DNA of 51,914 nt, taken from Stentor roeselii. Its lineage: Eukaryota; Ciliophora; Heterotrichea; Heterotrichida; Stentoridae. Shown here one piece after another: positions 1 to 51,914 of this stretch (position 1 is the stretch's first letter; each line of letters begins with the position of its first letter). Location of the stretch: contig RSEH01000301.1 of assembly GCA_006503475.1 (NCBI GenBank), positions 1-51,914 of the forward strand. Reading direction: 5' to 3'. The notes beneath the pieces are model-generated. The model saw only the letters and a program-made list of their open reading frames with translations. It searched no databases and was not told where the DNA came from. Position numbers and translations under genes: made by a program.

Positions 1-686
1 AATAAATTGAGAGATATAGTTATTATGTAGATATTATATAAATTAGAAGAGAAGATAATCAATACATATAATAAATTCATCATCTTCAATTACATTTTTT
101 GACTTAATGAATATTTTATTTGAACACCAAAACGATAATTGGCTTAATAGTTACAGTTGATAAATGTAAATATATACTAATTATAATAGGAAACTGTAAA
201 CCTAGATTATCCAAGAAGTAAAATGTTCTCAAAATGTTATCTTTTAAGCTTTCGAGATATCCTAAGTAATCACAACTAATATTTCGAATTCAGAATAATT
301 CCTTAGTTAAACATTCGCTCCTCTGTATAAATTTAAAAAATGAAGGCATTAAACCTAAAATCGTATATTCTTCTTATCTTAGTTTTAAATCACTCCTTTA
401 AATAATTATATCTAAATCAATCTTCATAGAAACCTAACCAATCTCTAATAATTAATTTCAATTTCATTAAAAAAACATAAACCCTTCCTATAATCTCTAA
501 ACCAAACCTATTTAACTAAAAAACTTGAAATAAATGAAAAAATTTACATAAATTCCCAAATCATCTAAAATAAACTAACCATCCACAATCAACCAAAAAC
601 AATTCCATCAAGACACATAAAAAAACCTATCCACTTTAATCATCTTAACATTAAAACATCAGATGGCCGTTGCAATCCAATATTAA
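1..686. other. AT-rich stretch without a gene
   Basis: I see no open frame of note and no RNA gene. It precedes the start codon of the DYRK kinase gene. From about 400 to 680 the + strand is rich in short A and CCAA/AAACC runs with few G residues. Confidence 0.6.
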
Positions 687-2153
687 ATGGAAAACAAGCC
701 TAAAAGATTCAAGTTACCCCTAAACAACAAAAAACTAAGCGAACGTTTCGCAGAGCTTTCAATCGACCCAAGCCACCACCAAAAGCAATCAATGTCAATA
801 AGTCTCACCAATTCCTTAAAAAAACTCCACACAAAGACCCAAGTCCGTCTAAAGCCTTCAATCTACTCACCCAAGATTTCAATCGGTTTCCTGCCGTCAT
901 CCTCAAGCAAAAAGTCTCTTCATCGTCACGGAAACTCGGTAGGTCTCTCCCCGAGCACGCGAAACCTGAGCAAAGACCGGGTCCCAGCACCTGATTCAAA
1001 AATGACGAGTCCCAAGGCAGTTCTGAAGCTATTTAAAAACGAGTTAACTGAACTGGAAAGGGCAGAAATTCTTGACTATCAAGATATTTACTACTTTGGA
1101 AAAATCGCGAATAAGGTTAAACCTAAAATCGCTGCTATTAATAATGGATTCGATGATCAACGAGGGGATTACTTGATGATCGCTGGAGACCATATCGCTT
1201 ATCGATATGAAATTTTAAACCTTCTTGGAAAGGGAAACTTTGGCCAGGTCGTCTTGTGTCATGATCATAAAAGAAATGAAAAAGTTGCATTGAAAGTCAT
1301 TCGGAATAAAAAAAGATTTAATCAACAGGCAGGAGTTGAAATCAAAGTTCTTCAGACTTTAAGGGAAAATGACTTGGAAGGGAAAAATCATGTCGTTAAA
1401 ATCAAGAATTTTTTTGTGTTTAGGAAACATGTTTGTATCACTTTTGAAAAACTTTCGATGAACCTTTATGAACTTCTTCATCAGAATAACTTTCAGGGAT
1501 TTTCAGTTAGTTTAGTGCAAAAGTTCACGCAGCAGATACTTCAATGTCTTGAATTTGCATTTAGGTTTAAAATTATTCATTGTGACTTGAAACCGGAAAA
1601 TGTCATGTTGGTTAATTCGAATAGTGCAGAGGTTCATGTTATTGATTTTGGATCGTCTTGCTTTGAACCTGAAAGACTTTATACTTATATTCAGAGTAGG
1701 TTTTATAGGGCTCCTGAGATTATTTTAGGGATTCCTTATACTACTGCTATTGATATGTGGAGTTTGGGATGCATGGTTATAGAGTTCTTTACAGGATTTC
1801 CTGCTTTCATCGGAGAAAATGAACACGAGCAACTCTATTTCTTCATGGAAATTCTCGGATTACCTCCAGATAATATTCTAAAACTTTCTTCAAGATCCAA
1901 ACTCTTTTTCGACCCTTTCGGTGTGCCAACACCTTTAGAAGTTAAAAAAGCAGAAAGGATTCCCGGTAGTTTATCTTTGCGAAAGTTATTGAATGGAGCT
2001 CCTGAAAGTTTGATATCATTTGTAGAAAAATGCGTTGTTTGGGACCCGATGCTCCGAATGACCCCAAGTGAAGGTTTATCTCATCCATTTATAAAGAGCA
2101 AAAGAAAAGGTCACAAGCCTCGTTCCAAGAACAACTCAACTTCAATAAACTAA
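687..2153 (+). CDS. DYRK-family dual-specificity protein kinase
   Basis: A 488-residue protein kinase of the CMGC group, DYRK type, which autophosphorylates a tyrosine in its activation loop and then phosphorylates Ser/Thr substrates. The first ~160 residues are basic, Ser-rich and probably disordered. The catalytic domain follows: glycine loop GKGNFG near residue 181, ATP-anchoring lysine in VALKVI near 203, catalytic loop HCDLKPEN near 298, DFGSS near 319, and the diagnostic activation-loop YTYIQSRFYRAPE near 332. HCD in place of HRD is normal for DYRKs. A LYELL/NNFQGFS segment also fits DYRK. All catalytic residues are present, so it should be active. The start is the first Met after in-frame stops. 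The gene is intact without introns and ends in TAA. Ciliates have many DYRKs, so the exact subfamily (DYRK2-like or other) is not settled. Confidence 0.93.
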   Translation: MENKPKRFKLPLNNKKLSERFAELSIDPSHHQKQSMSISLTNSLKKLHTKTQVRLKPSIYSPKISIGFLPSSSSKKSLHRHGNSVGLSPSTRNLSKDRVPAPDSKMTSPKAVLKLFKNELTELERAEILDYQDIYYFGKIANKVKPKIAAINNGFDDQRGDYLMIAGDHIAYRYEILNLLGKGNFGQVVLCHDHKRNEKVALKVIRNKKRFNQQAGVEIKVLQTLRENDLEGKNHVVKIKNFFVFRKHVCITFEKLSMNLYELLHQNNFQGFSVSLVQKFTQQILQCLEFAFRFKIIHCDLKPENVMLVNSNSAEVHVIDFGSSCFEPERLYTYIQSRFYRAPEIILGIPYTTAIDMWSLGCMVIEFFTGFPAFIGENEHEQLYFFMEILGLPPDNILKLSSRSKLFFDPFGVPTPLEVKKAERIPGSLSLRKLLNGAPESLISFVEKCVVWDPMLRMTPSEGLSHPFIKSKRKGHKPRSKNNSTSIN

Positions 2154-2357
2154 TTTTTTTCATAAAAAAAATCTGAATCATATTCCAAAAAATCATTTTT
2201 AACCATCTAAATTTTAATCACTTAAAACTTTCAAAAAAATCTTATTTTTTACTACTTTATACGAAAGTCCTTATTTCTCATCTAAAATTCAAAATTTTCC
2301 CTTGTTGAAAGATTTGATATGACCAGTGCTTATTTTCTCATGTTTACTGGTGAATAA

Positions 2358-3338
2358 ATGTTATTCTTAACTTGTCTCTTTACCCTCGTGTCAAGTCGCC
2401 CCCCGTTAGTCTACACAGTGAACCTTCAAAACGACCCTTCAACCCGCTGGACTCACGTGCAAGCCCCTTACGCTAAAATGATCAAGTCCTTCGCCGAGTC
2501 CTACGCTTCTCAAGTGACCCCATCGGAGATGTCTTCTATAATCACCCTGCTAAAAAATGGTTACTTAAACCCAGAACTCGCTTCAGAGCTCTCAGCCTTA
2601 GCAACAACAGTCAACATCACATTTAACGATGCTGTTTTTTTAAACTTCATGTATGAGTGGAATGCTTACTGCACCTCAATCGTGGTTAGATTGACTAATG
2701 GGACAGTTATTCACGGCAGAAACTTGGACTATCAGTCAAGTCAGTTCTTAAGCGAAACTGCAGTTCAAATTAGAGTGTTTCAAGGCAATGAGTATCTTTA
2801 TACGTCCACTGGATTCGCTTGGTACCTTGGAGTTGGAACTGGGATTGGAAGAGGGTTTTCGGTTTCGCTTAACCAGCGAGATGCTGGGGGTCGGAATGCG
2901 ACGCTTGAAGCTCTTGAAAAAGGATACCCTGGAGACTTGTGGGTACTTCGTAAGGCGTTTACTAACTTGGACTCATATTGGCAAGCTAGTTATTATTTGA
3001 GTGCTTCTAAGGTAGCAGCAAGCACATATTATGCAGTTGCTGGTATCTCAGAAGGTTCAGTACTAACCCGTGACCGAGACCGAGTAGCAGGACTAGAAAG
3101 TCTAAACGAAACCAACTGGTTCGTAGTTCAATGCAACTCTGACTACTGGACTCCAGACCCAGACGGTCGAAGAACAACAGCAATAAACTCTCTAATCTCA
3201 ATCGGACAAGAAAACATGACAATAGAGAATCTTCTAAAAGTCCTTCAAACCCCTCCAGTGATAAACCCGACGACAGTCTTCACAACATTGATGGTTCCAA
3301 GCACAGGTTACTTAAACACGACGATTTACGTTAGTTAA
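2358..3338 (+). CDS. N-acylethanolamine acid amidase / acid ceramidase-like hydrolase
   Basis: A 326-residue N-terminal-nucleophile amidase of the acid ceramidase/NAAA family, enzymes that hydrolyse fatty-acid amides in lysosomes. An N-terminal hydrophobic stretch of about 12 residues ending VSSRPP looks like a signal peptide. The nucleophile is Cys105 in the segment YCTSIVV, followed by HGRNLDY near residue 120, the hallmark of the family. SVSLNQRD near residue 170 matches the second conserved block. In the family the precursor is cut just before the Cys; that is expected here but not visible. Length is close to NAAA (about 350 residues). Its stop codon lies 6 bp from that of the convergent gene. 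Substrate (ceramide or N-acylethanolamine) cannot be decided from sequence. Confidence 0.88.
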   Translation: MLFLTCLFTLVSSRPPLVYTVNLQNDPSTRWTHVQAPYAKMIKSFAESYASQVTPSEMSSIITLLKNGYLNPELASELSALATTVNITFNDAVFLNFMYEWNAYCTSIVVRLTNGTVIHGRNLDYQSSQFLSETAVQIRVFQGNEYLYTSTGFAWYLGVGTGIGRGFSVSLNQRDAGGRNATLEALEKGYPGDLWVLRKAFTNLDSYWQASYYLSASKVAASTYYAVAGISEGSVLTRDRDRVAGLESLNETNWFVVQCNSDYWTPDPDGRRTTAINSLISIGQENMTIENLLKVLQTPPVINPTTVFTTLMVPSTGYLNTTIYVS

Positions 3339-3344
3339 AATACA

Positions 3345-5069
3345 CTATTTCTTTCTAACCTGCAGAGGCTTCTTCGATTCTTCAATCAAAACAGCCTTCG
3401 GGTCCTTCAACATAAAAATTTCTTCATCACCAGCGTCATTCAGATTCAAGAAACTTTGAACAAGTCCTTCAAGCCAAAGATCCGCCACAAAATCATTTAA
3501 CATCTGAAAATAAACACTTTCTCCTAACCGGGTCACTATTCTCTGCTTCTGTTTCAAATAAATCTCTCTTTGAATATGACCTGGAAGCCCAACCCAAGCA
3601 AATTCCATTTTCGAGTCAATAAGTTCAATTTCAGCTAAGTCTTCAACCAAGTCACTTTGAATGAACTCTTCTAAAACTTTCTCAGCGACGATGAAAACAA
3701 TTTTCATGTTTTCATTTTTTTCTTCTTCAATCGCTTCAACGACAAGAAGTGAAAGATCGAAAGAAGCGAACATATGAGCGTTGATTGAAAGACTCAATAA
3801 ATAATTTGTGATACTCGAGCTGATATTCAGAACTTCTTCTTCAAAGACTTCATCAAGTACTTGATTCCTGATATCAAGGTATTCAGAGTCAGTGACTTCA
3901 GTATGAGAATTTCTTGCAATTGAAGGAATCATCTCATTAAGGACCTCAGTGATGATTTTATCAAGGATAGAACTTGAATGAAGCATAAGACTTGCGACGA
4001 GGATTTCTTTACAGCTCTCGAGAACAAGTGACTCTAAGTTAAGAGAAAGACTCATTTGAAGCAGGTCTTCATGGAAAAGTTTCGTTAAAGAAACGAGAGA
4101 CTTTTTGTATTCCGGGTCCTGGGAAGGGACTTCAGTTTGGAAGAAAAGTGAAACAGAACTTGTAAGACCTTCACCTGCTGGAGTCTGAACCTCACCTGTC
4201 GCTTCGCTTTGTGTTTTTTGAGGTTTTATCGGCAGGAATCCGAGAACTTCCTGAGCCTTTTTCAGTCGATTCGTGTTTTTCGAGCTGTAAGGCACTGAGT
4301 ACGTTCTTTTTCCTACTCGCTTCAATGAAGTCGGCCCTGAAAACAACGGATCTGCTTTGAAAAGATAAAAATACCTACAAAGCCAACTTTCAGCAATGAA
4401 ATCACAGTCATTTCTCATCTTTTCATAGTAAGACTGGTCATGCCAGAGAAAGTCTTCTTGACAATTCACTTCATTTTTCCAGATTTCAATGAAATCGATT
4501 ACTTTAAAACTGATCTCTCGTAAAGACTCTATCATTTTAACGTAAAAAAACAGGTCAAACTTTTCAACCTGCAAATGTTTCTCGATTTCAAAAAGTTTCG
4601 ACTCACGTGAGTCAATTGTTTGAAGGACTGAAGCAATATTTGAACTTCCTTTCTCGATTGTGTCGATTTCACGAGCGATTCGCACTGCTGCCTGCATCTT
4701 CGGCATTGTTAACAATGACGACAAAAAGACTCGCTTGTGTTGTTCGGTTATTTTAAAAGCTTTCCAAGTTAGTTCTAGTTCTTCTTTTAATAAAGAAACT
4801 TGGTCTAATGAAATCTCCCCTTTTCCCTGGACTTTCGGTTTTGATGGGTTTGATGAAGAGTTTGACCTGGTTGATGGGTTTTGAACGGCTTTTTGGTTTC
4901 TTGATGGCTTTCGAAGTTTAAATATCAGTTTCGAGGGATTTTTACTTGAGCTCTCGTTTTGAGAGGATAGGTTTGCACGGTTTGTGGAGAATGAGGATTC
5001 TTCTAGGACTCGGGTACCTGGTGAACGGCTTGATTTTGCGCTGAATGGTTTTGGACGGAATCTTAGCAT
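3345..5069 (-). CDS. Unknown 574-residue helical protein
   Basis: I do not recognise this protein. It begins with about 90 residues rich in Ser, Asn, Lys and Pro (likely disordered, basic), then is almost entirely predicted alpha-helical, with many Leu/Ile/Glu/Lys and no membrane segment or signal peptide. Blocks such as LHEDLLQMSLSLNLESLVLE and DEVFEEEVLNISSSITNYL look like amphipathic helices. The frame is intact, with a TAG stop, in the GC-richer, coding-like composition of its neighbours. It is convergent with the acid amidase, with 6 bp between the stops. Such long helical orphan proteins are frequent in heterotrichs; a cytoskeletal or ciliary role is possible but is inference. Confidence 0.75.
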   Translation of the reverse strand: MLRFRPKPFSAKSSRSPGTRVLEESSFSTNRANLSSQNESSSKNPSKLIFKLRKPSRNQKAVQNPSTRSNSSSNPSKPKVQGKGEISLDQVSLLKEELELTWKAFKITEQHKRVFLSSLLTMPKMQAAVRIAREIDTIEKGSSNIASVLQTIDSRESKLFEIEKHLQVEKFDLFFYVKMIESLREISFKVIDFIEIWKNEVNCQEDFLWHDQSYYEKMRNDCDFIAESWLCRYFYLFKADPLFSGPTSLKRVGKRTYSVPYSSKNTNRLKKAQEVLGFLPIKPQKTQSEATGEVQTPAGEGLTSSVSLFFQTEVPSQDPEYKKSLVSLTKLFHEDLLQMSLSLNLESLVLESCKEILVASLMLHSSSILDKIITEVLNEMIPSIARNSHTEVTDSEYLDIRNQVLDEVFEEEVLNISSSITNYLLSLSINAHMFASFDLSLLVVEAIEEEKNENMKIVFIVAEKVLEEFIQSDLVEDLAEIELIDSKMEFAWVGLPGHIQREIYLKQKQRIVTRLGESVYFQMLNDFVADLWLEGLVQSFLNLNDAGDEEIFMLKDPKAVLIEESKKPLQVRKK

Positions 5070-6108
5070 TATTTTGGATTAATGTGATGATTAATACCCC
5101 TTATGTATAAGGTTAGTAATTTTCTATGATGTTACACAATCTAGACTTTTGGGTTATTACTCTGAGTTTATTTTTGAGAATTTGTGTATTTTAATCATCG
5201 CTATATTTTATTTTAATTAGGTTAATTTAATCGATTTTTCATCATAATACTCTGAAATATATTACAAACCTCATTAAATTATTGAGGAACTTAAACTAAA
5301 TATAGGATAAAAATTTTATTAGTTATTTTCTTTTTATAAATTGTCATTTAACTATATAGAGATGTCTTCTTGTTATTAAGATGCGATTTCACAGTCCTGA
5401 GTATGAAGGTTTATCTTTAAACCTAAATTTATTTAATATTCTTGGTGAATGCACTATACTAGCATTATATCTTTTAAATACAGAATCATCACATTCATTT
5501 TTTTTCTTGCATATTATTAAGTTATCTGTTTATACCCTTAATTATCTAAAGAGGTTTGAATATATTTGTTAAGAATTCTTTTAAATGTTGAAAATAAGTA
5601 AAATTTTATTATAAAAATGTTCTCATTCAACAGAATCAAAATAAAGATCTTCCATAGTTAAACTACAATAATTCCTCGAATTTAAAACCAATGAATCAAA
5701 TCATATGAGATGGATGCAAGAAATTTAATGATTGAATTTCTATAGAATATTAGTTATTAGTTATAGTTCTATAAGGTAAACTGTTCTATTATTGACTTTT
5801 GAAGCATGAACACAAATTAGTTGTATATTTAAGAGAATTAACCTCGAATGCTCTTTCACTTCAAAAACCAAGCAAATTCGACTATATCCTAGATTTTTAT
5901 GCATCTAACTGGATAGAAATCTGCAAGTACAGAAGACTTTCTATTGTTAATTCATTCTAGCATCATTCTTAAGCACTTCCTTATTAATTTTAAAATTTTA
6001 GGATTTAAGATGAATAAATCTTGGTGATTATTAATTGTTCATTTTTATACCCAATCTTTGTTATGAAAATTTTTAATCCTTCTAAAGAACTTAGATTTTT
6101 ATTAGTTT

Positions 6109-6213
6109 GGTTTTCTTAAGATTTTGATAAATTTGATTTTCTTAAGATTTTGATAAGTCTGCTTTCCTTAAGATTTTGATAAATTTGATTTTTTTTAAGA
6201 TTTTGATAAGTCT
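6109..6213. repeat. Four-copy 26-nt tandem repeat
   Basis: Units begin at 6109, 6135, 6161 and 6187 and read roughly GATTTTCTTAAGATTTTGAT plus a 6-nt tail. The tail alternates between AAATTT and AAGTCT, so the array is really two copies of a 52-nt higher-order unit. The flanks at 6079-6110 and 6219-6250 also resemble each other. Confidence 0.8.
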
Positions 6214-7229
6214 GATTTCCTTCAACGAACGTAGATTTTATTAGTCTGGCTTTATGGTAAGCACCCGAAATATCAGTAAGTCCTAAATTAAACCAGCAAA
6301 ATTTTGATCATGTAAGATCTTAAATTAATGAGGAAATTCATATATGTAGGGAATTATCCTCTAATTTTAGGTTTTTTCAAATTTCATTATGTTTCATAAT
6401 TTTATTAAGTCTAGCTCTTTTAATTTTTTCAATTTATTTTGGTTATTTGTTTACCTTCACAGGACTCTATGAAACAACAGTGAAATTAAAAAAAATATTT
6501 GATCGATACTGAAATAATATCGCAAATCAGTTACAACTGCTTAATCTATAATATTCAGTACAATAAATCAAACAGTCACCCGAATGATTATTATCGACTC
6601 AATATATTTTCACTTTTTGTCTATAAACTTCAAAAATATTTCGAAAATACTTTTGGTGTAGATTTAAATATCGCAACTAACACTTACTTGAATTTTTTTT
6701 CGCCTTAATCAGGTTATAAATGAAATTTATAGGATCTTGCTTAAGTATATACTGTTTTTGTTATTAAGAACATTTTTGAAATATGAATTTAAAAGAATCT
6801 CAATGGTACTCTTTTATTCGCTTTGTTTTTATTAGATCTTCGAAAATGTTTTCCATCAAAACTATCAAAGAATACCATGAACTCTACAATTTCTATTTAA
6901 AACTTTAGCCTGTAAGAGGAAAGATATGTTAAAGTATTTTTCTTGAAAACTTATGAAAAATTCATTAAAATCAGTGCAAATCTATAAAAAATTCAAACGT
7001 TAAGCCATGCTGATATCTAATTTAACAGACTAAATGTTGATTGAAGGCTTATTGTTTTTGAAACACCGTCAATTTTTTCATATATATCTGAAAGTCTAGA
7101 GCTCATAATAAAATTCATTTAAGCTCCATAAAGTTTAAGATTATTTCATTGCTTCTAGAAACACAGTGATTTTAACTTTCCAGTAAATAAGAGCTAAACT
7201 TCCATCCCTATTATTGAACTTTGATAAGA

Positions 7230-7270
7230 GGCTGACCTGCGGGATCGCTTCAGTAAATTTAAGGTCAGCT
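7230..7270. other. GC-richer hairpin in AT-rich DNA
   Basis: GCTGACCT (7231-7238) is the exact reverse complement of AGGTCAGC (7262-7269), giving an 8-bp stem plus a G-U pair around a 23-nt loop containing GCGGGATCGC. It is much GC-richer than its surroundings. It could be part of a structured RNA or a chance remnant of a gene. No tRNA boxes are visible. Confidence 0.35.
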
Positions 7271-7768
7271 GGTAACTTTAAAATTATACGACAAATGACT
7301 TCCTGACTTTAAATGTTCAATTTTTTCTTTTAAACCTTGGGATCTCGATCTTTTTCAGATAACATATAATAATTCATTATTTAACGGGCTTATTTAATTT
7401 TTTAACTTAAAAATTGGTTTAATTGTAAAGTTAAATAAAAGCTGGTGTTAATATAGGAAATATGAAATGATTATATTTTAGATATAAAAGTAATTAGTCT
7501 ATAAGAAGCTAGCTTTGACTAATCAGATTTTGAGATAAGTTTTGTATTGATGCTGCATTACTCATCAAATCAATACCATCTGTATAAGATTCTCATAAAA
7601 AAATTTATATAATCTTCCTCTGAATGAAAACTTATAACATCATCTAAGTTTTAACTATTTTTGTAAATTATATATCTACAAAGCCCACAAGCTCAATCAA
7701 AATAAATAATCTCAATAAACCCATCCTAAATAATTAATCTCCTCGCCAATCTCTTAAAAAAATCAATC

Positions 7769-8842
7769 TTAAATCATAGCCAAATCAGTTCCAATCATGA
7801 CAACATACATAACATCAAAATTCTGTTGACAAGAAGCCAATCTCCAATCACTTCTATCCTCAACATCATACAACTTAACATTAACAGCACAAACACTATG
7901 CGCCTGAGAAAGTCGATATTCCAGATGATTACATCCAACACTCTTAAACTCAACCCAAACCAAAGGATAAACCCCAAAATCCCTTTCAAACTCCACAACA
8001 TTAAACTCCTCATCACTCACCTCCTTCAAAACCTTCCCAACACACCTTGCATGTCCAACATCTAAAACTCCATCAAATTGTTTAAACTCCTCAAAATCCA
8101 ATTCCCTCCAAGAATCACTGACAAAGACCATAAAACATCTGACAGCTCCATTGAAATTAAAAGGTCTAGCGACAGCAATTTTACTAACCAAAGAAGGAGC
8201 AGGAGCTTGATGAACTTCAAAAAAAATTTCATTTGTCAGAGAAAATTCATTAAAAATTTTTACTTCATCATCGAATTCAAAAATTGAGACATCTTCGAAC
8301 TTGTCAAGTCTCAGAGGGTCGACAGTTAAACATTTGTGAATGATGTAGTTTTCTAGGTTGTACTTATCGTCCAAGGCAAGAGGGCCTAAGGAGAGTGAAA
8401 ACAAGTCGTTGTTGAAGGAATGGAAAAAATTTTCATTTTTTTGGTACCCGCCTTTGAAACTAGCGAAACAGTTTATGTTTCTTTGGAGAGGTGATGGATT
8501 GTTGAGAGAGTGATATGTTGAGTAAATAGTAGGATTGTAGCTCCAGAGATTGGAGTAGGAACTGTTTATTTGATTTTCACTTACACCTCCATCTGTTTTC
8601 CAACCTTCGAAGTCAAGGACTGAGTTGGATTTATGGTTTAGATATATGGTCTTTAGTTGAGAGAAGGAGAAAGCTTTTTTTATGTTGAAGAAGTTCTTGA
8701 TGTAAAAAGAAAAGAAGTTTTGAGTTAGCAGGGATTGTTTCCAGTCTTTACAGACATAAGCTACTACTGTTAATACTTCTTCGAGGGTCAGGAATAGGGA
8801 AATATCTGGTAAATTTATAGTCAGCTGCTTTGACATTATCAA
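7769..8842 (-). CDS. F-box-like protein, paralogue A
   Basis: A 357-residue protein. The N-terminus (about residues 8-50) fits an F-box: LPDISLFL, then VAYVCKDWKQ and a hydrophobic helix. F-boxes bind Skp1 in SCF ubiquitin ligases. The rest has no repeats I recognise (no LRR, WD or Kelch). It contains a block FEGWKTDGGVSE...YSNLWSYNP near residues 78-110 that is shared almost exactly with the next gene, and a C-terminal half with ARPFNFNGAV and YPLVWVEFKS that reads as beta-rich, perhaps a substrate-binding domain. It is a tandem duplicate of the gene at 8985-10046, same strand. A start at Met3 or Met1 is possible. TAA stop. Confidence 0.78.
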   Translation of the reverse strand: MIMSKQLTINLPDISLFLTLEEVLTVVAYVCKDWKQSLLTQNFFSFYIKNFFNIKKAFSFSQLKTIYLNHKSNSVLDFEGWKTDGGVSENQINSSYSNLWSYNPTIYSTYHSLNNPSPLQRNINCFASFKGGYQKNENFFHSFNNDLFSLSLGPLALDDKYNLENYIIHKCLTVDPLRLDKFEDVSIFEFDDEVKIFNEFSLTNEIFFEVHQAPAPSLVSKIAVARPFNFNGAVRCFMVFVSDSWRELDFEEFKQFDGVLDVGHARCVGKVLKEVSDEEFNVVEFERDFGVYPLVWVEFKSVGCNHLEYRLSQAHSVCAVNVKLYDVEDRSDWRLASCQQNFDVMYVVMIGTDLAMI

Positions 8843-8984
8843 GGTTTTTAATCTAGAAAATTAATCTCTTAATGCTTGGATAATTTAAAGGTTAACAGAT
8901 AGGCTTTCGATATCTATTAAAGTTGGAAGTTAAATACTCAAGTATAATATTTCTAGAATCCTTCAATTATCTGATGAATCTTAA

Positions 8985-10046
8985 TTAAACTAAAGCCAGA
9001 TCAGACCCAATCATAACGACATACATCACGTCAAAGTTAGCCTGATAACTAGTAAGTCCCCAGTCTTCCCTCCTATCATCAATATCATACAACTTCGCAT
9101 TGACGCTACACACTTCATGAGCCTGAGTTAAACAATATTCCAAATGATTAACACCCAGCTGTTTGAACTCAACCCAAACCAAAGGATAAACCAGTCCATC
9201 CCTATCATACTCCACAACATTAAACTCATCATCACAAACCTCTTTCTTAACCTTTCCAACACATCTAGCAGCATCTAAGTTAAAAACATTATCAAAAGTA
9301 TAAAAATCTTGAAATTCCAGTTCTTTCCAAGAGTTACAAATGATGACCATCAAAGACTTAACAGCTCCAGTATAGTTAAAAGGTCTTGCTATCGCAATTT
9401 TACTTACCAAGGCAGGGGTAGCGGGGTTAGTAATCTTGAAGAAAAGTGAAGAATTATAAGAAATTTCATCTGATTCATTTCTATCATAACAAAAACAGAA
9501 AGTTGTGACGTCATCAAATTCCTTTATTCTCAAAGGATCAATTGTAAGACACTTGTGAAGAACATGACTTTCAACTTTGTACTTTTCTTGAGGAGCTGGA
9601 CTTCCTATTGACATTGAATATAAGTCGTTGTTGAAGGCATTAAAGAAATCATCTTTATTCTGGTAGCCTCCTTTGAAGCTTCCTAAACAGTTGATGTTTC
9701 TTTTCAGGGGAATTGGATTATCTGTTGAGTAGTAAGTTGAATAGGGGGTTGGGTTGTAGCTCCAGAGGTTTGAATAAGAAGTGTTCACTTCTATTTCACT
9801 TAGTCCACCGTCGGTCTTCCAACCTTCGAAATCGAGGACTGAATTGTTTTTATCATTTTCGTATATTTTCTTTAATGTTTCAAATGAATAATTTTGTCGG
9901 ATGTTGAAGAATGTTTTGATCCAGAAAGAGATGAAACTTTGAGTGGCTAGTAAGTCATTCCAGTTTTTACTTACATAAGCGACTTCTGTTAAAACTTCTT
10001 TTAGAGTCAGATATAAACAGATGTCTGGTAAGTTTACCTCTACCAT
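8985..10046 (-). CDS. F-box-like protein, paralogue B
   Basis: A 353-residue paralogue of the gene just downstream on the same strand; by eye roughly half the residues are identical over the full length. The N-terminal F-box-like part reads LPDICLYLTLKEVL and VAYVSKNW. In this copy the Cys before the lysine-Trp pair is Ser. The central FEGWKTDGG...SYSNLWSYNP block and the C-terminal YPLVWVEFKQ, YCLTQAHEVC and NFDVMYVVMIG segments are nearly unchanged, so the C-terminal domain is under selection. The F-box-like part suggests an adaptor for ubiquitin ligase. The target is unknown. Confidence 0.78.
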   Translation of the reverse strand: MVEVNLPDICLYLTLKEVLTEVAYVSKNWNDLLATQSFISFWIKTFFNIRQNYSFETLKKIYENDKNNSVLDFEGWKTDGGLSEIEVNTSYSNLWSYNPTPYSTYYSTDNPIPLKRNINCLGSFKGGYQNKDDFFNAFNNDLYSMSIGSPAPQEKYKVESHVLHKCLTIDPLRIKEFDDVTTFCFCYDRNESDEISYNSSLFFKITNPATPALVSKIAIARPFNYTGAVKSLMVIICNSWKELEFQDFYTFDNVFNLDAARCVGKVKKEVCDDEFNVVEYDRDGLVYPLVWVEFKQLGVNHLEYCLTQAHEVCSVNAKLYDIDDRREDWGLTSYQANFDVMYVVMIGSDLALV

Positions 10047-10480
10047 TTATAAATAGTGAAATTGTAGAGGGTTGAATAGTTCGAAGGAGTGATAAGGTTG
10101 ATGGGTTTTGTATTTGAGGAGAATTATGAAGTTAATTTAAGGAGTATTGAGTTTTTAGGATTTTGCTTTGAGATTTAGATACTTTTTAATGGGAGAGATT
10201 AAATCAAAATATTTAATTTTCTATTATAAGAGTAAACTTTTAAATTTACAAGAAAAGTTTTTTTGAAATTATAATCAACAGAGTTCATTAAAAATTTAAT
10301 AGTTTATCTTAGAAGTATTTTGTGAACTTTTAAACTTGATTAATCATCAATAATCTAAAATAAAATACCTTCACAAAATAATTCCAAAATTCCCAAAACT
10401 CTTAAAATTCTTCAAATCCAAAACCCTCAAAAAATCACCTAAAAAAAATCCACTAAAATAAACTAAAAATCTATCCAACA
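10047..10480. other. AT-rich intergenic stretch
   Basis: No gene or repeat seen. It separates the F-box pair from the end of the EF-hand gene; both neighbours are on the - strand. Confidence 0.5.
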
Positions 10481-11962
10481 TTAAAAAGTCTTCAAAGGCT
10501 GCAAGTTATCATCATAAAGGGCACTTAAAGAAGGCAAAGGCTTATTATTTTTCCCAAACTGCTGCAAGATTTTCGCAGCTTTTCCCGCAATAGAATTATT
10601 TGTCATAAAATCCGATTCAACATTGACAGGAATTTCTTTATTCAAGTTATCACTTTTAATTTTAAACTTTGTGATTTTATTCAAAGTTCTTTTCAAAGGA
10701 CTGACAGATTTATACCCAATAGAGTTGCTGATGGTGCTTTGAACTCCAAGCATAAGTTTCGTATTATTGCTTTGACTAAGATTAGGAAAAGTCTCATTTG
10801 ACCTTCTTCGCGCCCTGATACTTTTCGCGTCGCTGAGATATTCCTGCACTTTTTTCGATTTAATTTTGGTCCTTCTTAGTTCATCTCGAGTCCTTGCAAG
10901 TTTTTCAGCAAGTGCACTTGCAATATTCTGACTTTTCGTGATATCATTCAAGTGAAGTTTAATCTGTTTGTCTAGCTTTACCCGTTCCTGTTCTTTTTTT
11001 ATAAGTAACTTGTTATAAGCTGCTTTATTCTTTAACATTGCGAACTCGATTTCTCTTCCTTGCTTCTTAAGAAGTCTTTTTCTTTTCTTCTCCTGCTCCA
11101 TCAAAATAAGGTTCTCGACACGGTTTTGTTCTTGAATTTCTAAATGTTTTAATTCATTTCTTATCGTTTGAGCCTCGCCATATCTTTCATTAACAGCGAC
11201 GAGTTTTTCTCTAACTTGTAAATTTTTTAAAATGGCTTTTGGCTTGATTCTATTTAAAACTTACTTCGAAATTTCAGCTTCTTTTTCCAGTTCTTTGTTA
11301 AGTTCTTCTCGTTGTTGTTGATGCATGTCTTGAATCTGGTTCATTTTATTTTGACAGTCTTCTTCGAACTCTTGAAAACGATTTTCCCAGTCATTTAGAA
11401 ATTTTTTTAACTTGTCTTCGCCGATGTCGTGATAAGCGTTTATTTCTTTTTTTTGGTTTCGGGCTCTGAGAATGCGTTGGTAGCTGTTGATGTCGTCTTC
11501 TAACAGTCGGATGCCTTTCATGATGTCTTTGAATAAGTTGTATTCGTGAACTCGGCAAAGGTCTTCAGAACAAAGTTGCATTCTTTCCTTGATTGTTGAA
11601 AATATCATGATTTGCTCGTCTTCGTTTAAGAACCCGTCCTCGTCTTCGTCTAGCAGGTCGAGAATGTCTTCGACGTTGCGGACTAGGAGAAGTTCTGTTA
11701 GGTTTTTCCCTTGCTTGTCCATCAGGATCTTTAGAGCTGCGTCGTTTAGACTGCCTTCTTTCTTGTAGTCAGCGATTTGTAGCGCTTGCCAGATTTCCTT
11801 GCATTTCTGCTGAGCGTCAAGAAGAGGACGCGCCTCACTCAGGACTTTCAGCCTTGTCTGGGCATTGACAGTAGACGAGAAGTTAGTATGAGCTGTTGCA
11901 AGTCTTTTTATCGTTGTTTCATCAACTGTTTTCGTTTTCATATTTACAATAACTCCTACCAT
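10481..11962 (-). CDS. EF-hand and coiled-coil protein (two exons)
   Basis: Two open frames (11962-11265 and 11249-10481) are joined by removing a 15-nt intron that carries the only in-frame stop, giving 488 residues. A canonical EF-hand calcium loop lies at residues 105-116 (D105, D107, D109, G110, L112, E116), preceded by a degenerate one (DYKKEGSLND near 65-74). The remainder is a long charged coiled coil (Lys/Glu/Gln-rich) to about residue 380, then a basic Ser/Asn-rich tail. This suggests a calcium-responsive cytoskeletal or basal-body protein; I cannot name an orthologue. The first Met is 1 nt after the stop of the adenylate-kinase gene; a second Met (11941) is an alternative start and would leave a slightly longer leader. 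Confidence 0.82.
11250..11264 (-). other. 15-nt intron in the EF-hand gene
   Basis: On the coding strand it reads GTAAGTTTTAAATAG. It contains an in-frame TAA, and removal restores one continuous coiled-coil frame (phase 2 junction). Confidence 0.9.
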
Positions 11963-11963
11963 C

Positions 11964-12617
11964 TTAAGAACTACTTATTGAATGATGTTTCCTTCTCGAT
12001 TCGATTTCATGTATAAGTCTATTCAGATCATTGACCCCTTGAAGTAAAGGAAATTCTAAAAATCTTTCTTTATTTGAGTAGTACTTTAAAAGATCCTCGC
12101 GATAAACTTTGAATTGAAAAAACCTTTTCTTAAATGAACGTTGTTCATCACTTTTCCTACGAGTGAGACTGGAACTACAAATAGGGCAAGTTGAGTTGAT
12201 ATCAGGGGAAATATTAGGCAATGAGTAGTTTTCGTAATTAAAAAACGAGTTGCAGAAGGATTTGCAACATTTTTGGCAAATTTGACGAAGTTTCGACTTT
12301 TCGTATAAGAGCGGCTCTGGCTGGTTCAGAAGGACTAAAAGATCGTAGTTCAAAAAGTTTCCTTCCATAAAGAGCAACTGGTTTAAGTTACGCGGAAAGC
12401 CGACAATGATGAAACCTTCTTCGGCAGGCATACTTTTTAGTTCTTTGCTTAAACTTGACCAGATCCCTGCGTCGGCGGTAGAAGAGGACAAGAGCCTTGA
12501 AGAGTCAGGGAAAAGGACTGGAACTTGATAGTGATTTGATAGACTAAACAGGGTTTACAGCGTCGACATTGTCGTCTTTCCTACACAGGGAGGACCTACT
12601 ATTAAAAGACGAATCAT
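11964..12617 (-). CDS. Adenylate/nucleoside-monophosphate kinase-like, zinc-type LID (two exons)
   Basis: Exon 1 (12617-12559) and exon 2 (12543-11964) join over a 15-nt intron to give 212 residues, the usual adenylate kinase length. The first exon supplies the P-loop GPPCVGKTT (residues 8-16; K14, T15). The NMP-binding arginine is R71 in GFPRN. The LID has four cysteines, C109-x2-C112 and C139-x2-C142, the zinc-binding pattern of many bacterial adenylate kinases, followed by R149, D152 and R160 at the expected spacing; the first Asp of the usual Asp pair is Ser151. The enzyme class transfers phosphate between ATP and AMP. TAA lies directly before the start ATG, so the start is firm. The NMP-binding part is divergent, so substrate is uncertain. 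Confidence 0.85.
12544..12558 (-). other. 15-nt intron in the adenylate kinase gene
   Basis: On the coding strand it reads GTAAACCCTGTTTAG. It separates the P-loop exon from the rest, carries an in-frame TAA, and its removal gives an uninterrupted kinase. Confidence 0.93.
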
Positions 12618-13447
12618 TTAGGATTATTAGAATGGATGTAAAAGATTTATTGATGGAAGGGTAAGGGATTAGAATTGTTGGATGGAGATATTTTAAGAAA
12701 GATTTTGTGATGGAAAATAATGCTTTGATTTTACTTGAATTCGATGGAGGAATTATTATGACTGGAAAGTGCTGATTTATTTATTGATTTGGATAATTAG
12801 TAGAAATTTCTGTATAGATATTTCTTGATATCTTCCAAGAACTACTAAACCTCGAGTTAGATTCATTCAGTCTTTCTGTATTAATAAGTGTTAAAAAAAG
12901 TAACTGCTTGAATAAAGTCCAGAAATCCTAAGCATTCCTTAAATTCTCTCTAAAGTCTCTAAGATCCTTCATAAACTACAAGAAACTTCACCAATCTCAA
13001 GAAACATTCACCCTTATACACAGTCTCATCCTAATCCTTCTACTTCTCAACACCAATAAATCCAAATCATCAAGCACATAAAATCCACCTCCAATTTTCA
13101 TCAGTAGTACAAACCAATCTCTCCAAAATCATGAAAATCTTCCAAATTCTACTATTTTCTAAATGACTTCCCAAGTAGTGAGAGAGTCATCGTTCTTTAA
13201 ATTTTAATAAAAAATTCTCACAAAAATTTCGAATAAATTTTTCAAAAACCCTGAAAAAACCCTAGAATCCTTTCAACAAACAAAAAAAAATCCTAATCCA
13301 AACACTTCAACTTTTCTTTTTCCTTAAAAACTTTCCAAAAATTTCAACATCAAAAAATCAAGTTTTTTTTCTTGAGTCTTTTCAAACATATAGCATCTCA
13401 ACATAGTTATTCCTCAAAATGACTAATTTTTAGCCATTAATATATAA
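12618..13447. other. AT-rich intergenic region
   Basis: It lies between two divergent genes. I see no ORF, RNA gene or repeat. The part near 13200-13400 is dominated by A and T runs. Confidence 0.5.
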
Positions 13448-14119
13448 ATGTGCTTACGAGACGGATCTTTACCCGTATGCAATCATCCTGAATGTTTAGT
13501 TTTTCTTGGAAGTTTTTCAAGCACAGGCCAGTTCCAGACAAATAAAATGCTTGAGACTTTGACTTCCTTGTTGATTGGCAGACAAAGCATCCTTTCGAGT
13601 CTTTATGACTCGACAAGACTTTTGCTTGACCGAACAGAAAGTTTGAGGTCGGTGAAGAGTAAAGAAAACAACGAGAAGCCGCTTATCGACCACCCGTTTT
13701 TATCAATCAAAAGCCTTGAACTTAGACTGGTACCCACTCAGATGCCGGCTTCTATGGTTTATAAGGAAAAAGGGTTCGATTTGACTTTTCAGGTCTTTGA
13801 CTCTTGTCAAACTGCCGTGGAAATTAAGGAAATATTTAAGGTTAAACTTTTTACGAGTGAAAACCCTCCGAAATTGTTAAAACTTAATATTTCGTCGAAG
13901 AGAATTATGAGAGGGACTCTTGAAAGCTTTATGAATGATAAAAGAATGGTCCAATTTGAAAATATAGTCATCAATGAAGTGAGTTCTCATTACATTAATG
14001 AAACTTTCACACTTGTTGTCTGTTGTGAGAATAGCAGTGTTCAACCGTTTGTGCTGGAGAACTTGAACGTGAGAGCCCGAAATTTTCATAAAAAGCAAAA
14101 GGTCATAATTAAAGCTTAA
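13448..14119 (+). CDS. Unknown 223-residue protein, helical N-terminus and beta-rich C-terminus
   Basis: I do not recognise a named family. Residues 1-75 contain a helix (MLETLTSLLIGRQSILSSLY) with Leu-rich heptads. Residues 85-220 look like an immunoglobulin-like or other beta-sandwich domain: alternating hydrophobic strands SIKSLELRLV, FDLTFQVF, IFKVKLFTSE, FENIVINEVSSHY, FTLVVCCE and VLENLNVRAR. The EVSSHY and NVRAR motifs look like conserved signature positions. No signal peptide or membrane segment. The frame is intact and ends in TAA. Function unknown. Confidence 0.72.
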   Translation: MCLRDGSLPVCNHPECLVFLGSFSSTGQFQTNKMLETLTSLLIGRQSILSSLYDSTRLLLDRTESLRSVKSKENNEKPLIDHPFLSIKSLELRLVPTQMPASMVYKEKGFDLTFQVFDSCQTAVEIKEIFKVKLFTSENPPKLLKLNISSKRIMRGTLESFMNDKRMVQFENIVINEVSSHYINETFTLVVCCENSSVQPFVLENLNVRARNFHKKQKVIIKA

Positions 14120-15268
14120 AAATATAATAAGAATATATGATTAGACTTGGGAATTCATCGATATTATATGGGAAAGTAAACTATATAGATGATTTAATTC
14201 TAGAATTTTTTCGGATTATGAAGGCAACCTGAATCCCTTAAATTTTATATTATAGGTTAAGGGAAAGAATGATTTTTTTTATATAATTCTTTGAATTTTA
14301 TTTAATTGGCTTTATTATTAATTGAATTTGGGAGCTTCAATAGTTGTTAAGATTTAGGATTATATTCTTTATGCTGTTCAAGCTTTAAATTTACTTTAAT
14401 GTTTTAATGTTACTGACAAGAATTCGGAGATGACCTTTAGCTAAGATAGAATCATTATTTTTTACATTGAAGGGATTTCTGCCAGGTTTTAAATAAACTT
14501 TGATAAAATTGACTAAATTGTAAATTTCGATATTTTAGGTAATTTATTCAGATATATATCAGTAAGAACAGCAGAAAACCTGGAAATTAGTTAATTTATT
14601 CAGATATATATAAAGAAGAACAGCAGAAAAACTAGAAATTAGGATTCCGATTTATATTTTACATGCATTTTACTTGAATTTAATGGAAAATAACTAATTT
14701 TTATCATTTTATTTACAGGATTATTGTTAGTCTTTAAATATTTAAGTTATAGTTTCTACTGATAAATCTTTTCATCCAGAATAATTAATTTAAAATATTT
14801 CTTGAATGATTCAGGATTAAACTTTACTGCGAATTCACTTATTTCTTTTAAGTTCAGATCAACAAAACTTAAATCTTTTGAAATTGATCAGGCCAATAAT
14901 TGATTCAAAATGATTTGAGAATAAACCTTGATAAATAACTTACAAAATATTTATTCGTTTGAAAAATCGTAATTAAGTGCTTTTGTTTTGTATAAAAATA
15001 AAGTTAATAATCCAAATTTTCATTCACTTCTCTAAATTACCTTAATTCAATCTTCTCATAACAAATTCCAAATAACTCAAAATACTTATCCAAAAAACTT
15101 TAATTCTTTGATGAAAATCTCATAAAAAAATCCTTTGACTAATTCTTTAATGATATTCTTTAAAAACATTCTAGAAGCCCAAAACCAAAAATCCAAAATT
15201 CTTGAAATTAATTTTTCCAAACCCAATCAAAATCTGAAATCTATCAATCATAGCCAATTCTAAATTAT
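14120..15268. other. AT-rich intergenic region
   Basis: It contains a two-copy 52-nt tandem duplication (14540-14642) and nothing else I can support. Confidence 0.5.
14540..14642. repeat. Two-copy 52-nt tandem duplication
   Basis: Copies at 14540-14590 and 14592-14642 share TAATTTATTCAGATATATAT at the start, AAGAACAGCAGAAAA in the middle and GAAATTAG at the end, with only a few substitutions. A recent local duplication. Confidence 0.85.
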
Positions 15269-15733
15269 TTAAAAAATACAATTCATGCACCCTCCAAGGC
15301 CAATATCTTTTTCATACTCAATAAGTTGTTTACGAAATCCTTGATTCGGTTTAGCCTGAGGGTGTCTTTTCTTTAAAACATCAAAAGCTTTTTGAAATTT
15401 CAGCCTCTGGGCCTTCATAAAGTAACTAATGACGATTGTGACTGACCTTGAAATCGCTTGAGCACAATGAACCAGAACTCGACCCTTTTGAGTTCCTTTG
15501 AAGATGAACAAGTACGCTTCTTCAAAGTGGTCTTTAATTGGATAAGTTGAAATGTCTTCGATTTTTAGGTGCTTGTAAGTGATTCGGTCGGTAAATTTGC
15601 AGGAAAGTTCAGTACCGCATACTAGGACGTGAGTTATATTGTGCTGAAGTAACACGTTTAAATTTAGAGAGGACAGATAGTCTCCGATGTACAGGTTCTT
15701 GCCAACGATCTTCAAGCTCTCAAAGTTTGACAT
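15269..15733 (-). CDS. Dual-specificity protein phosphatase
   Basis: A compact 154-residue phosphatase consisting of only the DSP catalytic domain. It opens with LYIGDYLSS (residues 14-22), as in atypical DSPs, has a candidate general acid Asp60 in KIEDIS, and the active-site loop VHCAQAISRS with Cys90 and Arg96. The typical Gly in HCxxGxSR is Ala here (HCAQAISRS), an unusual change; the Cys, Arg and following Ser are kept, so activity is plausible. The second signature helix HPQAKPNQGF near 124-133 fits the family. There is no targeting domain, but the C-terminus is Cys-containing (GGCMNCIF). Substrate unknown. TAA stop. Confidence 0.92.
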   Translation of the reverse strand: MSNFESLKIVGKNLYIGDYLSSLNLNVLLQHNITHVLVCGTELSCKFTDRITYKHLKIEDISTYPIKDHFEEAYLFIFKGTQKGRVLVHCAQAISRSVTIVISYFMKAQRLKFQKAFDVLKKRHPQAKPNQGFRKQLIEYEKDIGLGGCMNCIF

Positions 15734-16451
15734 TATTAGCCTTAATGGATGGGAATAATTGGAGTAAACTTATATTTTGAAAATTATGGGTTTTTGAGAG
15801 ATAAGATTATTTTTTTTGGGTTTTTCGTAGGAGTTTTAGAATGGTTGTTGGAAGGAGGATTTTGGGACTTGAGGTTTAGGATTTTTCTGGGATTTACTGG
15901 TTTTTTAGACAGTATTTTAGAATGAGGTGGATGGTTTATTTGGGATTTACTGGTTTTTTAGACAGTATTTTAGACTTAGCTTTGGATCATTTAAGGGAAA
16001 CTTGAATGATAACGAGTTTATTGGTCTTTAACTATAAACATGAGAAAATAAACTTGATTAGGCACCCTGATTTTATTATTGTTAATTTATTAGTTTAAGA
16101 TGAATTAATTATTTCCATAACTCTTGAATTAAACCCTCACATTTCTGTATAAGTTCATATTCGAATCCTTAAATTCTTTCAAATAAATCCATTCCTCAAT
16201 TCAAAATGATGGCCAACTTATACTTAAATATTTTTCCCATTTGCAATACCTTTAACATTTTTCATATCCATCTGAAATCATTAACAAAATTCAATTTTTG
16301 CCTCAGAAGATCACCTAAACCAATCCAAATAAAAAATCCTTCCCCTTAACAATAAATTTTTAAAATTCCTAAAATAAAAGAAATCTTTTCAATAAACCCT
16401 TTCCTCCTCTCAATATTCTTAAGACCGTATCTAATTCAAATTATCTCTACC
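15734..16451. other. AT-rich intergenic region
   Basis: No gene seen. It contains a 33-nt direct repeat, listed separately. Confidence 0.5.
15889..15974. repeat. 33-nt direct repeat, two copies
   Basis: GGGATTTACTGGTTTTTTAG and the following 13 nt occur identically at 15889-15921 and 15942-15974, a period of 53 nt. They lie upstream of the phosphatase start. Confidence 0.85.
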
Positions 16452-16754
16452 CTAATAACTAGGTGGGGCAATTGTCTTCGCTACCTTGGTAAAAAAGGTG
16501 ATTATCAAAACAGTAGCTATAATCGGATGTCTCATTGTGAAAGGCAAATACGCTGAGGTCAATCTTTCGTTTATAAAGCTACCTGGTCGATTTTTCAATA
16601 AACTATAAAGTCCGAATCTTCCAAGTCTTCTGAAGTTTTCAGGAACGTAGTTGAATAGTCCTCTCGGCTGACGATCTTTAAAGCCTTGTAAGTTTTCTCG
16701 AACATTTTTCTCGAATTCGGCCTGATTCATCGGTTTGAGCTCTTTATCCTCCAT
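16452..16754 (-). CDS. Small single-pass membrane protein
   Basis: A 100-residue protein of unknown family. The N-terminal 50 residues are charged and hydrophilic. One hydrophobic segment (about residues 71-89, around IIATVLIITFF) could span a membrane, followed by a short basic/proline tail ending in APPSY. The size and shape resemble small mitochondrial inner-membrane or tail-anchored proteins, but this is inference. Composition is coding-like, the frame is intact, and there is a TAG stop. No homologue recognised. Confidence 0.62.
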   Translation of the reverse strand: MEDKELKPMNQAEFEKNVRENLQGFKDRQPRGLFNYVPENFRRLGRFGLYSLLKNRPGSFINERLTSAYLPFTMRHPIIATVLIITFFTKVAKTIAPPSY

Positions 16755-17540
16755 TTATTAATCATACTAAGACTCGGACTCACTCTGGCTTGGTCTTGGA
16801 AAAGTTGATTTTTTTGGAAGATAAAGCTGAAGGATTTAAAGAGATTTGGTTTTTTTAGAATATAGTGAAAATTGGTTGAGGTTAAGAGTAAGTTTGATAA
16901 TATTTGGTCGGTATTTTTATGCTGGCTTATTTGAATTTAGTTAAAATGACCCGTCTCTGCACTTCGATTTCATAAGACACTTCAATTCTATCAGACCCTC
17001 CAATTCTATCAGCCCTGAAAAGCGATACCAAGCCATTCAACATTGAAAAAACATTAACAAGTATGATAAAAAACATTCTTCACCACCAAATCTCTCAGTC
17101 TCGTTATGATAAACAATTTGCATTCTCTATGCTTCCAATCAAAAACAATAACCAATATCGACTTATCCATCATCCAACACTGATCATAAAGTATTTTTTC
17201 CTTTCAAAGGCTCTTTTTTCCAATCCAAAACCACCCAACGAAATACTCAGCCTTTCTTTCTTCACGACTCAATCAGATATCTAATCCTCGACCACTTAAG
17301 CAACTCGACCCTTTCACTATAAAAAAAAATCTCAAAGTCAAAATGATATTCAAAACTTAATCCCACACCTTCACACAATTTCTAAGAAAAAGACAAACAC
17401 CTTGAAATCTCCAATCATCAACTAAAAACTCTAAAAACTTCAACAAAAAATAAAACAAAAATTCTAAAACTTTCCAAGTCATTCAAGACAACCAAAATTT
17501 TTCTTAACTCAGACAAAACAAACTGTGAATATTTAATTAA
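16755..17540. other. AT-rich intergenic region
   Basis: A 73-codon open frame at 17063-17284 has a low-complexity translation and I do not call it a gene. No other feature seen. Confidence 0.5.
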
Positions 17541-18344
17541 TTAACAACTTGTAAGACTTTCGAAGATTTTTTCAATATTTTTGATTAACTCTGGAAGAGG
17601 TTTATATTCAAGTCGGTACTTTTTCTCTTTTTCCATATCAGCCAAGGACTGTTTCACTTTCAAGATTTTTTCCTGATCAATTTCTTGACTTTCAGCTTGA
17701 GTCAAACTAGCAGCCATGGCTTTTTTCAAATCTTCTTCTTCATCATCATTTCCATATCCAGCAAAAGTGACAATTTTTTCAGGTCGTGATTTGCAATCAA
17801 CTCTAATTTTCACATTATCATAAAATTCCAGTTCATTTAAACTTTTTCCATTTTCATTCAAAAGCTGGTCATTTCCATTTGCAAAAACCATTCGAAATTT
17901 ACATTTATACCCCGTGAGTTTTAACTTTTTCTGTACACGAGTCTTGAACTGGAATAAAGAGTACCAAAGAGGGACTTGAATACAGTGAGTATTGTATTGT
18001 TCTATTGAAACCACGGTAGTGATATGAGAGAAGTCTGGTTGATTGTTGAGTACAAAAGCGATTCTCTTTACGTCGTATTTGTACCAGTTCTTCAATCGTC
18101 TCCAAGTGACTTTAGTCAGATAAATGTAGTCCTCTGGGTTTGGGTTTGATAAGTTTATGCTTGAATTCGTTATTTGGCCTGGTTCTCTTCCGAAACTTGT
18201 GGAGTAGTAACCTGAATACTCACACCATTGAAGCCACCAGGACTTGGAGATCAGGTAGACCACTGAAATTGTTGAGGGGAATGGAGGGTGCAATGGGGGA
18301 GACTCGTGGATAAATTGAAGACGGTATTGTCTTTGATCTGACAT
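17541..18344 (-). CDS. DUSP domain, ubiquitin-like and UIM protein without USP catalytic domain
   Basis: 267 residues. Residues about 25-115 match the DUSP domain found at the N-terminus of ubiquitin-specific proteases: VYLISKSWWLQWCEY, then the PG signature in REPGQITN near 54-60. Residues about 120-185 resemble the ubiquitin-like segment that follows DUSP in USP4/11/15 (GKSLNELEFYDNVKIRV). Residues 200-217 fit a ubiquitin-interacting motif, with acidic EEEDL, then an AMAASL core and a following acidic residue. No Cys or His boxes of a protease are present and the protein ends soon after, so it is probably a ubiquitin-binding adaptor. The ATG is 2 nt from the stop of the deformylase gene, same strand. 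Confidence 0.75.
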   Translation of the reverse strand: MSDQRQYRLQFIHESPPLHPPFPSTISVVYLISKSWWLQWCEYSGYYSTSFGREPGQITNSSINLSNPNPEDYIYLTKVTWRRLKNWYKYDVKRIAFVLNNQPDFSHITTVVSIEQYNTHCIQVPLWYSLFQFKTRVQKKLKLTGYKCKFRMVFANGNDQLLNENGKSLNELEFYDNVKIRVDCKSRPEKIVTFAGYGNDDEEEDLKKAMAASLTQAESQEIDQEKILKVKQSLADMEKEKKYRLEYKPLPELIKNIEKIFESLTSC

Positions 18345-18346
18345 TA

Positions 18347-19141
18347 TTATTCAGGTTTAGAGGAAATGTCTAGAGAATTTATAAGGTCTATATGAAATTC
18401 TTCTTCGAAATCGTCGTCGGCTATTGTTTCTATGAAGTAATCGCGTTTTGAATCGTACTTGTCGGCTTTTTTCTTAAATTCTGGGTCAGTAATATACCTA
18501 TCTTCAAGTATCCTAATCATCTCTTCTAATTTCCTTTTATACCTACCGATCACCTCATCAACTTCCGGGTACTTCTCCGAATCAACACATTCAATCATCC
18601 CAAGGTTAACCAAAAACGAGCTGATTAAAATTCCCTCAAGATGATCATTTTCATGTAAAAAGACCCTAGCCTTGAACCCTTCCATCATTTCTTCTCGATA
18701 TTCTCCATCAACAGTCAAGTACTCAGCACGAACAACACAATGTCTCGGCACTTTCGCCCTAACAAAAGGAACAGAAGGACAAACTTCAAACTCTTCAGTG
18801 ATCGGTTCAGCGACTTCTAACACCCTAGGATTCAAAAAGACTTGATAATCATTTCCAGAGTACCCAGTCCAAATTCCAGCTTTCAAGTCTTTATGAATAA
18901 CAAAAGCAGCGGGTGTTAAATTCACATTGTTGCAAGATAAAGAGACCAGTCCATGAAACTTCGCAGTTTGAATCAACGAAGGAACTAAAAAATCTGAAAT
19001 TTTTTTCGTGATTGAAATAATCGACGATGCAGCCTCATCAAGTTTACAGTCTTCTAAGTCTCTTAAAGTCGAGATTTGAAGAACTTGAGGATTTAGTTTG
19101 TGTCTTATCAGTCTTTCTGAGAATTTCTTCAGATGTGACAT
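18347..19141 (-). CDS. Divergent peptide deformylase
   Basis: A 264-residue metalloenzyme of the peptide deformylase family, which removes the formyl group from nascent organelle proteins. Motif 3 is intact, HENDH at residues 163-167 (two metal His, catalytic Glu164). Motif 2, normally EGCLS, is EVCPS with the metal ligand Cys121 kept. Motif 1, normally GxGxAAxQ, is strongly altered (FHGLVSLSCNN, near 63-72), with Asn in place of Gln. A charged C-terminal tail of about 60 residues is beyond the catalytic core. The altered motif 1 makes activity uncertain; the metal site looks functional. A mitochondrial location is expected but no clear presequence is visible. Its start is 6 bp from the start of the divergent gene. 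Confidence 0.83.
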   Translation of the reverse strand: MSHLKKFSERLIRHKLNPQVLQISTLRDLEDCKLDEAASSIISITKKISDFLVPSLIQTAKFHGLVSLSCNNVNLTPAAFVIHKDLKAGIWTGYSGNDYQVFLNPRVLEVAEPITEEFEVCPSVPFVRAKVPRHCVVRAEYLTVDGEYREEMMEGFKARVFLHENDHLEGILISSFLVNLGMIECVDSEKYPEVDEVIGRYKRKLEEMIRILEDRYITDPEFKKKADKYDSKRDYFIETIADDDFEEEFHIDLINSLDISSKPE

Positions 19142-19147
19142 CTTATA

Positions 19148-20170
19148 ATGCAGAAAATCAAGGAATTTCTTGATAAAGACAGAGACTTTAAAGAGATTCT
19201 CCCTGACTTGTCGAAAAATTTCATGAAAACTGTTGAAAAAACTTCAGAAATTTTAAAAGATTTCCTTGATCATGACCCGAATCGACCGAAAACTCTTGAA
19301 TCTGGAAGAATCTTGGAAATGACTGCGAAAATTCAAGAGATTCGTCTGGAAGTTCTGAAAAACCAGTTTTCAGGAGACCATTCTTTTGACCTCAGCTCTT
19401 TCGAGTCCTTAACTCGAGAAATCATTGAAAAAACCTGGTCAGCTCTTCACTTCCTTCCTTCCGAGGTCTTTTCACAGGTAAAGGAAAAAATCATAGAATG
19501 TCAATTAAAGACTTTTCAAGAACTTTTAAAACTTTTCGGTCTTTCCGCGTTACACCCAAAAGTTTTCAGAATTTCTAAAAATTTTCTAAATTTTTTTGGA
19601 AAAAAAAAAGAATCTGGAGGACTTTTAAGGTCTTTAGCGAAGTCGATAGGCAGTTCATCAGGAGATTTGATTCATGAATACCTGGAAAATTTCGAGATTA
19701 TTTCAAGTATTTTAAAAGACTTACAAGTTCTGACCTGTCAAGAAAATGTGACTCTTGGTCTTTGCAAGAAGAACTCAAAGAAAAAAATTGGAAATGGGCA
19801 TCAAAGACGTCATCATAAAGTCGTGATGAAAAAGACTGAGAATAAAATCTTGAAATCAATGACTTTAGATGAAGACTCAAAAGTTGATTTGAATTTTTTA
19901 GAAGGAAATTTGAAACTTTTGATTTTATATCTTCAGCAAAGTCCTTGCAAGGTAGTCGACTTGGACTTGCTTTTTAGTTTTAATATTGCAAGACTTGCTG
20001 AAGGTTTAAGATTTCTTGTAGTTGAAGTGATGTTTAACTACGTGGTTTTGTATAAAAAGCATTTCAAAAAAATCAGAAATGTTTTGAATGAGTTCAGCAG
20101 AGACTTGGACTTTCGATCTACTTGTAGGCGTTATTTGTTTATTCTAGAAAACTTAGTTAATGTTACTTAG
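19148..20170 (+). CDS. Unknown 340-residue helical protein
   Basis: No family recognised. The protein is mainly amphipathic helix, rich in Lys, Leu, Phe, with a basic patch (HQRRHHKVVMKK near residue 218-229) and no membrane segment or signal. The start ATG is 6 bp from the ATG of the divergent deformylase, so both must share a promoter or have overlapping leaders. Its 3' end overlaps the convergent Sfi1-like gene by 8 bp. The intact frame and coding composition support a real gene. A helical-repeat or cytoskeletal protein is possible. Confidence 0.72.
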   Translation: MQKIKEFLDKDRDFKEILPDLSKNFMKTVEKTSEILKDFLDHDPNRPKTLESGRILEMTAKIQEIRLEVLKNQFSGDHSFDLSSFESLTREIIEKTWSALHFLPSEVFSQVKEKIIECQLKTFQELLKLFGLSALHPKVFRISKNFLNFFGKKKESGGLLRSLAKSIGSSSGDLIHEYLENFEIISSILKDLQVLTCQENVTLGLCKKNSKKKIGNGHQRRHHKVVMKKTENKILKSMTLDEDSKVDLNFLEGNLKLLILYLQQSPCKVVDLDLLFSFNIARLAEGLRFLVVEVMFNYVVLYKKHFKKIRNVLNEFSRDLDFRSTCRRYLFILENLVNVT

Positions 20171-21578
20171 TTCGGACTAGTCTTCGAGGCTCTGGTCGTT
20201 TACGAGGCTCGTATAAAGGAGGTTCTTCTAAAGGAAGAGGACTGGGGAATGAGGAAGGACTGGGGAATGAGGAAGGATTTTGCAATGAGAAAGAATTTGG
20301 CATTAAAAAAGGACTCGCTAAGGGTTTTGATTGCTTTATTCGTGATTTCAACTTAAAAATAAACTTTTGAACTAAACTGTAAATCCTGTGTTGCTTTTCA
20401 ACACATTTCGCAGTTTCTATCGCATCATTTTCATGTTTAAAGAATAGACTTGCATTCACCCAGTTCAAAATCGTCTCTTTTTGAAGGTCAAAAATTCGCT
20501 GTTGTCGAGCTTGCTTCAGGTTTAATTTCTTTGATTTTCGAAGGATGCAGTAACGGTTGAATGAATGAAAAACTGTTGAAAGTCTTCGAGTTTTCCAGTA
20601 TTCAAAAGACTTTCGCAGGTTTAACACCTTGAATTTTAAAAGATTTTTGTGGAGAAGAAGGACTTGAAAGTACTTTTTTAAAAGATTTAACTGGAAAAAT
20701 TTGCAGGATTTTAAAAAAAGTAGTTTTTTTGATTTGGATTCAGTTTTTTTTTGTTTCCATGAGTTTAAAGCACGGGTTTTTAAAGAGGTTTGATAATGGT
20801 TTGAGGATTTCTGAAGGATTAGCTTTGAAGTGAAGGATGTTTTAGAGTTTTCTAGAAGTAGCTGAAAAAGTAAAAGTTTTCTTCGGTTTTCACAGAATTT
20901 TTTAGAATTTAATCGGGTTTTAGATGACTTTAGCCATGATTTGAAAATTTTTTCAGTAATTTCGAGGTTGCTTTTTTTAGAGTTTTGCTTTTTTTTCATG
21001 AATTTCTTGTAATTTGTTTGAATGTGAACGAATTTCAAGAGTCCTTGAAAAGATATTCGTTTTAGTCTTGTTCTTTCTGAGGTATGGTCTTTCCAGAAGC
21101 GAAAAAGAAGAGTTTTCGTCAATCCTTGAACACTTTTCCCGATAACCTCAACTTTAAGCAAATCAATTTTCCTTTGTCTGATACGAAACTTTGAAATTTT
21201 CACCCATTCTTTAAAAATTTTCACTTTTAACTCGAATTTCGCTTCTACCCGGTTTTTTAAGGTCTTAAAAAACGATTTTTTTAGTCTTTCCTGCAAAATT
21301 TTTGTAATTTTTGAAGTTTTTTCAATTTCCCAGTATTTTCTTTCCTTTTTCATAGTCTTCCACGAGTTTAGGGCTTGAAAGCATTTTCTTCTAATTAAAA
21401 TGCTTTTTTTCACTATTTCTTGTAAGATGAGGTTTTCCCAGCTTTTCTTTAGGCAAAAGCGAAGAACCCAAGCATTGAAAATCCTGGAAAGTCGGAAATC
21501 TTGCATGTACCTGGAGACTGTTTCTGTTAAAACTGTTCTGGCGTGCTTTCTGATGTTTTTCTCGATGTGATTATCCAT
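20163..21578 (-). CDS. Sfi1-like centrin-binding repeat protein
   Basis: 471 residues with repeated hydrophobic helices each containing an aromatic-x-x-Trp or F-x-x-L core: FNAWVLR, FQALNSWK, IFKEWVK, LFRFWKD, IFKSWLK, ALNSWKQ, SFEYWKT, VFHSFNRY and ILNWVN, spaced about 25-40 residues. This pattern and the Arg/Lys-rich linkers are those of Sfi1, whose long helix binds centrin at each repeat and forms contractile or basal-body fibres. About a dozen repeats can be seen, shorter than yeast Sfi1. The C-terminal ~50 residues are Pro/Ser-rich. Centrin-Sfi1 fibres drive contraction in heterotrich ciliates, so the context fits. The stop overlaps the convergent gene by 8 bp. Confidence 0.7.
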   Translation of the reverse strand: MDNHIEKNIRKHARTVLTETVSRYMQDFRLSRIFNAWVLRFCLKKSWENLILQEIVKKSILIRRKCFQALNSWKTMKKERKYWEIEKTSKITKILQERLKKSFFKTLKNRVEAKFELKVKIFKEWVKISKFRIRQRKIDLLKVEVIGKSVQGLTKTLLFRFWKDHTSERTRLKRISFQGLLKFVHIQTNYKKFMKKKQNSKKSNLEITEKIFKSWLKSSKTRLNSKKFCENRRKLLLFQLLLENSKTSFTSKLILQKSSNHYQTSLKTRALNSWKQKKTESKSKKLLFLKSCKFFQLNLLKKYFQVLLLHKNLLKFKVLNLRKSFEYWKTRRLSTVFHSFNRYCILRKSKKLNLKQARQQRIFDLQKETILNWVNASLFFKHENDAIETAKCVEKQHRIYSLVQKFIFKLKSRIKQSKPLASPFLMPNSFSLQNPSSFPSPSSFPSPLPLEEPPLYEPRKRPEPRRLVRTK

Positions 21579-21600
21579 TATTACTCGAAAACACTTCGAA

Positions 21601-22758
21601 TTAATTAAATCTTATCATCCTGGTCTTTATTTTCCGATGGACAAAGCCAGGACTTTCTGGATTTACAGTGGCTACTTCATAATAATATTCAGGAAACATA
21701 TGCTGTACAAGTTCCATATTAAGATTCGAGTCAACCTCATCCTTCCAATCTCCAGTGACCCTGGGGTCAAAATTATCCTGACCAGCAGGTACATAAGGAG
21801 GTTGCAGAGTCCTTTCCCCCAATTCCTTCCAAGGAAAATCTTTAACCCAAGGATGATTCCTGACCTCATTCGGGTCATTCCCAAGCCTATTCGCTGCTTT
21901 TCTAATAAGCAGCTGGTTAATAAAATCAGCCGATTCAAGTGACCAGTCCTTCGGAATTTCATGAACCCTGATCTGAGCCTGCTTACTTAAAATCTGATCC
22001 CTTATTTCTTTTCTGTCCCTTCCCACATACGGTCGCCTTCCCATCAGTAGTTCATATAAAATAACCCCTAAAGCGAAATAGTCCACATTGAAAGAATGGT
22101 TCTGCCTACAAAGGACTTCTGGAGCCATATAACCAGGAGTACCTGAAGTGTCCTTCGCGTTTTCAGCCGACCAGATCCTGGCTATGCCGAAGTCTGTCAC
22201 GCATAAAAAGCCTGACTCGTCAAATACGAGGTTTTCTGGTTTGATGTCCCGGTGAATCACGTTGTTTCCGTGGATGTACTCAAGGGATATAATTATGCAA
22301 GCTGCTAAAAATCTTGCTTGTTGCTCAGTGAAGTTTCGGTTTCGGGTTAGGTGGTAACGCAGGTCACCACCTTTCATGTAGTCTAGCACTAGGTATAGGT
22401 TTTCTCGGTCTTGGAAGGCGTAGTGCATGTTTACGAGAAATGGGTGTCTTAAGGACGGCAATAATTTACGTTCGTTCATCACCGAGTTCACGCTGCGCTT
22501 TGATACAACTCGCAGCTTCTGCATTTCTTTCAGTGCGAAGTGTACCTTGTTTCTCTTATGCTCGACTTTCCACACTCTGCCAAATCCTCCTCTCCCGACA
22601 GGATAGATAAAAGTAAAGTTCGACTTTGTAATCATAAGTGATGACGAGTCAACTCGCATCTGTTGTTCAATTTCTTGAAGAGTTGATTTGGTTGGTCGAA
22701 GGCCGATAGGAAAAAAAGGAATTTTAAAGGACAACTGCACTGGTTCTTCTTTTATCAT
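21601..22758 (-). CDS. AGC protein kinase, STK32/YANK-like
   Basis: A 385-residue kinase. Glycine loop GRGGFG at 55-60, ATP lysine K77 in FALKEM, catalytic HRDIKPEN at 169-176, DFG at 189-191, activation segment with TSGTPGYMAPEV near 204-215. The HPFLVNMHYAFQD (105-117) and GGDLRYHL (130-137) stretches are those of AGC kinases of the STK32/YANK group, where DLRYHL is typical. The C-terminal tail after the domain lacks an obvious FxxF hydrophobic motif, fitting YANKs rather than PKA/PKC. All catalytic residues are present. It is 22 bp upstream of the Sfi1-like gene on the same strand. Confidence 0.9.
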   Translation of the reverse strand: MIKEEPVQLSFKIPFFPIGLRPTKSTLQEIEQQMRVDSSSLMITKSNFTFIYPVGRGGFGRVWKVEHKRNKVHFALKEMQKLRVVSKRSVNSVMNERKLLPSLRHPFLVNMHYAFQDRENLYLVLDYMKGGDLRYHLTRNRNFTEQQARFLAACIIISLEYIHGNNVIHRDIKPENLVFDESGFLCVTDFGIARIWSAENAKDTSGTPGYMAPEVLCRQNHSFNVDYFALGVILYELLMGRRPYVGRDRKEIRDQILSKQAQIRVHEIPKDWSLESADFINQLLIRKAANRLGNDPNEVRNHPWVKDFPWKELGERTLQPPYVPAGQDNFDPRVTGDWKDEVDSNLNMELVQHMFPEYYYEVATVNPESPGFVHRKIKTRMIRFN

Positions 22759-22960
22759 GAATTATTAAGATTTTCATGTTTCTGATTAATGCATCAAGTT
22801 ATCATATATTGATCTGATGAAAAAACAATGATTTACTTTAAAACTCTTATCATAAAAAATACTTCCTTTACTGTTATAACTAAAAAATTGCTTATTTAAT
22901 TCAAAAACTTCAAACCAATTATCAACTCTCTCTAACAACATCCTTTATTATTAACCCTCA

Positions 22961-24091
22961 TTATCTGAAACTCTTTGTACTCAAAGACCGCTTATGAGAG
23001 ACCTTCGGAACAAATCGACATTCTTTCATCTCTTCTTCAATCAAAGTCTCTTTTTCTTTTTCAATCCTTCTGGAAAAATCAAGTTTTTTCTGCAGTCCTC
23101 GGTCATACAAACTCGAGGTGCTCATATTCCCAGCGATTCTAGAAACATTAGTCTTCGGTCGAAAGTCAAATTTTTCACTATTTAAATTTTTATTCCTCGT
23201 CGGAAGTAACAAAGCACTTTTATCTCCAGGTGTAAGAGCCTTTAACAACATTTCCATCGCATCATAAAATTCATTAAAATCCAAAGTTTCATTAAGTTCT
23301 TGTAACTCATCTAAAAGTGGTTGAAGAGTCTTTTTCAAATTAGGAGTCATTTTACTTCGACTGACAGTTTCACAAGTAATGACACCTTTCGTGTCAGGTG
23401 TAAGAGATTCGAAGATTTCTTTGTATCTCTGATACTTGATTTTTTTCATCAATCTTTCAGACTTATCACATTTTTCTTCTTGTTTTTTAGAAGAGTCACT
23501 TTCACCCCAAAGTGACGTCCCAAATGAAAAGTTTCCTTTAGAAGGTGTTACTTTTTCATACATTGAATTCGCACGTTTATTAGAACGTTTTTGACTTGAA
23601 GGTCTTGAGGGTTGATAGACTATTGAAGTGTTTTGACGGCGGGTGTTACGTTCAATTTCCTTAGGTTTTCGAGAAGACTTCAACGGGGACGTCATCGGAC
23701 TAAGGACTGACTGAGTAACGACCTGCTTTGAACCCATCGACCTCTGAGTAAATGTCTGGTTTCTCCCTGGACGTGAAGAAGGATAACTTTGAGTTGAAGA
23801 ATTAGGAGTAGACAATGCAGCAGCTCTACTTAAAGCAACTTTTAAGTTCTTTTCAATCTCATTTGCTAGTAAAGTCTTCGCTCTGCCACAAAGTTTATGT
23901 TTGTGGCAGAAATCAAGAGCTAACTGGTCAGAATCATCATGTTCGTATACTTTTATTTGGTCGTTTCTACCGTCGCCTAGGTCTATCGAGATCACTACCA
24001 CTGCTTCTCCGTCATCTACGATGTAGTTTCTTTCCAGGTAATTGTTTTCTATCGGGGAAAGTTCAGGAAAATAAAGATCAGGGTTGTCCAT
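22961..24091 (-). CDS. Unknown protein with folded N-domain and EF-hand-like region
   Basis: 376 residues. The N-terminal ~70 residues contain VVISIDLGDGRNDQIKVYEH, then DQLALDFCHKHKL, a pattern I associate with alveolate and flagellar proteins of unknown function (a small ubiquitin-like or beta-grasp domain is possible). Residues 95-210 are Ser/Arg/Pro-rich and disordered, with several SP sites. Residues 215-285 are helical with an EF-hand-like arrangement (LTPDTKGVITCETV, then ETLDFNEFYDAM), although the calcium-binding Asp residues are not all in place. The end has SLYDRGLQKK and ECRFVPKVS, another recurrent ciliate motif. Divergent with the next gene, with 70 bp between starts. Confidence 0.68.
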   Translation of the reverse strand: MDNPDLYFPELSPIENNYLERNYIVDDGEAVVVISIDLGDGRNDQIKVYEHDDSDQLALDFCHKHKLCGRAKTLLANEIEKNLKVALSRAAALSTPNSSTQSYPSSRPGRNQTFTQRSMGSKQVVTQSVLSPMTSPLKSSRKPKEIERNTRRQNTSIVYQPSRPSSQKRSNKRANSMYEKVTPSKGNFSFGTSLWGESDSSKKQEEKCDKSERLMKKIKYQRYKEIFESLTPDTKGVITCETVSRSKMTPNLKKTLQPLLDELQELNETLDFNEFYDAMEMLLKALTPGDKSALLLPTRNKNLNSEKFDFRPKTNVSRIAGNMSTSSLYDRGLQKKLDFSRRIEKEKETLIEEEMKECRFVPKVSHKRSLSTKSFR

Positions 24092-24161
24092 TATTCTAAG
24101 TTTTATGAAAACTCATCAACACCTTCCACAAATAATTTTTTCTTAAACCTCGATAATTTAA

Positions 24162-24797
24162 ATGTCAGAGAAACTTTGCATCAACTGCTTCAATTCAAGA
24201 CTCGCCAAACAAAAAAAAGATCTGGAAAGACTTGAAAGGGAAAAAAGAATAAAAGAAGAACAACTTGCTTTAAGCCAGTCTAAAAGAATGGCGGAACTTG
24301 AAGCTGAGGCAATCTTTGAGTGTCGCAAACAGATGAGGGAAGAAGCTGAAGTCACTTCAAGAGAACTGGAAAAAAGGTTCCAAGAAAGAAGAAAAGTTCC
24401 AAAAGTTGATTTGAATTCACCTGGGACTTCAGGGTTTTTAAGTGAAGTAGAAGAAGCAAGACGTAAGTACCGACAAGAACTACTTGAGCAGATAAATGAG
24501 AAGAAAAAGAAACAGGAAGAAGAAAAAAGTAATGAAATTAGAATTGAAAGGCAGAGGATAGAAGAAGCTGAAGAGGAAAGACAGAGATTGATGAATGAAT
24601 TGTTTGAGGAAAGTAGAACACAGAGGGAAAACTATAAAAATACTCTTTTGATGCAGGTTAAGATGAAAAATGATAGAGTTAGTCAGGAGGAGCAGAGGAA
24701 AATGATGGAAAAAATTCAAATGGATGAAATGGTTCAGAGATATCGTGATAGTCGCTTCGGCTTTTCAGTTTGTGAAGGATGTTCACAAAGAATGTGA
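24162..24797 (+). CDS. Coiled-coil protein with CxxC at both ends
   Basis: 211 residues, almost wholly Glu/Lys/Arg/Gln coiled coil, interrupted near residue 85-95 by VDLNSPGTSGF. The N-terminus has LCINCFN (C6, C9) and the C-terminus VCEGCSQRM, so a CxxC pair is found at each end, as if the two ends could be clamped together or to a partner by a metal. Trichohyalin-like axonemal or basal-body proteins have this look; I cannot name an orthologue. The stop is TGA, one of the signs that TGA is a true stop here. A stretch in the middle (GTAAGTACCGACAAG, near 24463) would pass as a 15-nt intron but is in frame and open, so I leave it as coding. Confidence 0.72.
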   Translation: MSEKLCINCFNSRLAKQKKDLERLEREKRIKEEQLALSQSKRMAELEAEAIFECRKQMREEAEVTSRELEKRFQERRKVPKVDLNSPGTSGFLSEVEEARRKYRQELLEQINEKKKKQEEEKSNEIRIERQRIEEAEEERQRLMNELFEESRTQRENYKNTLLMQVKMKNDRVSQEEQRKMMEKIQMDEMVQRYRDSRFGFSVCEGCSQRM

Positions 24798-24846
24798 AAT
24801 CTCAAATATTTACTTTCAGGGTTAGTTATTTAAAGTTCTAACTTCA

Positions 24847-25452
24847 CTAATTAACACCTAAAATATGCCTTAAAGAACTTCTATATGTCGGCTTGATATG
24901 CTTATCATCGTTATACAAAAAATAACTCAGAAAAGCCATCGCAAGGCCAAATAAAACCACTTCAAAGTTCTTGATCCTCAAAGGAAACCCGTATTTTTTC
25001 ATCAAATTCCAAAGACTCTCCAATGTTCGAGGAGCCAAGTACAGAGCAAGTTCTCCTCTTCTTGAAGAAGCTTCGATAAAAATAGTTGAACTTGCAAAAA
25101 GAGCTAAAAGTGAATAAGTTATTTGATTCGCTCCTCCGAATATCTTGGGAAGCTGGCAAAATGAGTATTGAACAGTTCCTAGAAGAAAACAACCAAAAAA
25201 CACTGACCTTGCCACGTTTTGACCTGCATGGACCAGCAAGTGCTTCGGGTTTCTTCTTAGCTCTCTTAACTTGAAGATCAGAATTGGAAGAATATGCGCT
25301 GGGCCGTAGAAGAGAGTGAAAAACTTCGCCATTTCAGTGAATCTTCGAAATGTTCGCCATTCACAGGAAAAATCATGAAAATTTGAACATGATACGTATT
25401 GGCCTTGACGGTACATTTTAATCAACTCTGGGGAGAGAAGAGGTTTTGACAT
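24847..25452 (-). CDS. TMEM135: TMEM135-like membrane protein
   Basis: 201 residues with several hydrophobic spans (about 44-62, 84-101, 110-127 and 164-180). The N-terminus matches the Cys-rich start of the TMEM135 family: spaced cysteines in YVSCSNFHDFSCEW, then LFYGPAHILPILIF, then ARSVFFGCFLL. SRRGELALYLAPRTLESLW near residue 130-148 also fits. TMEM135 proteins act at peroxisomes/mitochondria in lipid metabolism and organelle dynamics and are distantly related to Tim17. This copy is shorter than animal TMEM135 (about 450 residues) and carries only one half of the usual arrangement. Convergent with the coiled-coil gene, 49 bp apart. Confidence 0.6.
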   Translation of the reverse strand: MSKPLLSPELIKMYRQGQYVSCSNFHDFSCEWRTFRRFTEMAKFFTLFYGPAHILPILIFKLRELRRNPKHLLVHAGQNVARSVFFGCFLLGTVQYSFCQLPKIFGGANQITYSLLALFASSTIFIEASSRRGELALYLAPRTLESLWNLMKKYGFPLRIKNFEVVLFGLAMAFLSYFLYNDDKHIKPTYRSSLRHILGVN

Positions 25453-26940
25453 GTTTATTAGGGTTGAGGATTTTTTTTCATTGGAGGGTATTTTTAGGTT
25501 ATGGCTTGGAGTTGTTGGGGAAAGTTTGGATGGTTGGAGAAGAATGATGGTGAAGAAGGAGAAAAGGGAGAGTGTTTGGTGAATTGAATGATTGAGCTTG
25601 AAGTAATTTTTTTTTATGTTAGGAGTAAAATATTTATAAATATTCAGAAATTTTAGGGGTTTAGAAAAAGTTTGAATGGTTGATTAGTGGATAGTTGAAG
25701 GTAAATTTTAGAATATGAAGATTGGCTTGATTCTTAGATGTAAGCTATTCAAATGCTTCATGCTTTGTTTCGAAATATTAGCCCACAGTTTCAGTAAAAT
25801 GTTTCGATGACTAAATCTTAAACTAAACATCAAAGAATATTTGAATAAAAAACGAAAATAATAAATATCAAAAGTATAAAACTTAAATAATTACCAAAAC
25901 CCTGAAAATAGAGCTTACATAAATTTAACAAGTCATCATATTATTATAAAAATTTCATTTAAATTATGCTAATTTGATTGAAAATTAATCAATTTATTTA
26001 CAATCAAATCAAGAATTTTATTATCTTAGAGCCTGGAAGACTATTTTATAAAAATTATTATTCTAGACTGAATTTACCCTTATCTTCAGCTATTCAGTAA
26101 CTATATTTAAAGAAAGATGCACTTTTGACTGGTTTCTAATCAAATCTTGATCAATCCTGCAGTTCTAAACCTTGTAATAGAAACTTGAACCCAATTCAGT
26201 AGCCTGTTTAAGTTTATTCTCATGAGATCAATGATATTGCTTTATGAAGTCCGGTTCAATATAGAAAAATATAATTTTGAATAAAGTTGTTATAAGGAAA
26301 AGTAAAGAGAATAAACTATGGGTAACTTAAAAAATCAGTAAACTTAAGTCTACATGCTGAAAACCTTTTATCTTGCTTTTCACAACAGACTTGATTATTG
26401 GCAGTATGGGGATTTAAGGTATCACTATGTTTAAAGCAGGTATTTATAAATTATCATTGTTTATTATATGGCCTATCTTGATTTACCCCTTTAGAATGTG
26501 TAAGATTACAAAAACCCTCGCAGTTGTTCCATTTTTTATTAACAAATTGATATCATAAATGAGTGGCGGAATTTTCACGATATTGTTAGGCTAGTATCTG
26601 GTTCAATTGATGTCCTTGCCAAATACCCAGAAATTAATTAAAGGAGATTCAGTATTTCAGGGTTTCACTTTAATATCGCTATGAATCTCGCGCTGAAGGC
26701 AAACCTTTCTTATCTTTCTAGAATTTTAAGGAATTCCCAACAACTCAAAACAGTCAAATGCCAAATAATGAAAAATCCATGATGTTCATCATAATAAAAA
26801 AATTCCATTAATCCATTCCACAACTTATCCAAAATCCTCTTCTCAATCCACTAAAAACCTCAAAAACCCATCACAATAAAAAAAATCCAAAAAAACCTAA
26901 AATCTTAGTCTAAAAACATCCAAAAACCCCTAAAAAAAAA
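25453..26940. other. 1.5 kb AT-rich intergenic region
   Basis: Upstream of INTS7 and of the TMEM135-like gene. No gene seen. The last 200 bp before the INTS7 start are A/C-rich (AAAACC and AATCC words), like the leader of the DYRK gene, a composition that may mark promoters here. Confidence 0.5.
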
Positions 26941-28920
26941 ATGGAATACCTCGACTACATCAAATCTCTCAGCTGTGGAGACCCAGCCCAGCAGATCCCC
27001 AGCATATCTCGTATAATCTGGTTAATAAAAGAGCAACCAACCTTCATTCTAGTTAACACAATCGCGATAACCATGGCAGTAGAATTCACTCAAGTTTCCA
27101 ACAAGGTTCGTTTTTTCATTGCAGAGTTTTTCCGTCAATGCAGTTCAGAGATGTGCTTGATTCGCAACAAAGAAGACTTTTTCCGCAACTTGACTTCAGT
27201 CCTTGACATGAACAATCCAGTGGCTCAACAACTGATGTTAAAGATTTTAGGGTACTTGGCACCGTTGTTGACTGACATGCTTGAAGTGCATCACAAGGTG
27301 TTACTGACATTAGAAGGAAGTCATCGAATTATAAGAGAAACAGCTTTTTCGATTTTGCCTTCTTTGATGATGTACTGTCCTTTGATATCGAAGCATGTTT
27401 TTGATAAAGTCATTCCTGAACATTTTATCATTAAAATATGCTCAGTTGTTCCTGACCAGCATGAAATCATCAAAAAAGCTTATACTTATATTGTTAGACA
27501 TTTCAACTCGAATAATGAAGCTTTGTTTGTTTTAGCTTCAAGAAGTAGAAGTTTTTGTACTCATGTCTTGCAAGTTTTTTTTGAAGCTGGAGAATTTTCT
27601 AAAGTAGAAAAATTGTGTCAGAAGTTCGGATACGGTATTTTAAACGACGAGGAAAAAAGAAAAATTCAGATTTTTCTTAGAAAAAACTCAGAAAAAAACG
27701 TTAGGAATAACTTTGACCTGTTACAAATGGATCATTTGGAAGGTAATATGTAATAAGAAAAGGATTACAAATACATTTATTATAACTGGAAATCAACAGA
27801 CCGTTTCGACTGGGTGTTAAAAAGACTGAGTATAGAAAACGAGTCTTCATTTTGTTTGAAACTTTTGTATAAGTTAAAAGTTCCTTCTACTTACTTGTCA
27901 GGTGTTCAAACTGAAAGTCTCGGCCTTGCTTTATGCTTGATTCGAGGGGGTTGGCATAGCAGCATGTATGATAAAGTCATGTCACTTAACACCCTGGACC
28001 AATACACCTGCGCCTGCGAGATGATGACTCAAGGACTACACCCAGAAGCCTTTACCATCTTCTCCAGTATAAAACAATCATTAAAGACTGAAAGCGAGAC
28101 CGTCTTTCATTGGATCTCCGGCCTTGCCCTTGTCTGTTCATTCGAAAAAAACAAATCAGGTCCAGTCGACGCTTTTTACTATCTAGGAACAACAGACCAA
28201 GCAGAAAAAACTTACTTTCACCAAGAGTTCCTCCTCTGCAGATACCTTCTCGTCAACAGTTTAAATCAAATCATCTCAGGACAGACTCCAATTGAAGACT
28301 TTCTTCAAATTCGCTTAAAATTCGACAAATTACTTTATCTTTTTGAAAAACCTTCAAAAGACCTTCTTCAAGTCTTAAAGTTCTGGAGAGATCTTTCAGG
28401 ATTAGTAGCTATGGTTCTTTGTTGTATGGAAAAAGGAGAAAATTTTTCTTCTTTGGTTTCTAAGTTTTACTCCTTTTTCGCAGGGACTGTGAATGAGGAT
28501 ATCAGAAGTCCTCAACATCTGGGAAGGGTTGTTTTGGAGTACCCTGTGAAGTACCCAAGACAGTTTTTTAGATTTGATAGTCCGATTTCTTTGAACTTAC
28601 AAATAAACTGCTCGAGTAGTGTAAAGGTCAATCGTGGAAATGAGTTTATTTTAGAAGTTTCTGTCAATGTTAAAAAAACTCATTGTGGTGGACCGAAGGT
28701 CATGGTTTCGTTCAAGGGGATGAATAATCTGGGGAAGGATGAGGTCTTGCAACAGAGGGTTAGTTCTTTTAATTCGGCTGGAGTTTGCAATTTTAATATT
28801 CCTGTGGTTTTGGATTTTCCTGGAGTGTTTCAGTTTAGGGTACAGGCTAGTGCGCTTAATGAGTTTGGAAGGGAAATTGGGAAACCGGAGTACTCGATGG
28901 TTACTTTTGAATGCATTTAG
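26941..28920 (+). CDS. INTS7: Integrator complex subunit 7-like protein (two exons)
   Basis: Exons 26941-27742 and 27758-28920 join across a 15-nt intron to give 654 residues. The N-terminal half is an armadillo/HEAT-type helical array with features of INTS7: NTIAITMAVEF, VSNKVRFFIAEFFRQC, then LTSVLDMNNPVAQQLMLKILG and SLMMYCPL. The C-terminal ~110 residues are beta-rich and follow YPRQFFRFDSPISLNLQI, resembling the INTS7 C-terminal domain, which starts with a similar aromatic LP..FF..L block. INTS7 is a backbone subunit of the Integrator complex (snRNA 3' processing and transcription attenuation by RNA polymerase II). It is shorter than animal INTS7 (about 960). Convergent with PSMB2, 12 bp between stops. 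Confidence 0.7.
27743..27757 (+). other. 15-nt intron in INTS7
   Basis: Reads GTAATATGTAATAAG, with an AAG rather than TAG end and two in-frame stop codons. Removal gives a continuous frame across LEEKDYKYIYYN. Confidence 0.85.
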
Positions 28921-28932
28921 ACTAACTATTAA

Positions 28933-29538
28933 CTAATCGAGATTGACCACCCTAACGCCATTCTACCTAACCCTTACCCTATCAGCAACCTTGATAACAA
29001 ATTCTCTCTGATTTACTAAAAATCGAGTTCTGACCTGGTTGACACATTTCCTCGCAATATCAATTCCTTCATCCAAAGTAAGATCCTAACTAAAACTCAC
29101 AGGTTTCCACCAATTATCCAAAAGTCCCAACAAAAAGTGTCCAGCATGTCCATGCGAAGCCCTTCTAACCTTTTGCATGACTCCAAGATAATCCAAGTAA
29201 AACAATGAAGGTTCTTCATCGAATCCTCCAATCAACAAGTCAGCAAAAGCAGGATGTTTTCTGAGGTTTTCTGAAACAGTTGTTCGAATGAAGTGCGCAG
29301 TTGCCTGAGTTGAGAGTTTGACAGAGTTTCTGTAGTAGTATAAATGAATGTTCTTCTGCATCAGGTCTGAGAAATTCATTCGGTCTGCTGTGTCACCGCC
29401 TGCCGCAAGCAACTTGTTTCCGTCTAACTCAGTGATTTTGTCTTCCAAGTCATGAAGTTTCACAATAGAGAATTGACAGGCACGGTCTGCACCGATAAGC
29501 ACGTAGTCTTGGCCTACAAACCCGAAGAGAGTGTCCAT
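28933..29538 (-). CDS. PSMB2: Proteasome subunit beta type-2 (beta-4), three exons
   Basis: Three exons (29538-29101, 29085-28978, 28962-28933) with two 15-nt introns give 191 residues, close to animal PSMB2 (about 200). The N-terminus MDTLFGFVGQDYVLIGAD and following LAAGGDTADRMNF and MQKNIHLYYYRN are those of beta-4, the non-catalytic subunit without a processed N-terminal Thr. The middle has FADLLIGGFDEEPSLFYLDYLG. The third exon codes for only nine residues, NGVRVVNLD, which align with the known C-terminus of the family, so the splicing is well supported. It forms part of the 20S core beta ring. Convergent with INTS7; upstream lies a telomere-like minisatellite. Confidence 0.93.
28963..28977 (-). 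other. 15-nt intron 2 of PSMB2
   Basis: On the coding strand it reads GTAAGGGTTAGGTAG with an in-frame TAG. Removal adds the family C-terminus (DRNGVRVV). Confidence 0.9.
29086..29100 (-). other. 15-nt intron 1 of PSMB2
   Basis: On the coding strand it reads GTGAGTTTTAGTTAG, a GTG rather than GTA start, with an in-frame TAG. Removal joins WWKP to DLTLDEGIDIARKCV, as expected for the family. Confidence 0.9.
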
Positions 29539-29619
29539 ATTGATTATGGCTTGATTTGAATAATCTTAGGTACTTATCAGAGGATTTTTTTTAGGATTAT
29601 TTTTTAAGGATTTAGATCC

Positions 29620-29783
29620 AGGGTGTTAGGGTGTTAATAGTTTTGAAGGAAAAATATTGTAGGGTGTTAGGGTGTTAATGGTTTAGAAGTAAAAATATTG
29701 AGGGTGTTAGGGTGTTAATGGTTTTGAAGTAAAAATATTTTAGGGTGTTAGGGTGTTAATCATTTAGAAGTAAAAATATTTTC
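29620..29783. repeat. Four-copy ~41-nt minisatellite with telomere-like octamers
   Basis: Copies start at 29620, 29661, 29701 and 29742. Each begins AGGGTGTTAGGGTGTTAAT, which is two tandem (TGTTAGGG)-type octamers, followed by a variable AGTTTTGAAG AAAAATATT segment. From memory TGTTAGGG/CCCTAACA is the heterotrich telomere repeat. The last copy overlaps the 3' end of the glutamine-amidotransferase-like gene (its stop is at 29760), and the array ends about 82 bp before the PSMB2 start. Confidence 0.88.
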
Positions 29784-30824
29784 CTGGTCTCTTAGATATT
29801 TGTTTATTTCTTCTAACACCCTAAAGGAGTCAAAACTATCCTCAGGTAAATTCAAGATCTCTTGAAACCTTTCTTCACTGATAATCCTCTGATGTTTAAT
29901 CAAATGAAACTTTTTCACGAATTCTAAAGTATACTCCGGATGCCCCTGAAAACTAAGAATTTTTCCATCAAATTCCATTCCTTCCACTTCACAACTTTCA
30001 GATCGAGCAATTTTCCTAAAAAACTCAGGTAAAACTGACACACAATCTCCATGAGACTCCATAATCCTAAACCTTTCATTCCCTTCAATAACTTCCGGTC
30101 CATAAACATATTCATCAGAAGGATTTCTACAAGTTTCTCCTCCAAAAGCTTTTGCAATTGCCTGATGTCCGAAGCAGATTCCAACGATTTTCTTATCAAG
30201 TCTTGAAAACTGCCTCAAAACCTCAAAAAGTTGAAGTTTCCAGTCTTGGCTAAGATCATAAGAACAGTGTCTTGACCCAGTGATTAAAATTCCCTTAGCA
30301 GACCTCATCGCTTGAATGTCTGGAAATTGTCCTTGCGGCACGAAATAATGATTCCACTTTTCAGTCCCTTTTATGAAAAAACCAGTGAAAAGTGCTTCAG
30401 AAACTTCAGGTGTCGGAGGCGAGTCCAGGCAATTAAAAAGTAAAAAGTCAGGGTCAGGGTAAAGGTCAAAGATTTTAAAAGGCTCGAATTGGAAATTTTC
30501 GCTGTTTTTCCATCTTTCAGTTAAAATTTCTTCGTCTTTTGAAGGAACTTCGAAATCTTGACAGTTGTTTAGGTGGAAAGGAACGTATAAGTTGGAGTTG
30601 AGGTAAAAGGAAAAGAAACTCACGTGTTTTAAAATACTTCGGGCTTGATCGTTGAATAAAAATTTTCCGTCTATATCGGCTGATATGCCCTGGGCCTTGA
30701 GAATGGCGAGACTGGCACTGATGATGTTGTTGATGCAAAAAGTATCTTGGATTAAGGGGAGTCTGTTGTTGGGTTTAAAGGCCTTCCAGATGTTTTGACA
30801 CCGATGAAAGATGACTAAATTCAT
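29760..30824 (-). CDS. Class I glutamine-amidotransferase-like (peptidase C26) protein
   Basis: 354 residues. The C-terminal two thirds is a class I glutamine amidotransferase fold: nucleophile Cys217 in GICFGHQAIAKAFGG, ESHGD near 256-260, and the His295/Glu297 pair in FQGHPEY. It resembles gamma-glutamyl peptidase-like (C26) proteins of plants and ciliates, which cleave gamma-glutamyl bonds. The first ~130 residues form an extra N-terminal domain I cannot identify (FHRCQNIWKAF, ILKAQGISADIDGKFLF); it has no membrane segment. The stop is TGA and the last seven residues are coded within the minisatellite's final copy. Substrate unknown. Confidence 0.82.
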   Translation of the reverse strand: MNLVIFHRCQNIWKAFKPNNRLPLIQDTFCINNIISASLAILKAQGISADIDGKFLFNDQARSILKHVSFFSFYLNSNLYVPFHLNNCQDFEVPSKDEEILTERWKNSENFQFEPFKIFDLYPDPDFLLFNCLDSPPTPEVSEALFTGFFIKGTEKWNHYFVPQGQFPDIQAMRSAKGILITGSRHCSYDLSQDWKLQLFEVLRQFSRLDKKIVGICFGHQAIAKAFGGETCRNPSDEYVYGPEVIEGNERFRIMESHGDCVSVLPEFFRKIARSESCEVEGMEFDGKILSFQGHPEYTLEFVKKFHLIKHQRIISEERFQEILNLPEDSFDSFRVLEEINKYLRDQENIFTSK

Positions 30825-30859
30825 TTATAGATGAAAGTTAATTATTCTTTTGTTTAATT

Positions 30860-31320
30860 TCGATTTTTAGACTTTTGGAGCTTTTTAGTGAACCTTATCT
30901 TTTTTGGTTTTTTTTTCTATCTTTTATTGATTTCTCGTTTGGCTTGTCTTGCATTTATTGTAACAACTCGAGTTTCACTTCTTTTTAATGTTTTTTCGAA
31001 GTTCGCTGATAAAAGATTTTGTTGTTCTTACAAATCTTTGACTCTCACTTTTTCACTTCTTAGACTCGTCCTTTTTTGTTCAGTCGTCAGTCTTGTGTCA
31101 GGTTAAATTCACTGCCTTGATTCTCTGGCGGTATAGAGAATGCGCTAAGTTAATGAAAAACTGAATCTTACCGTCTGTGGTTGTAAATCTGCTTTACGGC
31201 AAGATTTAAAGTTGGTGAAGGAGCAGGTTCCAGGATTTATCACTATTTATTTGAGGGGAGTTATAGAGAGTGGATTTTTTAAGATTGAAGAAAGGGATTC
31301 ATGAAGGTTTAAAGGTTTGC
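30860..31320. other. GC-richer island with broken coding-like frames and a hairpin
   Basis: On the + strand the frame ending in a TGA near 31302 reads VCGCKSALRQDLKLVKEQV and then ITIYLRGVIESGFFK, but upstream stops cannot be removed by 15-nt introns. On the - strand a second frame has charged, protein-like sequence with one TAA. ATTCTCT (31120-31126) pairs with AGAGAAT (31135-31141). It may be a decayed gene or an unrecognised RNA; I cannot decide. Confidence 0.3.
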
Positions 31321-32840
31321 CTAGGATGATTTTTTTTTGGTTTGGAAATTTTAGAAATTTTTAAAGAGAAGATATTATTTGTTTAGTTTTAAGGAATTTT
31401 AGGGTCTTTTCTTTAAATGGATGTTTTAGTATGAATAATTATTAAGGAACCAAGGGAAATTCATGGAAAATTGTTAGCTTGAAAAATCAATTGCTTAATT
31501 CTTTAACTATATTTAACTAAATTGTAATTCAGGAGTGAGTTTGTACATGAGTATAGTGATTTTATACAGTATTTAGATGAGATATTATTTAATTATGCAT
31601 TCAATTATATAACTTTAAATAAATAATATTTAATGTTTGAAGTAAATTTATATTATCTTTTAGGTATATCAAATAGAGATTGAATATCATCAAGAGTTTA
31701 TAATGTTTCCTCTGAAGATCGACTGAATAAGAACATTTAAAAAAATTTGCAAATTTCAAGATTTAAGCAATAAAGCTTTTCAATAGATTTAATAAAACTT
31801 TAAAGAGATTATATTTTTCAATACTTGTCTATAAGAGATTATAAAGTTATCCCTAAGCTATAATCTCAGAATTTCTTACTCAGAGTATTTTTATTTATCA
31901 ATTTATTGAACTTCAAATGGATACAATCAATTTAATATTAGACTATCGAATTTAAAGATTTTGGCACAAAGAGAATTTCTTTTTATATATCTCAATTGAT
32001 TAAGCTTTAATACGCATTATTAATAGTATTTTAAATTTTCAGAAAAAAGAATTTTGTTCAATTTTATGTATTTGATAATTTCATGAGCTTGTATATAAGG
32101 CTTTAATATTTAGATTGAATATATTGTAATTAAATTAATAATCAATGAACTTGATTAAAAATCTACTTTTCGATTAATCTATGGTGAAAAATATTTAAGA
32201 ATCGTTTCACTTTATATAATTTATTTTAATCTGGCAGGAATCGGAGCAAGGATTTGATTTCTGATAGAAACACTATAATAATTGAAGAATTTCCTGTAAG
32301 TCTTTCGAGCATAAATATGCTACAGTACTTTTTAAACAAGCAAATTAATTTACCAAAGTTTTCATAATCTACTTAAATCATCTATCAAAATAACTGAATT
32401 GATTTGAAGAAATAATAAACAGATAGTGTTGAAATTTTTAAAATTGACTATTTCCTTAATATTTAATACCATCGAGCTTAAAATTCTCTTAAAAATCAAG
32501 AGATTTTCAAGTTAATGTTACTTTCAAATTTATATGCTTATTGAATTGTAAAGTTCATTAAGTATAATTATCATAAATGAACGAAATCGAAAAGAATGAT
32601 GAAATGAGGCATTAAACTTTGATATAGTAAATTTTTATATTAAAAGCCAAATGTTTTTATTATCATCTTTGATTGATTATATCACATGCAGAAAAACTGG
32701 AATTATTCTAATATTAAAATTAATTATCATTACTCATTTAAGATCCTTGAAAGCTGATGAATAATTTACAAGCATTTTTAAATAGTCTTAGTAATAATTA
32801 ATTAAAGATATACTTAATTTTTTTTTAATTCTGATAACTT

Positions 32841-33420
32841 AGACCATAAGAAATGAAATAATTAATATCAATTTAAAAAAATAGAGATAAATTATTTAAG
32901 TTCTAAAAAACTCATGATCCTTTGACAAACTTTACGAATACTGACTAATTTAAAATCATGAATCTCTATTAAAACTGAATAATATTTTCAATTCATAGTT
33001 TAAGCAATTAATTAAACATAATTCGCAAGATTAATAACAAAATCCTAACGTCTGATTCCCACTAACCATTAAAATACGAGAATATTTCTCTTAGTACATC
33101 AAAAGCACATTTTTCTAAAAAAATATTATCAAGTATAATTTCTGATCATCTTAAAAGAGACCTCAGTTTGAAATCGTAATATCCAAAGTAAAACGGTCAA
33201 GAATATGCGAGCTTATATATGAAAAGGATCATTCAGTCTTGGATCATTTTAGATCATAGCCAAACTTTAAGATTTGAAAATTTATTCTCGGACAATACTC
33301 AAGAAATCTATTTGAATATAGAGCATTTATATCAGGAAAACTTGAATAAACTAACATAAGAAAACATAAAACAAAAAATAAAGATAGAACTTGAAAAAAT
33401 TATATGAAATAAATGATTTT
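32841..33420 (+). repeat. Degenerate segmental duplicate of 42719-43323
   Basis: Collinear similarity with the upstream region and 5' coding end of the coiled-coil gene: matching anchors include GACCAT-AGAAATGAAATAAT, ACTCATGAT...TTTGACAAACTT, AACAAAATCCTAA, TTTCTGATCATC, GAGCATTTATATCAGGAAAA and CTTGAAAAAA. Small indels and substitutions throughout. Confidence 0.85.
33126..33420 (+). pseudogene. Decayed 5' copy of the coiled-coil gene at 43001
   Basis: Aligns with codons 1 to about 107 of the gene at 43001-44446. The start codon position is TTA (33126-33128) instead of ATG. Frameshifts and stops are present, and similarity ends near 33420, so only the 5' part was copied or survived. The best kept stretch is GAGCATTTATATCAGGAAAA around 33322-33341. 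Confidence 0.8.
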
Positions 33421-34035
33421 TAAACATTTAAGTTATTCATATTCTGGATAAATCACTTCAACTTTTGAGTTTTCAATAAATTTTAACACGAAAATCTTTT
33501 CCTGAGATGCTGAGACAATTAAAATATTATCAATAGATACAGATTGTTCAAGTAAAACATTTCTTGAGTTTCTCTAAAAATAAATTTTCTACTGAATCCT
33601 TTTCATTAAAAAATTTTATCAAAAAAATTAGGAACATATGATAAATAATTGTGAGTCATAATATGTTCTGGAATAAGCCTTTTAGAATTTAATTATGTCT
33701 GTTTTTACCACATTTTAAGCCAATACTCTTAGTTTATATTAAAATACTTATTTAAATAAAAAAATTCTTGAAGTTATGAGTATCGTAGTAACTCACATCT
33801 GCCTTTTCAGAATTCTCGAGCTTAATTGAAATCAATATTAACTCAATTTAAATTTTCGAAATGCTCGAGTTAAGATTTAGAAGCAAGATCAAAAGGCCGA
33901 GCGTATATTAATCCAAATATTTGACAGAACTCTCCTATGAGATAAACATGATTGAAAATCGAGTATTATAAGAATAATATTCCATTATATTCTACAAATT
34001 TGAAAAGATTCTTAAAGTTCTAAATCTATTAGATG

Positions 34036-34209
34036 TTATTGATTATAATAACTCCAAAGTCTAAAAGAGCACTCAGGATACCTTGTAAGCCAGTCCTTTG
34101 TCTCAGGGCTATTGTGATTCCAGGTGGTGTATTCACAGTCTCGTGTCCTCAAATTGTAAACTGAAACTATTTGCCTATACGAGCTTCTATGTCCATTACC
34201 TATATTCAT
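34036..34209 (-). CDS. Possible 57-residue ORF, coding-like
   Basis: A short frame from ATG 34209 to TAA with a protein-like composition (three Trp, two Cys, many Arg/Thr/Tyr): RTRDCEYTTWNHN, then KDWLTRYPECSFRLW. It is GC-richer than its surroundings. Upstream stops bound it. A 15-nt stretch GTAACATGAATATAG overlapping its ATG could be an intron, in which case the frame would belong to a longer split or decayed gene. No family recognised. Confidence 0.35.
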   Translation of the reverse strand: MNIGNGHRSSYRQIVSVYNLRTRDCEYTTWNHNSPETKDWLTRYPECSFRLWSYYNQ

Positions 34210-34312
34210 GTTACCTCCTTCTATATTTTACTATCTTCTTCAATCAATATTACGGTCTTCAATATTGTTTACTCTTGGAAGACTGCTTCCCTCATTTTAG
34301 GTTACAGTCTTT

Positions 34313-34543
34313 CTAAAACTTACCTAAAAATAACTTACATCGAAATAAATATATTTTGTCATCAGAAAGTATGAATTGCTTGTCTCCAGGTTTTGTTATA
34401 ATGAAATTCAATTTTTGTTTTATACGTTCTTTTTTTTGATTCATAGTTAAACTGTTGAACTCTGTTTGGGATTTACCTTTGTTTAGATCTAGTTTAATTG
34501 TTTCGATAGAGCCTAAAAGGTTTTCAGACATAATTATAACCAT
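34313..34543 (-). CDS. Small hypothetical protein, Lys-rich
   Basis: Frame of 76 codons from ATG 34543 or, more likely, ATG 34531. The product is hydrophilic and Lys/Asn/Gln-rich (IETIKLDLNKGKS, then NQKKERIKQKLNFIITKPGDKQF, SDDKIYLFR). The 3' end holds a perfect 15-nt GT...AG segment (GTAAGTTATTTTTAG, 34338-34324) whose removal keeps the frame and shortens the C-terminus by five residues to RCKF. No known domain. Coding status is likely but not certain. Confidence 0.45.
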   Translation of the reverse strand: MVIIMSENLLGSIETIKLDLNKGKSQTEFNSLTMNQKKERIKQKLNFIITKPGDKQFILSDDKIYLFRCKLFLGKF

Positions 34544-36140
34544 AATTAAATTCTAAATTTACTTTTAGGCTTGAAGATAAGAAGAAATGATGAAATTTTC
34601 CTTTTCTTCATCTATTTATTATCTTTATTATCAAGTTTTTCAATCCATTACAAAGATCTAAGATTATCTTTTAAGATTTTTGTTTGTTTATTTCACTGGA
34701 AGATTTTTTATCGCTTCACCATCCTTCTGTAGCTTAAAAGCTTAGAATTAATCATTTTAAAGCAGTAGAATAAAAAAATACATATTTTTTCATATTTCAA
34801 GAAGGTTTCTAATATGTACACAATCGATTTTCAACACTTTTGAAATAAAAGAGTTCATACTACTAGTAAAGGTCATGTGACAACTCTTAAATGAAGACCT
34901 TATCATTGTAAGAAGGAAGTTTCAATGAAAACTGAACTATACCTTGAAAATTTGTTTACATGAAAATTGTAATGAAAAGTTCAAGATCTGAACAATGATG
35001 AAACTTCTGATGAATGAAACGTCCTGTAAAGACACCGAATATTCATTTTTATGATATTAACTAAAAATAACAAGTAGATCTAGGACTCTCGGTTACTTTT
35101 TGTCGAAAATTATGAAATACTAGAGCCAAAGCTAGCATAGAGACCAAAGTAATAACGATGAGATATGAAACAAGTCTCAGTGTTTCAAAATTAAAAAGAT
35201 CTTAAAGAATGACTACAATAATCCTGGCTGATACTTCACCTTTATAGTTGATAAATGAATAATGGACTCTGATATTTGAAATAATTCAAGTTAAGAACAT
35301 TAGAATATTTCGCTACTCAAAGTCATTTTGACCTAATAAATTCATTGCACTTCAGCAGAAATTGAATTAAGGATACTTGAATAGATAAAAAATGATTAGA
35401 ATTAACTAAAATTTTCGCATTGAAGACATTGGTGATTTTACTTGTCCAGAAAAGAAGGACTTTTTTAGAAAGGATTTATATGAAAAGTTAAATATTGATA
35501 TAGGATTGTCTAAGATAATTAGTGTTGGCTTGTTGAATTAGTTGTTTGGTTCAGGTTAAAGATGTTAGTGTGCCAAGTAGTTCACAGAAGGTCGATTGCA
35601 GTTAGACAAAAGGTGAACAGTAAATATTTAAGCTTAGGATAAATAATTCAGATTTGATCAAAGATTAAGGAATTGATACTCTAATAAACCATCTTACGTA
35701 AGTGTGCATCTAATGGTTAGTCAAACACAATAAATTTATCGATATAATCATAGAAATCGATAGACTTGAAATAGATGAAATTTCTAAGCAAATTAAGACT
35801 CATCAAAATTTCTATTTTATTCTTTCTTGTCTTTCATTCCTGATTTATTCTTTATGTTCTTTGAGAAATTAAAAATTCTCTAATTTTTCAAGATTTTAAG
35901 AAATTTTCATAAAACACTTCAATATTTTAGCAACTTAAATATAGTTGAAAAAAACCAGGAATATCTTTCAGTGATTTTAAATTAATTCAAATAATTCGAT
36001 TGTGATTTTCTTAAAGATTATTGAAATAACTATTTTTCAATAAAAGAAGTTTATTGTGGCTAAATGATTACCTTGCAGGTTGATAATTGTATGCATTTAC
36101 ATTGTTTTAGACTATTTTAGTAAATATTAAGGTTAATTGA
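34544..36140. other. AT-rich region with coding-like fragments
   Basis: No intact gene. The - strand from about 35345 to 34820 has protein-like frames broken by stops (listed separately). The rest, 35370-36140, looks like ordinary AT-rich spacer. Confidence 0.5.
35061..35345 (-). pseudogene. Remnant of a membrane-protein gene
   Basis: A 95-codon frame from ATG 35345 to TAG 35061 has three internal stops (TAG at 35315-35313, TGA at 35288-35286, TAA at 35204-35202) that 15-nt introns do not remove. The translation is clearly protein-like: YKGEVSARIIVVIL, DLFNFETLRL, then a transmembrane span VSYLIVITLVSMLALALVF and a polar tail HNFRQKVTESPRST. It looks like the last membrane helix and cytoplasmic tail of a multi-pass protein. 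Further broken frames continue downstream to about 34820. Confidence 0.45.
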
Positions 36141-39100
36141 CTAATTATTTTCTCTATCTAAAGATAAGAATGAAGAAGATGAAGCTGAATTGCTTTTGAA
36201 AAGATAATCATTGCTAAAATCTTCTATCATCTTGTTGATGTCTAAATTAAATGATTGGGTTGGCCCTGCATCATTGTTGTTTAATAAGTCCGAAAATGGT
36301 GTAGATATTGAAAAACTTCCAGATGTTGAAGATGTTTCATCAGGCATGCTCAAGGAATTATCTAAAGAAACAGAAGAGCTAATAGAGTTATCAAGCTTTG
36401 ACTCTGAGTTAGTATTCAGTGTTGAAGTATCAACAGGACTCGATGCACTTGATGCATCCGAAGAACTCATAGTTTCTGGTTGAGCTAATCCAGCATTATA
36501 TGAATTAGAATCTGCAGGTTTTGATGAACCTGACACATCTGAATTGCTGATAGTGCCAGGATCACTAGTTTCAATCCTACCTGAATTTAATTCTGGTTGA
36601 TTCGATGAAGCAGGTGCGTCTGAAGAGCTCGCAGAACTTGGACCTGCTGAAGCTTCACTTGGAGAGGTCTCGCCAACTGAATTGGCAGAGTTTGAGCTTG
36701 GACTTGCAGCATTTTCGGTGGTTGAGGTTCCGCTGATTGTATTTTCAGTGTTTGAAGTAAGACTTCCTATATTTTCAGTGTTTGAAGTAGGACTTCCTGC
36801 ATTTTCAGTGTTTGAAGTAGGACTTCCTGCATTTTCAGTGTTTGAAGTAGGACTTCCTGTATTTTCAGTGTTTGAAGTAGGACTTCCTGCATTTTCAGTG
36901 TTTGAAGTAGGACTTCCTGCATTTTCAGTGTTTGAAGTAGGACTTCCTGTATTTTCAGTGTTTGATGCTGTACTTACTGAATTTTCTGTAGTTGGACTTG
37001 CTGAATTATCAGTATTTGAAGTAGGACTTGCTGAATTTCCAGTGTTTGATGTTGGACTTGCTGAGTTATCAGTGTTTGAAGTTGCTGAATTATCAGTATT
37101 TGATGTTGGACTTCCTGAAGTGTCGGTAGTTGATGCTGGACTTCCTGAAGTGTCAGTAGTTGAAGTTGGGCTTCCTGAATTTTCATTATTTGAGTTTGGA
37201 CTTGCTGAACTATCAGTATTTGATGTTGGACTTGCTGAACTATCAGTATTTGATGTTGGACTTGCTGAATTATCAGTGTTCGTTGTAGGACCTGCTGAAT
37301 TTTCTGTAGTTGAAGTTGCTGAATTATCAGTGTTTGTACTTGGACTTCCTGAATTATCAGTATTTGAAGTTACTGAATTATCAGTATTAGAACTTGGACT
37401 TGCTGATGTTTCAGTAGTTGAAGTTGGACTTCCTGAGTTACCATTGTTGGAAGTTGAACTTGCTGAAGTATCAGTGTTTGTATTTGGACTTGATGAATTT
37501 TCAGTTGTTGAAGTTGCTGAATTATCGGTAGTTGTAGACGGACTTCCTGAGTTACCATTGTTGGGAGTTGAAGTTGCTGAATTATCAGTGTTTGTAGTTG
37601 GACTTGACGAATTTTCTGTAGTTGAAGTTGCTGAATTATCTGTGTTTGTACTTGGACTTCCTGAATTATCAGTGTATGATGTTGAGGTTGCTGAATTTTC
37701 GGTAGTTGAAGTTGGACTTGATGAATTTTCAGTAGTTGAAGTTGCTGAATGATCAGTGTTGGAAGTTCCTGAAGTTTCAGTTGTTGAAGTTGGACTTGCT
37801 GAATTTTCAGTGTTTGTAGTTGGACTTGATGAATTTTCAGTAGTTGAAGTTGCTGAATTATCGGTAGTTGTAGATGGACTTCCTGAGTTATCAGTGTTTG
37901 ATGTTGAACTTGCTGAATTACTGGCGTTTGTAGTTGGACTTCCTGAATTTTCAGTATTGGAAGTTGAACTTGCTGAATTTTCAGTGTTTGTATTTGGACT
38001 TGATGAATTTTCAGTAGTTGAAGTTGCTGAATTATCGTTAGTTGTAGTTGGACTTCCTGAGTTATCAGCGTTGGAAGTTGCTGAATTATCAGTGTTTGAG
38101 CTTGGACTGGCTGATGTTTCAGTAGTTGAAGATGGACTTCCTGAGTTATCAGTATTGGAAGTTGAAGTTGCTGAATTATCGGTGTTTGTATTTGGACTTC
38201 CTGAATTATCAGTGTTTGATGTTGAGGTTGCTGAATTATCGGTAGTTGAAGTTGGACTTGCTGAATTTTCATTAGTTGAAGTTGCTGAATTATCTGTAGT
38301 TGACGTTGGACTTCCTGAGTTATCAGTGTTCGATGTTGAACTTGCTGAATTATCAGTATTTGGACTTGCTGAATTTTCAGTAGTTGAAGTTGCTGAATTA
38401 TCAGTATTTGAAGTTGGACTTGCTGAGTTATCAGTGTTTGATGTTGAACTTACTGAATTTTCATTACTAGAAGTTGCTGAATTTTCAGTAGTTGAGGTTG
38501 GACTTCCTGAATTATCAGTGTTTGATACTGAAGTTGCTGAATTATCAGTATTGGTAGTTGAACTTGCTGAATTATCGGTGTTTGTAGTTGGACTTGCTGA
38601 ATTTTCTGTAGTTGATGTTGAGGTTGCTGAATTATCAGTGTTTGTAGTTGGACTTCCTGAATTATCAGTGTTTGATGTTGAGGTTGCTGAATTTTCAGTT
38701 GTTGAAGTTGCTGAATTATCAGTGTTTGTAGTTGGACTTGCTGAATTATCAGTGTTTGAAGTTGAGGTTGCTGTATTATCAGTGTTTGATGCTGAGGTTG
38801 CTGAATTATCGGTAGTTGAGGTTGGACTTGCTGAATTATCAGTAGTTGAAATTGCTGAATTATCAGTGTTTGATGTTGAGGTTGCTGATGTTTCAGTTGT
38901 TGAAGTTGGACTTGCTGAATTATCAGTAGTTGATGTTGAGGTTGCTGAAGTTTCAGTAGTTGAGGTTGGACTTCCTGAGTTATCAGTGTTTGAAGTTGCT
39001 GAATTTTCAGTGTTTGAGGTTGAAGTTGCTGAATTTCCGGTGTTTGAGGTTGAAGTTGCTGAATTATCAGTTGTTGAAGTTGCTGCATTATCAGTGGTTG

Positions 39101-42100
39101 AAGTTGGAGTTGCTGAATTATCAGTTGTTGAAGTTGCTGAATTTCCGGTGTTTGAGGTTGAAGTTGCTGAATTATCAGTGGTTGAAGTTGGAGTTGCTGA
39201 ATTATCAGTTGTTGAAGTTGCTGAATTTTCGGTCATTGAACCTTCTGAATTTGAGCTTGAACCTGCAGCTACTTCATTTGAGGACCCTTCATTCATTGAA
39301 TTTTCAGAGCTTTGGCTTGAGCTTGCCGTATTATCATTAGTCGAAGTATCGCTTACTGTATTTCCTGAGTTAGCTTCAGTATTACCTGAGGTGGCAGTGC
39401 CTGAATTTGTCGAAGCTGTTCCAGTATTACTTGAGCCAGCTGAGCCACTATTTGTCGAAGTTGTTTCACTATCACTTGAACCAGCCGAGCCACTATTCAT
39501 CGATGTTGTTCCAGTATCACTTGATCCAGCTGAACCACTATTTGTAGAAGTTGTTCCAGTATCACTTGAGCCAGCCGTGTCACTATTCATCGATGTTGTC
39601 CCAGTATCTGTTGAGTCACTATTCATTGATGTTGTCCCAGCATCACTTGAGCCAGTCGAGCCATTATTTGTCGATGTTGCCCCAGTATTACTTGAGGTAG
39701 TCGAGTCACTATTCATCGATGTTGTCCCAGTATCACTTGAGCTAGTTGAGCCAGCAGTTGTCGAAGCTGTTCCAGAATCACTTGAGCCACTATTCATCGA
39801 TGTTGTTCCAGTATCACTTGAAGTAGTCGAGCCAGCAGTTGTCGAAGCTGTTCCAGTATCACTTGAGCCAGCCGTGCCACTATTTGTCGATGTTGCCCCA
39901 TTATCACTAGAGGTGGTCGAGGCAGCAGTTGTCGATGTTGCCCCATTATCACTTGAGCCACCCGAGTCACTATTCATCGATGTTGTCCCAGTATTCGTTG
40001 AGTCACTATTCATTGATGTTGTCCCAGCATCACTTGAGCCAGTCGAGTCATTATTTGTCGATGTTGCCCCAGTATTACTTGAGGTAGTCGAGTCACTATT
40101 CATCGATGTTGACCCAGCATCTGTTGAGTCACTATCCATCGATGTTGTTCCAGTATCACTTGAAGTAGTTGACCCAGCAGTTGTCGAAGCTGCTCCAGAA
40201 TCACTTGAGCCACTATTCATCGATGTTGTTCCAGTATCACTTGAAGTAGTTGACCCAGCAGTTGTCGAAGCTGCTCCAGTATCACTTGAGCCACCCGAGC
40301 CACTATTTGTTGAACCTGTTTCAGTATCACTTAAGCCACCCGAGTCACTATTTGCCGATGTTGTTCCAGTATCACTTGATCCAGATGAACCATTATTTGT
40401 CGAAGCTGCTCCAGTATCACTTGAGCCAGTCGAGCCATTATTCATCGATGTTGTCTCAGAATCACTTGAGGTAGTCGAGCCAGCAGTTGTTGAAGCTGCT
40501 CCAGTATTACTTGAGCTAGTTGAGTCACTATTCATCGATGCTGTTCCAGTATCACTTGAGCCAGTTGAGTCACTATTCATCGATGCTGTTCCAGTATCAC
40601 TTGATCCAGCTGAAGCACTATTTGAAGAAGTTGTTGGAGTATCGGTTGAGCCAGTCGAGTCATTATTTGACGACGTTGCCCCAGTATCACTTGAGGTAGC
40701 CGAGCCAGCAGTTGTTGAAGCTGTTCCAGTATCACTTGAGCCACCCGAGTTAGTATTTGTTGATGTTGTCCCAGCATCACTTGAGGTAGTCGAGTCACTA
40801 TTCATCGATGTTGTTCCAGTATCACTTGAGGTGGTTGAGTCAGTATTTGTCGATGTTGTCCCAGCACCACTAGAAGTAGTTGAAGTTGTGTCAGTATCTC
40901 TATCAGCTGAGCTAGTAGAGCCAGCAGTTGTCGATGTAGTTCCAGTATCACTTGAGCCAGCAGAGCCATTATTTGTTGATGTTGCCCCAGTATCACTTGA
41001 TGCACTTGAATCACTATTTGTCGATGTTGTCTGAGTATCACTTGAGCCAGCAGATCCACCACTATTCATCGATGTCGTTCCAGTATCACTTGATCTAGTA
41101 GAGTCATTAGTTGTCGATGCTGTTCCAGTATCACTTGAAGTTGTTTCAGTATCACTTGAACTAGTTGAGTCACTATTGATCGATGATGTTCCAGTCTCAC
41201 TTGAGCTAGAAGATCCAGCAGTTGTCGATGTAGGTTCATTATCACTTGAGGTACTCGAGCCACTATTTTTTGATCCTGTTCCAGTATCACTTGAACTAGT
41301 AGTACCAGTCGATGTAGTTTCAGTATCACTTGAGGTACTAGGAACAGTAGAAGTCGAAGCTGTTCCAGTATCACTTGAGCTTGAAGAGGCAGAAGTTGTT
41401 GATTTTGTCCCAGTATTATCTGATGTAGAGTCAGTATTTTTTGATGTTGTTCCAGTATCACTTGAACTAGTTGAGTCAGTTGTTGATGCTTTTCCAGTAT
41501 CACTTGAGGTAGTCGAGCCACTATTTGTTGATGTTGTCCCAGTATTACTTGAGCTTGTTGTTTCTGAATTTTTTGAACTGGTTGTATCACTAGTTCCTGA
41601 GCTCGAGGTACCTGAAGTTGTTCCAGTACTTCCTGATGAAGATGCACCACTCCCTGATGAAGAGGTACCTGATGAAGAGGTACTATTATCTGATGATGAA
41701 GTACTACTTCCTGATGAAGATGTACCACTCCCTGATGAAGAAGTACTACCTCCTGATGAAGATGTACCACTCCCTGATGAAGAAGTACTACCTCCTGATG
41801 AAGATGTACCACTCCCTGATGAAGATGTACCTGATGAAGATGTACCTGATGAAGAGGTACTACTTCCTGATGAAGATGTACCTGATGAAGAGGTACTACT
41901 TCCTGATGAAGATGTGCCACTCCCTGATGAAGATGTACTAGTTCCTGATGTAGAGGTTCCTGATGAAGAAGTACTGCTTCCTGACTTAGAGGTACTACTT
42001 CCTGATTTAGTGGTACTACTCTGAGCCAGTTGTAAAAACTCGTCTGTTAAAGATTTCTGTTGCACTGAAAGGCCATCAATTAAAGCTTTTGTTGAAAAAA

Positions 42101-42134
42101 GCAGAGCTACTAAGATGATCATTCTAAGAGCCAT
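36141..42134 (-). CDS. Giant secreted Ser/Thr/Asn/Gly repeat (mucin-like) protein
   Basis: A single 1,997-residue open frame. Residues 1-17 are a signal peptide (RMIILVALLFSTKAL), then a short linker (SVQQKSLTDEFLQLAQ). Zone A (about 39-190): SSSG/TSSSG repeats. Zone B (about 190-930): 15-residue (45-nt) repeats of the type SSDTGTTSTNSGSAG. Zone C (about 950-1800): TDNSATSTSNTDNSGSPTS repeats, ending in seven nearly perfect 10-residue SPTSNTENAG units. The last ~200 residues are less repetitive and end with a short helix (FNLDINKMIEDF). I found no Cys or Trp and no C-terminal anchor, so it should be secreted and heavily O-glycosylated. Mucus, holdfast, cyst-wall or lorica material are candidates (inference). 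TAG stop. Confidence 0.85.
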   Translation of the reverse strand: MALRMIILVALLFSTKALIDGLSVQQKSLTDEFLQLAQSSTTKSGSSTSKSGSSTSSSGTSTSGTSTSSSGSGTSSSGSSTSSSGTSSSGSSTSSSGTSSSGTSSSGSGTSSSGGSTSSSGSGTSSSGGSTSSSGSGTSSSGSSTSSSDNSTSSSGTSSSGSGASSSGSTGTTSGTSSSGTSDTTSSKNSETTSSSNTGTTSTNSGSTTSSDTGKASTTDSTSSSDTGTTSKNTDSTSDNTGTKSTTSASSSSSDTGTASTSTVPSTSSDTETTSTGTTSSSDTGTGSKNSGSSTSSDNEPTSTTAGSSSSSETGTSSINSDSTSSSDTETTSSDTGTASTTNDSTRSSDTGTTSMNSGGSAGSSDTQTTSTNSDSSASSDTGATSTNNGSAGSSDTGTTSTTAGSTSSADRDTDTTSTTSSGAGTTSTNTDSTTSSDTGTTSMNSDSTTSSDAGTTSTNTNSGGSSDTGTASTTAGSATSSDTGATSSNNDSTGSTDTPTTSSNSASAGSSDTGTASMNSDSTGSSDTGTASMNSDSTSSSNTGAASTTAGSTTSSDSETTSMNNGSTGSSDTGAASTNNGSSGSSDTGTTSANSDSGGLSDTETGSTNSGSGGSSDTGAASTTAGSTTSSDTGTTSMNSGSSDSGAASTTAGSTTSSDTGTTSMDSDSTDAGSTSMNSDSTTSSNTGATSTNNDSTGSSDAGTTSMNSDSTNTGTTSMNSDSGGSSDNGATSTTAASTTSSDNGATSTNSGTAGSSDTGTASTTAGSTTSSDTGTTSMNSGSSDSGTASTTAGSTSSSDTGTTSMNSDSTTSSNTGATSTNNGSTGSSDAGTTSMNSDSTDTGTTSMNSDTAGSSDTGTTSTNSGSAGSSDTGTTSMNSGSAGSSDSETTSTNSGSAGSSNTGTASTNSGTATSGNTEANSGNTVSDTSTNDNTASSSQSSENSMNEGSSNEVAAGSSSNSEGSMTENSATSTTDNSATPTSTTDNSATSTSNTGNSATSTTDNSATPTSTTDNAATSTTDNSATSTSNTGNSATSTSNTENSATSNTDNSGSPTSTTETSATSTSTTDNSASPTSTTETSATSTSNTDNSAISTTDNSASPTSTTDNSATSASNTDNTATSTSNTDNSASPTTNTDNSATSTTENSATSTSNTDNSGSPTTNTDNSATSTSTTENSASPTTNTDNSASSTTNTDNSATSVSNTDNSGSPTSTTENSATSSNENSVSSTSNTDNSASPTSNTDNSATSTTENSASPNTDNSASSTSNTDNSGSPTSTTDNSATSTNENSASPTSTTDNSATSTSNTDNSGSPNTNTDNSATSTSNTDNSGSPSSTTETSASPSSNTDNSATSNADNSGSPTTTNDNSATSTTENSSSPNTNTENSASSTSNTENSGSPTTNASNSASSTSNTDNSGSPSTTTDNSATSTTENSSSPTTNTENSASPTSTTETSGTSNTDHSATSTTENSSSPTSTTENSATSTSYTDNSGSPSTNTDNSATSTTENSSSPTTNTDNSATSTPNNGNSGSPSTTTDNSATSTTENSSSPNTNTDTSASSTSNNGNSGSPTSTTETSASPSSNTDNSVTSNTDNSGSPSTNTDNSATSTTENSAGPTTNTDNSASPTSNTDSSASPTSNTDSSASPNSNNENSGSPTSTTDTSGSPASTTDTSGSPTSNTDNSATSNTDNSASPTSNTGNSASPTSNTDNSASPTTENSVSTASNTENTGSPTSNTENAGSPTSNTENAGSPTSNTENTGSPTSNTENAGSPTSNTENAGSPTSNTENIGSLTSNTENTISGTSTTENAASPSSNSANSVGETSPSEASAGPSSASSSDAPASSNQPELNSGRIETSDPGTISNSDVSGSSKPADSNSYNAGLAQPETMSSSDASSASSPVDTSTLNTNSESKLDNSISSSVSLDNSLSMPDETSSTSGSFSISTPFSDLLNNNDAGPTQSFNLDINKMIEDFSNDYLFKSNSASSSSFLSLDRENN
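36741..36970 (-). repeat. Seven-copy 30-nt tandem repeat inside the mucin-like gene
   Basis: Units start at 36741, 36771, 36801, 36831, 36861, 36891 and 36921, a partial one at 36951. The + strand unit is ATTTTCAGTGTTTGAAGTAG followed by GACTTCCTGC; differences are mainly a C/T at the last-but-one positions. It codes SPTSNTENAG/T. Near-identity points to recent expansion. Confidence 0.92.
39340..41560 (-). repeat. 45-nt degenerate coding repeat block
   Basis: A 15-residue period (SSDTG-type unit) is repeated through zone B of the mucin-like gene. Copies vary at many third positions and by in-frame deletions of 15-18 nt, so this block is older than the 30-nt array. Confidence 0.8.
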
Positions 42135-43000
42135 ATTTACATATCCGTTTAAAGGTTTTTATACACTACAAGTAATAATTTCATTTATTAGTTTATTTTT
42201 TGTTTAAACTTAAGAAGTTATTATATCAACTTTTAATTGAATAAAATCTTCGTCAGTTGATTCAGCTTTTTGGTCTTTGAAATCCTTTAATTCTTGAAGG
42301 CAAAAGAGACTCTATGGTTCTTTATAATTTAAATAAAAGATTAATTCGCTAAGTTTAAGTTTAATTATATGAAGTTTTGATAATAGTTTTTTAGGTGTTT
42401 GAAAAATTTTATTGTTGTTCTCATCGGTTAAAGTCTTCAGGGAAGATTTTGTGGAGATAGATTTGGTTTTAAGTTTAAGACAATGATCAGTGATTATTTT
42501 AAAGAGTTATTACTTCAAGGGTTAATTTTGAAATCGATGAAAAAGTGATTTTTAAATTTATTGTTTTTTCGGCTTTGAGGTTTTAATCTAAGTTAATTAG
42601 TTAAAAGAAATTCAATTGAGCATAATGTGATTCTTAAATATAGCATATTAAATAAAACCAACATTAATATTTGGGAATACTTACAAATCCTGTACCATCT
42701 AGCGAAGATCACTACCAAGACCATATGATATGAAATAATGAATAAGTCAAACAAATAGCAATTGAAATTATTTAAGATTAATCAAAACTCATGATAATTT
42801 GACAAACTTAAAGAGAGCTAATGTTAAAATCCATCTCTATTCAAACTAATAATATTTTCAGCATATTTTACCAAATAATCAGCATAATCTCCAACATAAA
42901 AACAAAATCCTAAAGAAATTCTTTCTAATCCAGTCAAATACCAGAATATTTTCTCAATATTTCTGATATTTTTCTTAAAAAATCTAGCATATAAAAAAAA
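42135..43000. other. AT-rich intergenic region, partly duplicated elsewhere
   Basis: Between two divergent genes. From 42719 to 43000 it matches 32841-33125 and must include the promoter of the coiled-coil gene. No other feature seen. Confidence 0.6.
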
Positions 43001-44446
43001 ATGTCAAGTTTCGTTTCTGATCATCTGAAAAAAAACCTCAGCTTGAAGCTGCATCATCCAACAATAAAAAAAACAACAATATGCGATAATCTATCTGAAA
43101 AAAATCATTCAATCTTCAATCAATTTCGATCACAACCAAGGCTAAAAGATTTAAAATCTTATTCTAAAACAGTACCCAAGAAGATGAATTTAAATGTAGA
43201 GCATTTATATCAGGAAAACTTGAAACTAAAACTCGAACTGAATAAAATAACTGAAGAAAACATAAAACTTAAAACAAAAGGATACCAGCTTGAAAAAAAT
43301 ATAGGAAAATTGAGAAATGATTGGAACAGTCCAGTTTCCAACAATGAAAATTTCGTGAATAAACTGAAAATAAAAATTTATGACCTTAAAAAAGAGCAAC
43401 GAGTAAAGGAAAGTGAATTAGAACATATGAAAAAATATATCAGATATACTAAAATGCAAGAACTTGAAGAAGAAACTTTAGCTTTTTCTAAAGAGTGTCT
43501 TCGTCTCAGATTTATCATCAATAGTCTACTTAAAGAGAAAACTCATCACTTTGATCATAAGTCTTTTGATGACTCTGATTGGGAAACAACAGTCTCAAGA
43601 AAAAAAATCATTAGAAATAAAAAAGGTGTTAATTTGAAAAAAGATTTGAATGACCCTGAAGTCTTTCATGATTTTCTTAAAACTTCAGAGAATGAAACTA
43701 TTCAAAAGCTAAATAATGATCTTGAAGTATTTCAACGAAAAATCAAAAACCTTGAAAATGAAATTTTAGACTTGAAACAAAAAAATGAAATTTCAAATCA
43801 TCAGTTCTCGATCACTGAAATTTTTGAAATTTTTAAAGCTAGAGCAACTATTTCAGGTATTCAAAACATTGAAAATTACATTTTTGATCATTTTCTTGAT
43901 TCTCAAGTTTCAGAAACTGATTTGATTAACTTGTGCAAAAAAGGAATTTTTGAATTAAAATCATCGCAGTTGAATTTGATGATTGATTACTTTCTTAATA
44001 ATCAAAATTCAATTAGCAGGACTTTTTGTATAGAAAAATTTAATCAAATATTCAAGAACTGGCAATATTTGAGTAAAAAAAGTATAGAAAAGGTTTTGGA
44101 AAAGTTATCGGTACGTTCTTTAGAAGTTTTTAAAGTGATCATTTCGAATATTCAACAATTTTTTGATCATTTTATTTCACTTGAGCCATTTTTGAAAATA
44201 CTCAAGACTTTTAAATTTATTGAAAGTGAAGAAGATGAAATTTGTCTGAAAGCTTTGGTTTTTCATTGTAATGGAAATTTTTTTAGTATTGATTATCAAA
44301 AGGTTTTTAAGTTTTTGATAGAGAAAGATGTAAATTTTGTTGAATCTTTGAAGGATGAAGCCTTTTATGAGATGACAAAAACTTTTGGGTCTTTTTTGGA
44401 TGATAATCAATCGAATTCGAAAGGTTTGAGTGAAGGTGATGAGTAA
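43001..44446 (+). CDS. Coiled-coil protein, IQCE-like N-terminal half
   Basis: 481 residues. Residues 60-180 form a coiled coil with NVEHLYQENLKLKLELNKI, KLKTKGYQLEKNI, KIYDLKKEQRVKESELEHMKK, YTKMQELEEE and ECLRLRFII, an order that resembles IQCE, a ciliary Hedgehog-zone protein (KYTKLQELE...ECLRLR). A second coiled coil runs near 235-265. The C-terminal half is helical (ISGIQNIENYIFDHFL, LMIDYFLNNQNS) with a possible EF-hand-like fold; no IQ motif is seen. So orthology is tentative. The 5' part has a decayed copy at 33126-33420, which shows that this gene belongs to a duplicating family. TAA stop. Confidence 0.72.
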   Translation: MSSFVSDHLKKNLSLKLHHPTIKKTTICDNLSEKNHSIFNQFRSQPRLKDLKSYSKTVPKKMNLNVEHLYQENLKLKLELNKITEENIKLKTKGYQLEKNIGKLRNDWNSPVSNNENFVNKLKIKIYDLKKEQRVKESELEHMKKYIRYTKMQELEEETLAFSKECLRLRFIINSLLKEKTHHFDHKSFDDSDWETTVSRKKIIRNKKGVNLKKDLNDPEVFHDFLKTSENETIQKLNNDLEVFQRKIKNLENEILDLKQKNEISNHQFSITEIFEIFKARATISGIQNIENYIFDHFLDSQVSETDLINLCKKGIFELKSSQLNLMIDYFLNNQNSISRTFCIEKFNQIFKNWQYLSKKSIEKVLEKLSVRSLEVFKVIISNIQQFFDHFISLEPFLKILKTFKFIESEEDEICLKALVFHCNGNFFSIDYQKVFKFLIEKDVNFVESLKDEAFYEMTKTFGSFLDDNQSNSKGLSEGDE

Positions 44447-46724
44447 TAAAAAGTTTCTTTAAACATAAATAGAATACGAGCCTTTTCCTCTATCTATATA
44501 TACTCTATAATATTATATATAAGATTAAAAAAAGACTTTTTGGGTCCTTTGCCTTATAGATATGGGTTAAGAGATATTAATATCCAGAGTTTTCATGAGT
44601 ACTTGCAATTCGAATGTCTCATTCAGAACTTCAAAGAGTTTCACAATGTCTACCAGCAGTAAGGTCTTTAATATTCCTCTATAGACTGAAGAATTCGATG
44701 CGAACTCTCCTCAGTTAACCATTTTTATTTTCATGATCAACTTGGGATATTTTCTATGAATGCAACATGAATACTAATGATCAAGGCTCTCAAAATTCTT
44801 CATTGAAAAGTACTTGATAAGCATCAAAGACGAAATTGAATTCAAACAGAGATAAAGAAATAGTGTCTTATTACCGTGAAAAATCTGATAATTATTGAAA
44901 TCAAATCGATTTGTTAGTCAGCTCCTGTCTTTTCAATAAATCTCTCTTTTTATTTGAAGGTTCCTTTAGGATTATCTTTTCTTTTTATTATTTGAAAATA
45001 ATTTTCTTGCACATTACTTCAGGATATTTTTTCTTGAGTTTATTATTTTAGATGATAATAAATATTATAGTATAACCTTGTAAACAAAGGTTTAAAACAG
45101 CGGAAACATGAAGATATTTAAAAACTTTATCCAAATAATACACAAGCCCTGTTGGGAGTGCATCAAATATAACCTTATTGAGAATAAACAAATCTAAGCA
45201 ACCTTTCTCTACCAAGATCCTGATCATTACGTCGTATATTTATTCATAGGATTTCACTGACGCTCCTTTTTAAAAGTTAGTGTGTTGCAATCGATTTAAG
45301 TTATACACAAAAAAGTTACTAAATTCTAATTTTTCAACTGTAGTATGATAAAAGCGACTATATTATTAAGAAAATAAAGAAAATTGAAAAGCTTTTCTAT
45401 TATGTAAGGGTCAAAAGTTTTGTTTTAATATATAAAGATGTGCACAGTTTTTTCAAAGCAAACATTCAATAAACAAAATGTTTGTCTTTTTGTGGCCTTT
45501 AATAAAAATTTTATCTTTCTGTCTAAAGTATATTTCTAAAATAATTCCTATGATCACATGGTGGCTTTAATCAAAGAAACTCAGAGCTGTTTTTTAATTG
45601 AGGTTATTATCAAATATTGATTTCTTAAGCTTGCAACTTACTGAAAGGTATCAAAAAGCAAAATATGCACATCCAAATCTCATATGAAATTAAAGAAATA
45701 AAAACACAAATAAATTTAAATCTCGATAAAATTTTTGGTTATTTCAGAAATCGAAATAAACCTATTTCAAATTCTTGAATACTTTTGATCATAGTTTATG
45801 AGGACTGATATAAAAAAGACTCTATACTTATCGGATCAGTTGTCAGTGAATTTCTTTTTTTATCAATTCTTTCTTTAAATTCAAGGGTGAGTAAGTCTAA
45901 TGATAATATATTAGAGAAAATCATTATAATTCGGAAGTTTTTGTAAATAATTTTTATTAAATCAACTCAAATACACCTTTGAAAAAGTGAATTTTAATTC
46001 AGTATTAATTGTTTTTTTGGAACGCTGCTTACGTAAGGACTTTTTTTATTGCTGGATTTTCAAGCAGGCTGTTAGAATAAAGAACTTGTAAATTATGAAG
46101 AAAATAAATCGAGTTATGAACTTAAATAGTTTTTGTTGATTACTCGAAGAAAGTCCTGACTATATATGTGCTGACATTAGTTATAAATCTGTTTTTGATT
46201 TATTGTCAAAATGATAACCTATAAAAATACAATAATAGTATACTCAAATCAAATAATATTGAAAAAATTTTCAAAATTTTTATAGGCTCAAACAATTTTA
46301 CGATGATAAGTCATAAATTATAAGAAATAAGTATTGATCATTCAAATTAATTAATATTCCTTTAACGAAATATTAATTTTGCCATAGTAATATATTAATG
46401 GATTCTGAATTATAATAAATTAGTGATTTTATACAAGCTTGAAATAAAAAAAAAATTGTGCTTTTAAACTTGCTCAAACTTTACACTTCACTTAAAACAT
46501 AATCAAAATTGAAAAGAGAAAATATTAAACTCCTATTAATTCCAGATTTTCTGTCATTGCTCATTTCCCAAAAAAAATATCTTTATTTTCCTCCAATCTA
46601 ACTAATTCAGTATATAACTTGATTTAATTGATAAAATCAAGAAAATAAATAAAAATCAAAATATTTGACTTGAATCAGAAAAATTTTATGTGCTTTGTCT
46701 AGTAGAAAAAATTACTTTTTATAA
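44447..46724. other. 2.3 kb AT-rich intergenic region
   Basis: No gene supported. A short coding-like stretch on the - strand near 46090-46020 (SNSLLENPAIKKVLT) is bounded by stops and is probably a remnant. Confidence 0.5.
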
Positions 46725-47240
46725 ATGGAAGAATTTATTTGGATTCCAATCTTGATGTTTTCAGTCTTCATATTGTTTGTGATATTAGGAAATTGCTGTT
46801 TCAGGTACAATACAAGAAGAATGGCTCTAAGACATAATCAATTGATTGAGCAAGGAATGGTATACCCAGGACAATATCCATTTGGATCAGAGTAATAATC
46901 ATATAGTGATGGATTTAACAGATTTCACCATAACCCTCATATGCATTCTGATGATTCACCTTGGAACCATCGCACGCATATGCATCACGGCCGAATGCAT
47001 GGGAATGATGATCATATTCCTGGATATGATGATCCCATTCCTGGACATCATGGGCATCATGGACATCATGGGCATCATGGACATCATGATGATATGCATG
47101 GACATCATGGACATCATGGGCATCATGGGCATCATGATGATATGCATGGGCATCATGATCACACGCACGGACATCATACAGACGCTCATAATGCGCATAG
47201 TGATGCACATACGGCATCTCACAATCATGATTTCGAATAG
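46725..47240 (+). CDS. Single-pass membrane protein with histidine-rich tail (two exons)
   Basis: Exons 46725-46891 and 46907-47240 join over a 15-nt intron, giving 166 residues. Residues 5-24 (IWIPILMFSVFILFVILG) form one membrane span, followed by NCCF and a basic RYNTRR, so by the positive-inside rule the tail is cytoplasmic. Residues 60-166 contain about 41 His, mostly as GHH and HDDMHGHH repeats (47040-47160 is a tandem array of 18-nt CATCATGGGCATCATGGA-like units). Such tails bind Zn, Cu or Ni; a metal buffer, sensor or chaperone is plausible. No known domain beyond the span. The first exon and its splice were found by hand: without splicing the His part starts without a signal. TAG stop. 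Confidence 0.8.
46892..46906 (+). other. 15-nt intron in the His-tail gene
   Basis: Reads GTAATAATCATATAG, with two in-frame TAA codons at its start. Removal joins GSD to DGFNRFHH in one frame. Confidence 0.88.
47040..47160 (+). repeat. Coding 18-nt tandem repeat (GHH units)
   Basis: Repeats of GGACATCATGGGCATCAT in the His-tail exon, twice interrupted by GATGATATGCAT (DDMH). The + and both other frames remain open here because the repeat lacks stops. Confidence 0.85.
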
Positions 47241-47430
47241 ATTCTAGGTTAATAGTTAGAAATTATAAAATGATTCGAGAGAATTTATTGAAAATGGAAA
47301 TTTTACTATTAAGTATTTATTGTTTCTGGAAATATTTTGAAAAATTTGGATCAAAATCAATTGAAGATAGGATTATCTTCTTAATATTAAAGGTTTAATT
47401 TTTGGCTTGAGTATCAGTTTTTTTTTACTC

Positions 47431-47598
47431 TCAATGGACAGCTTTCGCATTCAAGATCAGGACCAGATAAAGACATAATAATTCCTTAGGACTCTTCCCT
47501 GTAATAACACTCATAAGAAATTCACTCATTACATTCGTCATATGTAAAGAAGAGTCTCTCAGTATTAACTCTAAGATAATACTATTTACATCTAAAAC
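47431..47598 (-). pseudogene. Fragment of a helical-protein gene
   Basis: A 55-codon frame without a start Met, ending in TGA: VLDVNSIILELILRDSS, then MTNVMSEFLMSVITGKSPKEL and LCLYLVLILNAKAVH. It is amphipathic and very protein-like, unlike random AT-rich translation. A TAA stands just upstream (47601-47599). Short protein-like, broken frames continue upstream to about 47950. Probably the end of a decayed gene. Confidence 0.4.
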
Positions 47599-48336
47599 TT
47601 AAAGACCTTAAATTATCAAAAGTCCTGAAATTTCTTGTTATCTTTCATTAAAAACTAGTAATCATTTCACAGTCACTTCTTCCTACACCTATTGAACAAT
47701 CTTTAAATAAGAACCTCTTTTTTCCCAATAGATTTAAAGTTTATAAGTGACTAGATATCATTTTAATCAACTCTTCATTTCCTTTTTTGATTAAATGAGC
47801 TGAAGATTATTTTAACGTTATTCAAAGCTTTCATATCCCTATATTTCTTTGAATTTCTTTTATCAGAAACACTGTCTTTATAAGCTTCTTATTTTAAAAG
47901 CTCTTAAGATATCTGCAACAAAGTTTTTCCTTGATTTTCTTAAAATTTTCTTTAAAATCACTTTTTTTTTTTAAGTCCTTGTGGAATTTTTAGCTGAGAC
48001 AAAAGGAACCGATAAGACTAAACAAAAATTTATATAACTCAAATATTTACTGTTTTTGAGATCTTTTCTTGAGCAGCGTAAGCAATTTTCTATGATTTCT
48101 ACTGTTTTAATAAAATAGCAGTCTTACTTATTTCTAATGCTTTTCTTTAACGATCGTCAAGAAATTTGTTGAGATTAGCCTGGAGATTTTTAAGAGGATT
48201 TCTTGATAAACTTTTCCTTAGGATGAATCTTACTTCTGTTAAATAAAGGAACATCTAAATTAAGTTCAAATCTTTTTATTTTTAGTCTTTACTAGGGTAT
48301 GAATTTTAAAAGTTGGGGATAAACTTATAACTTTTC

Positions 48337-48537
48337 ATGTATGATTCTTCTTCAAGCTTGATGACTGTAAATAAATTACTTTCAACAACTTCTGCTGTTT
48401 GTATTAGGAGCTGGTCAATTCCGATCATTAAGCTGCCTTCCTACAATTTCTTGAATAAAGAGATGTTTGAGGAAGATGTTGTTGATTATTTTAGGTTTTT
48501 AGATTCATCTCAGCTGTGGAAGGAAAGTCTTACCTAG
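48337..48537 (+). CDS. Short hypothetical ORF, 66 residues
   Basis: An ATG-TAG frame with protein-like composition (two Trp, one Cys; SAVCIRSWSIPIIKLPS, then EDVVDYFRFLDSSQLW). It is GC-richer than its flanks and is bounded by in-frame stops upstream. No domain recognised. It may be a small gene, a 5' exon or the remnant of a larger gene. Confidence 0.38.
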   Translation: MYDSSSSLMTVNKLLSTTSAVCIRSWSIPIIKLPSYNFLNKEMFEEDVVDYFRFLDSSQLWKESLT

Positions 48538-49351
48538 GTCTAAAAACCTGGAGTCTAAAGTATTCATATACCTTTAAAATACGGATTCTCAGAAGATTTA
48601 ACTAGGTTCAAGTAGAAATGGTGGAAAGGTCACGCATCCAGTATAAAGAACTCTCAATGATAACTACAAAGTTTTATTATTTAAGATAATCATTTTTTAT
48701 GATAATTATTGGATTGTCTTTAGATTTAAAAAAATCATTAAAAGTTTTATTAAGGTTTTTCATTTTAGAAAAGAAGAACATTTTGATAGTTTATTAGATG
48801 TTGTTAGGATTCTATTGAAAATAATTTCGGAACTTAATTGAAATTTTTAAATTAATTTTTAGTCTTTTTTTAGTTTGTTTTAAATGAAGAAGTTGATTAT
48901 TTTAAAAGTAAGTAATGATGAGTTTGATGATTCATTATTAATTATAGAGATTAAAGTGTTTGAGGTATGTGTAAGTTGGAACATGAAGTTTTGACCCATG
49001 AGTTTAAAAGCATGAAAACTAAAGTTTATCGGAAAATTAATTATTCAAAGAATAATTTCAGAGATTAATAAAAATTAATCCTTTCTTTCTAAACAGATTT
49101 AATCTGTATTGGGTATTTTACTTAACTTTTAAAATTTTTTTTATTTCGCAAGACCTTAGTTTTTAATTAGAAGATATATCTCAAAAGTATCATCAACTTC
49201 TCTTTAATTACATCTTAGTTGATAAAGAATCCAAAACTTTTCGTTATCAAAAGTAATTTTTATTCTCTAATATTCCCATTTACAAGTATAAAAACTTTAT
49301 AATCAACATTCTTTAAATAATAAGAGTAATCTACATCATATTTCTTCTTTA

Positions 49352-49404
49352 TTTCAACTGGCTTATTCAATTTTTTTAATTTATAATAAGCCATTCAATT
49401 GAAA
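49352..49404. repeat. Inverted repeat
   Basis: GGCTTATT (49360-49367) pairs with AATAAGCC (49385-49392) around a 17-nt A/T loop, and outer TTCAA/TTGAA words extend the symmetry with a short bulge. It borders a coding-like island (49405-49560). Confidence 0.6.
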
Positions 49405-51559
49405 TCGCAGTTGTTACTCCAAAAATAACTCACCCCGCAATAGAAATTCAAAAAGTTTAGCTGCCGTAGCAATAACTGCAGTTTCAGCAGCTACTATTAT
49501 ACCACTACGAACAACAAGTGAAATTAATCCAGTATCACTGGAAAAATAGCATAAATTGATTAGTTTCAATTACTTCTCTATATCAATAATAATTTCTATT
49601 TTTGTATTTTTTCAGTGATAATAAAGACTCTTTATGAAAAATCGTTACAAGTTTTATTTCACAGATTTTTTGAATATCTTGAAAGAAAAATTTTAAGGTT
49701 TCAATGTTTTTGAATGAAATTCTAAAAATTGACTCAGAAATTTTTAAGTTTTGATTTTGAATGAAGGCTTTTTTTTAAAATTAAGGCATCGTCTTAATTT
49801 TTATACTCCATTGAATACTTTTTCCTTAACTAATTTTATATAAGTTTGGTAGAATTGAAATTATTTAGTAAAAATTTATTTGAGAAATTCTTTGAAGTAT
49901 CGTCATAAAGCCATAAACATTTCATGATTCTTATTTGGTTTTTTATGTTCTTTAGATGATTTTTTCATAATTTTTTCAGTTTTGAAATGGAGAATAGCTA
50001 AGAGAGTGTGTAGAGGATATTTGATTTATTGTTAGGGTGTTTAAAATTTTAGTAAATATTCTGAATAGAATATATCTAAAATAATTTTATATTTCAGAAA
50101 GCTTATTTCGCATGATGACTTTGAAAAATACTTCACAGACATGTGCTAAATTATTTAAGGTGAAGTTACTATTTAACTATTTGTTCTTTCTGACAAACTT
50201 TCTGGTCTAGAACAATTGCACTTGAGTTTTTTTTAAATTTTCTGAAATATTCTATGTGCTCGCGATAATTTAAGGTTAAATTTGAATCAACTAATTGAAA
50301 TAATAGCAAGTTACTGTAATTAGAACTCACAAATATGAAAATATCATTAACTTTGGAATTTGTTAATTATTTTAACAATAATTCTATTAGAAGTTAGAAA
50401 TTAACTAATTCTTCTCTAATACTAAATAGAATGATTTCGTCAACTGCTTATTATAGAACTTTTATGGATTAAGCTACGAATAAAATAAGTTCTTACAAGA
50501 AAAGCTTGTTAGATTTATTAAAGAATTTGAGGATTTTATTATTGGGGCTCAAACTGAATGATGGATAAATGCTGTGTAGGAAATTATATCATTGTAATTA
50601 CTATTTTCTGCTTTAAGGATTATATAGATGAATGGAAAAGAGTGACTCTATAAAAAAAGGAGAAAGAACTTAGATCAATATTGATTTTGATGCTGGCCAT
50701 TTCGATAAATTAAAACTTTTATGCCTCGAAGATGATTATTTCTAATGGCCTTAGATTAATTTACATAAATTTAAAGACTATTATCTAGAAAACTTTAAAA
50801 TAAAGTTTTCACATTTATTCAGAAGCTCTAATCTTTTATTTATTTTAGAAGGAGCTGACAATTCTTTAAATTTTTTAATGTTATGAAGAGTTTATTAATG
50901 TTTAACTTTTTGATCCAAGAGCTGAGTAAGCGATGATTAAATCACAACAAGTAAGTCTTAAAGAGAAAAGAATAGAATGAATTGTATATATGAATAAAGG
51001 ATAGAGTTAAAATTATAAACAAGAGTGCTGAGTTAATGATATTTATAAATTTATGGCTTGCACTTATAGTAAACTTGCTAACTGTTTCAATTGTAAACTC
51101 CTATCCATTTTAGACTTATTTCAAAAAATTTAGAGGTATAATTTCATGTTAATCTTATTTACAATGGTTTTATTTATCCGGAAGTTTCGTTAAAAATTAG
51201 AATTAATTTAAGAGTAAAATTTCAAATTTCGATAGCCTAATAATCCATATTTTCTTTGTGGGAATTTTAAAATACATTAATACTTGATTTAAACCATTGA
51301 TTTATGCTAAGTATAGATCTATTAATATTTTAAAAATTTAAAGTTTATCTATAATCAACCACTTATTTTAAAATACTTTCAAAAATATAATGTATTTCAA
51401 TAGTATAAAATTTCACTGAAATTACAATCATGAGTTTTTAATGCATTTGTCTTAAAATTTTAATATGTTATCTATACTTCTTTGTTTCAAAAACTATGTT
51501 TTGTAAACTCTAATATAAAAGAATCATTTATGAAATTGTTTATTCTAATTAACTTACTC

Positions 51560-51914
51560 TTAGTTAAGAAGCCCTACTCTAAAATTAAGAGATGATAAAA
51601 TCGCACTTTCAACACTCAAACAATATTCTCGTTTTTTTTTCATGAAGTATTTTACTCCTTTCAAACTCTCTAATTTCACTTCCTTCTCTTTTCTTTTTAT
51701 ATTCAGTATATTAAAACCTGAATCGTTATTTTTTAAAAGAATATAATCCTCAGATCTGCACCAAAAAAATTGATAACTAGAAACCTCATTGATTTTTCTG
51801 ATACTTCTAAAGTTAATTGAAACATATACCTCATTAGCCCAATCCACAAAAACAAAAATCTTCTCTCGAAACTTTCCAACCTTTATTCTTTGATTATGAG
51901 TCAATAAAATCTTT
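51560..51914 (-). CDS. 3' end of a gene running off the right edge
   Basis: The frame is open to the window edge (51913) and ends in TAA at 51560, giving at least 118 residues. The translation alternates short hydrophobic strands with polar turns: KIFVFVDWAN, VYVSINF, SYQFFWCRS, DYILLKNNDS, GFNILNI. This resembles blades of a beta-propeller (WD or Kelch-like), but no diagnostic repeat is complete. The end is LSSLNFRVGLLN. It is 5'-truncated by the window, so the real start is unknown. Confidence 0.6.
   Translation of the reverse strand, partial: KILLTHNQRIKVGKFREKIFVFVDWANEVYVSINFRSIRKINEVSSYQFFWCRSEDYILLKNNDSGFNILNIKRKEKEVKLESLKGVKYFMKKKREYCLSVESAILSSLNFRVGLLN

Follow-up and report, generated by a model that had tools for sequence, protein, structure and literature searches.

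The gene and its repeat zones

The window analyzed here, a stretch of 51,914 nucleotides from Stentor roeselii, contains an open reading frame (ORF) of 1,997 codons at 36141..42134 on the minus strand, open from an ATG at 42134-42132 to a TAG at 36143-36141. A sequence-only reading of the same DNA had claimed a 1,997-residue ORF, which is borne out, and had named no strand. It had also called this the largest gene in the window, and the next ORF indeed encodes 574 amino acids (aa) when an antisense frame inside the gene is set aside; that frame, a plus-strand ORF of 1,092 aa, was discarded as a by-product of the repeat codons. The region is gene-poor, as had been stated, with 43001-44446 being the sole other ORF of at least 150 aa outside the gene between 30.8 and 51.9 kb. 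The surroundings of the gene are AT-rich and include a possible gene remnant.

Autocorrelation supports all three of the repeat zones that had been described (SSSG, 15-residue, and 10/20-residue), which, like all features below, are given on the minus strand. Zone 1 (41535..42023, residues ~38-200) consists of SSSG/TSSSG units with best lags of 7 and 12 (identity of 0.60 and 0.54 versus 0.37 in residues 38-200). Zone 2 (39366..41534, residues ~201-923) has a 15-residue unit, for example, SSDTGTTSMNSDSTT, and an identity at lag 15 of 0.49 versus 0.21 by composition (residues 200-940). Zone 3 (36681..39197, residues ~980-1818) has a 10/20-residue unit, for example, SNTDNSASPT, with an identity of 0.52 at lag 10 and 0.47 at lag 20 versus 0.20 (residues 1010-1790), and its ordered repeats stop near residue 1,790. 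The C-terminal part (36144..36680, residues 1819-1997, 179 residues) had been described as nonrepetitive, and the last ~180 residues are without a clear period (best value, 0.20 versus 0.13).

Coding status is supported by the codon-position pattern and by the paralogues described below. The minus frame of 36141-42134 has one stop, the terminal TAG, whereas the other five frames have 7 to 329. Differences between repeat copies at codon positions 1/2/3 number 63/69/92 in zone 2 (lag 15) and 22/21/51 and 11/22/53 in zone 3 (lags 10 and 20, respectively). This third-position excess, together with the single stop, indicates that the ORF is more than a chance occurrence. The repeats of the 628-aa paralogue have no third-position excess (10/10/10 and 11/14/11).

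The whole ORF, previously read as one exon, is likely to be one. ORFs of the window use all three standard stops, and a 15-nt intron occurs in one gene; PMC9505925 likewise describes three standard stops and 15-nt introns for Stentor and gives, for introns of Stentor coeruleus, an AU content of 75.6% and an A at the branch-point place in about 96%. A sequence scan of the ORF found 38 stretches of 15 or 16 nt that read GTA/GTG..AG, and half of these (19) lie in the SSSG zone. Their AT content is 40 to 60% in 35 cases and reaches 73% at the highest; A stands at position 10 (15-mers) or 11 (16-mers) in only 5 of the 38. One candidate, at ORF base 3668 (73% AT, with the branch-point-place A), may represent a genuine intron in frame. 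The single exon thus falls short of proof, since introns here can be 15 nt long, a multiple of three. Zone 1 was also considered as an array of 15-nt introns, its SSSG units reading GT..AG over 15 nt, and this was rejected on AT content and the missing branch-point A.

The protein has no Cys and no Trp in its 1,997 residues, as had been noted. Ser and Thr make up 55.3% and Pro 3% (62 residues). Acidic residues (191, ~10% of the chain) far outnumber basic ones (18), and the pI is ≤4.05, the lowest value that the program gives. Hydrophobicity over 15 residues peaks at residues 5-19, with a hydrophobic core at 5-13. There is no second membrane segment, because the best 19-residue window after residue 40 averages only 0.05. 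The claim of a signal peptide and no membrane anchor is supported, with the hydrophobic stretch at 5-13, a KA cleavage-like site found in 3/3 family members, and no anchor elsewhere. Searches of Pfam (E ≤ 0.1), NCBIfam, and PDB sequences with the whole protein gave no match, nor did a PDB sequence search with the C-terminal 201 residues; an IMG/VR scan with the C-terminal alignment gave 89 pattern matches, none of which was confirmed. The single-sequence AlphaFold2 model of these 201 residues contains one helix (1966-1978) at a mean pLDDT of only 49, a low confidence that is compatible with disorder and no proof of it.

Paralogues, shared modules, and upstream sequence

By sequence comparison, the protein is not an orphan: it has two relatives, of 628 and 342 aa, on contig C238 of the same genome. 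The earlier reading lacked these paralogues and the strand, as well as the modules at the N terminus and in the linker, the motif 5' of the gene, and the depletion of N-glycosylation sites. The 628-aa relative shares the N terminus, the linker between the zones, and the C terminus; the repeats between them differ, being Ser/Glu repeats in the 628-aa member, unlike those of the 1,997-aa protein.

The N-terminal module (42024..42134, residues 1-37) comprises the predicted signal peptide (hydrophobic residues 5-13, KA at 16-17) and a QK(S/A)L..FL stretch. It matches the 628-aa gene (C238:36440) at an E value of 3.2e-12 and, weakly, the 342-aa gene (C238:41784) at 0.072; with the 342-aa gene as the query, the E values to the other members were 0.032 and 0.052. 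The module is present in 3/3 members, with 14 invariant columns in the alignment, and scores 105 against the 628-aa paralogue (best of 2,000 shuffles, 42). The linker module (39198..39371, residues ~922-979) is identical to that paralogue at 40/58 residues, with a score of 182 versus 99 for the best of 2,000 shuffles. The conserved C-terminal module (36144..36425, the last 94 residues) has 41% identity and a score of 143 (best of 2,000 shuffles, 85), and contains the helix predicted with low confidence at 1966-1978. The linker and C-terminal modules are present in 2/3 members; the 342-aa ORF, as read, shows neither. Of the "C-terminal assembly domain" proposed earlier, what stands is that the segment is more than filler, as the 628-aa paralogue repeats about the last 95 residues of it and a helix is predicted, with low confidence, over the conserved stretch. 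Uncorrected pN/pS values between the 1,997- and 628-aa members are 0.18/0.24 for the N terminus and 0.19/0.34 for the linker, moderately below 1.

The motif AAACGGATA (42142..42150) lies a short distance before the ATG and precedes the ATG in 3/3 family genes; it occurs once in the window versus 0.41 expected. A longer pattern, AAACGGATAN{0,14}ATATG, has seven matches in the genome, three of which are the family genes; the other four open 3, 5, 18, and 40 codons when read without introns. The 5' flank (42135..42483) and its counterpart at the 628-aa paralogue are homologous (local score, 73; maximum of 200 Markov-shuffled controls, 41), and the flank of the 342-aa gene scores 31 and 25 against the other two, within the null. 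A further upstream block (42506..42675) is 73% identical to C238:35230-35395 (blastn E value, 4.5e-17), about 1.0 to 1.2 kb upstream of the 628-aa paralogue. A genome search with 42490-42690 returned the window's own copy only and missed the C238 copy too, hence its sensitivity is limited. The comparison of the window with the C238 flank gave two blocks at E ≤ 1e-3; one, 26447-26722, coincides with where another C238 ORF starts and is out of matching order, so that synteny is not claimed.

Depletion of N-glycosylation sequons

The 1,997-aa protein is rich in Asn and has 14 sequons versus 119 expected from shuffling. Among 40 Asn-to-Ser/Thr distances compared, the sequon distance has the lowest count (14; next lowest, 60). 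The nonrepeat parts have 0 sequons at 26 Asn (9.2 expected), and none of 20,000 shuffles was as low; separately, the linker has 0 at 8 Asn (3.4 expected, 0.7% of shuffles equally low) and the C terminus 0 at 18 Asn (6.0 expected, 0.04% equally low). The controls show no depletion, with 57 sequons versus 51.3 expected in 21 other ORFs of the window (read without introns) and 6 versus 4.2 in a signal-peptide-bearing enzyme of the window. The 628-aa paralogue has 11 sequons versus 31.5 expected overall and 6 versus 10.7 from the linker to the end (fraction, 0.037); among distances 1 to 10, its lowest count (12) is shared by distances 2 and 9. The 342-aa paralogue has no depletion (11 versus 12.1 expected).

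Within the repeats, aligned pairs two places after Asn were usable where at least one copy is not Ser/Thr. Ser/Thr in one copy only was found in 0/15 usable pairs in zone 2 (66/165 elsewhere), 5/59 in zone 3 at lag 10 (56/160 elsewhere), and 4/44 at lag 20 (49/148 elsewhere). From the non-Ser/Thr codons two places after Asn, fewer single-base changes lead to Ser/Thr (0.83 versus 1.23 of 9), and the repeat unit may have been sequon-free from the start instead of being shaped by avoidance. A within-column comparison, restricted to places where Asn stands in only one copy, offers few informative pairs: 1 of 15 in zone 2 (for avoidance), 0 of 25 in zone 3 at lag 10, and, among 32 at lag 20, 5 for and 2 against. 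This test of the repeats is nearly uninformative; the claim of sequon avoidance rests on the nonrepeat parts. The genome encodes STT3, with matches in two places, one with two TAG codons inside the match. The depletion makes sense for a chain passing through an endoplasmic reticulum (ER) with oligosaccharyltransferase.

A putative secreted polymer and its relation to known systems

The balance tips modestly toward a gene for a secreted, disordered, polyanionic structural polymer of a heterotrich-type ciliate, exported as slime or adhesive. In favor are the signal-peptide-like N terminus in 3/3 members with no further membrane segment, the acidic and Ser/Thr-rich composition, the modules kept while the repeats differ, the shared 5' motif and the homologous 5' flank of two members, and the sequon depletion; against it are the moderate pN/pS, the failure to find PF02709 or PF02366 (see below), the nearly uninformative within-column comparison, and the 342-aa member, which as read has no sequon depletion and neither the linker nor the C-terminal module. 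The signal peptide would be cleaved as the chain enters the ER, and the mostly disordered, acidic, Cys-free chain would be exported as extracellular slime or adhesive, where its length, charge, and hydration could yield a gel. The N-terminal, linker, and C-terminal modules may serve in packing or joining between chains, with the repeat zones as replaceable spacers between them. We infer secretion, disorder, gel formation, and the module roles; which material this would be (mucus, holdfast mucilage, lorica, or cyst material) is a guess.

Among the alternatives, a protein of secretory granules (mucocysts, cortical granules, or pigment granules), serving as cargo or matrix, stored condensed with calcium, and released on discharge only, is possible but unlikely: the N-terminal and acidic features fit it equally and the 628-aa paralogue has many Ser-X-Glu sites (36), a pattern that secretory kinases use elsewhere, but the 1,997-aa protein lacks Cys and matches no Pfam family at E ≤ 0.1. 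Doubtful, too, is a fuller version of the secreted polymer as an attachment-slime protein (holdfast or lorica mucilage), with a small co-regulated family, three fixed modules, exchangeable spacers, and N-glycan sites removed by selection, so that the ER could not put N-glycans on the Asn-rich chain. It is less probable that the protein forms a cell-surface brush or coat held by an uncleaved signal anchor; the one hydrophobic stretch that it has lies at the N terminus and could anchor it, but the stretch is short (residues 5-13) and the KA cleavage-like site is kept in 3/3 members. We give little credence to a weakly expressed or nonfunctional low-complexity ORF held open through repeat slippage. 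The fast repeats, the modest pN/pS, the gene-poor, AT-rich surroundings with their possible gene remnant, and the paralogue's repeats without third-position excess would suit it, but the excess in zones 2 and 3, the three conserved modules with the conserved 5' motif, and the sequon depletion in nonrepeat parts argue otherwise. It is very improbable that the protein is an acidic matrix component of a cyst, lorica, or shell that binds mineral or calcium by charge instead of glycans, for despite the 191 acidic versus 18 basic residues and two O-glycan initiator families without a match, acidic residues account for just ~10% of the protein, and it is not known to be associated with a mineral structure here.

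If the secreted-polymer reading is right, this repeat-polymer family with defined ends provides candidate slime or glue genes in Stentor-like ciliates, for a material so far without known proteins. More generally, secreted Asn/Ser/Thr-rich polymers may need to avoid accidental N-glycosylation, and sequon depletion could mark, from sequence alone, low-complexity proteins that pass through the ER. If the protein is not secreted, it is an ordinary case. No paper naming such a protein in Stentor or in ciliate slime was among the literature matches listed, in a search with subscription journals mostly outside its scope; in the available portion of PMC13291615, "holdfast" occurs three times and "mucus," "mucin," and "secreted" do not occur.

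The description "mucin-like" stands for the Ser/Thr-rich composition and tandem repeats. Searched exon by exon, the genome gave 0 matches to PF02709, which we take to be the C-terminal domain found in polypeptide GalNAc-transferases (control found in 6/14, above the cutoff in 5), and 0 to PF02366 (O-mannosyltransferase; control, 7/14), an absence that is no proof; the 0 matches to PF11397 are uninformative, as the control was silent in all 14. The lack of matches to PF02709 and PF02366 and the avoidance of N-glycan sites weaken "mucin" in the strict sense, and the term is valid for composition only. Mucin-type proteins have PTS-rich domains, and the protein resembles them in its signal-peptide-like N terminus, very high Ser/Thr content, tandem repeats, and acidic low-complexity chain; its tandem repeats are Ser/Thr-rich as in mucins, but it is not Pro-rich (62 Pro). 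Gel-forming mucins have Cys-rich or VWD-type polymerizing ends, which this protein lacks (0 Cys, no Pfam domain at E ≤ 0.1). Sericins and insect salivary glue proteins are serine-rich, repetitive, secreted, and sticky when hydrated; by that description the protein is similar in being Ser-rich, repetitive, and putatively secreted, whereas its repeats are Thr/Asn/Asp-rich and sequon-poor. The Grl/Tmp matrix proteins of ciliate mucocysts and trichocysts are folded and proteolytically processed; the likeness to them lies in a putatively secretory, acidic protein of a ciliate, and, unlike them, the 1,997-aa protein is of low complexity over most of its length.

A repeat protein with shared modules

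The ORF at 36141-42134 is genuine, lies on the minus strand, and encodes 1,997 residues; as the sequence-only reading had observed, the product has no Cys or Trp over its whole length and contains three repeat zones. Its composition (Ser 628, Thr 477, Asn 222, Gly 165, Ala 142, and Asp 134) is accompanied by 191 acidic versus 18 basic residues and a pI of ≤4.05, the floor of the program. The sole hydrophobic stretch is near the N terminus (best 15-residue window, residues 5 to 19). A nonrepetitive N-terminal part (residues 1 to 37) precedes SSSG-like zone 1 (residues ~38 to 200; 41535-42023, minus strand), zone 2 with a 15-residue unit (residues ~201 to 923), a linker (residues ~922 to 979), zone 3 with a 10/20-residue unit (to residue ~1,790), and a nonrepetitive C-terminal end. 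Codon differences among the copies of zones 2 and 3 are commonest at third positions of the frame, which is the expectation for translated sequence.

The same genome (44.39 Mb in 522 contigs, the window being one whole contig) was searched with the N-terminal 71 residues, which matched a second contig, C238, at 36440 (57% identity, E = 3.2e-12) and weakly at 41784 (41% identity, E = 0.072), corresponding to ORFs of 628 aa (C238:36440-38326) and 342 aa. The reverse search with the latter returned the same three places, the other two at E values of 0.032 and 0.052, and the family has at least three members. Between the window and 628-aa genes, the N terminus, linker, and C terminus align with scores of 105, 182, and 143 (best of 2,000 shuffles, 42, 99, and 85, respectively). 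The repeats differ, being Ser/Thr/Asn/Asp/Gly in the former and Ser/Glu and Glu/Asn in the latter; thus, what is fixed is the three short modules, with the repeats acting like interchangeable spacers. Uncorrected pN/pS values (N terminus, 0.18/0.24; linker, 0.19/0.34) indicate some constraint on these two modules, though not a strong one. A 127-residue genome query covering the end of zone 2 gave eight matches (E ≤ 0.01), all within the window gene. The repeats of the 628-aa paralogue show no third-position excess. Ser-X-Glu is abundant in this paralogue (36 sites), which makes phosphorylation along the secretory pathway a possibility.

Depletion of N-glycosylation sites

The window protein has 14 sequons (Asn-X-Ser/Thr), versus ~119 expected from 222 Asn and 55% Ser/Thr (minimum of 1,000 shuffles, 97), and among Asn-to-Ser/Thr distances of 1 to 40, distance 2 is the lowest (14; next lowest, 60). 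Since repeat copies are not independent, the nonrepeat parts weigh more: they hold 26 Asn and no sequons versus 9.2 expected, and not one shuffle in 20,000 reached so low a count (0.7% did for the linker by itself and 0.04% for the C terminus by itself). In the controls, sequons numbered 57 versus 51.3 expected in the 21 other window ORFs examined and 6 versus 4.2 in an amidase-like protein bearing a signal peptide (2358-3338). The genome has two matches to the oligosaccharyltransferase subunit STT3 (E = 5.2e-96, with two TAG within the match, and E = 2.1e-85, with none). Depletion is less clear outside the repeats of the 628-aa paralogue and is absent from the 342-aa paralogue; a within-column repeat test of sequon avoidance had almost no informative pairs. 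We take the depletion in the window protein to be real, and selection is its likely cause, short of proof.

Shared 5′ end and possible function

The motif AAACGGATA occurs once in the window, 8 to 16 bases upstream of the ATG, and stands immediately upstream of the ATG in all three family genes. Followed by ATATG after 0 to 14 bases, it has seven matches in the genome (reversed control, 0); three are the family, and the remaining four open 3, 5, 18, and 40 codons when read without introns. The ~350-bp 5′ flanks of the window and 628-aa genes also align, scoring 73 where none of 200 controls exceeded 41, and that of the 342-aa gene aligns with neither. Shared ancestry by itself might account for the likeness of the longer flank; the common motif and flank suggest, short of proof, that the genes are regulated alike or have a short leader in common.

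The most economical reading is that the product would be an exported, hydrated, disordered polyanion serving as slime or adhesive. The earlier interpretation is supported in part: the term mucin-like is fair with regard to composition; membership in the glycoprotein class is unproved, as two O-glycan initiator families (PF02709 and PF02366) had no matches in the genome while the controls of both searches gave signals. A third family, PF11397, gave 0 matches, and its control was likewise silent. The C-terminal module is a putative assembly element, given its conservation and a helix predicted at residues 1966 to 1978 in a low-confidence model. The Stentor holdfast has been described as mucus secreting (PMC9663998) and its molecular makeup as unknown (PMC8511388); for a role there, the gene is at most a candidate. 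The protein belongs to a well-known kind, the secreted Ser/Thr-rich repeat polymers, and has so far been seen only in this genome, which was the scope of the search; its added interest lies in the modular family, the shared 5′ motif, and the missing N-glycan sites.

Other features, genetic code, and introns

Elsewhere in the window, a short ORF (33219-33359, plus strand) holding NIEHLYQENL is possibly a decayed copy, across the repeat gene, of a 481-aa coiled-coil-like ORF holding NVEHLYQENL (43001-44446, plus strand). Four 41-bp tandem units with AGGGTGTTAGGGTGTTA, which resembles the Blepharisma telomere repeat, lie at 29620-29780, between and over gene ends in the contig interior. Adjacent minus-strand ORFs of 355 and 353 aa (7769-8836 and 8985-10046) look by eye like tandem duplicates, and neither had a match in a Pfam search. 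There is a possible gene remnant at 25.5 to 26.9 kb, where 26447-26722 and the first part of a C238 ORF of 746 aa are 68% identical. Tandem 9/18-bp repeats (TGGACATCA/TGGGCATCA) at 47042-47157 would encode a His/Gly-rich stretch in ORF 46941-47240 (plus strand).

The SSSG units of zone 1 (41535-42023, minus strand) can be read as 15-nt GT..AG strings, e.g., GTACATCTTCATCAG; nearly all lack a branch-point A, and none is AT rich. How the spliceosome would pass over them is a small puzzle, given a 15-nt intron in the same genome: in the INTS7-like gene (Pfam INTS7_N), the reading frame resumes across a 15-nt GT..AG stretch at 27743-27757. The stop codons of 22 window ORFs are TAA (15), TAG (5), and TGA (2), and 21 ORFs, the repeat gene being left out, contain 66 TGG codons. 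The source is therefore taken to be a heterotrich-type ciliate, since the same pattern, a standard code together with short introns (15 to 16 nt), is reported for Stentor coeruleus (PMC9505925).
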